In this document: piece after piece, positions 1 to 64,000 of the stretch
How the letters are laid out: every line of letters starts with the position of its first letter
Position numbering within the stretch: the first letter of the stretch is position 1
Assembly (NCBI GenBank): GCA_964030785.1
Contig: OZ034970.1
Span: 20,845,134 to 20,909,133 of the forward strand
Source: Siderastrea siderea
Lineage: Eukaryota; Cnidaria; Anthozoa; Scleractinia; Rhizangiidae
Direction: 5' to 3'
DNA: 64,000 bases
Program-made: the position numbers and the translations under genes
Notes under the pieces: generated by a model
Databases searched by the model: none
The model's input: the letters and a program-made list of their open reading frames with translations, nothing else
Told to the model about the DNA's origin: nothing

Positions 1-905
1 AAATGAGGCGGGATTTGGTATTATTTTTTTAATATACACTCTTTTCTGTTTAAACCTTTTCTTTTGAGCTGAGATTAAACGTTTCTTAATGTTTTGAGGA
101 TTTGAGGCTCGAATGTTCTTACATTTTTCTTCAATTTTTGTTTGGAGTAAAACAGCCTTTTTGCTGATATGTGCACGTGTATATTTGATTTTTCTCGAAT
201 TCTTTTTCGCAAAGAACTTAACTTTTAGGCGTTACGTAGATATGCTTCTCTCTCTTAAAAAAGTAATGAAAACAAAGCTCTCAAGAAAATTTCAGGCATG
301 GGTACTTTCTTAGCACATTCTTAAAAATTGGAACTTTCTCATGCTCAGCGTTCTAATAAAAAGGTTCTCGTCTTAAGAAAAAATTACAAACAAGGTGTGC
401 AGAGGGCAGAAGGGGGGATACAAATACCTGCTTATTGTATTCCATGTTTTTTAAATTCAGTATCACCTGGAACAAACCAAATCAGCTGCATCTCAAAATA
501 TGCAATTTTCTCGACTGTCTCCCATCACGAGGGGTGGGGTGGGGTCGTCTTAAACTCAAGGTTTATATTAATAAGCAACAATCTTGAAGTTTATTTGTCA
601 TTGGAGAATTGGAGTGACGCGATTTATTTTAGTAATTTAAGTTAAATTCAGAGGGTCAATTTTTAAACGAAAACTGACTTCAACTGTAGTTTAAGGTAAT
701 TAGTGAACCTCTAGTGGGTTATGCCTGCTTGACATCAACGTCGATAAACAAGTCAAAGAACGCTTACATATTCGGGTTGGTAAGTTTGAAATCTTTGACA
801 TCAAATTAGATCGTGGTTTGTTAAACCACGTCTGAACTTTGTTGAAATAACTGACCCAGAGCGCCTAAACATGGACAAACTATCTGTCATGTGCGCTGTT
901 TTTAG
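1..905. other. No gene recognised; presumed intron 2 of PGGHG copy A
   Basis: I see no supportable coding exon here. The next feature begins directly after a splice acceptor (a T-rich tract ending in TAG at 903-905), so this stretch is best read as the intron before the third coding exon of the first PGGHG gene. Its first two coding exons must lie upstream of the window or be missing. A short open stretch ending at a donor-like GGTAAGT near 779 has no resemblance to PGGHG. Confidence 0.5.
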
Positions 906-2915
906 GGTCAAGGAGCAGCTGCTCGCTGAACACAAGGCGGCTTGGAAGGCATTATGGGATACTGGCCGGATAGAGATTGAAGGCGACTTAGAAATGGCAC
1001 AGGCGGTGTACGGCAGCATGTACTATATTCTGAGCTCCACTCGACACGACTGGCCGTACGGGTTAAGTCCCGGGGGTCTACCGGCTGCGGAGGAGTACAT
1101 GGGACATACATTCTGGGATCAGGATATTTGGATGTATCCCCCTCTAGTCCTGCTGCATCCGGACTTGGCCAGAAGCTCTCTGAAATATCGCAAGGATCGG
1201 CTGCCAGCAGCGCGCAGAATCGCCAAGCAGTATGGCTATAGAGGTAATGGTAAAAGTGCATAACGTGACTATCTTGGCAATCATCAGAAATAATATCAGT
1301 CAGAGTGATTGCCTTGAACGCGGTTTATTATCCCTGAGGCTTGCAAAGGATTTCTCAAATTCCTTACCCAAATCTCCCCAACCTTTTTGTCCTTTATTTT
1401 TAGTCATCTCAGGGTTTATGCATCTGTTTTTTTTCGCGATATTTACGGTATGTAAGGAATGAGGGAGGAGGTTTAGATTGATGAACGTTAGAAAAAATTA
1501 AGAAGCACTAATATCCTATAGGTGCGATGTTTCCTTGGGAAAGTTCCTTCACAGGCTTAGAGACTTCCCCAGGCGAGAGGTACGGGAAAGCCCAGATCCA
1601 CATCACCGGCGACATTGCTTTTGCCGCCCGGCAGTTCTGGAGGGCGAGTAAGGATCTAAACTGGCTGCGGGAAATTGGGTACCCTCTTGTCTACCAGACT
1701 GCGGAGTACTGGGCAAGCAGAGTGGAGTACGACGTGGCAAACGATAGATACATCATTAATCACGTGATGCCGCCAGACGAGTATCACTACCCAGTCAACA
1801 ACTCTGTGTTTACCAATGTGGTGGCTAAAATGAATCTTTTGTTCGCCAAAGAAGCTGCTGGAATATTAGGAAGGGAAGTTCCAAAGGAATGGGTGAAGAT
1901 TGCGGAAAAGCTGACCATTCCTTTTGACAGCGAACACAATTATCACCCAGAATATGAAGGGTACACTTTAGATAAGGAAGTTAAACAGGCAGACGCGATT
2001 CTGATTGGTTTTCCGCTCATGTACAAAATGGATAAGCAGGTCAGTCCCTTATCTCGTGTCAAATGACGTCATTAACTAGCTCAAGTGATTCAGCTTAATC
2101 TATATCCCCGGAGTTCTAAAACAAAATCTCTGAAGTTTCTTCTTTTATGTTCATTTTTTGTAGCTGTTTCCTGACTAAATGGCATTGTTACTGACTAAGG
2201 CTATACCACATAAACACCCTCTCTCCTCGGGGTTTAGAATTCGCAAAAATCGTGCGTAGATGAATCGCGTAAGAAATGAAAAAAAAATCTTCCACTCCAA
2301 GACAAGAGCACGTGACAAGAACACGTGTGGTAACGTGAGCGAAAGTAGACGGAGTAGGTTACCAGTCTACGAAAAGCGAAAAATTGAATAACTAAAATAA
2401 AGCCGACGCAAAAATAAGTGATATTACGAGGTGGTCCACGGAAAATTGTACGGTGAAATACCGCCTTTAGGGTATTTTTTCTCTTTCCACAGGAACGTCA
2501 GTGACATAGAAGGTACAAGTTAATAAATTCAGATTTCATCTACAGCTTGGCAAGCTGTAGAATGTTTCAACAAGCTCGCAAAGCGTTGCTTTCACCGTAA
2601 CCAGTCAGAATCTCGAATTAGATAATCACCTAATTCATAACGTATGTGTAAGGCAGAACCTCAGTCGTCTCAAGGTGAAACCTCGTGTAGAATACGGATT
2701 TCGCTAAAGGCGAGTTTTTTTGAGCCGGGGGCGGGGGGGGGGGGCATTTGTGCCGCCGAAACATCAACCGGAGACAGCAGGTGGGCAGCCCAATTCTCCA
2801 CTAGTAGAGATGGTTTATGGTAATAATGACGACGTTGATGACGACGAGACGATGATGATGATGATGATGATGATGATAATGATGATGATGATGATGATGG
2901 TGATGATGCTGATGC

Positions 2916-2946
<31 letters not shown>

Positions 2947-3048
2947 GACGATAATGACGATGATGATGGCATGATGATGTTGTTAATGCTGTTGTTGATG
3001 ATGACGATGATGATGATGATGATGATGGTGATGATGCTGATGATGATG

Positions 3049-3080
<32 letters not shown>

Positions 3081-6000
3081 GATGATGATGAAGACGATAA
3101 TGACGATGATGATGGCATGATGATGTTGTTGATGATGATGGTGATGATGATGATAAGTGTGATTATGATGGTGATGATGACGATAATTATAATGACGACG
3201 ACGATGACGATATGAAATGATAAGTGTGATGATAATAATGAAGATGATGAGGATGAGGAGGGTGATAATGCCTGATGATGTGTAGAAGGGCAAATGAGTC
3301 AGACGAGAAATTCATCTTGGACGTTAAATAAGTAATGCTGATTATTTTTTTGACTGAGAAATTTGATAAATCAACTCACTCGTTATTTAAATTGTCCTGA
3401 AATCATCTTAGATGATTATCCGTGATGTAGATTCCGTTGGAATTCCGTCTAATTTTGCGGTATCATAAGTTTAAACAGTGACATGCGATAGGTTGATGTA
3501 TGATTATTGCAGTCGTATTAACTAACCAGTTTTTATGACTCTCTCGGTCGCTAAAAGCCCACTCTGTTTCTTTATTTCTTTCTTTGTTTGTTTTTTTTAT
3601 TTACATAGGTTCTTTATAACGACTTGAAGCTCTATGAGGAACGCACGGACCCAGATGGCCCAGCCATGACACATTCTATGTTTACCATAGGTTGGCTGGA
3701 TTTAGGGGAGAAACAAAGAGCCAAGAAACCTTTTGTGAAGAATTACGCGAATATTCGTGGTCCTTTTAAGGTAAGAAGCGATAGGAACTGTGTATAAGAG
3801 TGATACAAGTGTCAAATCAGGGACAGGGCCTCCAAGTGGGATAGTATGATTTGCTGGGAATCATTAGCTGGTATGAGTGTCAAGAATCATTTCAGCTACT
3901 ACTGTGAAGGAAATTCAACGCATGAAGAAAAGAATGAATCTCTGAATGGATAAGATAACAAAATGAAAGACTCACATGATTCAATAGAAGTTAAGATGAA
4001 ATGTTGACTGAGTCTTGTGTCATATTTTTTTGCCGTCCCGAGCCGTTTAAGGCGTTATTTTGCGAGGTCATTATCGACCGGTAGAAACAGAGAGAGAAGG
4101 GAGAACAAGGCTTGCAGCAAAACAGCCGGCGGCCGCGACCTTGTACAATTCAAGCTAGAACTGACGCCAAACCATCAAAATTCTCACCTCGAAAACACCG
4201 GCATCCGATTGATTAGATATTTCTTCGTTCCTGTGCCGAATTAGAGCTTCATCCATCCAATATTTTCCGAGAAAAGCGATCCTGAAGTCTCAAAAGCAGC
4301 TTTCTCAACATGATCGGTGCGAGATTCCAGACCAAAGGAATTTGAAGAACGCGAGTCCATTCAAATCTACCAATCAGTGCGTCTCGACCGTTGGGCTTTT
4401 GAAAGCCCAACGCTTTTGAATCATTTTAATAGAGTAAATTTTATATTTTCTAGTATATCGAAGCCGACGTCATGTTTCTCTATATTTCTTCTATACGCGC
4501 CATTGATTTCAGCACCGTCTTTTGTCAACAATTATTAACCACGAACACATAGGGTGGTCTGCCTGTGGTGTCACTAATGCCGCGAGCGTAAACCTCAATC
4601 AACTGGCGAACTAGCTCCCTCGGTTTTCCAGAAAACCGAGGGAGCTAAAACTCGCAAAAATCGTCACAAATCGGGAAAGTAAGGGCACAGACAGCAAGTA
4701 AGACACCATGGAAGCAAGATAAGGTATTTTTATTCAGAATTTTGTAGTATTTGTGTTTTCTAAAGCATATCGTAAATATCCCCATACAAACTCTTATAAT
4801 TTCGCTTTGACCGCTATTTCGCAATATCATATGACACACAACTTGAGCTTGGGCCGCCTGTGGTCACGCAAATCACGCAGAGCGTCAAAACGGCACCCTA
4901 TCAAAAGTTGACCGTCCATGAGCTCTGAAATTCACCGGTAGAAGTAAGAAATTAAAAGGTTCAACTGCAACTTACATTTTATTTCTGAAGTAAAATTGTT
5001 AACTTTCCACTGATCTTTGCCTTAGTTCTGTATGTAGTATTTTTCGACGGAGTGTTTTTGCCTTTGTTGTCTTTGAAGAACAGTGAAACAAACAGCTTTC
5101 TTCGGTTTCTTTACTTCACGCGCAATTTTGATGTCATGCTATATTTAACTGTCACGTAGTCACGCTGCTCGATCATGACCAGGTTTTATAGTGGATAAAC
5201 ACAAGATTTTTTGGTGGTGGCGGGGGAAGGCGGGGATGAGGGGTTAGGGTGGCACTTACCGCAGGTGCAAAAACCCATAGGTTGTTAGGATAAATTTCAT
5301 CATATAGTGAAAAAAAAAAAAAAAGAAACGTCATTGGCGATGCGCGCATTGCGCGCCTATTTTTTTTCTTGGTCATTCCTAACTTTTTTAACCACCTTTG
5401 CAGCAATCTTCGTTTAAAAATAAAACACAAACAGCGGTAATAAACATTGTAAACTAACGCGTTTTTATATAAACTTGACTCTCTCCTCCGCAGAGGCTCC
5501 TGTTAGTAAACACCAGACTGTAGGAGGCCTCTGCGGAGGAGAGAGTAAACTTGACGTTTCGTATGCTAGTCAACATACATTTTCAAAAGTGACCCTTACA
5601 AATCTCTCAACGCCTGAAATCATGTGTATACAATTTCTACTCTTTTGTCAAACTCAAGATAATTTTTCAAAATAATTGCCGCATCAAATCATTCTTTCCA
5701 TACAAGGACCGCTTGAATCGTTCTCAAAAATCTAAAGTAATTTACAAAGCCAGTTGCTGGGACTGCAATGATTTCTACATCGGTAAAACAAAACGACGAC
5801 TTCATGATAGAAAAACGGAACACTTCAAGGCCCTCGTTAAAAATGACCAACGTCTGCCATTGCAGACCATGTCAAAACCACCGGACACAACATCAAGTGG
5901 GATCATTTTGACATTTTAGCATCGGGCAAAACTGATTACCACTGCAAAATCCAAGAAACAAATTGTTAATCCAAGAATTGAAGCCAGCTTTTAATGTCAA

Positions 6001-6856
6001 CGTCAGCAGTGAGAAGCTGATACTTTATTAATTAGCTGTAGCAATCTTGGTTCCAGACCCCTTATCACTATTGTATAAAAGGTTTGTCAAAATTGTAACG
6101 GTTACTTTTGAAAATGTATGTTGACTAGCATACGAAACGTCAAGTTTATAAGAAAATGCGTAAGTTTACAATGTTTATTACCGCTGTTTGTGTTTTATTT
6201 TTGATCAAGCTACGATGGCCCAGGAACAAAAGTCTTTATGAATCTTCGTTTAGCTGGATAGAGATTAAATTAGTCATTTATGCTAACCCCATGAAGTTTT
6301 GTGCGATCGATCACATTCTTAAGTATAGTACCTGGCATACAAAATTTACAGGTTATGTTAGCAGTAAGTTAACATTTGGTCTATTTGTTTCTAATAAATG
6401 TAACAGGTGTGGACAGAGCGCCGTGATAATATTGGTGCTGTCAACTTTATCACAGGAGCTGGTGGGTTTTTGCAAGCTGTAATATATGGCTACGGAGGGT
6501 TCCGGATAAAGGATTCTGGACTGACTTTCAGCCCCACTCTACCCCCAAACGTCACAAAGATGACAATCAGCGTACACTACCTTGGAAGTGTGATCGATTT
6601 TGCGATCAGTGAAGGCAAAATAACGATCACGCTAATATCTGATGGTCCCATAGCACCCAGGTTAGAAGTGTCAACAGCTAAAGGGGTGTTGAGCTTGGAG
6701 CGGAATAAGCCTGTTACTGCTAGCAGAGATCAGGGTGTAGTGCGCATGTCAGGTTCTAAGCCAAATAGCTATAGCAGGTCATGTGACCACACTCCGTTTC
6801 ACTTGTGTTTGTTGCTGTTACTGAGCTTATGTTTGTACCTCCTTTCGACGCGCTGA
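906..6856 (+). CDS. PGGHG: Protein-glucosylgalactosylhydroxylysine glucosidase-like (GH65), copy A, 5'-partial
   Basis: Glycoside hydrolase family 65 enzyme; the family removes glucose from glucosyl-galactosyl-hydroxylysine of collagen. Four exons with consensus splice sites: 906-1243, 1522-2039, 3609-3770 and 6407-6856 (TGA). The first three have exactly the same lengths as in copy B (338, 518 and 162 nt). Visible family motifs are HTFWDQDIWMYPP in exon 1, which holds the expected catalytic Asp, then MFPWESSFTGLE, and NHVMPPDEYHYP in exon 2, which holds the expected catalytic Glu. The last exon continues past the homology into a Ser/Cys-containing linker and a hydrophobic Leu-rich tail just before the stop. 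That looks like a GPI-anchor or membrane tail and is absent from copy B. The N-terminal exons are not in the window. Intron 3 (2.6 kb) holds a Penelope-like remnant and palindromes. Family assignment is firm; substrate is inferred. Confidence 0.88.
2826..3270. repeat. (ATG/GAT)n trinucleotide microsatellite
   Basis: Imperfect GAT/ATG repeats with occasional GAC, GCT and GTG units, lying in intron 2 of the window part of PGGHG copy A. Two segments repeat almost verbatim (about 2880-2980 and 3010-3120), so the array grew by duplicating longer blocks. Open frames of poly-Met, poly-Ser and poly-His across it are artefacts. Confidence 0.95.
4612..4647. repeat. Perfect 17-bp inverted repeat with 2-nt loop
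   Basis: The arm TAGCTCCCTCGGTTTTC is followed by CA and then its exact reverse complement. It lies in intron 3 of PGGHG copy A. It is probably the core of a foldback MITE; I could not define flanking target duplications. Confidence 0.75.
4885..4985. repeat. Dispersed repeat fragment, copy 1
   Basis: This stretch matches, in reverse complement, the region around 56968-57085. Both share the block ACCGGTAGAAGTA and its flanks. It is a dispersed non-coding repeat family of unknown class. Confidence 0.6.
5424..6200 (+). mobile_element. Penelope-like element remnant with GIY-YIG fragment
   Basis: An open stretch at 5713-5919 encodes a protein resembling the GIY-YIG endonuclease of Penelope-like elements (Cys-x2-Cys, then FYIGKTKRRLHDRKTEH). 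It breaks after about 66 codons. The ends are inverted copies of each other: 5424-5455 pairs with about 6168-6200, and 5547-5593 pairs with about 6100-6150. This is as expected for Penelope pseudo-LTR arrangements. The 3' part (about 5950-6150) recurs at 52839-53110. The reverse transcriptase is missing, so the copy is dead. Confidence 0.72.
5478..5546. mobile_element. 69-bp MITE inside the Penelope remnant
   Basis: Terminal inverted repeats of about 20 bp (ACTCTCTCCTCCGCAGAGGC and its complement) are flanked by the direct repeat AAACTTG at 5471-5477 and 5547-5553. A 7-8 bp target duplication points to a hAT-like non-autonomous element. It splits the Penelope terminal repeat, so it inserted later. 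Confidence 0.75.
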
Positions 6857-6906
6857 TATCAGTAATAAGTCATCGAAAGTCATTCTTGAAGTAAAAGCAG
6901 TTTGTT

Positions 6907-7294
6907 GACGGTGCCTCCTTTTGTTACTGCACATGTCGGATCTGGTCCGAGATATTCGGGTTTCTTAAGGAATTTGCTTACTAACAAAACGGTACTTTTG
7001 CATGGTTTATGACTATGTGGAAAAAGAAAATCTTAGCAAGGGCTATCAGAATCCCCCCAAAACTGGGGGTAACCCCGTATTTTTCAGAGATAATTGAGCT
7101 TAAACTTTGAAAGAAATCGCTATACATTCTTTGTATTTTAAAGCTTTTTTAGAATTATGGTTGCTTAGTTATCTCTGAAAAATGCGTGGTTACCCACATC
7201 TTTCCTTTTAGATTCCAGTAGGACTCGCTAAGATCTGCTTTTCCCGCATAGTCATTATCCTTGCAAAAATACCTCCGTATTAGGAGGCACCGTC
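6907..7294. mobile_element. 388-bp MITE with GACGGTGCCTCCT ends
   Basis: Terminal inverted repeats read GACGGTGCCTCCT at the left end and AGGAGGCACCGTC at the right end. A second internal inverted repeat pairs about 7069-7092 with about 7172-7197 (TTTTTCAGAGATAA and its complement). No coding capacity. It lies just 3' of PGGHG copy A. I could not define a target duplication with confidence. Confidence 0.75.
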
Positions 7295-8612
7295 CTTAAA
7301 TATAACATACAAGAATTTGATTTTTTTGTTTATTATTATTATTATTGTTTTTTTTACTATAATAGTTTAGGTTAGCCATCATTCTCATTCCCATCTTCCA
7401 TTCCATTTCATTGTATTCCATTCCAATATTTTTTCCATTTAACCCGTGGTCAGACTAGGTCAAAGGCGGGTCGAGATTAATTGGATCTCAGAGTCAATTT
7501 AGCAGTCTTTTGTCACTGGCATGCTTTGGAGGGATTACAGAAATGCTATTACATTCCTTCGTTCTCTAAGGAAGAAGACACAAATTGTAGCCACCACTAA
7601 CCTAACTAACTCTTCTTCCTTTTTAAACCAAACTGAGTCGTAACCAAGGCAACGTTTCCCAAACAAAATACGATCAGACGCCTGATTCGAAGCCTTTGCT
7701 TGCTCGGATTAACTGTTTTCTATTTATTCTGCTCGCATTTAACAAGTCGGGTACAAGTCACAGCGAAAACGCATCAATACGTCCAAAAAGGTGCCATAAA
7801 AATGTCCGTGCAAACGGGCTAGTCGGATTAGCAGTTCAGTTGCCTGAGACTGCTAGCATACCCTTTCTAGATTGGAGTCAGTGTGCTAATCGTGTGACCG
7901 AGCGAAGGAACAAAGCAAGCTCGGCGAGACTGGAGCGAGCAAAACGGCTGAGAGTCACCTGATTCGCAGGCTAACTTGACTTCTAGCAGTCAAGGGGTGC
8001 TTACGTACCATTTAGCCAAAAGTTACTGTTCAACAGGGTTGAAATGCAAATGGTACGCGTTGATTCAGTGGAAATTTTCCGAAACAAACGGACGACCACT
8101 TTTGCCGTTCCAAACGGTAATTTCATTTTCTGCTGCTGTCGCTGCAAACTCATCTCCATAATACCTACGCACTGTACACTAAAAATAGTTTTTCGCTCTA
8201 TATAATTTTCTTTTGGCAAACAGCAACAAGTAGCTGCTGTTGAAACGAAGTTAAAATCATTCCGCTACTGAGTAAAGTTTTTCTTGTCAAAACTGTTTGC
8301 AATTTCAGAAAGAAGCGGAAGTGCAACATCCATTTTGTTGGCTTCTTGCGACATCAGTGTATAGGATTTACCAATGAAATTGCACGTTTGGAACGGAAAA
8401 CGATGCTCTCCGCCTGGATGGAAAAGGCTTTCCATTTGACACGGAACGTTTCCGGAATTTCAAACCGAAAATTTTGGTTAAATAGAAAGCGCCCTAGGTT
8501 TGCAGAAACAAGAAAGACTGCATGACGTATTATATCCACCCATAACAAAGTGGCCACAGCAATAGGGTAAGTGATCGCAGTTGTAAGGCGGGTTTCCACC
8601 GCACTTAAGAGC
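7295..8612. other. Intergenic, nothing recognised
   Basis: No supportable gene. There is a short TTA/TTG microsatellite near 7330-7350 and otherwise unique-looking AT-rich sequence. Short open frames here lack codon bias or homology that I can recognise. Confidence 0.5.
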
Positions 8613-8710
8613 AGCCTACGCGTAGTCGTAACCCCCCCCGCCCCACCCCGCCAAGGAAAAAACATTTTCTCCTTGGCGGGGGGGGGGGAGGGTACGGCTA
8701 CGCGTAGGCT
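8613..8710. mobile_element. 98-bp foldback MITE with C-run/G-run centre
   Basis: The ends AGCCTACGCGTAG and CTACGCGTAGGCT are inverted repeats. The interior also pairs: a C-rich run at 8629-8652 faces a G-rich run at about 8676-8692 around a short A/T loop, so the whole unit folds into one hairpin. No coding capacity. Confidence 0.7.
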
Positions 8711-9680
8711 AGCTCAAGGGGAATTACCTCGCAGCCTTTTAAATCTTTATCAGTGCTGACAATTACGCAAAAAGTTTGCACATTTATGTCTAATAACATC
8801 AGTCGATCCTCTTCAATACGGCTAGTGAAAAGACAGATGTCCGCATACGGGACATCATCTAGAGGACACAGATGTTACGTCCATTCAAGTAACTCTAGAT
8901 AGTTACTGTAAGATCTGTTAGCGAGCATCAGCGTTATCAGACTGGAATATGGACAATATGACTAACCAACGCAGTACAACAGTGTATAATTACTCCATAA
9001 AAAACATTAATTTAACCAAAAAAGTAACTCAGCTCACTTAATTCTGACCTTACACTTTATGCATTTATGTACTTTAGACGATTATTGTCCGTAATAATAA
9101 AATAAGAGGTAGAGTTTATGGGAAATTTGCTTTCCTCGGCTGCGTTACACGGCGGATAAAAAAAAGAAACGGTTTCTTCTTTTTATTGCAACTTCATGGA
9201 ACTGCGGTGGAATGAGAAACGAATTACTCAGGGCAAATTGTGAAGAAGTGGCCGGAGCATATTTTCGTTTTACACCCACTTCAAGACGGCGACCGATAAA
9301 CGTTTTTAGCAGAAAAAATAGGAAAACAGCTGTTTAAACAATTCAAAATTTCGTTGGATTCAAAACAGTTCTCTGCTCTTCTCCAAATTTACACTATCGA
9401 AATGTTAGTTTCTCCAACTAGCCGTTTTTTAGCGTATATATCGTGACACCTTGCAATATGAGAACCAGTGATCGTTTTCTGATATTAATTAATAAACAAC
9501 CATTGCAAATATTTGTCTAAACATAAATTGCGACCTATTGCTAAAGCCAAACATTAAAAACAGTGCTTTATTCTAAATAAACAGCAAAAATAGTGCTTAA
9601 TTTAAAATGTTTTACGCTTTATGAACCTGTCAACGTAATACGTTGTCTAAGATATTGAAAAACGCATTTTTAAATCTCAT
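8711..9680. other. Intergenic, nothing recognised
   Basis: AT-rich sequence without an exon, RNA gene or repeat that I can support. Confidence 0.5.
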
Positions 9681-9683
9681 TTT

Positions 9684-10609
9684 CAGGACAACTCGGATTA
9701 ATATTAATCCGATTAATATTAATCCTAATGATTATTATAAACCAGTAATGGATTATTATAATCCAGTAATAGATTATTATAATCCAGTAATAGATCTATT
9801 ACTGAGGTTTCAGCCGTGCCTTAATCAATTAGGATTAATATTAATCTTATGTAAGATTAATACTAATCCGATTAATAATAATATTAATATTAATCTGATA
9901 AATAGCAGTCCTACATAGGTTTCCTATTAATCCTATGTAGCATTAATATTATTCCTACCTAGGATTAATCTTCGTCCAAAGCTTCCGAAGATTGACATTA
10001 TTTAACGATCTAAGGCGGCCTTATCACTATCTTATGCATTCTTGGACCCTTTTGCTTGAATGAGCTACTAAACAATATTTTAAACAAAGGTATCTATCAA
10101 TTTATGTAACTATTTAAGCTGTGTAAATAATTCGTTCATATGACATAGGTCCCCTTTTTTGTAAAAGCACATGCCCACGGCACGGAGAGGCGCTTGTTCC
10201 TTTTCATTTACTTCTAGGGTCAACATCGTCGAATCCAGCTATAGCATATGCAAGTGATCGTCATGTGACTGATGTGATTAGTGTTATGTCCTGTCAGTCC
10301 TGTGTTATGGCAGTGTGTCTGTCATATAGATCTGTTATCCGAACATTCACGGGAATTTTATCTGGATTATAATAGAGATTAATATTAATCCGGATGATAT
10401 TATTAATAACAATCTAATCCTTCCAATTTTTTGCCGTGCCTTAATCTATTACTGGATTATAATAATATATTACTGGATTATAATAATATATTACTGGATT
10501 ATAATAATATATTACTGGATTATAATAATCTATTACCGGATTATAATAACCCTATTATAATCTATTATTATTATAATCCGCGGATTAATATTAATCCGAG
10601 TTGTCCTGA
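9684..10609. repeat. AT-rich inverted-repeat element with GGATTATAATAAT minisatellites
   Basis: The outer ends are inverted repeats (AGGACAACTCGGATTAAT on the left near 9685, the complement near 10600). Just inside each end is a tandem array of about 21 bp units based on CTATTACTGGATTATAATAA, on opposite strands in the two halves. Self-complementary ATTAATATTAAT blocks also recur. A central segment (about 10000-10370) is unique. It looks like a non-autonomous DNA element with satellite-like sub-terminal arrays; class unknown. Confidence 0.7.
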
Positions 10610-10610
10610 A

Positions 10611-12478
10611 TTTTTTATCTGTCCTGCGTCGGAGAGGCAGTTTAGGTTTCGCATGACTTTTTTCATTCAGGTGTGTTTTATGCTTCACCTTCGAAGGACG
10701 GCTGCCTTAAGCCAGTGAAGCACGGTTCAAGATTAATTATGAAACAAGTGTTGAACGGCATTGAAGGACGTCAACTGAGTCTGTAGCTTGTACACTTAAA
10801 AGCGTGAACCAAGTTTGCTAAGAATAAGGAATATTCCGTTACTCTGGAGGACAACGCGTTCACCTAAGGAACCGCTGTTTTTCCTTTATACTCGTTTCAT
10901 TCTTTGAACATGGAGCATTTTTAACAGCCTCTCCGCCTCTTTACATTCGCCTCAATCTCCTGTACGGAGAAGGAAATGAGCGGTTGCGTGGCAGAATGGG
11001 ACCGAGCGCGTGACGTGAATGGAAGGGTTTACCTTTCCCGTTCTGCAATCCTTAACTCGAGGCAACTGAGGAAGAGACTCTTTCGACCGCGAAAATAGTC
11101 GCGTAAATTCTAATAACTGTGGATTTTCACTAGTCAACGAATGAAGTTGACTCGACTGGAGGCTGTTGACAGTGTTTGCGTCGACCTCTTTGCACTACAG
11201 CAAACCAGATGGAATTTCCCCGCACGGGAAACTATTTGTGGCTCATCCAAACATAAGAACTGAAGGGTTTCTCAAGCGGCAATAATCATCTTGATCAAAA
11301 TGGAACTTGGAAGGACATGTGAATTCGGCACGATTTCTTGTTGACTCTGAGATGGTTCTTGAACTTATTGCTTTTAAAATGGTTTGAAAACAACAATTAT
11401 TTGCTGTAAGTCTCGTTTGTATGAATTAATTGACCGTGAAGATTAGTTTTTATTGGTCTCACCCGGTTACTTAAAGGAGCTATGTCACGGTATTTCATTC
11501 ATTTTTCATATCTGACAAAATCACTTTCACATTGAAGGAAACCTCCAAATAAAAGTTTCCTGAGGTAGAAAAAAAAAACACCAAAGAAGTAATAATAAAC
11601 CAAAACCAAACAAGGATGGTTACGACTGAGGGAGATTTAGACGGATTACGAACAAACTTGAAAAAACAATGGCCAATTTTTTCAAGATGCATCATCCGTG
11701 ACGTAGCTCCTGTTAAGTCCCATTATTTGCATAAATTAACAGTTCCCGACAAGGTGTCATGTTGAAGAAATATTATTTCTGAAGTCGCTCGATTTTAAGC
11801 TGAAAAAGAGAAAGGATTACAACACATAGATGATAGAGAAACTGTGTGGTGGTAAATTGCTGCAATACGACTTTTTAAGAACTTGTTTAAGGCCATCGAA
11901 AATGGCGGAAAATTCAAATTGTGCCGAAGATGTCAATTATAAATCACGTGCTCTGCGAAAGTCACTTGAATGTCCGCGGAGATTTGAGCACCAAAAGATT
12001 CAGAAAGGATGAAATATTCCTTTCCAGTTTCAAATTTGATCAATATGTGAATACCAGTAGGAATTTTCATTGGTCAAAGATGTCTTATTTCCCGTTTTTC
12101 AAAATACAGTAACCCCCCTGACAAAGCACAGAGCGCCATAAGCAGAATTGTAAGCAATTTTCTGTACTTTGATAAGATGAGCTAACAAGACTGCCATTTT
12201 TAGGATTAAAATGTCCAAAAAATGATGTTCTTGGGCATGATCCCCCCCTTCCTCTGATGCTAAGTTTAGGTTAGTGCGAGAAACAAAACAAATATCACCA
12301 TGAGTAGTTCCACCACAAAGGCTAACGCCACACAAAATATAGAGGGAAGTGTTAAACAATAAAAACACAAATGACGCGAAATTCACAATTTTATTTATTT
12401 TATTCTATTGTATATAGGGATATTTAGCTTGGTGCTGGAAAGTTACAAGGAAATACTAATTGTATTAATAATCTTATC
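10611..12478. other. Intergenic, nothing recognised
   Basis: No supportable coding or RNA feature. Short open frames on both strands lack recognisable motifs. Confidence 0.45.
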
Positions 12479-12479
12479 G

Positions 12480-13500
12480 AGGTCAAGTCAAGTCAAGTCA
12501 ACTTTATTTAGGCAGGGTAGCCCTACCAGCCTTTGGCTGGTATCAAAAGGGGCCCTGGGTAAATTATGACTACACGATAAAAATAGAAAAATTAAAAATT
12601 ACTTTAAAATTATGTACAAGGATTTTAAAAAGTGAAAAGGGAAATTACATATCTTCATAACAATCACAATTTGTTAAGATTAAGACAAATAAGAGAGCTA
12701 TCGAAGTTACCTAGTATTATATTAATAAGAAAAACTAATGGGTAAAATGAAATCTAATAAAGTTCTTAAAAATGGAAAGCGACGTAGCTTCTTTTATTGA
12801 TGTGGGTAAATTATTAAAAAGAACCGCACCTGAAAATCTAAATGTGTTTTTTCCTAGCGTTAACTTAGGGTTCGGTAGATGAATGTCGTTCCTTTGTCTT
12901 GTCTTGTAAGTGTGAAAAGTGCGATTTCTAAAAAAGTAATCCGACAAATATGGAGGAACTAATTCATTTAGACATTTGAAAACTAAAATACATTTGTGGG
13001 CTTTCCTTTGTGTTTCCAAATCCACCCACCCTAACATTTTGAATGATTCTTCGGTCGTTGTCGTCCTTTGTATTATGTGTGCTGCCCTGTCAGTGTAGAC
13101 GTTGCAAGCTGTTACTGCATCCGATTGACAGCCCACCCCATACCGTATCAGTGTAATCAAAAATCGGCTGTACTAAACAATTATACACGCATTTAGCAGC
13201 TGTTAGGGTAAGGTAAGGTCGTATGCGGGACAGCAGGCCGAGACGCTTGCTCACTTTGTTACAAATCAATTCTACGTGCTCGTTCCATGAGAGATTCTCA
13301 TCTAGTGTAACCCCTAAGTAAGAAAAGCTTGATACTCTGGCAATTTCTTTCCCATGAAGTTGTATTGTATGTTTTATTGTTATGGGATACAACTTGTATT
13401 TTTGGTTGGCGTTTTTCATGGTTTTATTCCAAATGCGCAGAATCAAGTAGCGATTGTCTGGTGCTCAATGGGAAACACCTACGCCACTGAGCACCTGCGT
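12480..13500 (-). mobile_element. 5'-truncated CR1/jockey-type LINE, reverse-transcriptase C-terminal part
   Basis: Minus-strand frames at 13446-13090 and 13160-12735 together encode the end of a non-LTR reverse transcriptase. The segment YLGVTLDENLSWNEHV, the LGLLSRIRPYL region and QPIFDYTDTVWGG are typical of the thumb and connector, followed by the usual C-terminal tail (YKTRQRNDIHLP, FNNLPTSIKEA). The two frames overlap with a one-base break near 13100-13160. The element's 3' end is a short (GACTT)n tail at about 12480-12500, typical of CR1-like retrotransposition. No YADD catalytic motif or endonuclease remains, so it is a dead truncated copy. Confidence 0.85.
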
Positions 13501-14918
13501 ACACCTGTTTTCTTAGCCACCTTTACATTTGTTCATTGTTAAATGGACTTTCTTTTTAGCTAGATCATCTTCAAAGTTCTTTCCCTTCAGTTGAGTTTTC
13601 ACGCCTCCGAAAACGGTCCTCCCGTCTACCTAATTAGCTATGCACCTCCTTATCCAGTGGAATTTCAGAACGCTTATTAAATTATTACTCTCATTTTGCT
13701 GAATCACATTTGACATCTCTAATTGGTTCTGCCGCAAGAATTTTATACTTTGGGTTTTTTAGTGAGATGGGTTATCACTGTTGTAAATAGATTAGATAAT
13801 TTCCATTCTCTCGAGCTTGTAAAAGTAAGCCGGTCTGCAAAAATACCTAGAGTAGAGTTGTAATTTGAGCTGTGAACTGTACAGAGCTAAGAACAAAGAG
13901 CATTAAACAACCAGAGAACGGAACCATCCTACTTGTAGCGATGTCCTTGTAAGCAAAATATTTGCTTAACTGAAGTCTATTTTGACCATATCCAATTTTG
14001 CTCAAACCTTAGCGACATTTGCTGAAAGCCTTGTTATTATTATAATATTTTTTATTTTTCTGGTTCACCAAACACAAACCTTAAACTAAATTGAGAGGAA
14101 ACGAATAAAACGTCACCTTTAACATGCACGTGCAAGTGCAATCATTTGACTTTATCAATCTAAAAATATTACTACTGGTGAACTAATTGATATACGACAC
14201 AAGTCAGCAGGAATTAGGAACCCCATCATGAACCCCAGTTATCTGAAACATCACCGCTTAAAAATAACGAAAATATCTCCGAACAGGCCCGAAAACACAG
14301 CGAAGTTTCTTTCTTGGGAATACCGAACATCAGACGAACAACACCGCGTCTACACGAGCGCTCACGAAAATAAGCACAGGAATGCACTAAACCAATCACA
14401 ATATCTCTTGGTTGCTATCGCAACCACGAGTTTAAAGTGATGGGGAAACGATCTTGTAGCCTATTCCTGGCGTTCAGATAGTGGGGGAAAGCTGTGAAGA
14501 ATAAAATGCGAGAGGAAAAAAGATGAGAAATTCTTCTTGCCTTTTCCTCACTTGCATAATCTTTCGCCCCGCTTCTGAACGCCCGGAATAAGCTAGAGTT
14601 CTTGGTTTCTACCGCTTTGGATAAAAAAGCAGGAAGTACTTGTTGGCTCTTGTTATTTTAAGGTCATCTACAGCAATGGGCTTGCCCATTAGATTTTGAT
14701 TTAGAGGTACGTTTTGGGGTTTCAGGCTTAATTCCTTTGTGTCAAAAGTAAATCTTTTAATCATTGGTGTTATCACACACCCGTCACTCAACACTGCACT
14801 CGTTCGAACTCGTGCTGGAGACGAGAACAGTACCTTTCTTGTTCGACAGGAAGGTACGTCGACATAAGATCCATTGCGAAGTTAGGTTCAGTTCGGTGAC
14901 CATTCAACCCTTGTCACC
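13501..14918. other. Upstream region of PGGHG copy B
   Basis: No gene recognised. It should contain the promoter and 5' UTR of copy B. I could not pick a convincing TATA box or transcription start. Confidence 0.4.
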
Positions 14919-17900
14919 ATGAGCTTAAGTCGCGATGTTGTGCTTGCTGTCGTTGTGCTCAGCATTGTATCGTCAGTCTGCTCGACTCCAGCAGTTGGTA
15001 CGCCAACTCGCTTCGTCACGGACGAGCTGCCACAAGGATACAGCAGAAGCTCGGTTAGACACAGCAGAGATGGCAACTTCATGGCTTCTGTCGGTAACGG
15101 CTACGTTGGTACGGTGATCTACAGTGATACAGTGCATGTATCTGGAGTGTTCAATGGCCAGGCGTACCCCAAAAAATACCCCATTTATCCGGTATACCTT
15201 TATCAACACGCGCATCGTGCCCGCGTGCCGTCCACTGCATCTGTTAACTTCAACGTCAAGGGAATCTCAGGCAACTCCTCGTATGCGCTGGACGTAAGCG
15301 AGGGCGTGTTTTACAAATGGTTCAAGGCCGTGAATTTAACAGTGGAACAAAGAGTGTATGCACACCGGACCAGAAAAAACCTCTTGATTGTGGAAATCAC
15401 AGCGAAGAACAATGCGGGGAGGGAATTTGCAATGAACATTGTTCCAAATCTTGGATATGTGACTAGGGATATACTATTCTACATGACAGAGTCATACAGA
15501 AGCGACGCTCTCGCTGCTACTGGGCTGGTAAGTCCTCTCAGCTTTAATAGTGAATTTGGTTTATCACGAATATTTGCGTTCAAAAATATTGTCCGTAGTA
15601 AGGGGAATACGTGACAGCAATTGTGTCGTGTACAACAGACAAACAGATCACCCCATTCATCATTGTTCATTCATTTCCGGTGTCAATGTGGCACCGCACT
15701 GCCGAATGTAGACAACGCGATACAAAGGATGGCATTGTTGTTGTCACAACTGGAGCTATGTTCTCTTTAATATACCCTTTCAATCCGAGAGATTTCCTAA
15801 GATTCTGGATTCTTTCCACTTGTGGGTTGAGGAGGAGGAGAGAATCAACTCCTCCACTTTTCCACTTGATCTCAATGTGTTGGTTCCTGGCGACCAGCGC
15901 TGACTTCCATTCTTGATTTCATACGTAATTTGTATTGCAAATTTTATGTTTGTGTTTCAGATTTGGGAGGGCTTAGTATAATGAAGTGAGGAATCTCTTA
16001 TAATGTATTTCGCAATAATATAAAATGATCATGGAGGCCGCTTACACCCACATGGAAGGGTCAAAAGATAACTCCCCTTCACATTAAAGGGTTATCCCAA
16101 GGGCTATCGCCAGGTAAAGCCGACACTGACTGATTGGCAAATTCAAGTGCTACGTGGATCGAAAAAATTATAACTCAGCTGCATGTTAGAAATGGAAAGA
16201 AACTTGTTGGAGAAATAAGGTCACATGTAACTCGTCACTGGTTGAGAGTTTGAAAATTTGCCTTATAATACATGGCCACGTTTAGTATTACCCTTTGTAA
16301 TCCATCTTGATCCTACCGTTATGTAATGATTGTCTAGAATAGAAACCACACGAAGGCACTTACTTGAATACTCCTTGCTAAGAACTATAACTTTCCCTTT
16401 CCTCGTAATTTTCTAAACCTGGTCAAACCAAGCATATCCGGCTTTCTACAGGTGACGTCTTTTCTATTCTACGCATGTTCATTACGTCATAAAAAAAATC
16501 CCTTTACTAGAGTCTCCATAATTAAGTAAGGGAAAACGTTTCCCTTTTTACGGACCAGATAAAAATTGTTGAGACTTGTTTTCGGAAGGAAGTTAACGGG
16601 GCGCCTAAAAACGCAAAGAAAATTCCTTTGGGAATGGCCGCCATTTTAAAAAGTTCGTCCTTGGCACTTCTGACCTATTTGAGCGTTTTTCAGCTCTGCG
16701 TAGAACCCTGGCAAAAATATCAATTCTGCTTTCACGTATACTACAGTTAAGAAGTGACCATCTATGCCATGATCTTCAAACGTTGTTTTGCTGAATAATT
16801 CAGGTAAACCAGACTGAAGAGAAGGGTAGTCTCCGGCCTAATGTGGCCATTGTATGGACGTACCCAGACCCCAATAAGCCCCTGACCATCAACAACAGCT
16901 CCGAGGAACAGACCTGGTATTACATCACCTCGATTGCAACCAACCTGGATACCAAGTTTAACCCACTGTCGGAAGCCCTCTACCAATGGGATGAGGCTAT
17001 GCTGTGAGTGCTGTTAGTTTAGTGTGGGTGTAAGAAAGACCACTGATTTTCGTAACTCAAAAGAATAATTTGCGAACAGAAACTAAATAAACTAATTCAA
17101 AGAAACTAATTTCAAATGTAGAGCTAGGTCTTTTGTAAGTTACCTGTATTAAGAGTACAAATGCGTTAGTAAGGGTAGATTCCCTTTCCTCGTGAAAGCT
17201 AACTAATAAAACATGACAAAACGTTTGCTCAAACTAAAAGTATCATTTTTAGCGCAAAGTAACAGCTGCCTACAGAACAAAAATTCAGTTGAAAAAAAAA
17301 GAAAGAAAGAAAAGAAAAATTGTGTGCGTTTATTTTCAGGGTCAAGGAGCAGCTGCTCGCTGAACACAAAGCGGCTTGGAAGGCATTATGGGATACTGGC
17401 CGGATAGAGATTGAAGGCGACTTAGAAATGGCACAGGCGGTGTACGGCAGCATGTACTATATTCTGAGCTCCACTCGACACGACTGGCCGTACGGGTTAA
17501 GTCCCGGGGGTTTACCGGCTGCAGAGGAGTACATGGGACATACATTCTGGGATCAGGATATTTGGATGTACCCCCCTCTAGTCCTGCTGCATCCGGACTT
17601 GGCCAGAAGCTCTCTAAAATATCGCAAGGATCGGTTGCCGGCAGCGCGCAGAATCGCCAAGGAGTATGGCTATAAAGGTAATGGCGCAAAATCGCCTGAC
17701 TATCTCTGCGTTCAGTACTAAAGTTTGCCTTTCCAATGACCGAAGAAGCGTTCCTCGACCGCGGGCTGGGTCTCTGAGTAAGCGATTGAGCATAAGACCA
17801 CGATCCTGCAGGTATATCAGTAGCTTTGTTGGAAACTGATATACATTTGTTTAACTTTGTTTCTTTGAACGTTTTAAAAAGAAGATCGATAGGATGTAGT

Positions 17901-20065
17901 TAAAAAATGTACCTTTTGCGCTTAACTTTATCATATGTTCTGAGACATGTGAGATATGTTAATGGCTTATTTTCCTTACACCAGGCGCCATGTTTCCGTG
18001 GGAGAGCTCTTTTACAGGCCTGGAGACGTCCCCGGGTGAAAAGTACGGCAAAAACCAGAACCATATCACAGGCGACATTGCTTTTGCAGCTAAGATGTTT
18101 TGGGAAGCTACCAAGGACCTCCACTGGCTGCGGGAGGTTGGGTACCCACTCGCTTACCAGACCGCGCAGTACTGGGCCAGCAGAGTGGAGTATGATGCTG
18201 AACAGGATAGATACGTCATCAATCACGTGATGCCGCCAGACGAGTATCACTACCCAGTCAATAACTCTGTGTATACCAATGTGGTGGCTAAAATAAATCT
18301 TTTATTTGCCAAAGAAGCCGCTCATGTTTTGGGCAAGGACGTTCCAGAGCTGTGGTCAGCAATTGCAGAAAAGTTGTACATTCCATTTGACAGCAAATAC
18401 AACTACCATCCTGAGTATGAAGGCTACGTTCCAACGGTGCTGGTAAAACAGGCAGATGTGGTGCTGACGGGATATCCGTTGATGTATGAAATGGAGAAAC
18501 AGGTACGGGTAAAAATTAGAAACCCTTTTTTTCTGTTGGAATTCGTCTTCCATTAGGCTCACTTGTGGTCGTACAGTCACTAAGTAACCCGACGTAACAT
18601 CGAGTCTTCGAATCTTCATGTGTTTTAGCAAGGATTTGTTTCAGATAACACTGATTCTCTGTGGCGCTGTTATTATTAACGTTGCGACTTGTCTGGCTTT
18701 GTGGTGCTGGTTTCCTTGCTTACTCATGGTTCCACGTTTGATTTTCCCAACTAGCTTGCTATGATTGGTTAAATTTTATAAATAGTCTATTTTGTTTAAA
18801 AATTATTGCGGTTATCTTTGCTTAGGTTCGATACAACGATCTGGCTTTTTACGAGAAATTGACAGATCCGAATGGTCCGGCGATGACACATGCTATGTTT
18901 GCTATTGGGTGGCTGGAAGCTGGTGAAGAGAAGAAAGCTGCACGTGCCTTCCTGAAGAATTATGCAAACATCCAAGGACCTTTTAAGGTATAACGGTTTA
19001 ATTTTTAGCTATTTGTAACCTCGTGGTTAGGGTCGTTCAAAGTAGTAGGTTTTTATTCAAAACAGGAAATTTGTCGTTTGTGTTGGTGTACTGGGCGGCG
19101 ATTCGTTAGAGAGTATTTTCGTGGGTGGACGGCTGTCAAGACGGGCAACCCAAACGCGTAGGCGATGCAAACAGTTTGCACATTAACATTATGTGCGGTG
19201 AAAAGTATCGAAATGACTAAACTGGAATTCGATTTAAAACAAAAAGAACGATGAACTACGTTACTGTCATTGTTGTGGTCTACTTAAAACAAGACTTTAC
19301 ACCTTGTCCTCTTCGTTGACGTGTGAACTTCTTTTACACCGCAGAGCAAGAAGAAAAGTTAAAAGTGAATTGAATTGATGCCACTTATCACGCAAAAAGC
19401 GTCAGCCATAATGATATCCGCGTTGACACAAGTCCGTCGTTTGACAGCATGGCTGGCATAATTCTGCGTGCATCGCAGTCTTAATTTCCAGCAATTGCTT
19501 TCTTTAGCAACCCCTATCATCCCAGTGCTGTCTAGAGAATCTCCCACGCGATTAAACCTAAGACAAGCGGTGATGGTGACAGGAAGGGTCGACTCACTAC
19601 AAGGGAGTAACCTTTCTTAGTTGTATTCTTCTAAATTGCATGCTCTTGGGCTCTCAAACTGTAAAGCTTGCTTGTTAAAAATGGGCGTTAATATTTTTGA
19701 TAACTTTACAGGTGTGGAGCGAGAGGCGATGGGGTCATGGTGCCGTGAATTTCATTACAGGAGCTGGAGGCTTCCTGCAGGCTGTTGTCTACGGATATGG
19801 TGGCCTGCGCATCAGGGAGGATGGTCTGTACTTCAATTCCACCCTTCCTCCGAGGGCAACAAAGCTTACCCTAGGTATAAATTATCTGGGAAGCTCTATC
19901 GCTTTCGAGGTGGGAATCAGCGGCGTCTCCTTCAGAGTGGTGAATAATGGTCCCATATCTCCTGAGCTGGAGGTGCTGACAGATAAAGGGCTGTACCGGC
20001 TGACACGAGGCAAGCCAGTCACCATAGGAACAAAGAATGGTGTGGTGCGACAGCACGTGAGTTAG
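14919..20065 (+). CDS. PGGHG: Protein-glucosylgalactosylhydroxylysine glucosidase-like (GH65), copy B, complete, secreted
   Basis: Six exons with consensus GT-AG borders and matching phases: 14919-15527, 16804-17003, 17340-17677, 17985-18502, 18826-18987 and 19712-20065. They give about 726 residues, close to human PGGHG (about 737). The start is the ATG in GTCACCATGAGC, followed by a clear signal peptide (hydrophobic core VVLAVVVLSIVSSVC), so the product should enter the secretory pathway, unlike the cytosolic vertebrate enzyme. Several N-glycosylation sequons are visible (NSS, NLT, NQT). Catalytic-region motifs HTFWDQDIW and PPDEYHYP are intact. The stop follows GVVRQH by only two codons and overlaps a donor consensus (CAC|GTGAGT), so an alternative downstream last exon is possible. 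The hydrophobic tail of copy A is absent. Confidence 0.92.
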
Positions 20066-22843
20066 GACATGTTGAGTGTACTACAAATCGTATACAGGAT
20101 GGCACCATAGTTTATAAAAAGGTTTATCTACTATCGTCGGTAGCCTGGATCTGGACAGGCTTTCGTATTTGGGGGAGAGGGCGAAAAGAAAGGTCAGCGG
20201 CGGAGGCGGAGATGGGTGCACAGGAATGGCGGCATGAATGATTGTCCACAGGCGCCTCGCACCCTCCCCAAGACTCGCTTCTTCCGCTCCCTGAATTTTC
20301 TTTCGTCCTGTTATCAACTAAGGAGACTATTCACCGAGACTAAATCGTCCGGAGATTATAATCCGTTGAATATCCTGTTATTGGGTTGGTTTGTCTGTGG
20401 TCCGCTTGTGGCAGAGAGCAAAATTTAATCCCCGAACCCTAGCTTTACTTAGGGAATCCTTGCTTAAAGTAGAGGTCCGTTGGCAAGGATGCGAATCTAG
20501 TCGATTCTTAAGATTGGCCTGTAGGGCACCGTCTGATAGTACTACGAAAGTTTCGTCGTAGTAGGTTGTTCAAGGTCACTGGCTGATTGATTGGTTGCTT
20601 AATGATATCCTATGGGGGTGGGGAGGGAAGAGACCGTGGTTTTCCTGGGGACAAGGGTAGGTTATTGCAACGGCTCCATGACGCTTATTTGGAGGTTATA
20701 GGAGACCCTGTGAAAAATAGTGGCGCGACCAATTGTTGCATACAATAATTTTCAAGAGAGTTTTGAACATTATATGGATCAAAAAGGGCTATTTAAAAGG
20801 TGAAAAGAAATCGGAAACCCCCGGAGTAAATTACACGCATGATGTTATGAAACGTCTGTCATAAATTTCGGCCTTCTGATTCAATTTACGCATTTGGACT
20901 CTAGCTCATAATAACGCTAGAATCTACATTGGGTTAATTTTGTCGAATCAAAACATTTAGCGGTGAAAACAAACTTACACCTCCACAAAATATTGTATGA
21001 AAGATTCATTCAAGAGAAACCAAAACCCCGGGCGTTCAGTTGGGGATCACCTTTTGACAAGTGGTGACGCACATACAAAGGTAACGCAATTTCATAAAAC
21101 GCATGGCATTTCTTTATACTGTATTGCAAAATACTAGTTATTGCAGGTTTTCATTTTTGCTGTACGTATTTTTTGCTACTTCGAAAGCAGAAAGATGTTA
21201 AGAATTCAAGTAGCTCTTGAACCTAATGGCTTTCAAATGAACTCCAGCTTGTAAGGGTCTCGTCTTTGATAAACCACAGGTTTCCTTGTTTTATGACTAA
21301 TTTATTACCCTCGCTGATACTTGAAATGCCCTTAATACATCAAGAGCAACATGTGAGGTGAATTCCCCATGGGAGAGCAAGCAATAATTAGATTGGAATG
21401 ATTTTTTTTTCCAAAACACGTCAACGCAACTTTGAAACGTTGTCCCAATGCTTTTAAGTTACAATCCGTTTCCACCCAGACCATTCAAGTGGAGGCTAAC
21501 CATGCTCGCTTTGCTTTAAGCTTTTGATGATCGCTTCATTGATTGAGCGGTGACTTTAAGCCGTTGGTGTTGTCAGCCAAGTTACTCTTTGTCATACCTA
21601 ACCTAACAAGGGAAGTTAAAGAGAAGCTTTAATTGTTTTTAGAATTATGGGAAGTAGTCCCTGATGATGTGGCTGGTGGGTTAACACTTATTTGCGAGTT
21701 GGGTGTGGGGCAAGATCACACACTGATGGCTGCTGTCATGCTCTGCTTTACTTGTTGATGTCCGATCGCAGTTCTTGATAGAACTGTGAGGTGCATTTGA
21801 TTATTTATATTGCAATTGCGCTGTATCAATGTAGTAAAATAACTAATATCAAAACGGTTCTTCACATCTGAGGGTGCTGTGCGTCACTGTTTTACCTAAA
21901 AAAAACCTCGTGCGGGTTACCTTATCATTATAAAATGGTGCTCATTGGACTTAAACGAGGTTCTCTTAGTTGTTTGAGTGTGATTTAATTTTATATCTTA
22001 ACAGGTCGGGCTGAAATGATTTCATCCGAGCGCTTCAGTCAGAAAGATGGGATCTGGTGCAGAGAGTGAACTCCAGACCCCTTGTTATTTCATTCATTTG
22101 ATTAAAACATGAAATCGAGGTTTGCGACTGTTTGGCTCAGTTAAGATAACTGATGTCGGTCATTTTAGTGGGAAGCTTCGTTGTTACTGAAATGGTTTTA
22201 CACACTAAAAGTAATCAACTTTTGCTGCAATTTCTCTGGGAATAAACTATAAAATGCCTTGGCAATTGTTCGGCATCATAAAAAGGGCCTCTAAGTCACT
22301 GAAAAATAAGTATCAACTGTGATTAAAACGGGAAAATTGGTATTTCTGTACACGCAATTACAGATATCAACGAACTTATTATCAACAGTGCTATATCTAC
22401 CTTTCTTGAATTGAAGTCACGAAGTCAAAATTGGTATCTTTTCGCCGTGAAACTGTGAAGCTGCCTTCACAGTCGTCCTCTAAACTGGATTAATGGGGCA
22501 TTTTATAAAGGCTCCTCATCCGAAAGTGCAATTTTCAGACCGTCGGATGTTTCAAATGATATTTTGAAAGTATTTCACCTTTCCCACTGTTAGTTGCGTT
22601 CATTTATTCGCAAATGCGTAGATTTGACAATCAAATATCAAATGGAGTCTAGTGACCTAGGGAAAAAAACAGACCGGCAAACGAACATGCAAACAAGCAA
22701 ACAAGCAAAAAATCTTGATAGTTCTCCTAGTTTTCGCATAATTAAGTCCCTGTCCTTCTTTTCGTTAACCCAGCTTCACCCATATTTCGCAAGATGATGT
22801 CTCCGTGAATTTCGTTAGAATCAGTCCAATCATAAAGTTCTAA
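20066..22843. other. Intergenic, nothing recognised
   Basis: No gene supported. If copy B is spliced at the donor overlapping its stop codon, a final exon could lie here, but I did not find a convincing acceptor plus hydrophobic tail. Confidence 0.45.
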
Positions 22844-23243
22844 GGGCCTCCACAGACTAGACATTTAGTTGTCATCAAATAAATGTTATCGACAACTATA
22901 TGTTGTCGACAACTAATTCTGTCCGATGCAAGCTCATTTCACACATTGGAGTGTTAGTTGTCGACAACTAAGTCGGGCCAGCGAGAGCTTGGGAACTAAC
23001 GTTCACTACGCATGTTCATAACGCAGTACGTGACCACGCAGCTACGATAGTTGTCGACCACTAAACCAATCATTCCCACACACGGGTAAAACGGTCAAAA
23101 ACGTAGTTGTCGACAACAAATTAGTTGCAACTAAGCAGTTTCCGTTTTCGTTTAGTTGTCGACAACTAATCTCACACGCAGCGTTTTTTAGTTGTCGACA
23201 ACATTTAGCTGTCGACAACTAAATGTCTAGTCTGTGGAGGCCC
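22844..23243. mobile_element. 400-bp PIF/Harbinger-type MITE made of GTTGTCGACAAC palindromes
   Basis: Long terminal inverted repeats beginning GGGCCTCCACAGACTAGACA are flanked by TAA on both sides (22841-22843 and 23244-23246). The 3 bp duplication fits PIF/Harbinger. The interior contains repeated copies of the perfect palindrome TTAGTTGTCGACAACTAA or its half-sites, roughly eight occurrences spaced irregularly. No coding capacity. Confidence 0.85.
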
Positions 23244-23742
23244 TAAGGCGCTTTACAATAAATAAAAATAGTATAAAAATGAAACACAATAATCAAAATA
23301 GGTAGAAAATAATTGAACTATTAAGTCCAATGAGAAAAATGTGCAGAAAGGTACCGATTTTAAGTTAGTGTACCCCGAAAGGTTTAAGGAGCACACATAG
23401 AAAAAGATATTGATCACTGTATGCCTTAAGGCAAGATGATGGAATGAATTAGGGAACAAAATGAAACTTGTTTAATGATCATTATTAAATTCCCAGTCTC
23501 CGTCAGTATTGAATGTTCAGGTTTTTCACTGGTTCAGTGAGTCTGCTTTTTGCCTTTGTGTCGCGGCATTCATAGGTGTTCACGGCGGAGCAAGCATTTT
23601 CTCAAAAAGTATGTCCTAGAATTTAATAAAACATTTGTGCCACTCGCGCTTGTTGGGATTAGAGTGATTACAACCAGCTCGGTCCATCGTTAATTATTTA
23701 TCATCTTATATTCTAAGCGCGCTTGTGGAAAAGTTTTTAAAT

Positions 23743-23798
23743 ACCCTCCCCTACCCTACCCTCCCCTCCCCTCCCCTACCCTACCCTACCCTACCCTC
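23743..23798. repeat. (CCCTA)n/(CCCCT)n pentanucleotide repeat
   Basis: About eleven five-base units of CCCTA or CCCCT. It is not the metazoan telomere repeat, which has a six-base CCCTAA unit. Confidence 0.9.
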
Positions 23799-25204
23799 TG
23801 GCAAAAAACCTTCAAATTACCGCGTTCGTGTGAAAGTATACCCTCAATATTTGGTTCTTTTCATCTCCCAGGTTTTCTTAGTAACTTATAACGTCTTATT
23901 AATTTGTTCACAGTTTATATTGAGGTCTGTCTAGTGTCTAGTGTGGTTAACGCTAATCTGCGATTAAGAATTTAACCAATCTAAGATTGCTGTTTCTCTT
24001 ATTTGAAAAAGGGTTTGGCAGCAAATTACACCTGATTGTTTAAAAGCAACCAAAGTCAAAATGCAGGGGGAAAAAGATTTACAGGAATCCGTATCGTTTG
24101 GCTATAAAACGGAATTAAAAATTGACGCTAATCCTGCGTTAGCTTAATCCTGTTTTTTACAACCCGGCTCCGAGAAGGACTGTTGTACATGATATTATTA
24201 ACTAACGTTTAGACAAGCTGAGAGGCCTCTCATCCTCAAAGATGCCCTCCTCAAAGATGCCCTCCGCTCTTGTTGTCGAACCGGCAGTCAACGTCACCAA
24301 CAACTGCAACAGCAGTCCTTCTCAAGATCACTTAAGCCTGGTAACTGAGACTTCAGGGTGAAAATCTCGAGCTGCGAGGACGCGCAATAAGTGATACCAC
24401 GTGTGTTTCACCCGCAGGAACACCTCTGAGTCATGCTCAGATATCAGTTGATATCGGGTATCGATTTTAAACCATGAATGCAATGATGTGACAGAATCAT
24501 ATCTTGATCCTGCAGTGCGTGAGATAATGAAAAACTAGTGAGCAGCACACAGCAGCGTATCTTATCAACTTGTTTTATTCTCTGTCCGCTTTTCGTCTGA
24601 TCACACAGACTTCATCAGGGAGTTTAACAAGTTATTGAAAGAGAACTAGTTTTATACCTATGCTTTACAGTACAAATCATGTCCCAGTAAGGGTGTGAAC
24701 AGCAAAAACACTCACAGAAACTTACGTGCAGGATATGACTAAAATCCTGCGTTATAAAATGCGCAATGTTTAAGGTGATTCCATCGAAAAAGAAGTTCTA
24801 ATTAGAATTTGTTGAAAGTTTGCACAGTTATGAATTACACCTAGTACATAAAAAAAAAACCAAAAACAAAATAAAAAGAGGGGGTCACCGTGTCTGATTT
24901 CACGCTGCAGGGCTGTAGTATATAGGTACTTTGCCAGCTTTCGACTGCAATATTAAAAAAAAACCTATCCTTGTCCCAGAGACACCTTTTACTTAAGCAA
25001 AGTTATTACTAGCAATGAAATATAAGCATTATTTTTATGATAGAAGGACAATATTACAGTAAAACGTCTCAAAATTGCCGTAAATGAAACCAATTAAATA
25101 ATGGGCAAATCAAGCGTCTGCACGGTTCTGGTGAAACCCCTAAAATTTGATTGTAATAGTGAATTAACCGGAATATTTCAAAACTGAATAATGAAAAATT
25201 CCTC
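23799..25204. other. Intergenic, nothing firmly recognised
   Basis: No gene supported. The stretch near 24570-24650 resembles decayed 3' ends of retroelements but has no diagnostic domain. Confidence 0.35.
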
Positions 25205-25390
25205 AAATTTGAATCGAAGGGGTCACCAAGTTCGTCTGGGAGAAAACGACCATTTATTTCTGACTGAACAGCTGAGCTTTCATAGAAAACCTACCAAGTT
25301 CTGAACGCGCAGAAGCTCGTGCGTCCTAATCACGCAAAAGATGATGTGCAAAAAGGATGCGCAATGCAAATAAATGGAAGGTGGCTCCCT
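25205..25390. repeat. Dispersed repeat, copy 1
   Basis: This segment matches 53160-53350 in reverse complement. Shared blocks are the GAGAAAACGACCATTTAT region, GTTCTGAAC, and the GATGATG-GCAAAAAGGATGCG region. Non-coding dispersed repeat, class unknown. Confidence 0.65.
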
Positions 25391-25988
25391 AGGGTTTCTA
25401 TAAAAGTGACAATACAAACCTGCAAGACTTACAAAAGAAACCCTAGTTCTGTTGTCTTCCAATCTTTATTCCTCGATTTTACCAGTAAGGTTATACCAAC
25501 ATAATTTCCCTTATTTTCAGTTTTTGCTTCTCAGGCTTAGGCCGTTGTCATGGTAACAAAACATCCAAAGAACGACAGATATTTTTCATTGATTCGTCTT
25601 TTTTCTCAAATATTTTGATTTTCCCTCGGCGAATATTTTTTTAAACTTTCCTATTTTGTGAAAATGATTTTGACTAACATTTTGCAGGGGAAAAAATATG
25701 AAGTTGTTCAGACGGATTCACCGATATCACGTGATTTCGTATTTTTCACCATGAAACTGAATTACTCTGATAGAATTCTTCCAAAAAATAATATGTGAAA
25801 GGTAGCGTTAGTATCTCAAAATGTGCAAAACGTAAAACAAATTTACCGAAGCAAACACGAGAAAATTCCTATGATTTCATGTGAGCGTGCAGATTACTAC
25901 AGCTCGCATCATCAGCGCGCACGCGGTCATAAAACTACAGGGAGCCACCTTAATTTTGGGCTTACAGATTTAAGGAAGTTCACGCTAA

Positions 25989-26185
25989 AGGCCCGGACAC
26001 ACGGTGCAACACTGCGCGCAGCATTGCGCGCAACTTGAAAGTTGCACCGTGTGTTTACCCTTGAAATTGTTGCACGCAACTGTTGGTTCTGCAACATCAC
26101 GCGCAATTGTTTCACCATGTGTCCATCATGTGCAACATTGCGTGCAACAATGTTGTGCGCAATGATGCATCGTGTGTCCGCGCCT
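25989..26185. mobile_element. 197-bp PIF/Harbinger-type MITE rich in GTTGCACGCAAC half-sites
   Basis: The ends AGGCCCGGACACACGGTGCA and TGCATCGTGTGTCCGCGCCT are imperfect inverted repeats, flanked by TAA at 25986-25988 and 26186-26188. The interior is built from repeated TGCGCGCAA / TTGCGTGCAA words on both strands. No coding capacity. Confidence 0.82.
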
Positions 26186-26188
26186 TAA

Positions 26189-28303
26189 TTGTTTGTGCAT
26201 CCTTACTGCGCACGTAATTCATCGGCTTCGCAATGTCACGCCACGTCATGCATCGAGCACGCGCGCTGAGTAAGCAATATCGAAAAATACAGTGGTGGTG
26301 GGTATTTTTGTATCTGTAAACGTGCTTAACTCTCTTAAATGCACGGTGACCCATTTTTTTTCGATAAATCACTTCTTTTACTGGTTTCCCTGCATTTTAT
26401 CCAAAACACAAGAAAAAACACACTGAACGTTAGAAGTGTTAATTTTATTGCTATTTCTACCCAAGTACGGTCGAATTTTTCTACAATTATCCTTCTGTGA
26501 GACTAATTTTACCTGAAGAAACGATATTACCTGCAAAAATGTACTAACTAGGCCTATTTGCGATGAAATCCATAAATCAGCATTATCTAGAGTCCTCTAC
26601 GTAACTTATTTTTCCCTAAGCTTTCCAAAGCTTCTAAAAACACAATGTTTTCAATACGTTTTATCTCCAAAACGAGTACGGTGACCTCCCCCCCCAATGT
26701 TTTTGCTTTTCTAACATGACTTGGTCATTATCTAACTACAGCAAAAGTTTGGAAAAATCTGAACGTGGGGAGATTTTGGGCTCGAACGTCCTTAAAGTCA
26801 TTTCGTTTGGAAAACAAGGTGTAAAGGAAACGTTGGGAACCAGAATCTGGAATCCAGCCACTTTTGGGCCGTGGAATCCGGAATCCACAGACGTGGAATC
26901 CGGAATCCACGGACACAGAATCCGGAATCCACAGCGTGGAATCCAGAATCCAAGGCTCTCTTGGATTACCTTACATGGGCCGATAACGAACAGTACAAAA
27001 ACATGCCGACTGTATTCTTCAAACGTCTTGCAAGCACCAGTGGGTTTTAAGCATATTTACAATTGCCACTCCATCTAGTGCCAGAACCTCAACGGAAGGC
27101 ATTTCCGCCTGAGCTGGACTTATCGTTTCGATACACGATAGCAAATCTGACTTTTTTTTATTTCCTGATCTTAGCTACTCATACTGAGATAAAAAGCGCC
27201 GGGAATCTCTGGTTCTTGTGAGAAAAAAGCTTTCATTTCTAAGTCACCGTCTCTGACTTTTCAAGAGAAGTAAAGCGAGGAAAACAGTTGTTCTTTAGTG
27301 ATGCTATTTGAATCCTCTCCCTGGTCGTCTCTCTAGCAGCTGGAGGACTTCTAAGTAGTGGCAACTTTTTTCTCTTAATGACAACTCCTGGTACTTTTCT
27401 TCTTGCCTACTTCTTCAATATTTCTCTCTGTTTGCATAACCCTGGAATCCATATCTAAGTGCACCTAAGAGGAACAAGTCCCCACTCTGGTCCACTGAAG
27501 AAAGGCGAAAAGTTGAAACGGAGTAAAAAAGCTTGATTGTTGTAATTTGCATGTAACTTCGACCTCATTTTATGCAAATTAAGGAGTGGATCCTAAGTGA
27601 GTCCATAGCTAAAATTATTCAGCTGTTGAATCTCTACCTTTCTGCCAAATTTTGGTGCTTCTACCATAAATCCCACAATTCACCTAGAATTCTGCACCAA
27701 TCTGCTGGAGTATACAGCGCGGACTTCTCCCAACAACATACTCTCGAAAGCTAGTTTACGAATTCAGAACAAACGCCTCTGAATCGATACCAGCTACCAC
27801 TTAACTACTTATCGAAGAAATCAACAGAGCAGACTTACAACAGACTGAACAGACCGACAAATTTAACCACCCTTAGTTGATGGAGGTTTTCTGGAAGGAT
27901 AGCTCACAATTAGTGGATTCCATAACTGCAAGAGCCTCAAATGTATTACTTTGCTCCACAGAGAACTAGCGCCTCTGTGCCATATCTTTTAGTTTTGCCG
28001 CGTCAAAACGCCATTGCCATTTTGCAGTCTTCTTGAATGCTACAGCTTTATTTCAACCATAGCATTGACAAGATGATGGTCACTTCCAACATAGCTTCCG
28101 TTCTCACACGCACATCTTGCAGGAAACGCCTCTATTACCACTTAAATGACCCGTTAAAGTAACAAACCTTCTAGAGGAAAATTTATACCCTATTTATTTT
28201 TGTTTGTTAAATTTACATTTTTTGCACTTCAGATTTGAAATGTTTTATAAAACGTTAAGCTTTAAATCTATTTTCTGCAACAGAGAAATCCGTTGATGGA
28301 ATA
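26189..28303. other. Intergenic with a short GGAATCC tandem repeat
   Basis: No gene supported. At about 26875-26965 the word GGAATCC recurs in imperfect units of 15-25 bp. The rest shows nothing that I recognise. Confidence 0.5.
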
Positions 28304-31300
28304 TTAAGAGCCACAGTCTGTAACTTTCGAGAATCCGCGGTCAGGAAGCTAGCCTGCGTAGCTGGCGGTATTGTTGGGTTTCGCGCGCACAAGCAAAAGC
28401 GGCGAAGCCGCGACAGCGAGCGGCGCAGCCGCGAGTGGCTTGGGGAGGAGAACCCCCAGACGCCCCCCCCCTCTTCTCGCCTTTTTCCCCTCCCCCACCC
28501 CCTTCCCTTCTCTTTTTTCCTCTCCCCAGTTTCTCCCTTGTTCGCGCGTTCAAAATGGCGGCCGGTCGTTCGTAATCGCTGTTTTCGAATCATTCCCCCC
28601 GCAAAACCGCCTGCTTTGCAGGCTATCAGGAAGCGAAAATTTGAATTTTCTTTTTCTACACCAAAAAGACCCTGTTGGTGAACCTTTTTAAAAAATGATA
28701 CCCAAGAGTTCCAGCGAGGCCTTATTTTGACAAAAACGGACAAAGTTCGAAAAGCTGCCCAACCGCCGTCGAAGGCCGAGGTAAATTATGCAAATTAGCG
28801 TATTTTCAACTCGCCAGAACATGACAACAAAAGCTCGGACTAAATTCACTTTTTCACCATTTGTTATTCATCCCTTGGAATTCCTTTTAAACTACATTTC
28901 ATTGCCATGTTAACAATTTTTCTTTGCTATTTACACGCTTAAAAAATATAGCATTCGCTCTTCAGTTGATTCATCAAATTTTACCTTATTTCGGAAGATC
29001 ACAGCGCCGGGGGTATACGTAACTACAGGGCAAAAAGGGATTCTATCGAACGGGCAATTATTCTTCTTTATCATACTGAAATGGTTAGTTTGGCCCGTAA
29101 AAAGCAAGCGCGCTAGAGGCAAAAACGTAGAGACCATTTTCACACATTTCGCCGTTTTCTCTGTTGTTGTCATATTACAAGCTGCATATCATTTTGAAAC
29201 AAAAATCAATGATACGTTGGTCATTTTGGTCAATGCTCCCAATTTTATTTGTTTTTAAATTTTAACGCTTTATATCTGTAGCAATAACTTGACTTTTTTA
29301 ATCAAACTCGATTATTTTCAAATACGGGAACATTAAGCACTAAATAAACAATCCTCCGACGTGTGTACGGGGGAATTCGAACAAGAAGCTGTACAAACGT
29401 CGAAAAGAATTAGGTTTGTAATAGAAAACCGCCGAGTAGCCGCCAACTTTCCATATTTCGCCAATCGATATGCTTTTAGTTGACGTACTGATTATAAGAC
29501 TTGCTTACTTTAATAGGAACTTTGAACGACAAATATTAAAACGTTTACCATGAGAGATAAATTCTACTGCGTCACACCACACTACAGACAATCTAATATC
29601 ACTAAAATTTTGATTTTGCGCAGTAAAAAGTAACGCTTAAACATGCATAACAACACTGTCAACAACGTGTTGCTGCTGAGACTATGTTAATATAAATAGG
29701 TATAAAGGAAAATACATTATTTGTATAAGGTGCTTCTCTCTGTTCGCTCTGATTTCAATTCAATATCCGACCTGAGTCAAAGGCCACCTACGAAATCCTT
29801 TTGTTGCCTATATAAGTATAGTTATTCACTTACTCGTCTTTTTGTGGTACAGACGTCTGAACAATGCGGAAGATGTCTTATCCCCTTCGAAGAGAAGGCA
29901 GCAAATTGGAATTTTCTTCCTGGTAGGTGTACGTTTTTATTCTGTGGAGGCGACAAAGGTTGTCACGTTGCGTGACATACAAAATTACATGGATATGCAC
30001 AGCAGCGCGTCCGCGAAAATTAGAAAAAGAAAACAGAAAAAGGAAAACGAAAACAAAAACCACAAGAAGAGTGGCAGAAAACTAACACATTTCCCTAAGA
30101 AAATGTTCTCGACTCATCGACAAAACCAATAACGAAAACAAAGCCAGAAATAAATTTATATATAAAACAATAATAATATGAACGTTTGAGAATACAGAAA
30201 AGGATATTCCCATAACTTGGGGATGAAAATAGGATGCATTCCAGCAACCAATAAAAAATGGAGAGATTTTGGAAGGCCTGATTTACAATTGTCCTTCATA
30301 CATGACAATTTTGTTATTTTCTTTGGCAGGAGGGGGAGGGGGAGGGGGAGGGTGGGAGTGAGGGGTATGAGTAAATCGCAAAAATGCAAAGCTTTAGCAC
30401 AAGTGAGAATGTCCAGTAACACGAAGCATCGTTTCCTATCTTAACCTCCTGAGTAAAATAAAATCTGTGCCAAGTATTTATATGTAGCCACGGAATAAAA
30501 CGTTCGGACTAAAACATCTAAACAAAACAAAACGCTTTCCCAATTATATACGGTTCCACCTCCGCAGGTACGTATTACCCGACACGCCAAAATTTTGATT
30601 TTGAAAACCATATGCGAAGGAATCATCATTTATTCTGGCTTGGTGGTCCAGCCTCTCATATGACAATTCAAGGAAATGACGGTTTTCGATGTACAGTAGA
30701 ATTTCCATAACTCAACTTAAACCGTCAATGGATACCCAGAACTAACCCGCTTAAACGAAAGGTCTTGCTATCGAGTTTTACTGTGATGAAGTGAGATAAG
30801 TAGTTCTATTTAGCTTAGATTTCGAACTAAAAGAGGTTCAGGTTATATAGATTGTATGATCGTATCCTGGGGGGACTCTCGCATGAAAGTGGCGGGGATG
30901 CTCGTCGGAAAATTAGAATTAAACCCCTAAAGGAGACCAATCTGGGCGTGGCACAGGCTTAATGTGACCTCTAAGGGAGATCATGCTAAAACAGACCACC
31001 AAGTAAGAGCTACTGACAGTGATTTTAATTGCAATAAAGATTGACGGTGTTTGGTTTTTTTCATATAGATGTTTCTTTAAGCACAGCCCTAAGCGATGGG
31101 TAAAAATATTGGCTTACCGTAAACCCTAAGCGACACCAAAATCTGCAATTCACACCCCTAAGCGAGACGACGAGCATTCCCGTCACTTTCATTTAGGAGT
31201 CCCCCCGAGGGGGATCGTATGAAATGAGAGTGTTAATCGGATCCTGAGAGTCAAGAGCGGCCGCCACAGGAACAACCAGCAACAAGATCACTAAGCGCCG

Positions 31301-31420
31301 CAATATACGGGGCCTTTTTTCTGCGGCCGGATTGAGTAGACACCTCTAATTCCAATTTCTCACAGAGCGTCTCGAGCAAACCCATTTTCAAGTTTTTCAA
31401 TGAATTGTTAACGACCAATT
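28304..31420. repeat. Left arm of 7.2-kb palindrome
   Basis: This arm is the reverse complement of 32667-35491, with only scattered substitutions (about 97% identity by eye over several stretches). After subtracting the 276 bp MITE and its duplicated 9 bp target, the arm is about 2.83 kb, the same as the right arm. It starts with TTAAGAGCCACAG and its inner end (31258-31420) is an inverted copy of the 3' end of the zinc-finger gene in the spacer. Within it, about 30860-31240 carries repeated CCCTAAGCGA-type words. Mirrored open frames (for example 29721-29975) have Cys pairs but no family that I recognise. Confidence 0.93.
28350..28625. mobile_element. 276-bp TAGCCTG MITE (Mutator-like, 9-bp TSD)
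   Basis: Terminal inverted repeats TAGCCTGCGTAGCTGGCGG and TAGCCTGCAAAGCAGGCGG are flanked by the perfect 9 bp direct repeat TCAGGAAGC (28341-28349 and 28626-28634). The right palindrome arm shows the empty site, with a single copy of the target. A 9 bp duplication fits Mutator-like elements. The GC-rich interior creates misleading open frames. Confidence 0.92.
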
Positions 31421-31526
31421 TATTTCTTTATTCCACAGTTTAAATATATGAACTTCATATATTCATAATTTCATCTTCATCTTTCCCGGGTATATTACGA
31501 ACCAATTTCATGACCAGCTCCCAGTT

Positions 31527-31597
31527 GGCTTGTTAGCTCAATTGGTTATAGCGCTGCACCGGTATCGCAGAGGTCAGGGTTCGAGTCCCGGCAAGCC
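31527..31597 (+). tRNA. tRNA-like gene, anticodon GGT (Thr?) or tRNA-derived relic
   Basis: The 7 bp acceptor stem pairs GGCTTGT with GCAAGCC, including one G-T pair. An A-box-like TAGCTCAATTGG and a perfect B box GGTTCGAGTCC are present. The anticodon loop reads CCGGTAT, giving GGT. Oddities: position 33 is C rather than the near-universal T, there is a mismatch in the T stem, and the D stem is imperfect. It could be a weak or dead tRNA gene or a tRNA-derived SINE head. It sits alone in the spacer of the large palindrome. Confidence 0.6.
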
Positions 31598-31923
31598 CGA
31601 TTTTTTCAGGTTTTCTTTTCGCAACTGCATAAGTTGCGTTAATAACTGCGAGGATCTTCTCTACATTTATTTCAGTGAGTCATATTGTTTGATTAACTAT
31701 GCGGAGGGATTAAGTCAGGGAATTTAAATTTTTAGGGTGTATATTCTTTATAAGCGCATTTTCAATGAGACTGTGGATACGTTCGCGCATATTGCTGTAG
31801 TTCTGGAATTTCCTTGCACTCAGTTAATTATTAGTGAAGTTATGTAAGAGGATTGATAGTTGATTTTGTTGTTTCCTTTGCATAGTAGCAGTTACAGTAA
31901 CTTCAATATTGTTTTTCGACTAG

Positions 31924-32833
31924 ATGGTGGTTACAAATGGTTTGATGGCACGTTCTCTGATGGAGACTTCAAGGTTATCAAAAAAGACGACTGAGAGGGC
32001 TACGACGAGTGAGAAGGCTGAGGAAAAGAAAGATGAAGATCGGCCATCAGAAGACATCGATTATTCTGGGGCTTATCCTTGTCTACAAGAAGGATGCATC
32101 AGGGTCTTTCAAAGCCTATCTAACCTAAAGCGGCATCTTTCTGTGGAAAAATGTTCCCGTTCACTCGAGAGACTTTCCCTTTTAGACCTAGCAAAGGACG
32201 GAATACGCCGCAGTCCTACAGGAAGGAGTCTCAACTATGCCAACCCTCGAACCCACGTCAACGCTTTCGTTAGCCTCAGCATCTCCTAAGGAGAGATGGG
32301 CTCTGAAAGAATCGAGAAAGGCTTACCGTTTTAATGAGAAACAAAGAAGCTATTTGGAAGCGAAGTTTAATCTTGGGCAGTCGACGGGAAGAAAGGTTGA
32401 CCCTGACTTCGTGGCGAAAGAGATGAGGCGAGCCTTGGATTCAGATGGCAAACGACTATTCATACCATCTGAATTTCTCACAGTGCAAGAAATCTCGTCT
32501 TTTTTTGCTCGACTTGCGGCCAAACTTCGCCATCAAGTTGTTGCAACGGAAGATGACATTTGCGCTGTGGAGGAGGAGGCAAACTTTCAAACGGCAATAC
32601 AAGAGATTCTATCCGAGATTGAAGTAGAGAATCCCATTGTCTTCGACCAGTACAATCTCTGCGCTTTGGTCGTTAACATTTCATTGAAAAACTTGAAAAT
32701 GGGTTTGCTCGAGACGCTCTGTGAGAAATTGGAATTAGAGGTGTCTACTCAATCCGGCCGCAGAAAAAAGGCCCCGTATATTGCGGCGCTTAGTGATCTT
32801 GTTGCTGGTTGTTCCTGTGGCGGCCGCTCTTGA
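31924..32833 (+). pseudogene. Zinc-finger transposon-associated or unknown protein, frame-broken
   Basis: Two overlapping frames form one gene. The first (31924-32289) has an acidic/basic N-terminus and a zinc-finger-like Cys-x4-Cys...His-x5-Cys (PCLQEGCIRVF, LKRHLSVEKC). The second, open through 32237-32833 in +1, carries a helix-rich module (RRALDSDGKRLFIPSEFLT, then VQEISSFFARLAAK) that recalls a homeodomain-like or transposon DNA-binding fold, and a C-terminal helical domain. The break is one base, near 32205-32215, upstream of the second ATG. The last ~165 bp lie in the right palindrome arm and are duplicated in reverse in the left arm. I recognise the architecture as common in uncharacterised invertebrate proteins but cannot assign a function. 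The break may be genuine or an assembly indel. Confidence 0.6.
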
Positions 32834-35491
32834 CTCTCAGGATCCGATTAACACTCTCATTTCATACGATCCCCCTCGGGGGGACTCCTAAATGAAAGTG
32901 ACGGGAATGCTCGTCGTCTCGCTTAGGGGTGTGAATTGCAGATTTTGGTGTCGCTTAGGGTTTACGGTAAGCCAATATTTTTACCCATCGCTTAGGGTTG
33001 TGCTTAGAGAAGCATCTATATGAAAAAACCAAACACCGTCAATCTTTAGCGCAATTAAAATCACTGTAGCTCTTACTTGGTGGTCTGTTTTAGCATGGTC
33101 TCCCTTAGAGGTCAAATTAAGCCTGTGCCACGCCCAGATTGGTCTCCTTTAGGGGTTTAATTCTAATTTTCCGACGAGCATCCCCGCCACTTTCATACGA
33201 GAGTCCCCCCAGGATACGATCATACAATCTATATAACCTGAACCTCTTTTAGTTCGAAATCTAAGCTAAATAGAACTACTTATCTCACTTCATCACAGTA
33301 AAACTCGATAGCAAGACCTTTCGTTTAAGAGGGTTAGTTCTGGGTATCCATTGACGGTTTAAGTTGAGTTATGGAAATTCTACTGTACATCGAAAACCGT
33401 CATTTCCTTGAATTGTCATATGAGAGGCTGGACCACCAAGCCAGAATAAATGATGATTCCTTCGCATGTGGTTTTCACAATTAAAATTTTGGCGTGTCGG
33501 GTTTTCTGTTTACGTACCTGCGGAGGTGGAACCGTTTATATTTGGGGAAGCGTTTTGTTTTGTTTAGATGTTTTAGTCCGAACGTTTTATTCCGTGGCTA
33601 CATATAAATACTTGGCACAGATTTTATTTTACTCAGGAGGTTAAGATAGGAAACGATGCTTCGTGTTACTGGACATTCTCACTTGTGCTAAAGTTTTGCA
33701 TTTTTGCGATTTACTCATACCCCTCACTCCCACCCTCCCCCTCCCCCTCGTGCCAAAGAAAATAACAAAATTGTCATGTATGAAGGACAATTGTAAATCA
33801 GGCCTTCCAAAATCTCTCCATTTTTTATTGGTTGCTGGAATGCATCCTCTTTTCATCCCCAAGTTATGGGAATATCCCTTTCTGTATTCCCAAACGTTCA
33901 TATTATTATTTTTTTATATATAAATTTATTTCTGGCTTTGTTTTCGTTATTGGTTTTGTCGATGAGTCGAGAACATTTTCTTAGGGAAATGTGTTAGTTT
34001 TCTGCCACTCTTCTTGTGGTTTTTGTTTTCGTTTTCGTTTTTCTGTTTTCTTTTTCTAATTTTCGCAGACGCGCTGCTGTGCATATCCATGTAATTTTGT
34101 ATGTCATGCAACGTGACAACCTTTTGTCGCCTCCACAAAATAAAAACGTACACCTACCAGGAAGAAAATTCCAATTTGCTGCCTTCTCTTCGAAGGGGAT
34201 AAGACATCTTCCGCATTGTTCAGACGTCTGTACCACAAAAAGACGAGTAAGTGAATAACTATACTTATATAGGCAACAAAAGGATTTCGTAGGTGGCCTT
34301 TGACTCAGGTCGGATATTGAATTGAAATCAGAGCGAACAGAGAGAAGCACCTTATACAAATAATGTATTTTCCTTTATACCTATTTATATTAACATAGTC
34401 TCAGCAGCAACACGTTGTTGACAGTGTTGTTATGCATGTTTAAGCGTTACTTTTTACTGCGCAAAATCAAAATTTTAGTGATATAAGATTGTCTGTAGTG
34501 TGGTGTGACGCAGTAGAATTTATCTCTCATGGTAAACGTTTTAATATTTGTCGTTCAAAGTTCCTATTAAAGTAAGCAAGTCTTATAATCAGTACGTCAA
34601 CTAAAAGCATATCGATTGGCGAAATATGGAAAGTTGGCGGCTACTCGGCGGTTCTCTATTACAAACCTAATTCTTTTCGACGTTTGTACAGCTTCTTGTT
34701 CGAATTCCCCCGTACACCCGTCGGAGGATTGTTTATTTAGTGCTTAATGTTCCCGTGTTTGAAAATAATCGAGTTTGATTAAAAAAGTCAAGTTATTGCT
34801 ACAGATATAAAGCGTTAAAATTTAAAAACAAATAAAATTGGGAGCATTGACCAAAATGACCAACGTATCATTGATTTTTGTTTCAAAATGATATGCAGCT
34901 TGTAATATGACAACAACAGAGAAAACGGCGAATTGTGTGAAAATGGTCTCTACGTTTTTGCCTCTAGCGCGCTTGCTTTTTACGGGCCAAACTAACCATT
35001 TCAGTATGATAAAGAAAAATAATTGCCCGTTCGATAGAATCCCTTTTTGCCCTGTAGATACGTATACCCCCGGCGCTGTGATCTTCCGAAATAAGGTAAA
35101 ATTTGATGAATCAACTGAAGAGCGAATGCTATATTTTTTAAGCGTGTAAATAGCAAAGAAAAATTGTTAACATGGCAATGAAATGTAGTTTAAAAGGAAT
35201 TCCAAGGGATGAATAACAAATGGTGAAAAAGTGAATTTAGTCCGAGCTTTTGTTGTCATGTTCTGGCGAGTTGAAAATACGCTAATTTGAATGATTTACC
35301 TCGGCCTTTGACGGCGGTTGGGCAGCTTTTCGAACTTTGTCCGTTTTTGTCAAAATAAGGCCTCGCTAGAACTTTTGGGTATCATTTTTTAAAAAGGTTC
35401 ACCAACAGGGTCTTTTTGGTGTAGAAAAAGAAAATTCAAATTTTCGCTTCCTGACCGCGGATTCTCGAAAGTTACAGACTGTGGCTCTTAA
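32667..35491. repeat. Right arm of 7.2-kb palindrome
   Basis: Inverted partner of 28304-31420. It includes the 3' end of the zinc-finger gene and about 2.6 kb of downstream sequence, and ends in GGCTCTTAA. The terminal TTAA at both outer ends (28304-28307 and 35488-35491) could be a target duplication or simply part of the palindrome. The target site of the left-arm MITE is unoccupied here (about 35450-35458). Confidence 0.93.
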
Positions 35492-35718
35492 CAAACTTGC
35501 CAATGTAGTGCTTCTTTCAGTGAGTGTCCATTAGAAATCCATTTATGGAATGTTAACAAGATTACCAATACAATGCTTTCTTCACTGAGTTTCCATTATG
35601 TATCGTTTATTTACCCAACAATTAAATTTTTGTTTTTAATATGATGTTCCCGGACGTCTAGTAAATTTCTTAAAAAGGAGACGGTTGTGTAATTTTTGTT
35701 TGTCTTACCGGTTTATCA

Positions 35719-36351
35719 CTACACCTGATTACCAGTCATTGGTATCACCATTTGATCCTTTTTTTTCACAACTGTTACATCACTGCTGGGAGAATGAAAT
35801 CGCAAAACGAAACCAGGTTCCTTTGAGAAAACGCCTTTCAGGCCGTCAACATTGATAGTGTAGCCTTGGTTGTCTGCCTGTGTAGGCGAACTGGAACTAG
35901 GAGATGGAGCTACGTATGCAGGCTGGTAAATAGGAACAGTAGGGACTAAAAAGAAAGGGGCGCTAATAAAAGCTTGAGGAACACGCCCAACCTGTGGACT
36001 GAAGTACTGAGGAAGCTGGGGGTGCTTTGTGCTATTGTCTTTCCATAACTGAGCCGTAACCTTTGAAGCATTTCTTTTATTTCCAACTCCCTCAATGCCT
36101 GGAGCTGACGTTCTCGGCCGGTGAAGGCAGAGATCTGACCTTGTTTCTCCTCCAAGCTGGACATCAATGCTGGATTAATTTGATCTGAGATTTCTACAGG
36201 TTCTGTATTGTAGTTTTTATCTTGACCCATCTTGTTCAACGCACCAAGCAGCTTATCCTCAATCGCATGGCTTGTTTTTCTCTTATCTTCTTCTGGTTCT
36301 TTGTCATCAACGTCTTCACTTTCGTCATCCTCATCCTCCTGAGGCAAAGAT
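35719..36351 (-). CDS. Predicted secreted acidic protein, 3' half of exon 2 (split by Polinton)
   Basis: This is the minus-strand continuation of the coding exon that stops at 50892 on the far side of the Polinton. When the Polinton and one AAAGAT copy are set aside, the reading frame runs through without shift. It begins with a strongly acidic block (EDEDDESEDVDDKEPEEDK), then a helical Gln/Leu-rich part, then a Pro/Tyr/Ser-rich tail ending at a stop at 35719-35721. A one-base break in a short A run near 36045 separates the acidic-helical part from the Pro-rich tail, where the second frame continues sensibly. Together with 52124-52196 and 50892-51543 this gives a protein of about 450 residues. 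No family recognised. Confidence 0.6.
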
Positions 36352-36983
36352 AGTAGTTTGATGTTTGAGCGTACGAGCGCACTTTAGTAAAATCTTCATC
36401 TAAATTTAACTGGAAACTTTCCAGTCAAATCTCCAGAGCGTACGAGCGCACTTTAGTGAAATCTCAGTCAAAATTCTTGGAAAAAATGCGTTTGTACCCC
36501 CAGTCAAATCTTTAGTGAAATTTAACTGAAAGAGCGCCCAGTTAAATTTTAATTTAATTTAATGAGGAAGCACCCCCAGTCAAATCTTCACAAATGAAAT
36601 CTAAATCTTCACACACACACACACTTGAATTAGGCATTAGTCCAATGGTTTCCTCAAGCTTGTATTTAATAGATAAAGGGAGTTATATCATTCATATCGA
36701 GCGAATAAATTTTTCACTTTAATTGGAGCGCACCTAGTCAAATCTTCACAAACACTTAGCTGAAAATTTGACTGAAAAAATATTCAAAGTCTATTATGAC
36801 CGTAAGCATAACTTGTCACACCATTTTTATGAATATATCTTTTATCATCGAAGCAGCTGAGTGATGTTTTATTCACCACATAGCTACCAATTCGATGTTT
36901 TTCACTTTTGATTAGTCTCATCGTGTGACGCATCTGTTTCTTATTGAAAAGCGTATCTTTGTAATTGTCGTGTTGTATTTTTT
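36352..36983. repeat. Polinton left terminal inverted repeat (632 bp)
   Basis: Inverted copy of 50260-50891. The outer ~430 bp consist of repeated short words (GTCAAATCTTCAC, AGTGAAATTTAACTG, GAGCGTACGAGCGCACTTTAG) and a (CA)n tract. The inner ~200 bp (36784-36983) duplicate, on the minus strand, the 3' end of the polymerase gene including its stop codon. The duplicate has no upstream frame and cannot encode a polymerase. Confidence 0.95.
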
Positions 36984-37154
36984 ACTCGCGTGACTTCATA
37001 CAACAGGGACTTTCCCGAGGAAATGAGTCATCAGATTGTTATGTAATATCAGATGAACTTGTATTTGAAGTAAAGTTTATTAGTAAAGTTTGTTAGTAAA
37101 GTTTGTTATTTCTTAGAAAAGTAGACTTGTGCTATATAATGAATGAAAGAATAT

Positions 37155-38846
37155 CTATGGCACTCTATATTCAATTGACAGTAACAGTTCCACATTTTTT
37201 ATAACCGAACCCAGTTCTACAGCTAAATGACCAAACGCTAGTACTAAATTGATATTTATTGTCTGTGATTTAGTTGATTGGGTTGAAGTGTAAGTGATTG
37301 ATTGAGTTAAATGGTCACTGTGTTTTATTTTTAAAGAAATAGGTGTATATCGTCTTTTGACTTTGAAATAGAGCACTGTTATAGTTAATATATGGCTATG
37401 ATTTGGAATAATTATTTTGTCACAACCGTTTAATAAAAATGTGTTCCCATTTTTTGTATTCAAAATCCCATTTATGTAATGAACGGAACCACGCAAACGA
37501 TGTCCGTTTAAAGATAAATCTGTTTCCATCACCAATTTTCCATTCTCAATTACAAAAGCGGTGTCATAGACACTTGGGTCAACATTTGAAATTGTTTCTT
37601 TAACACCATAGACAATTAAATGCCCAATTGTTAATAACGATTGCTTACTAACTGTACCGTGCAGATCGAGATATATAAATTGTGGGGGTGAGCTACCCCA
37701 TCTGTGAAAATGGATAACTGTTTTGGTGTACTTCTCAAATGTTTTGGTTGTTTCATCAGAAATTGAAATCGTTGTTCCTTGAGCTGTTACACTTATCTCA
37801 TTCATTTCCGGCGGAAACCATTCAACGACCATTGTGTAATACCCGACTGGAAGTTTATATAAGTTAAAACCAAGACGTGAGCGGTACTGGAAGGGTGAGC
37901 TTTTTTCAAACAAGAGTTTAAGTTGGTAAGCTTTTTTATTAATTTGATGTGGAGAATTAGGAAAATCGACAATACCCAAAACCTCGATATTGTTTTCACT
38001 CGAAGATTCATCAGTGTCTTCCATCAAGTATCTGAAGGCGTCTCGTTTTTGTCCTGAGTTATTGATCTGAGATTCACGAATTTTTTGAGTGACAAGATTT
38101 CTCAAATCTTTTATTTCCTCTTGCACAAAATCAACATTAACTGCGGATTTTGAATCTCTGTAGTCGGTTTGTAAGTTAATAATTTTATTGTTATTTAAAT
38201 TTAAGTTTCCAGTCATATTGTTAGTGCCATCAACTTTGAGAAACTTTTTTTGTGTCATGTCATCAATTCTGTTGTTAACAAACTCGACACATGCGGCGTC
38301 TCTTTGGTTTGATGGAAGATCAAGATTGATAATTGAATTATTTTTCATATCAATATCAGATCCTTTATCCAGTTTTTTTTCAAGCTGATTTTCGACATAC
38401 TTTTTATTAACACAATGGTCTGAATTAACTGGATCTTTCACATTTGTGATGAAATTATTGTTCATGTTAATAGATTGCTTCATCAAGCCTCCTTCCTCCT
38501 TTGACAAGAATATCTCCCTTTGCGTTTCATAACTAATAACCTTGTTGAGATTACCTTGAACTGGGTAATTGTCTTTTGGGACAACAAGCGACCCTGTCAT
38601 CGTATCACCTGTCTTTTTCACAAACTGAGTTGTATCCGCACTTGGAATCTTAGCTATTTCACTATCTAACTGGCTTTTTGTAACCACATCATTATTATTG
38701 GTTCCTTGTTTTACATTCACTAATTTTTTATTCTGCATATCATAATCATTATTAGCATCTAATTTAAATCCAATACCAGGTAAACCTCTAACACCTCTCA
38801 CAGCTGTAGAATGCTTGTAATTTAATACTCCGTTGTAGAAACTCAT
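37155..38846 (-). CDS. Phage-tail-fibre-like / fibre protein of the Polinton
   Basis: 563 residues. The N-terminus has a short collagen-like Gly-X-X run (residues 18-26, GVRGLPGIG). Residues 36-245 hold four degenerate repeats of the form (D/N)-M-x-N-x-x-I-x-N-[VL]...-V-x-x-x-[YF]-V, at about 36-63, 127-155, 166-195 and 215-245, plus two GD/N-x-MTG-x-L boxes (residues 80-86 and 210-215). These are signatures of bacteriophage trimeric tail-fibre shafts. The remaining ~310 residues are beta-rich and would form a knob. By position and architecture it is a candidate virion spike or attachment protein, analogous to the adenovirus fibre; that role is inferred. The start ATG sits in the AATAAAATG context shared with other genes of the element. 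Confidence 0.75.
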   Translation of the reverse strand: MSFYNGVLNYKHSTAVRGVRGLPGIGFKLDANNDYDMQNKKLVNVKQGTNNNDVVTKSQLDSEIAKIPSADTTQFVKKTGDTMTGSLVVPKDNYPVQGNLNKVISYETQREIFLSKEEGGLMKQSINMNNNFITNVKDPVNSDHCVNKKYVENQLEKKLDKGSDIDMKNNSIINLDLPSNQRDAACVEFVNNRIDDMTQKKFLKVDGTNNMTGNLNLNNNKIINLQTDYRDSKSAVNVDFVQEEIKDLRNLVTQKIRESQINNSGQKRDAFRYLMEDTDESSSENNIEVLGIVDFPNSPHQINKKAYQLKLLFEKSSPFQYRSRLGFNLYKLPVGYYTMVVEWFPPEMNEISVTAQGTTISISDETTKTFEKYTKTVIHFHRWGSSPPQFIYLDLHGTVSKQSLLTIGHLIVYGVKETISNVDPSVYDTAFVIENGKLVMETDLSLNGHRLRGSVHYINGILNTKNGNTFLLNGCDKIIIPNHSHILTITVLYFKVKRRYTPISLKIKHSDHLTQSITYTSTQSTKSQTININLVLAFGHLAVELGSVIKNVELLLSIEYRVP

Positions 38847-38858
38847 TTTATTAACTCT

Positions 38859-39503
38859 TCAGATTATTTTAGTGAAATTTTTTGCGGTGAATTTTCGTGG
38901 CTTATCAACATACATAAAAGTGTACGGTTCTTTTGTTGCTGAGAGGTAGTCGTCTTTGTTAATGGTCAATTCTTGACATATCCTACTCTGCTCATTCTTG
39001 CTTGGAAAATCGAAAATGCAGTAATGGGAACAGTTTAATCTGATGGTTTTGTCTGTATTGTAAAAAGACTGAGACAGATAGATACAGCTGCAATTTTTAT
39101 TTCGAGAGTTTGTGAAATAGTTTCGTATCTCTTGATCATTTTTGGTTCCGGTGTTGAGGTAATCATCGAAAATGATTAACTTTTGATTTCCATCATTCAT
39201 ATTAGGTAAAGGAATTATCTCACCGTCGCTAGCTTCAATGATATTATAACCGTATTTTTTTGAAAGAGGTTCAAATGTTTGTAACAAATATTGATACTTG
39301 TTCTGTTGCAAGTTTTTAGCATATAGATAGACCTTGTCAAAAAATAACAGGGGTTTGTTTATCATGTGAAGCAAAAGATTGGTTTTACCACTCCCACTCG
39401 GAGCGCAAATCAACATTCTGAAGCATCTATCAGGCATGAAAGGATACAACTGGGTGAAATTACTGTCTTTATCACCTTCAACGTCATAGTTTGGTATTTC
39501 CAT
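38859..39503 (-). CDS. DNA-packaging ATPase (FtsK/HerA, A32-like)
   Basis: 214 residues. Walker A is APSGSGKTNLLLHM near residue 35. Walker B is KLIIFDDYL near residue 110, with a downstream Asn/Ser-rich sensor region (YLSQSFY). Length and motif spacing fit Polinton and adintovirus packaging ATPases, which drive genome entry into the capsid. Its stop codon is 12 nt upstream of the fibre start on the same strand, so the two are probably co-transcribed. The start codon has the CAATAAAATG context. Confidence 0.93.
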   Translation of the reverse strand: MEIPNYDVEGDKDSNFTQLYPFMPDRCFRMLICAPSGSGKTNLLLHMINKPLLFFDKVYLYAKNLQQNKYQYLLQTFEPLSKKYGYNIIEASDGEIIPLPNMNDGNQKLIIFDDYLNTGTKNDQEIRNYFTNSRNKNCSCIYLSQSFYNTDKTIRLNCSHYCIFDFPSKNEQSRICQELTINKDDYLSATKEPYTFMYVDKPRKFTAKNFTKII

Positions 39504-39645
39504 TTTATTGATTCACAACAGAATTTTTTCTCAATAATTTTATTCGACACGCCATGCGACACACCATGCGACACGCCATGCGAGTTTTTTTATATTCAAT
39601 AACCCATTTTTATCCAAAAATAATATTTTGTTTCAATTAAATAAA
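39504..39645. promoter_or_regulatory. Divergent promoter region with 12-bp tandem repeat
   Basis: This is the only head-to-head intergenic gap in the Polinton, between the minus-strand ATPase and the plus-strand gene at 39646. It contains three tandem units of GACACGCCATGC (about 39547-39582, one with an A for G change) and then a T-run and AT-rich DNA. Both flanking ATGs lie in AATAAAATG. It is probably a bidirectional control region; no transcription data. Confidence 0.55.
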
Positions 39646-40632
39646 ATGAGTCTCCTCAAGTGGAAAGAGATGGCTGAAAAAAGATCGAAAATCGGTCAAT
39701 ATATCAATACTATAAGGGAAACGCTGAAACAAAAGAAAATAACCGATACAATGAGTGATGTTGAAGCAGAGAAGCTTTTCAAACCGATAACATCCGGTTT
39801 GAAGGAGTTGACGCAACCTCAACCTATTAAAAGACGATTACAAAGGAAAAAAGCAGAGGTTCCAGATTATGGTATCAATATAGAAGATGAAGGAATACCA
39901 GATTACAATCTTGAAGATTTGTTTGATGAAGGGGTTGAACCACAAAATACGAAACAGCTTGTTCCAAAACCACCCTCTTATGATGAGGTTCTCAAAGATT
40001 TGGAAACAGGAGAAAAGAAAATATATATCAATCCGGAGTATATGCAACAACTTGAAGACCCCCCAGAATATGAAGTTCCAGATTATGAGATTTTTGAAGA
40101 AGATAGAATAAATGAGACTTTAGATGAACTTGGAATAACCAACTATGAGGACATTGAAGCACAACTCAAAAGGGATGACATGACAGAAAAAACAAGGCAT
40201 TCTTTCTTGTCAAAGAAAATCGAAAATGCGGTCAAGAAAAGACAACAACTTCCAGGTTACAAAACACACATTACAAAGCAGTTGAATAAAGGTTTGATAA
40301 GCCAATCTGAAGCACAGTTCAGAAGAAAGGTTATTGACGACGCTCGAAAAGTTCTCAACGATTATATCAACTATAACAAAAATAAGTTGAAGAGTATTAA
40401 AGGCTCTGGTCTTAAAAGAAAGCCAACAAAGCGAGGTGGAAATGCAAGTGTTGTTTTTCTTAATCCTAAAGAAGCCCTCAAAAAGTTAGAGTTAATTGTT
40501 GGATCAATTGGTGCTGGTAATAATAGCATAGAGCTTAGAAACACCGGTGTTGCTATTCTCGATATTTTATTGAGAAATTACATAATCAACAAACATCATT
40601 ACAACAAAATTTATAAAAACTTTTTCATGTGA
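39646..40632 (+). CDS. Polinton virion-associated protein with PPxY motif and adenain-type site
   Basis: About 328 residues from the ATG at 39646 (TTAAATAAAATG). Charged and helical, with repeated acidic VPDY/IPDY segments, a PPSYDEV late-domain-like motif near residue 115, and IKGSG (40396-40410), which fits the adenovirus protease consensus (M/I/L)-x-G-x-G. A basic patch (KRKPTKRGG) follows this site. The C-terminal ~75 residues are helical and may form a separate mature product. It occupies the place of a core or minor capsid protein, but I cannot name a family with certainty. Confidence 0.6.
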   Translation: MSLLKWKEMAEKRSKIGQYINTIRETLKQKKITDTMSDVEAEKLFKPITSGLKELTQPQPIKRRLQRKKAEVPDYGINIEDEGIPDYNLEDLFDEGVEPQNTKQLVPKPPSYDEVLKDLETGEKKIYINPEYMQQLEDPPEYEVPDYEIFEEDRINETLDELGITNYEDIEAQLKRDDMTEKTRHSFLSKKIENAVKKRQQLPGYKTHITKQLNKGLISQSEAQFRRKVIDDARKVLNDYINYNKNKLKSIKGSGLKRKPTKRGGNASVVFLNPKEALKKLELIVGSIGAGNNSIELRNTGVAILDILLRNYIINKHHYNKIYKNFFM

Positions 40633-40643
40633 ATATATTAAAA

Positions 40644-41414
40644 ATGCAACTACCATTAGTGTTATCTTCTCATAACGTCAAGAAACAAACAAAAAATAAA
40701 CCTAGCGATTTTACAATTAGATATACCCAACCGATAATACTTGATCCAAACAAACAATATGAACTCGGTTTAGGTCGAATCATATCGATGTCTTTCACAT
40801 GGTTCAATATCACATCAGAGTTGAACAACCAAACAATAAAATACTCTTCCGATGGTGGGAAAACTTGGAAAGATATAACCTTTCCACCAGGTACATGGAA
40901 TTATGTTGGTTTCAATGATTTTATCAAGAAAAAGACAAAAACAAAGACTTCAGATAAAACTTCATATCCAATAACCTTGAAATTCAACAACACAACTTTC
41001 AAAACAACAATAAATCTCGCACCAAACTATCAACTAGACCTCACAACATCAAATTTCAGAGATCTGATCGGTTTCAACAAACAAATTTTGACCCGTTCTG
41101 AAAATGTTGGTGACTACACACCAAATCTCAGTCAAGATACAGAGATTTTGAATATACATTGTGATCTTATTTCAGAGAGTCTTGTTGATGAGGATGAGAC
41201 AGATATCATCTACACATTTGGCACAAATGATTTACAACCATCCTATGCTTTCACTAAAGAGCCTTTAAGAGTTCAATATTATCCAGTCAACAAGTATATC
41301 ATAAACACCCTACGGATATACATCACCGATGGTAAACGACGAATAATAGATTTGAATGACGCTGATACCGCATTTTCTCTAATTTTGAGAGAAAAAAAAA
41401 ATTATAAAAGATAA
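40644..41414 (+). CDS. Polinton minor capsid (penton-like) protein
   Basis: About 256 residues from the ATG at 40644 (TATTAAAAATG); the open frame begins just upstream. Beta-rich with the segment FTIRYTQPIILDPNKQYELGLG, which I recognise from cnidarian Polinton minor capsid proteins expected to form a single jelly-roll penton at capsid vertices. It starts 12 nt after the stop of the previous gene, in the -1 frame, without the need for frameshifting because it has its own ATG. Followed after 7 nt by the next gene. Confidence 0.7.
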   Translation: MQLPLVLSSHNVKKQTKNKPSDFTIRYTQPIILDPNKQYELGLGRIISMSFTWFNITSELNNQTIKYSSDGGKTWKDITFPPGTWNYVGFNDFIKKKTKTKTSDKTSYPITLKFNNTTFKTTINLAPNYQLDLTTSNFRDLIGFNKQILTRSENVGDYTPNLSQDTEILNIHCDLISESLVDEDETDIIYTFGTNDLQPSYAFTKEPLRVQYYPVNKYIINTLRIYITDGKRRIIDLNDADTAFSLILREKKNYKR

Positions 41415-41421
41415 TTATAAA

Positions 41422-41805
41422 ATGATAGCGCGCAATTACAAACGAATTTATCATCCGAGTCTTGGAAGATTTGTTTACAAACACAAAGGATCTGGTTTGA
41501 TTGTGGACAATATTTTCAAACCGACAGAAAGAATTATGAGCACAGTTTTGAAACCTCTCGCTGAAAAAGCTTTGAAATCGGGAATAGAAAGTGCTGGTGA
41601 TAAAATTGGTAAAAAAGTTGTTGAAAAAGTTGCTGAAAAATCAGGCCATCTTTTCATAAAAGACCTTCAGTCTTTGGGAAAACAAGTTCCAAAAGCAACA
41701 AACAAACAAAAAGAAGAAGATTACAACGTGATATTGAATAGATTGATTTCTGGAAGCGGGTATAAAAAAGATAAAATAAAAAAAAAGTTTCAAACAGATA
41801 AATAA
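41422..41805 (+). CDS. Small basic virion protein with GSG cleavage motif
   Basis: 127 residues, basic, with a predicted amphipathic helix in the middle (VLKPLAEKALKSGIESAGDKIGK). Near the C-terminus ISGSG (41746-41760) fits the adenain cleavage consensus, and KGSG near residue 22 is similar but lacks the hydrophobic residue. The start codon has a TATAAAATG context. Position between penton and hexon homologues suggests a minor virion protein comparable to adenovirus pVI; this is inferred from context and the cleavage motif. Confidence 0.6.
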   Translation: MIARNYKRIYHPSLGRFVYKHKGSGLIVDNIFKPTERIMSTVLKPLAEKALKSGIESAGDKIGKKVVEKVAEKSGHLFIKDLQSLGKQVPKATNKQKEEDYNVILNRLISGSGYKKDKIKKKFQTDK

Positions 41806-41809
41806 AAAG

Positions 41810-43098
41810 ATGACTTTCAGAACAAGTGATAAACTGCAGAGATATGAAATGGTCAGATTCTCCCTTGACAATATCATTGAACAACCTGGAAACAACAATT
41901 CTCAGAAAAAAACAGGATATAAATTCACAATAACAGACAGATCCACTTTTTTTGATTATTTCAACGGATATTTCGAGGTATCCAAAGAGCTCCAAAGAAA
42001 GCCGATGGAGCCGGTTTTGCAGCTGCTGACCGAATTTCAATGATTAATGGGTCACATTCTCTCATCAAACACATGGTTATCAAATCTGCTGGTAAAATAG
42101 TGTACGATAGTGACAACGTTCATAGAATCGCAAATGTTAAAAATTTGCTGGAGTATAGTGATGATTTCAGCAGGTCGGTTGCTAAAAATAGTTTTTGGTA
42201 TCTTGACACAGATGATTCAACAGCAAATACAAATTTGGGTTTTGAAGCGAGGCGACTTTTAACTCAAGCAAAACAGAACAATGGTGGTGGTGGAGCCAAA
42301 AGCATAAATGAGATCATTCCGTTGAACAGATACAGTTTCTTTGAGGAATTGGAAGACAAGATGCTTCCTCCCATGCAGCTCACATTCGAACTGGACTTGA
42401 ATAATGATGATGAATTGATTCACAAAGCAGCTGCTGCTGATGATGGGCGGGTGGTTGTCACTCAACTTTATCTTTGGCTTCCAAAAATGGTTCCGAAAGA
42501 TAGTGCATACGGTGAATTTGTGAAAGATTTTCTCAAACCAACCAAATGGACGTACATGAAAGATATGTATATTCAGAGTGCGAATACAAGAGCAGTTCAA
42601 AACATGTTTCAAATTAGCCCAGCCATTGACAATGTTAAACATGTATTCATTTATTTACAGAGAACTGATGGTCCAAACAATGAGGAATCTGAGAGAACTC
42701 CTTACGTTTTTGATACTTTCAAGCTGAATCCTGCAGATGCTAATAGCTCTCTTGCATCATGTCGTTTGGAGTATGGAAACAGTACTTTTTACCCTGAATT
42801 GGAGTACGACGCCGATTCAAAAGCGAGAATCTTCAACGATCTAATGTCTTATGATTTACGAAAGAATGATATAAACACAGGAACGCAGTTGGATATACAT
42901 AATTTCACATCTCTTTACGGTCTTGTCTATTTTGATCTGACCTACCAAAAAGAGGCTATTACTCGAGATCCAAAACAACTGATTTTGAACTACAGATTGA
43001 ATACGGCACCAACAGCTAATGTGAGAGCTCATGCCATCGTATTTTATGAAAGTGAGGTTATTGTCAACAAGGTTGGAAATGAACTTATGATGGTCTGA
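41810..43098 (+). pseudogene. Polinton major capsid protein (double jelly-roll), one-base frame break
   Basis: An N-terminal frame from the ATG at 41810 (about 65 usable codons, ending in sense at FDYFNGYFEV) continues in the -1 frame through 43098. The break lies about 41980-42005 in a purine-rich stretch. The second frame, open from 41956, carries INGSHSLIKH, VKNLLEYSDDFSRSVAKN and IPLNRYSFFEELEDKMLPPMQ, typical of Polinton hexon-like capsid proteins. Total length (about 430 codons) is normal. No -1 slippery heptamer lies between the last -1-frame stop and the zero-frame stop, so this is a mutation or assembly indel rather than recoding. Confidence 0.88.
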
Positions 43099-43157
43099 TT
43101 CAAAAACCAAAGTTGTGTTTTTCTTGAATTTATTTTATTTTGAGAGATAAAATAAAT

Positions 43158-43958
43158 ATGACTCAATTATATGAAATTAACGTTACGCTTTCCGACAATC
43201 AGAAAACGAATCTAAGTAAAGCTTTCCACAAACGTGAAACAATCATCTTGAGGTTAACAAAAGATGCCCTCAACGGAAGTGATACTCTTCATGTGCCTGC
43301 AACAACTGTGAAGAGGTTGGAAAAGAACCGTGCAATGAATAAGGGAATGGACATAAAACTGTCGAAGACAAACATTAGAAAACAGGTTGGTGGTTCACTT
43401 TTGAGTTCAATCTTGACACTTGGTCGAACTTTTGGACCAACATTAGCAAAGACTCTAGGTTTATCAGCTCTTTCCGGTGTTGCTTCTGAAGGAGCATCTC
43501 AGATTGTCAAAAAGATATCTGGAAGTGGTTTTCTCATTCCAAATTCCAAAATAGATCAACTTATCGCTCATAAACATCTATTGAGTGATAAACAGAAAAA
43601 GGATATTCTCAATGCCCTACAAACAGGCTCTGGAGTGAATATTAAACCCACAAAAAAACAAACGGGTGGTTTTCTTGGCACACTCTTAGCATCAATCGGT
43701 ATTCCACTCGCCCTTGAGGCTGTCAAAAAGATAACAGGTTCAGGAGGTCCCAGAATCGGAAGACCTCCTAAACAAGATGGTGGAGCAGCTCCCAGACTTG
43801 GAGTGTATCAACCACCACCTCCATTTTTTGGAACATGGGAACAAAACTCCGTATCCCATCAAGCAGGTGGTGGAAAAAAAAAAAAGTTGGGAAATGGGTT
43901 GCTTCTAGGGAAAAACAGTCCATTCAATGGGATTCCACTGTTGGGGACAATCCTTTGA
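43158..43958 (+). CDS. Polinton virion protein with GSG sites, overlapping protease
   Basis: 266 residues from the ATG at 43158. The N-terminal ~85 residues are a compact domain (INVTLSDNQKTNLSKAF, IKLSKTNIRKQ). Then come two hydrophobic helical segments (about 88-118 and 172-193), each followed by an adenain-type site (ISGSG 43515-43529 and ITGSG 43731-43745), Pro-rich sequence and a C-terminal hydrophobic peptide (GIPLLGTIL). It resembles adenovirus core or membrane-lytic precursors in layout. Near its end a run of twelve A (43874-43885) gives a -1 slippery site leading into the protease frame. Confidence 0.7.
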   Translation: MTQLYEINVTLSDNQKTNLSKAFHKRETIILRLTKDALNGSDTLHVPATTVKRLEKNRAMNKGMDIKLSKTNIRKQVGGSLLSSILTLGRTFGPTLAKTLGLSALSGVASEGASQIVKKISGSGFLIPNSKIDQLIAHKHLLSDKQKKDILNALQTGSGVNIKPTKKQTGGFLGTLLASIGIPLALEAVKKITGSGGPRIGRPPKQDGGAAPRLGVYQPPPPFFGTWEQNSVSHQAGGGKKKKLGNGLLLGKNSPFNGIPLLGTIL

Positions 43959-44416
43959 AATTCCACAAAGACATACCCTTGAGCAACCACGATCTGTTAA
44001 GATGGTGTCGCCATCTTAAAATACCAATAGACAAAGGTGGTGTGTTGTCAAGAGACCAAACTGTTCCACACAACCACAAAATGGCGCTATTCATTTTCAA
44101 TCTTGAGCCGTCATACATGAGTGGAAGTCATTGGGTTGCAACATATGTCAAGAATGGGAAAATCAATTATTTCGACAGTTTTGGGTTGTCACCATTTCAA
44201 GAGATTGTAAATCACGCAAAGAAAAAAAATCTAACTCTAATTCATCAAAATAACCAGATACAAGCCTTGAATACAACGACTTGTGGATACTTTTGTTTAT
44301 ACTTTTTGAATGAGATGAATAGAGGTGCGTCATATTTTGACCTTTTACAAGTCTTTGATGTGCATGATACCACGAAAAATGAGAGATTCATTGAAAAATA
44401 TTTCAAAAGTTTTTGA
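43835..44416 (+). CDS. Adenain-like cysteine protease (maturation protease)
   Basis: C5/C48-type fold. Catalytic His in SGSHWVATYV, the acidic residue in YFDSFG, the oxyanion Gln in NQIQALNTTT, and the nucleophile Cys in TTTCGYFCLYF. The conserved part starts at PLSNHDLLRWC, about 55 codons after the first in-frame ATG (43835). The frame overlaps the preceding gene by 124 nt in -1. Expression could start at 43835, or arise by -1 slippage on the A12 run at 43874-43885, giving a fusion of about 420 residues. It should cleave at the several (I/L)xGxG sites in neighbouring proteins. Start assignment is uncertain; family assignment is firm. Confidence 0.9.
   Translation: MGTKLRIPSSRWWKKKKVGKWVASREKQSIQWDSTVGDNPLKFHKDIPLSNHDLLRWCRHLKIPIDKGGVLSRDQTVPHNHKMALFIFNLEPSYMSGSHWVATYVKNGKINYFDSFGLSPFQEIVNHAKKKNLTLIHQNNQIQALNTTTCGYFCLYFLNEMNRGASYFDLLQVFDVHDTTKNERFIEKYFKSF
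43874..43886 (+). promoter_or_regulatory. Candidate -1 frameshift site A AAA AAG in an A12 run
   Basis: In the zero frame the run reads GGA AAA AAA AAA AAG. A -1 slip at the last heptamer continues as GTT GGG AAA in the protease frame. Both frames remain protein-like after the run: the zero frame ends in GLLLGKNSPFNGIPLL, and the -1 frame runs into the protease. No strong downstream stem was found, so ribosomal slippage or transcriptional slippage on the homopolymer are both possible. An assembly error in run length is a third explanation. Confidence 0.5.
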
Positions 44417-44440
44417 AAAATTTATGTAACCTTATTGTAA

Positions 44441-44602
44441 ATGAAAACGTATTGCGTTAAACAGAGGAAACAAACTGAGTGTGTTGAGCCTTCGGGCTAC
44501 AAATATGCAAAGAACGGTCGACTTATGTTCTTTTGCACATGCGCTGAATGTGGCATAACCAAAACCAGATTTGTGAAACAAATGGAGGTGCTGGGAAACT
44601 GA
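44441..44602 (+). CDS. Zinc-ribbon small protein (53 aa), frameshift donor for PLA2
   Basis: 53 codons from ATG 44441 (TTGTAAATG). Cys residues in YCVKQRK, TECVEPSG and CTCAECGITKTRF make a zinc-ribbon-like module (last pair Cys-x2-Cys, followed by G-x-x-K-T-R-F). I recognise this module at the N-terminus of cnidarian Polinton PLA2 proteins. The terminator TGA directly follows the heptamer G GGA AAC in the zero frame, so a -1 slip joins it to the PLA2 protein. Confidence 0.75.
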   Translation: MKTYCVKQRKQTECVEPSGYKYAKNGRLMFFCTCAECGITKTRFVKQMEVLGN

Positions 44603-45267
44603 TTGGCCCGTCTGAAGGGGCGGGCATTTTGGATACGATGGCATCGACCGGCACTGATATGTTAATTCAACACGGTATTCCTTGGCTTGGGAAAAAAGCT
44701 GTAGAGATGGGGCGTTATTACGGTAGTGAAGCTCTAAGGAACCCAAAACTTCAGAAAAAGGCTCTCGATTATGCTTTGGATAAGTTGAATCCAATGATTC
44801 AAAATGTTGGAAGTCAAGCTCTTGATCAATTATCAACCAAAATAAGACCAAATAGAAAGTATAAAACTGACAGGAAGGATTTGGATGGTGCTGGTGTTGA
44901 TATACATAAACTAATTGGGAAAATACCGAAACCAAAAGCTGGATGGACTCCTGGAAAGTATAAATACATGGGGCCATACAATCCTCTCGATAAACAGTTA
45001 GAGTATGATAGGAACACTGGAGAGGTCACCAAATGGTATGTACAACCTTACAATAAAGTGGATGAAATAGCAGCTCATCATGATATTTGTTATGATATGG
45101 GGAAAAACAAAGGTGAATGTGACAAGAAAATGGTTAAGTCATTAGATGAAATACCTTATGGAGAGATGCCAAAATGGGGACAAACCGCTCGGTTCTTGAT
45201 TAACACTAAGCAGAAACTGGGTCTCGGTGTAAAACAAAAGAAGCCAAAAAACGGAAAGCGGCGTTGA
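44548..45267 (+). CDS. Parvovirus-type phospholipase A2 domain protein
   Basis: The open frame begins inside the zinc-ribbon gene. Possible starts are ATG 44548, ATG 44638 (DTMASTG), or a -1 shift at 44593-44599. An N-terminal helical region is followed by LDGAG (44881-44895, adenain-type site) and then a PLA2 domain: calcium-loop-like YMGPYNPLDKQ and the catalytic HDICYD (AAHHDICYDMGKNKGECD). This domain in parvovirus capsids serves endosomal escape; here the role is inferred from homology. The C-terminus is very basic (KQKKPKNGKRR). Its stop overlaps the integrase frame, with A AAA AAC 12 nt before the stop. Confidence 0.88.
   Translation: MWHNQNQICETNGGAGKLIGPSEGAGILDTMASTGTDMLIQHGIPWLGKKAVEMGRYYGSEALRNPKLQKKALDYALDKLNPMIQNVGSQALDQLSTKIRPNRKYKTDRKDLDGAGVDIHKLIGKIPKPKAGWTPGKYKYMGPYNPLDKQLEYDRNTGEVTKWYVQPYNKVDEIAAHHDICYDMGKNKGECDKKMVKSLDEIPYGEMPKWGQTARFLINTKQKLGLGVKQKKPKNGKRR
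44593..44625 (+). promoter_or_regulatory. Candidate -1 ribosomal frameshift signal G GGA AAC with GC hairpin
   Basis: The heptamer GGGAAAC at 44593-44599 is in phase (CTG GGA AAC TGA). After a 6 nt spacer, GCCCGTCT (44606-44613) can pair with GGGGCGGGC (about 44618-44625) closing a GAAG loop: eight pairs including two G-T. This is unusually GC-rich for the element. Slippage enters the PLA2 frame at CTG ATT GGC. The same heptamer is used at retroviral gag-pro or gag-pol junctions. Confidence 0.7.
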
Positions 45268-45300
45268 GTAATTATGATGATTGGGCTCAACATTTAGCCG
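45246..45300 (+). promoter_or_regulatory. Candidate -1 ribosomal frameshift signal A AAA AAC with bulged stem
   Basis: AAAAAAC at 45246-45252 is in phase (CCA AAA AAC GGA), 12 nt before the PLA2 stop. After a 6 nt spacer, CGGCGTTGAG (45259-45268) can pair with CTCAAC (45286-45291) and GCCG (45297-45300), leaving a 5 nt bulge. Loop bases TAATT (45269-45273) could pair with AATTA (45304-45308), a possible pseudoknot. A -1 slip enters the integrase frame at CGG AAA GCG. Confidence 0.7.
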
Positions 45301-46208
45301 ATGAATTACATAAACCAATCAGACGGAAATTTAAAACTAGAAGAGTTATTGCAAACCACATTGACGAGATATGGTGTTCAGATATCGTTGAGATGCAAAA
45401 ATTCAGTCGATGGAACGCTGGCTACAGATATCTTCTTATGGTTCTAGATGTATTCTCTAAATACGGTTGGATCATCCCATTAAAAGATAAGAAAGGAGAA
45501 ACTGTTGCTCAAGCATTCAAAACAATATTCAAAGAAGGTAGAAAACCACAATATATTTGGACAGACAAAGGCAAAGAGTATTATAACAAACATGTTAAGG
45601 AACTACTTGATAAGAATAAAATAACCTTGTACTCAACTGAGAATGAAGAAAAGTCGTCAGTTTGTGAAAGATGGAACAGAACAATTAAAACCAAGATGTG
45701 GAAGCAGTTTACTGTTCAAGGTAATACACAGTATCTTGACATGCTACCTAAATTAGTGAAACAGTATAACAATACCAAACATTCAAGCACAAAGATGACA
45801 CCCACGGAAGCAAGTAAAAAGAAGAATGAAGGAACTGTCTACTTTAATCTATATGGTGATATGGAAACATTAAGACAAAAACCAAAGTTCAAAGTTGGTG
45901 AGAAGGTTCGAATATCTAAGTACAAACGTCCTGTCTTTGACAAAGGATACACAGCCAATTGGACAGAAGAAGTTTTTACAGTTGACAAGATACAATACAC
46001 TAATCCAATCACTTACAGACTTAAAGATCTCAGTGGTGAGGAGATATCAGGTTCTTTTTATGAACAGGAGATGCAGAAGGTTGTTCAAGACGTTTACCGT
46101 ATTGAGAAAGTGATTCGACGAGACGCTCGAAAAGGTAAAGCTTTGGTGAAGTGGAGCGGTTACCCAGAAAAATTCAATTCCTGGGTAGATATTAACAATC
46201 TAATTTAA
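45252..46208 (+). CDS. Polinton integrase (DDE) with C-terminal chromodomain
   Basis: About 318 residues if counted from the frameshift point. Retroviral-type integrase core with the DDE residues in WCSDIVEM, WTDKGKEYY and ENEEKSSVCERWNRT. Basic DNA-binding segment KVGEKVRISKYKR follows, then a chromodomain at the end (YRIEKVIRRDARKGKALVKWSGYPEKFNSWV without exceeding the usual ~35 residues). It lacks an in-frame ATG before the first catalytic Asp: the first Met is in DIVEM. The upstream frame overlaps the PLA2 gene in -1, so expression as a PLA2-integrase fusion by frameshifting is the simplest reading; a TTG start at 45264 is an alternative. It would integrate the element and make the 6 bp duplication. 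Confidence 0.93.
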   Translation, partial: RKAALSNYDDWAQHLADELHKPIRRKFKTRRVIANHIDEIWCSDIVEMQKFSRWNAGYRYLLMVLDVFSKYGWIIPLKDKKGETVAQAFKTIFKEGRKPQYIWTDKGKEYYNKHVKELLDKNKITLYSTENEEKSSVCERWNRTIKTKMWKQFTVQGNTQYLDMLPKLVKQYNNTKHSSTKMTPTEASKKKNEGTVYFNLYGDMETLRQKPKFKVGEKVRISKYKRPVFDKGYTANWTEEVFTVDKIQYTNPITYRLKDLSGEEISGSFYEQEMQKVVQDVYRIEKVIRRDARKGKALVKWSGYPEKFNSWVDINNLI

Positions 46209-46244
46209 AAATGATTTTTTTAAAAAATATTATATTATAATAAA

Positions 46245-46556
46245 ATGGCAACATTTATGACTTTTCAAGAGCTTCGAAAAATGGCTGTTGGAAAAAAAAT
46301 CAAAAACGCGCATAAGTTCTCAAAAGTAGAGCTGGCAAAAGCGTTAAATCTTGATGAAGGAGTGTTATACAAACCAGCAAATGCGAGGGAGGTGTTGCTT
46401 ACCAACGTTGAGACACAGATCGTCACGAAATACAAAAGCATCTATCAGTGTTCAAAAGTGTTGGGTAAAAAATACGGTTCGGTTCATTATTATGTAAACT
46501 GTGGAAATGAGTTTGTGGATAAGGATGGAAATAAGGTCAAATTGTCTTTTGCTTAA
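46245..46556 (+). CDS. Small protein with SAP-like and NUMOD1-like segments
   Basis: 103 residues, start in AATAAAATG. The N-terminal half (FQELRKMAVGKK, FSKVELAKALNL) looks like a SAP- or LEM-like helix pair. The C-terminal half (KYKSIYQCSKVLGKKYGS, HYYVNCG) resembles the NUMOD1 helix-turn-helix found beside homing endonucleases. Both are DNA-binding folds, so a replication or regulatory role next to the polymerase is plausible. Both assignments are by eye and uncertain. Confidence 0.55.
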   Translation: MATFMTFQELRKMAVGKKIKNAHKFSKVELAKALNLDEGVLYKPANAREVLLTNVETQIVTKYKSIYQCSKVLGKKYGSVHYYVNCGNEFVDKDGNKVKLSFA

Positions 46557-46633
46557 ACTTTGCTTGAACTTTTTCATTTCGCGAAACGTGGAAATGAAAA
46601 ATGATTTAAAAAAAAATATTGTTATACAATAAA

Positions 46634-49600
46634 ATGAATTCACAAAGAGTTCCTGAATTGAAAGCCTTTGCGAAAGCCTTTGCTAAAAACCTTAGGTTGA
46701 GAGGTTATTCACGCTTGAGAAAAGCGTTCGATACCGCAAAAGATAAGATAACAAATATTTTTAACAAGTCAACACCAACGCCGGCACCAAGACAACCCCC
46801 TAGCTTATTTGGTGAAGTACCTGAGATTAACGTCCCCATCCTCAAACCAACAGTTGTCACAACAACACTCAATAAGCTACCAAATGTGATTCAAAAAACG
46901 ACTGAAAACGTTATTAATTGGGAAGAGTGGTTGAAAAATGCAGATGAAGCAATTGAAGCAATTAATGCAACAAAAAATGAGAGAAAAAATGAGATAATGA
47001 ATATGTTCAAACTGACTTTCACACAGAAAGAACAAGCCTTGCGAGGGTTTACAAGATCATATGAAATTGGTATCATAAACAGACAAGACCCATTAATTCA
47101 ACTTCAGAACACCCGTTCAGTGATTAAGAACAATCTATTAAAGGTTCTAAATGAGATGAAAGGTCTCAAATTTAATGAAATGTTGAAAATTACGTTTGAA
47201 AAACAGAAAGGAGATGAGTTGATTGAAAAGGAAGCTTATTTCAATGCAAAGTCACAAAGAGTAACAAACGAGACAGAGATTGCAAACTTGTTGCAGATAA
47301 CACAACAACAGATTGTAAATATGATTCATCAATGGATTTCAGAAGGCTCAGGATGGACCATTCAATCAGTTGATGGTCATTTCATTAATGTTGTAAGGTA
47401 CAGACCACTCAGAGGTTCTTCATATATTCCATTACCCGCAGAGCTGCAGAACTCAGCTAAAGGGATTATAAACATGAAAAATAATGACGATGAATGTTTT
47501 CGTTGGTGTCACATTCGTCACCTCTTGCCACAGAATAAAGATCCACAGAGAATAAAAAAGTGTGATAAAAAATATATAGAAAAATTGGATTACTCGGGAA
47601 TTGAGTTTCCCGTTTCTGTAAAACAATACAACAAAATAGAGAAACAAAACAGTATTAATGTTAATGTCTTCGGTTATGAGGAAGGGCAACCGTATCCAAT
47701 TTACGTTTCAAAAGAAAAGTTTGACTCTCATTTGAATCTGCTCTTAATAACCGAACGAGAGGTGAAACATTATTGTTTAATAAAGGATTTCAATAAATTT
47801 ATGCACAATCTGAACGAAGCACAATGGAAGAAAGCATTTCTGTATGTATTGTCTCCAATGTTTAAGCTCGAAAGAGATCCTTGAAAAACACAAAGTCGAT
47901 TGTATTGAAATTAATGGAAAACAATCCATTAAAATGCCAAAACCTGGATCAAAAATTACATTCACAAATTATCATAAACAGTTACCAGCACCTTTCGTGA
48001 TTTATGCTGATTTTGAAGCCATCACTGAAAAAGTTGGTGAGAAAGCTCCGCAAAAATCTCACACCGAACAATATCAAAAACATACTGATTGTGGATACGG
48101 TTACAAAGTTGTATGTTGTTATGACGACAAATTTTCAAAACCAATCAAAGTTTTCAGAGGAGAAAAAGCTGTCCACAAGTTCATGAAGGATATGTTGGCT
48201 GAAGTTAAATACTGTCAAAAGGTTGTAAAAATTCACTTCACAAAACCTCTTGAAATGACAGACGAGGATGAGGAAAGTTTCCAAAGAGCTGAAGAATGTC
48301 ACATCTGCAAGAGACCTTATATCACAAGTGATGATAGAGTAAGAGATCACTGTCATATCACCGGTGAATACAGAGGCTCAGCACACATAGATTGTAATCT
48401 AAATTTCACATTAACTAATAAGATACCTGTGGTGTTTCACAATCTCAAGGGGTATGACAGTCACTTTATAATGCAAGAGATTGGTGGTATTGTGAAAAAG
48501 AATGCGTATTTTGATGAAGAAGGAAATAAACATGAGATGAGCATAAATGTCATTCCCTGTAACATGGAGAAATACATGGCCTTCATGTTGGGTCAACACC
48601 TTGTGTTCATCGACAGCTTTCAATTCATGAGCTCCTCATTGAGTAATTTGGTGAATAATCTTCCTGCTGAAGCGTTCAAACACACTGGACAAGTATTTCA
48701 AGGTGAAAAATTAAGTTTGATGACAAAGAAAGGTGTCTATCCTTATGACTATATGAATAGTTTTAAAAAGTTTGAGGACAGCAGGTTGCCGAAGAAAGAA
48801 GATTTTTTCAGTATTATGAATAATGAACATATCACAGATGAAGAGTATCAACATGCGCAGAATGTTTGGAAAACCTTCAACTTAAAGACAATGGGAGAGT
48901 ATCACGATCTCTATCTTCAATCGGATATTTTGTTGTTGACTGATGTTTTTGAAAATTTCCGCAAAGCATGTCAACAATACTATGGATTGGATCCTGCTCA
49001 TTATTTCACAGCACCCGGTCTGAGTTGGGATGCAATGTTGAAAAGGACAGAAACTGAATTGGAGTTAATGAGTGATGTTGATATGTTTCAATTCATTGAA
49101 AAAGGTATGCGTGGGGGGATCAGTTACATCGCCAATCGATATGGAAAGGCAAACAACAAGTATATGAAAAACTACAATCCAAAGGATGCAACAAAATACA
49201 TCATGTATCTGGATGCAAATAATCTTTATGGTTGGGCAATGAGTAAATATCTTCCAACAGGTGGGTTCAAATGGTTGACTGAGGAAGAGGTAGATTTATC
49301 TAAGTATAATGATGAGTCTGAAAAAGGATTGATATTAGAGGTTGATTTGGAATATCCAGAGGAGTTGCATGATCTCCACAACGACTATCCGCTGGCAGCA
49401 GAAAAAATCAAAGTAACTGAAGATATGTTGTCACCTTATTCTCGAGAAATTGCTGAAAAATTTGGAGTAAAGGTTGGACTGGTCGAAAAGTTGGTGCCGA
49501 CGTTGTCAAATAAAGAGAGATATGTTTTGCATTATCGCAACTTACAACTCTATGAATCTTTGGGGTTGAAACTGATAAAGATTCATAGAGCTCTCGAATT

Positions 49601-50459
49601 CAATCAGAGTCCATGGTTGAAACCTTACATCGATTTTAACACAAAAAAGAGAGCAGAGGCAAAAAACTCTTTTGAAAAGGATTTTTTCAAGTTGATGAAC
49701 AATTCGGTGTTTGGAAAGACGATGGAGAATTTGAGAAAGCGTCAGGACATCAGACTTGTGACTGATAAAGAAAAACTTTTGAAGTGGGCCAGCAGACCGA
49801 GTTTCATAAGCAGCAAAATATTTAATGAGGATTTAGTCGCCGTTCATAAAATCAAAACAACTTTAACATTGAATAGACCAGCCTATGTTGGAATGTGCAT
49901 CCTAGACTTATCAAAAACATTGATGTATGATTTTCATTACAATTACATCAAAAGTCAGTATGGTGACAAAGCAAAGTTGCTGTTCACAGATACTGACAGT
50001 TTAACATATGAAATTGAAGCAGATGATGTCTACCAAGATTTTTGGAAAGACAAACATCTATTCGATAACAGTGATAATCCAAAGAGCAGCCCATTTTTCG
50101 ATGCGACAAATAAGAAAGTCATTGGTAAATTCAAGGATGAGGCTTCAGGAATCCCAATTGTGGAGTTTGTTGGTTTGAGGTCAAAAATGTATTCTTACAT
50201 GAAAGATAATAAACAGGGCAGTCGCACAGCAAAGGGAATAAAAAAGAATGTGATAAAACAAAAAATACAACACGACAATTACAAAGATACGCTTTTCAAT
50301 AAGAAACAGATGCGTCACACGATGAGACTGATTAAAAGTGAAAAACATCGAATTGGTAGCTATATGGTGAATAAAACATCACTCAGCTGCTTCGATGATA
50401 AAAGATATATTCATAAAAATGGTGTGACAAGTTATGCTTACGGTCATAATAGACTTTGA
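46634..50459 (+). pseudogene. Protein-primed family B DNA polymerase, one-base frame break
   Basis: The ATG at 46634 is in ACAATAAAATG. The frame runs to 47884, and the polymerase continues in +1 from before 47844 to 50459; the break is at about 47828-47832. Exonuclease motifs: YADFEAITE (Exo I), NLKGYDSHFI (Exo II), YHDLYLQSDILLLTD (Exo III). Between Exo I and II sits a Cys/His module (CHICKRPY, VRDHCHITGEYRG, HIDCN) like endonuclease VII. Polymerase motifs: DANNLYGWAMS (A), NNSVFGKTMENLR (B), FTDTDSLTYE (C). The N-terminal ~400 residues before the exonuclease are charged and helical and could include the terminal protein. The last 66 codons and stop lie within the right terminal inverted repeat. 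Confidence 0.95.
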
Positions 50460-50891
50460 ATATTTTTTCAGTCAAATTTTCAGCTAAGTGTTTGTGAAAA
50501 TTTGACTAGGCGCGCTCCAATTAAAGTGAAAAATTTATTCGCTCGATATGAATGATATAACTCCCTTTATCTATTAAATACGAGCTTGAGGAAACCATTG
50601 GACTAATGCCTAATTCAAGTGTGTGTGTGTGTGAAGATTTAGATTTCATTTGTGAAGATTTGACTGGGGGTGCTTCCTCATTAAATTAAATTAAAATTTA
50701 ACTGGGCGCTCTTTCAGTTAAATTTCACTAAAGATTTGACTGGGGGTACAAACGCATTTTTTCCAAGAATTTTGACTGAGATTTCACTAAAGTGCGCTCG
50801 TACGCTCTGGAGATTTGACTGGAAAGTTTCCAGTTAAATTTAGATGAAGATTTTACTAAAGTGCGCTCGTACGCTCAAACATCAAACTACT
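50260..50891. repeat. Polinton right terminal inverted repeat (632 bp)
   Basis: Inverted copy of 36352-36983 and identical in length. Its inner ~200 bp are the 3' end of the polymerase gene; the outer part is non-coding with a (GT)n tract. Confidence 0.95.
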
Positions 50892-51543
50892 AAAGATGTA
50901 TGCTGCTTTTCTTTAAACGTACTGACTTCTTTACTTACATTCTCTTCTTCATCAAGTTTATCCTTGTCATTTGTAATACGTCCTAAGGAGGCTTCGTTAG
51001 CTTGCTTTCGGACTGCCTTTCCTACACTGAGGCGACCTGCGGCCGAATGATCCTCCTTTTCGCTATCATCAGAATCGTCTGTGATTAGCTTGTCTGTACC
51101 CAAGTCCTTTTCATCCTCCCTTAACTTCTCTAGCAAGGCCTCGTCTTGTATGGTATTCCTAGAAAGTGCACCGTCTTCAGTGAAAATTTCATCAAAATCC
51201 CCGTTAGGTGCGCCGGTCGGGTGCTTAATCCACAATACCTGTGGAACGCGAGCATTTGTCACATTGGATTGTCGCTCTTCTGGAGGACTTTTTGTGACAA
51301 TGTGCGAATGGGACTTATTAATTAATCTGTTACTCCTGTGTTGTTTTCTGAGTGGCCTTTTAAGCTTGTTTATCAATTTCACATTCTTCTTTATTAAGAC
51401 ATGCCGCCCTTTGCTTGTCACTCCACTGTTCTGTTTTTCTCTAACTTTCTGTGTGGTTGAGTATCGTGTGGCGGTTTTCGGCAATAATCCTTTGCTTGTT
51501 GTCGTCAAAATTGTTTGTCCAAATAGTTTTTTCGGTTGATGAC
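50892..51543 (-). CDS. Predicted secreted acidic protein, 5' half of exon 2 (split by Polinton)
   Basis: Minus-strand coding exon beginning after an acceptor (TTTTTTCAG|GT at 51546-51544). Its first two bases complete the codon left open by exon 1 at 52124. It encodes a basic, Lys/Arg/Thr/Ser-rich part (RPLRKQHRSNR) and then an acidic part (LREDEKDLGTDKLITDDSDDSEKED, read as two adjacent blocks). The frame runs to the Polinton edge and, set against 36345 and below, continues in frame. No domain recognised; low complexity resembles extracellular matrix or biomineral-type proteins, but this is only composition. Confidence 0.65.
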
Positions 51544-52123
51544 CTGAAAAAACTGAATAAATTGCAATATAACCATCAGTTGACTGCTGTATGATCCTTA
51601 GTTTTGTTTGTTCAACGCATCCCCATTCCTAACGTCCCTCAAAGTTTTCACGTCGAGATTGTCTGTTTGTCACCAAGGAGGCAAACCCGGCTAATAGACT
51701 TGATGTCAAAATGTTCTTAACGAGTAAATAAAACCCTGCTTGCCGGCAGTTTCTGGGTCTAACATGCCTGCTTTCACAGCTAAGAAAGAACGTACCACTG
51801 AAGAGCTTGTTGTTTAAGGCGGGTTTGTAATACAAAGAAGTTGAAAAGACGCTCGTTTCCAATTGTGTTAGGAGTGGTAAATATCACAGTGGGGGGGAAG
51901 AAAATCATTGGTGTTTCAATCCTCTCATGTCAAGTGCATTGTTTTTTCTTTTATAATTTAATAAATTTACTTATGTACAGCTAAAAAGACTACAAGTGAT
52001 GATTTACCTGAAAAAATCTGTTCTTTTTTTAATTAAATGACTGGCTTATATGTTTGTTATTCTAAAAAGACCGTCAAACTGTAATTAGATTTCATGGTCA
52101 TTACATGTGTTAACAACTCATAC
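51544..52123 (-). other. Intron of the predicted secreted acidic protein gene
   Basis: Bounded by a donor (AGAG|GTATGA) at its 5' end and the acceptor TTTTTTCAG at its 3' end, minus strand. No other feature seen. Confidence 0.55.
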
Positions 52124-52196
52124 CTCTCTTTGCTCCCAGTCTATCCGACGCGCACAGTGAAAGCCAAAAAACCACGAGAGGGACCAACAGTCTCAT
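52124..52196 (-). CDS. Signal-peptide exon 1 of the predicted secreted acidic protein
   Basis: 73 nt: ATG at 52196 and 24 codons (MRLLVPLVVFWLSLCASDRL then GAKR) plus one base, ending at a GTATGA donor. Clear signal peptide with hydrophobic core and Cys-Ala-Ser cleavage region, then a dibasic KR. The split codon phase (1) matches exon 2 exactly, which supports the gene model. Confidence 0.65.
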
Positions 52197-52700
52197 AAGG
52201 GATTTCAGTTCTTATCGACAAGTGAAATGTTTACAGAGTGAATACAATCTCAGAAGCGCATCTCAGAAGCGCTATTCCATTCGCTTTTTGTGTAGCTTTT
52301 CACGCACTCTTGAGCTGGGCAGTCTGTGGACAGCCACCTGTGAGATGAACAATTACTACCTGCTGTGAAGTAGCTGGAGCTAAGCAGAATGTAGAACGGA
52401 AGAACAGAAACCGTTGCATGTTTGCCGTAGCTATGCTGTGGATCATTGGGAATTTGATTGGCCCTTCTAAATAGTCTCTGTAAACTGTGAAGGGGCGGTC
52501 AGCTGGTAGTTGCAATTTGGCCTATTATTGCATTTAGCGGTGATTTACATGTTCTATAAATAAATGTTAACCCGAGAGGGAAGTCTGGGCTTTTAAATAG
52601 TAGTTTTAGGAACTCCTTTAGATTTTCAAGGAACATCGTCCGACAATATTCCTGATACAGGTGTTTTTCGGGTCCGAAATATTTTCGTGAATCTATAAAA
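52197..52700. other. Upstream region of the secreted-protein gene
   Basis: No gene recognised. It presumably holds the minus-strand promoter and 5' UTR of the acidic-protein gene. Confidence 0.4.
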
Positions 52701-53110
52701 AGCTACAGCTAATTAATAAAGCATCAGTTTCTCACTGCTGACGTTGACATTAAAAGCTGGCTTCAGTTCTTGGATTAACAATGTTTCTTTGATTTTGCAG
52801 TGGTAATCAGTTTTGCCCGACGCTAAAATGTCAAAGTGACATTGTTAATCCAAGAACTGAAGCCCGCTTTTAATGTCAACGTCAGCAGTGAGAAACTGAT
52901 GCTTTATTATAATTAGCTGTAGCTTTTTATAAATTCACTGTTAAGATTGTTTTCTTAATGTTGGTTCCAGACCCCTTATCACTATTGTATAAAAGGTTTG
53001 TCAAAATTGTAACGGTCACTTTTGAAAATGTATGTTGACTAGCATACGAAACGTCAAGTTTATATAAAAATGCGTAAGTTTATGTTTATTACCGCTGTTT
53101 GTGTTTTATT
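52701..53110. mobile_element. Penelope-like 3' end, head-to-head inverted copy
   Basis: 52839-53110 matches the 3' part of the Penelope remnant at 5950-6200. The block 52701-52784 is an inverted copy of 52839-52925, so two 3' ends face each other around a short unique centre. No coding capacity remains. Confidence 0.75.
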
Positions 53111-53159
53111 TTTTAATAAAAATGGAGTTTCTGTTGTTGAACAGCAGACCATCCAGCGG

Positions 53160-53350
53160 TTAAAATAAGGTGATTCTATTCAATTGCATTCCGCATCCTT
53201 TCTGCGCATCATTTTTTGCGTAATTACCGCTTGCACCAGCAAGTGGATGTTCAGAACTTGCAGGTTCTCTATAAAAACTGAGCTGTTCAGAGAATAAATG
53301 GTCGTTTTCTCCTAAACGAGAGCGGTGACCTCCCATTTTTTTGTGCATTA
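53160..53350. repeat. Dispersed repeat, copy 2
   Basis: Reverse-complement relative of 25205-25390. Non-coding. Confidence 0.65.
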
Positions 53351-53506
53351 AATTGGCGTTTTCCTATACACACAGACTTTCTTCGTAGCGGAACTATGAT
53401 ATGTTTGTCAAAACAGGAGTTTTCATCAAATGTACGTTTTCTGTATCCACAAAGATATCATTCAGATTCGGAAACCGCCTAAAACTAGCGTTTATATTAT
53501 AAAACG

Positions 53507-53799
53507 TAGCCTGAGAAAACAGCCGACGTTTCGCGAGGTCGCCACTTGAGCCCTCGCAAAACGACGTCTGAGTAACGAGCGCAGAAATTTCATACTGATG
53601 ACGCGTCACTACCCAGAACTAGGTAGTGCTTCTGATTGGTTGAAACGCGAGGGAATTTCGTTTCAACCAATCAGAAGCACTACCTAGATCTGGGTAGTGA
53701 CGCGTCATCAGTATGGAATTTCTGCGCTGTTACTCAGACGTCGTTTTTGCGAGGGCGCAAGTGGCGACCTCGCGAAACGTCAGCTGTTTTCTCAGGCTA
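53507..53799. mobile_element. 293-bp near-perfect palindromic TAGCCTG MITE
   Basis: The element is almost completely self-complementary: arms of about 140 bp meet around 53650 in GCGAGGGAATTTCG. The ends TAGCCTGAG / CTCAGGCTA are flanked by TATAAAACG (53498-53506) and TATAAAACA (53800-53808), 8 of 9 identical. The termini and 9 bp duplication relate it to the MITE at 28350-28625. Confidence 0.88.
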
Positions 53800-53808
53800 T
53801 ATAAAACA

Positions 53809-54446
53809 CGATTGAAGTAATTTTAGTATCGTATTTATTTGCCTATAGGCTGAAGTTCCACTTAAGATAGCCGAGATTTTAAGGGATAGAAAATCGTCGC
53901 ATAAATGTCTTTTCGGCTGGTAGCTTAGTCAGCTGTGAAGAATTTTGAAATAATTTTCGTCTTTTCCTAGCGTCTCCATACTTCAAGCGAAGCGACCAAA
54001 GCGTGCTTATTTTCCTTTTACATTTTTTGTTACGTGCATTGCTAAAATTCGTTCCCAGGATGATCTAGTTTTAGAAACAAGCTCGCGAGTGTTTATAGCT
54101 GAAAACATTGCCGTCTCAAAAAGTCGCTGAGAAGCTTAGGGTCTCGGAATAAATATTGTCAAAATTCGTTTGCCGGCTTTGCTTTCGAGCAGTACCGAAA
54201 TGTTTAAATCTAGCTCGCTCCTGCAACCTTATGTCAAAACCCGCTTGCTTCCCAATCTCAGTAAATATTTGACTCGTATTTGAATTGACTCGGTCAAACT
54301 GGTTGGAAATCAAAATGTTCCTCTACAAAAACAAATAATTTGGCCTGGAAATTAAAAAAAAAACAAAACGGTAACAACCTACATACGTACGTACGTGGCG
54401 TTCATTGACTCTCAAAAAGTCTCCCGCCACTGAATGCCAATTGACG
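53809..54446. other. Intergenic, nothing recognised
   Basis: No supportable feature apart from a short TACG repeat near 54382-54396. Confidence 0.45.
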
Positions 54447-56641
54447 TTAATTGTCCCTTATAAATGGTGTCACACATTGATTGTCCCAGAATGTAAGTTG
54501 ACGATGACTGTCGCCGAAGACTAGTGGATTGTGGGACCGCGGGACGGACTTCTTTGTCTTGAAGAAACTTGCTTTGAAACAACTTGCTCTCTTTAAAACC
54601 CTCATTGCGGTAACTGGACACTCACGAAGTGAAGGCATCCATTCCACTGGTATTTGAGTTTTCTCCTTCCATTCATCTTCATCAGGATCATAGCATTCAA
54701 TTATACCTGACTGGCGTTCATAAACGCTTACTAAAAACACCTTGTCATCTGCACACACCACAGTGCTGCTGCAAATATCTGGTGATTTAAGGCTTGCTAT
54801 AAAATGCCATTCGTTTGGTTTCTCGTCGTGCACTTCGCAACTGTGTAATTGTAATGACTCGGCAGCACAGCCTCCAAAAACGAAAATTTTGCCGTAAGCA
54901 GCAGCGCCAAAAGCAGCCGCTCTTGCTTCTTGAAGGTCAGCTATTTTGTCCCACGTGTTTGTGCTGAGGTTGTACCTATCAGCGTCAGCCATTACTGACA
55001 TTAATCGCGTAAAATAATACCACTTTAGGCATCCACCAAGAAAATAAATATAGTTATCTTTGGCTACAATGCAAATATGTTCCCTTATCATTGGACCCAT
55101 ATCGAAGAGCGCTAAATGTTCCCATTGGTTCGATTCCGGTTTGTACCTTTCAATGAGGGAAAATGCCTTTGCCCACAATAACGGTAGCCACGAGGTTGCT
55201 GGATAAGACACCTCTCACAACGACCACCTGACAAGGCGAAAATTTCTTCATCATTTTTAACAAACACTTGCCTGGCTTTCAACGCAAGTAGGTGTCAGTG
55301 TGGCCAAGCAGTCAGAGAATAAGACAATATCTTCTATTTTCCCTGCACCTCTATCGAATAACGCTACACGTTCCCATGAGTTCGATTCGGGTTTGTACTT
55401 TTCAATGAAGCGATGCCTTTGCTCACAATTAGGGACGCGATCTCTAAGACGTAGAGTGTCAAGACACCGATTGCAAGAACCTCTTGACAAGGCGTAAATT
55501 TCTTCATCATTTTTAGCAAACACTTGCCTGGCTTTAAGTGGCAATGTCGTCCAGCAGTTAGAGAAGGAATCATAGACTAATAGCTTTGTAACGGCATAGA
55601 AGTAAAGATTATCCCGACAAGAAGCCATCCCCATTTCTGTGTTTGATGGCCCTGGTAAGGTGAATCTTGACCACCTGTCCTCCCGAGGGAAATAACAAAA
55701 TAGAATACTTTGGTTGTTTTCACTACGAAAACCGTTTACGTCGTAGAGTACAATAACAGAGGTTTCTAGCGACTTTCGTGGCATAGTACTGTAAAGGTAA
55801 TGAAATCCAGAGTCAATGAGTTTCATAGCGTCCTTCACAAGATCCATATAGGCTTCATGGTCATTCACAAGATCATTTGTCACAACATCATTGTGTAGGA
55901 AGTCACGCGATAAATAAACAAGGCGAACTTCACGAAACAACTCGGCAAAATATTTCTTTCGCTCGCTTTTGTCACGGTCCATCCATGCTAGAATGATCTT
56001 GAACACATCTTCCTCGGCACTAACATTTATTTCGTCACTTGAAATCCACAATTGAACTTCCTCGCTCGAGAGATTTAAAAACTCTTCCGTCTTCGCTACT
56101 GTAGTGAAATTTGAATTGATGAACATTTTCGTTGCGAAAATGAGTTCTTTGCATCGAAATCTTTCTGCAACCTGGTAAGTTAATATAGCCTTTGAAGAAT
56201 CCAAGGTCTGTGCTAAAACTTTACCAGCAAGAATTTTTAGATGTGGAAGAACCAAATAGTCCGCTATCGCGATTATCTCTTGAGGTTAGCTGAACATTTC
56301 TAGTGTAAATATACTCTAATATCTTTCCGAAACAACGTTCGGTCAGCATTTCCAACTGAACTACTCCTTGGTGGGTCTCGCTCATGTTGTTGTTAAAAAG
56401 CTTTCCAAAAAAAGGACTTGCCTCTGAAAGAACACGTCTAGGAGCTTTAAATTCTCGTCTCCCATGTTCGACCACCAAAGTAACGTCGTATGGATTGTTG
56501 GGGGGTTTCCTGTGGAACAAAAACTTGCTTCGTGCTCGGAATATCTTCAGCGCAATGTTCTCCCATTGAAATGAAGTTTGCCTCTCTAAGGTTTCTAGTA
56601 AGCTGCTCTTTGCCGAGATATGTTGTATGCCACTGTTTCAA
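54447..56641 (-). pseudogene. BTB-BACK-Kelch (KLHL-like) gene, intronless, frame-broken
   Basis: Minus strand. A BTB domain (NPYDVTLVVEHGRREFKAPR, VLSEASPFFGKLF, LEYIYTRNVQL) at about 56560-56285 is followed in another frame by BACK (VAERFRCKELI, EEVQLWISSDEINVSAEEDVF, ILAWMDRD) and Kelch-type repeats to 54447. KLHL proteins are Cullin-3 substrate adaptors. At least four one-base breaks are visible: near 56550, 56275-56290, 55230-55260 and about 55165-55175. Part of the Kelch region is duplicated in tandem: YKPESNSWERVALFDRG (about 55365-55420) and YKPESNQWEHLALFDMG (about 55090-55145), about 280 bp apart. Lack of introns suggests a retrocopy or an expanded intronless family member. Probably non-functional. 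Confidence 0.82.
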
Positions 56642-58758
56642 TAAAACAAAGAAGTTTTTCTTTTCCCAACTGGATGAAATGGACGAATTTTTAAGTGCCC
56701 TCTAAATTTGTAAGTGACTGGAACTGCTCATTCTGCCTGATTGGTAAATTGTGGTTTTGGGGGCATGTCACAACTCACATTAAAGGGAAGTCAGAGTCAA
56801 AGAGAGAAGTTTAAGTCTACAATACTATCGATGACAAGTGGCTGACATGCACTGAAACACACTAGATGCGGTATGTGTGTGTGTGTGGCATGGACCATGG
56901 TTATTAAAAAAAGAAAATTTCCAAACAATTTTAACTTCCCTTGGGCATACCAGAGCAAAGTTAACAATGCTTCAGAAAATGAAATTTTACCTACAGTCGA
57001 CCCTTTTATTTTCCTACTTCTACCGGTAAATATCCAATAATTTTTCAGAGTTCATGGAAGGTAGACTTTCGATAGGGTTTTGTTACGTATGATTTGCCTG
57101 ACAACTAGAAGTTACCCATGTCACCTTGTTTGAATTTCTTGGCTTTCAGGCATCCACCAACGTTTTCCTATATCCCAAAGACCTTCTTCGTATGAGTAGG
57201 CTTTCGTAGACGCCAATTACCTCCGCCCCCTCCCCCGGACGAAGTGGTATAAGTCAAGTCCGATACTTTAAGATGATCAGATTGTGGTCATAGCCACTTT
57301 TATCGTCGCATACGGTTTGATAGTGGCCAGAATCGACATATCTGGGGAACTGCACATTGAGATGATTGGTCTGCCATTTTAACCGAGAAAACGCTAGGTG
57401 GTGTTTATTAAGGAAATCTCGTCCATGACTGTCACCACCTTTCAAGTTAAGAGACACGAATTTATATTCAGAGTGAACTGCTGCTCCAGTCTACGGAACA
57501 GATGGATACTAGAAATCCCTCCCCTATCTCGGACAAGGTTCTAAGCTGCTAGCTGGAAATCTACTTAATACAGTTTTATTAAACTAGGGAAAAATAAAGG
57601 TGTTTTGAAACTGGTAGCTGAGAAAACGGAATATGTCAGATGGGACCGTTGTAAGTTTGGATGAATCACCACAAAATTGCTGGATTACACTTCAGAAAAT
57701 ATTAGCAAAATAACGCGTTCTAGTTTAGTGCTTTATTCAGTGACGTCAAGGGTGTAAAAACAAGCACAAAGATAATAAGATGAACCGATTCTATAATGCT
57801 TCCTTAAGAGCATACACGCAGAGCGTTTCAGGACGCCGGTTGTTCAAAGCAGGATTAAAGTAATCCAGGAATACGGTCAACGATTGGACTACAAGGCCAA
57901 ATTTGCTATGAGCGAATAGACAGCGAGCACAGTCCGCGATTAGAGTATTCGCTCATCGAAGTCAAGGACAAGCAGTGGAATTGTTTTAGAAAACATGCAA
58001 ATAACTTTAAGAGAAAAAAAAAACTGCTTCACAACCCATCAAAAGAATTGATTTTTCTAGGCCAGAGCACGCACAATCGTTCTCTATCAACGATTATAGT
58101 GCAACGCTAAATTTTGGCGTGCTCTCATTGGCCGAAATCGATCAGGTGACGCGATAGTGTCTCCTAAGCGAACGCCAATCAGCGAATAGTGCCCGCTTTT
58201 GGCAATTTCGCTCAAAATTTAGCGTTGTGAAACAACAGAGTCCTCCTGTCTCAGGCCCTATGTGTGATAAGTTCCCACGGAAATTTGATGTTCAAACTTC
58301 ATATAAGCCCTCGAACTACGTTCTCGGACTAATATTTGTTGTGAACATCAAATTTCCTCGGGCAACCTATCACACGATAGTGCCTTCGACAGAAGGACTC
58401 TATTGTTTAAATAGAAAAACAGAAAACACTTGTCTCTGCTGAATAAATTTATTAAGTAATTGGTAAGCATTTTTCGGCTAATCTTAAACTTTCACTTACA
58501 GCAATAAAAAACTAATCCCGGATTAGTGCTAATCCACCTTTGAACTAATGGGTTCAGGACAGGGTTTCTCAAAGCATGCGATTTTATCTCAACATATAGG
58601 TAGTCATTTCAGAGGATTATTGTATTGTTTTTTGCTTTTGAAATCAGTGTGAGGCAATCCTATCGGGGACTCCCCCTGGAGATTCCCAGAAAGAGGCCAT
58701 ACAGGGAATTCCCCTAGGGAATCCTTTCTGCGAATCTCCCCGGGAATCTCTGAGAATC
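56642..58758. other. Intergenic with dispersed repeats
   Basis: No gene supported. About 56968-57085 is the inverted relative of 4885-4985. Near 58075-58225 an imperfect inverted repeat around TTTAGCGTTG / CAACGCTAAA suggests another MITE. 58255-58395 contains an inverted repeat around GGAAATTTGATGTTC / GAACATCAAATTTCC. Confidence 0.5.

Positions 58759-64000
<5,242 letters not shown>

Follow-up and report, generated by a model that had tools for sequence, protein, structure and literature searches.

A Polinton-type DNA element in the genome of Siderastrea siderea is very probably read out as a zinc ribbon-PLA2-integrase polyprotein, by a -1 ribosomal slip at an A AAA AAC heptamer (site 2) that would follow a likely -1 slip at a G GGA AAC heptamer (site 1), and we put the probability of this reading, which is drawn from sequence comparison, at roughly 87%. 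In most cases translation would end with the zinc ribbon; some ribosomes would slip by -1 at G GGA AAC and produce zinc ribbon-PLA2, and some of the latter would slip again at site 2, thus adding the integrase. The evidence consists of direct observations of the heptamers, the frames, their conservation, two types of site 2, a hairpin at site 1, a stem in two families of copies, purifying selection and fused relatives, and from these we infer the slipping itself and its frequency. Two consecutive slips giving such a polyprotein, and a low integrase yield in keeping with retroviruses, had been proposed from the window alone (the window being the whole stretch of DNA analysed, 64,000 nucleotides long); the proposed slips gain support from the heptamers, kept in 68/68 copies at site 1 and 88/88 at site 2, and from relatives that carry the same parts in a single ORF.

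The element and its reading frames

The element and the three frames of the proposed polyprotein are located in the window as follows.

36352-50891, no strand assigned: Polinton/Maverick (adintovirus-like) element, 14,540 bp, with TIRs and target duplication
44441-44602, forward strand: zinc-ribbon ORF, 53 aa, ending in GGA AAC TGA; PF18930 DUF5679 at 25.4 bits, slightly below the cut-off of 27
44548-45267, forward strand: PLA2 frame, -1 relative to the zinc ribbon; PF08398, E 5e-8
45210-46208, forward strand: integrase frame, -1 relative to PLA2; rve E 8e-13, Chromo E 9e-7

The element has the long TIRs of Polintons/Mavericks (adintoviruses), a pair at 36351-36983/50260-50892 of 633 nt with 99% identity, and its outer ends, AGTAGTTTG.../...CAAACTACT, are flanked by the 6-bp target duplication AAAGAT at 36346-36351 and 50892-50897, as judged by eye. 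It also carries an rve integrase with a chromodomain, an adenovirus-type protease (Peptidase_C5, 21.5 bits against a cut-off of 21.3) and a packaging ATPase (Pox_A32, 39.2 bits against a cut-off of 22.8). By these features, and by its PLA2, it resembles adintoviruses and Polintons (Mavericks). The integrase frame also matches PFV integrase and other integrase chains, and the named matches among its relatives are Oculina patagonica, Stylophora pistillata and 'Stylophora coral adintovirus'; relatives were not found among virus contigs in two scans.

Across the copies of the element the zinc ribbon lies in phase 2 (65/66 copies), PLA2 in phase 1 and the integrase in phase 0, so that each step is -1; the exception is L011 (L-numbers designate individual genomic copies of the element), where the PLA2 frame changes within the gene.

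The PLA2-integrase junction

One heptamer marks this junction in the window.

45246-45252, forward strand: slip site 2, A AAA AAC, in the PLA2 frame; a canonical heptamer in 88/88 copies read

As originally noted, CCA AAA AAC GGA is read in the PLA2 frame (45244-45255) with the integrase in -1, AAAAAAC lies 12 nt before the PLA2 stop (TGA, 45265-45267), and the integrase frame has no ATG ahead of its first Asp, which we take to be catalytic, since its first Met comes directly after that residue. The arrangement agrees with a -1 frameshift site in three respects: the heptamer has the form X XXY YYZ and is read in the frame of the upstream gene, the downstream ORF is in -1, and the upstream stop comes soon after the heptamer. 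A search of the 831-Mb genome gave 128 integrase places scored from 3,562 first-look candidates, best-scoring places and not a random sample, none of which has a stop inside the integrase. The junction was read in 88 of these, comprising the best 68 and 20 hand-picked, lower-ranked and more divergent copies, and the comparison that the prediction had called for showed that every one of them (68/68 and 20/20) carries a canonical -1 heptamer, read in the PLA2 frame.

The heptamer is A AAA AAC in 39 copies, U UUA AAC in 48 and U UUA AAA in one (L036). In the 48 copies with U UUA AAC the A AAA AAC stretch is absent, U UUA AAC stands in its place, and TGA follows directly. The offset of site 2 from the integrase match is -27, -30 or -33, codon-sized indels shifting the heptamer with the PLA2 frame kept. 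The PLA2 stop lies 0 or 12 nt past the heptamer in 67/68 of the best copies and in 9/20 of the divergent ones, 36-39 nt past it in 1/68 and 10/20, respectively, and outside the piece in 1/20; L036, with the weaker U UUA AAA, has its stop 39 nt on. Over the rest of the PLA2 and integrase frames (65 distinct copies), 32,305 codons hold 137 in-frame canonical heptamers, and only 2 of these heptamers end in C. The site 2 heptamer is thus present more often than by chance, even if 88/88 does not amount to 88 independent events, because the copies are related. Read from the sequences, the type of heptamer has turned over and the putative slip site has been retained.

In-frame mRNAs could also be made by RNA polymerase slipping on a run of As, a very improbable explanation. 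The window's site 2 does hold six As, and transcriptional slippage is reported for an IS3-family element (PMC6211511), but U UUA AAC and G GGA AAC, with runs of at most 3 bases, occupy the same junctions.

A spliced or separate mRNA that gives the integrase its start, the heptamers being incidental, is conceivable since the host is an animal. The window's family has two AGs at -67 and -64 with 59% pyrimidines upstream, and the U UUA AAC family has an AG at -18 with 53% pyrimidines. On the other hand, past -64 and up to +45 no AG in the window's family exceeds 41% pyrimidines, no acceptor-like AG is common to the three copies scored (L001, L016 and L037), and the canonical heptamer kept in every junction read is left unexplained, all of which makes splicing a distinctly unlikely source of the integrase.

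Structure downstream of site 2

Two predicted structures follow the heptamer in the window.

45259-45300, forward strand: predicted bulged stem of the window's family, spacer of 6 nt after site 2, from a minimum-free-energy fold
45278-45321, forward strand: possible pseudoknot pairing, TGATTGG at 45278-45284 with CCAATCA at 45315-45321, 7 bp

A bulged stem of 10 pairs starting 6 nt downstream had been described; the stem and its spacer are recovered in the predicted fold, but the number of pairs is not, the fold having 16 pairs in three helices. The stem in the window is an ordinary one, with 196/1000 synonymous shuffles as stable in 62 nt and 507/1000 in 92 nt. A pseudoknot had likewise been suggested, and a 7-bp pairing is possible, but 311/2000 synonymous shuffles also reach 7 bp, so it is not significant.

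Other families differ in this respect. Two of them, the U UUA AAC family (L036 included) and the A AAA AAC family of L037, have a predicted stem of 13 to 14 bp that closes a loop of 52 or 55 nt and starts 7 nt after the heptamer in 54/54 copies; the window's own family is without it. Over 92 nt, 0 to 5 synonymous shuffles per 1000 match it in stability (5 copies); windows of 62 nt lose the 3' arm and show no excess stability (310 to 572/1000). The 3' arm uses CGG codons, and CGG makes up 39 of the 1,598 Arg codons elsewhere. An A-C mismatch occurs in the stem in 45/49 copies of the U UUA AAC family, and covariation says little because the helices hardly vary. These comparisons were drawn from the best 68 copies. 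A stimulatory structure 5-9 nt downstream, expected of a -1 frameshift site, is predicted with more stability than in synonymous shuffles in these two families and at site 1 (see below), and not in the window's family.

The zinc ribbon-PLA2 junction

The first junction has a heptamer and a hairpin.

44593-44599, forward strand: slip site 1, G GGA AAC, directly 5' of the stop TGA at 44600-44602
44606-44625, forward strand: site 1 hairpin, 7 pairs (44606-44612 with 44619-44625), spacer of 6 nt after the heptamer

G GGA AAC is found in all 68 copies, 67 times at the expected place and once, in L063, displaced by extra sequence, and all of the 66/68 copies with an identifiable ATG for the zinc ribbon have it in the zinc-ribbon frame. 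Its preceding codon is ACG in 48 copies, CTG in 7, CCG in 4, TTG in 3, CAG in 2, ATG in 2 and GCG in 1, with ATG in L063; the codon thus specifies T, L, P, Q, M or A and always ends in G, a base that accounts for 19.9% of third positions elsewhere. The codon after the heptamer is a stop in 67/68 copies, including L063, the exception being L062 with GGG. The 7 pairs of the hairpin are identical in 67/67 copies and are present in L063 too, and between 0 and 14 of 1000 synonymous shuffles are as stable (z -2.5 to -4.8, 8 copies). As an observation on L063 itself, its PLA2 frame spans 316 codons, from -971 to -23 relative to the integrase match, and contains additional sequence that the other copies lack.

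PLA2, and perhaps the integrase too, may instead start at codons of their own through reinitiation after the upstream stop. The first PLA2-frame ATG after site 1 is at 44638 in the window, and such an ATG lies 45 nt past the start of site 1 in 51 copies and 66 nt past it in 13, together 64/67 copies. PLA2 thus has a possible start codon of its own with which site 1 could be bypassed, and the first slip is therefore less certain than the second. For the integrase, an in-frame ATG at -3, after the PLA2 stop, is present in 6/88 copies (L037, L039, L040, L041, L044 and the divergent L082), and one at -87 in 3/68 copies, but in 60/68 copies no integrase-frame ATG lies between the preceding stop and the integrase match. 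The layout of heptamer, stop, spacer and hairpin at site 1, kept beyond synonymous expectation, also speaks against reinitiation, as do database relatives with zinc ribbon and PLA2 joined in one frame (7/120 matches listed), and we consider this explanation unlikely.

One-frame fusions and protein relatives

PLA2 and integrase are not split in every relative. Among 88 places of the same genome scored for fusion by similarity to P0014, from 6,781 candidates, 11 match PLA2 and integrase within a single frame over 521-562 aa, and 5 of these are free of stops; the figure is not a census, and the zinc ribbon lies outside the matches. P-numbers designate relatives in a protein database that may also contain this genome. 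The junction was read at one fused place, where the two domains share a frame and the A run at the slippery site is not of the same length as in the split copies, which puts the join at the position of the proposed ribosomal slip. Of the 120 integrase matches listed, 35 have PLA2 and integrase in one ORF, as recognised by pattern, and P0014, P0016, P0115, P0269, P0270 and P0272 have zinc ribbon, PLA2 and integrase in a single ORF. These fused database ORFs are likely unspliced, because P0272 is of metagenomic origin and the start of P0006 and P0007 coincides with a TTG in the family's genomic copies, the choice of a bacterial ORF caller. Both the 11 one-frame places and the fused database relatives indicate that a fused product is natural. 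Homologous elements with an in-frame integrase start and no slippery site had been named as the counter-evidence to look for: relatives free of a frame change do exist, but as whole fusions and not as integrases with their own starts. The one-frame PLA2-integrase fusions in this genome show that the proposed slip would not be needed in every family and that split frames are not essential to this group of elements.

The protein relatives may retain traces of both types of site 2. KN or LN occurs within 25 residues after KLGLG in 105 of the 109 PLA2 homologues listed, compared with 1,068/4,880 control windows; 3 of the remaining homologues have neither and 1 is fused, and the 11/120 listed without KLGLG were left out. 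Such tails, protein signatures and not DNA, are expected from translating A AAA AAC or U UUA AAC. The minimum number of state changes on a quick tree of about 110 residues was 13 for fused/split and 9 for KN/LN, counts that are only suggestive since the elements may recombine. Cleavage motifs of what we take to be the adenain-type pattern lie before PLA2 in 51/99 homologues (the window's PLA2 frame left out), and at the PLA2-integrase junction in 0 of at most 55 fused proteins.

The fused places in this genome, and the broken DNA-polymerase-like frame of the window copy, would also fit split frames that arose by decay of a once-fused gene, with heptamers formed by chance from A-rich lysine codons. 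Against such decay, the integrase is open in all 128 scored places, with the sampling stated above, and the median dN/dS is 0.157 for PLA2 (78 pairs, 13 of 68 copies; median dS 1.09) and 0.117 for the integrase (37/78 pairs, 13 of 68 copies), 41/78 integrase pairs having been excluded on ungapped identity, on stops or on low dS. Among the pairs compared, purifying selection acts on the PLA2 and the integrase frames alike. Moreover, neither U UUA AAC nor G GGA AAC is a lysine run, and heptamers ending in C are almost absent elsewhere; decay is barely credible as the origin of the split, and the reading by two slips is retained.

Relation to known recoding systems

Double -1 frameshifting is known from retroviral gag-pro-pol, for example in MMTV and MPMV. 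The element resembles this system in having three ORFs in successive -1 frames with the integrase last, in its heptamers G GGA AAC and A AAA AAC with a short spacer and a downstream stem, and in a first product that is probably a virion protein. In contrast to it, the three frames here belong to a DNA element, where no reverse transcriptase was observed, PLA2 and not a protease forms the middle protein, the structure downstream of site 2 differs among families, and fused PLA2-integrase relatives are found in the same genome. Among Ty3/retrovirus and Tf1/copia elements, some lineages frameshift between structural protein and integrase and others have one continuous ORF, whereas here both states occur in related families of one genome and in a DNA transposon. 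We think it fairly probable that a dsDNA transposon/virus lineage evolved a full gag-pro-pol-like read-out, whose families swap heptamer and stem or hard-wire the PLA2-integrase fusion, within one animal genome.

The parvovirus PLA2 serves entry, so a PLA2 virion protein with an integrase would parallel Gag-Pol: the extension would carry the integrase into the particle on a minor PLA2 virion protein, as Gag-Pol carries the retroviral integrase. A self-synthesising DNA transposon would then use a retroviral translational trick to attach its integrase to an apparent virion protein, which would suggest how Polinton-like viruses get their integrase into particles, a question of interest because, to our knowledge, such particles have not been characterised in animals. 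If so, such integrases may be overlooked or cut short in annotation. This one genome, whose many copies fall into three states (A AAA AAC, U UUA AAC and fused), also offers a natural experiment on the gain and loss of recoding sites.

The catalytic domain of IS3-family transposases is rve-like. In that family a -1 frameshift produces the fused transposase OrfAB, as stated in PMC5771124; unlike the element described here, IS3 is bacterial and has two ORFs, one slip and no virion proteins. For adintoviruses, the relevant passages of a 2024 preprint (PMC11071296) propose -1 slips for Penton and Hexon-Adenain only, by KnotInFrame prediction, and the slips proposed here are located instead at the zinc ribbon-PLA2-integrase junctions. 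The frameshift passages of PMC10120064 concern assembly errors and search settings, and the main text of PMC8547959 does not mention frameshifting. The titles and abstract openings listed by searches on Polintons, Mavericks or adintoviruses, the founding adintovirus paper aside, describe no integrase frameshifting.

Other features of the element

Two further places in the element were considered as recoding sites and set aside. A third -1 slip at the A run in the overlap of the pVI-like ORF and the protease (43772-43958) is not clean, the step being -1 in 41/59 copies, 0 in 8 and +1 in 10, and the run varies from 7 to 17 nt among copies, with 1 of 60 copies lacking it. The DNA-polymerase-like gene of the window copy is broken into two frames (46610-47884 and 47814-50459), but at the split, 47814-47884, the ORF runs on in all 60 copies (4.4-kb pieces). 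The product of 47814-50459 may be a protein-primed DNA polymerase B, judging by its motifs; its only matches above chance in Pfam and PHROGs are to endonuclease VII, and nothing was found in NCBIfam or among solved structures. A putative double jelly-roll major capsid protein is placed at 41956-43098 by position only, and this candidate had no match in family searches.

The reverse-strand ORF at 37155-38858 encodes a 567-aa protein inside the element, adjoining the packaging ATPase, stretches of which match phage tail-fibre and head-decoration families; it is possibly a fibre-like surface protein. A small ORF at 46224-46556, between integrase and polymerase, has weak matches, below cut-offs, to NUMOD1/homing-endonuclease DNA-binding modules. 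To the left of the element, at 30000-34079, large inverted repeats with arms of 239-437 nt and 96-98% identity form a separate palindromic repeat or element.
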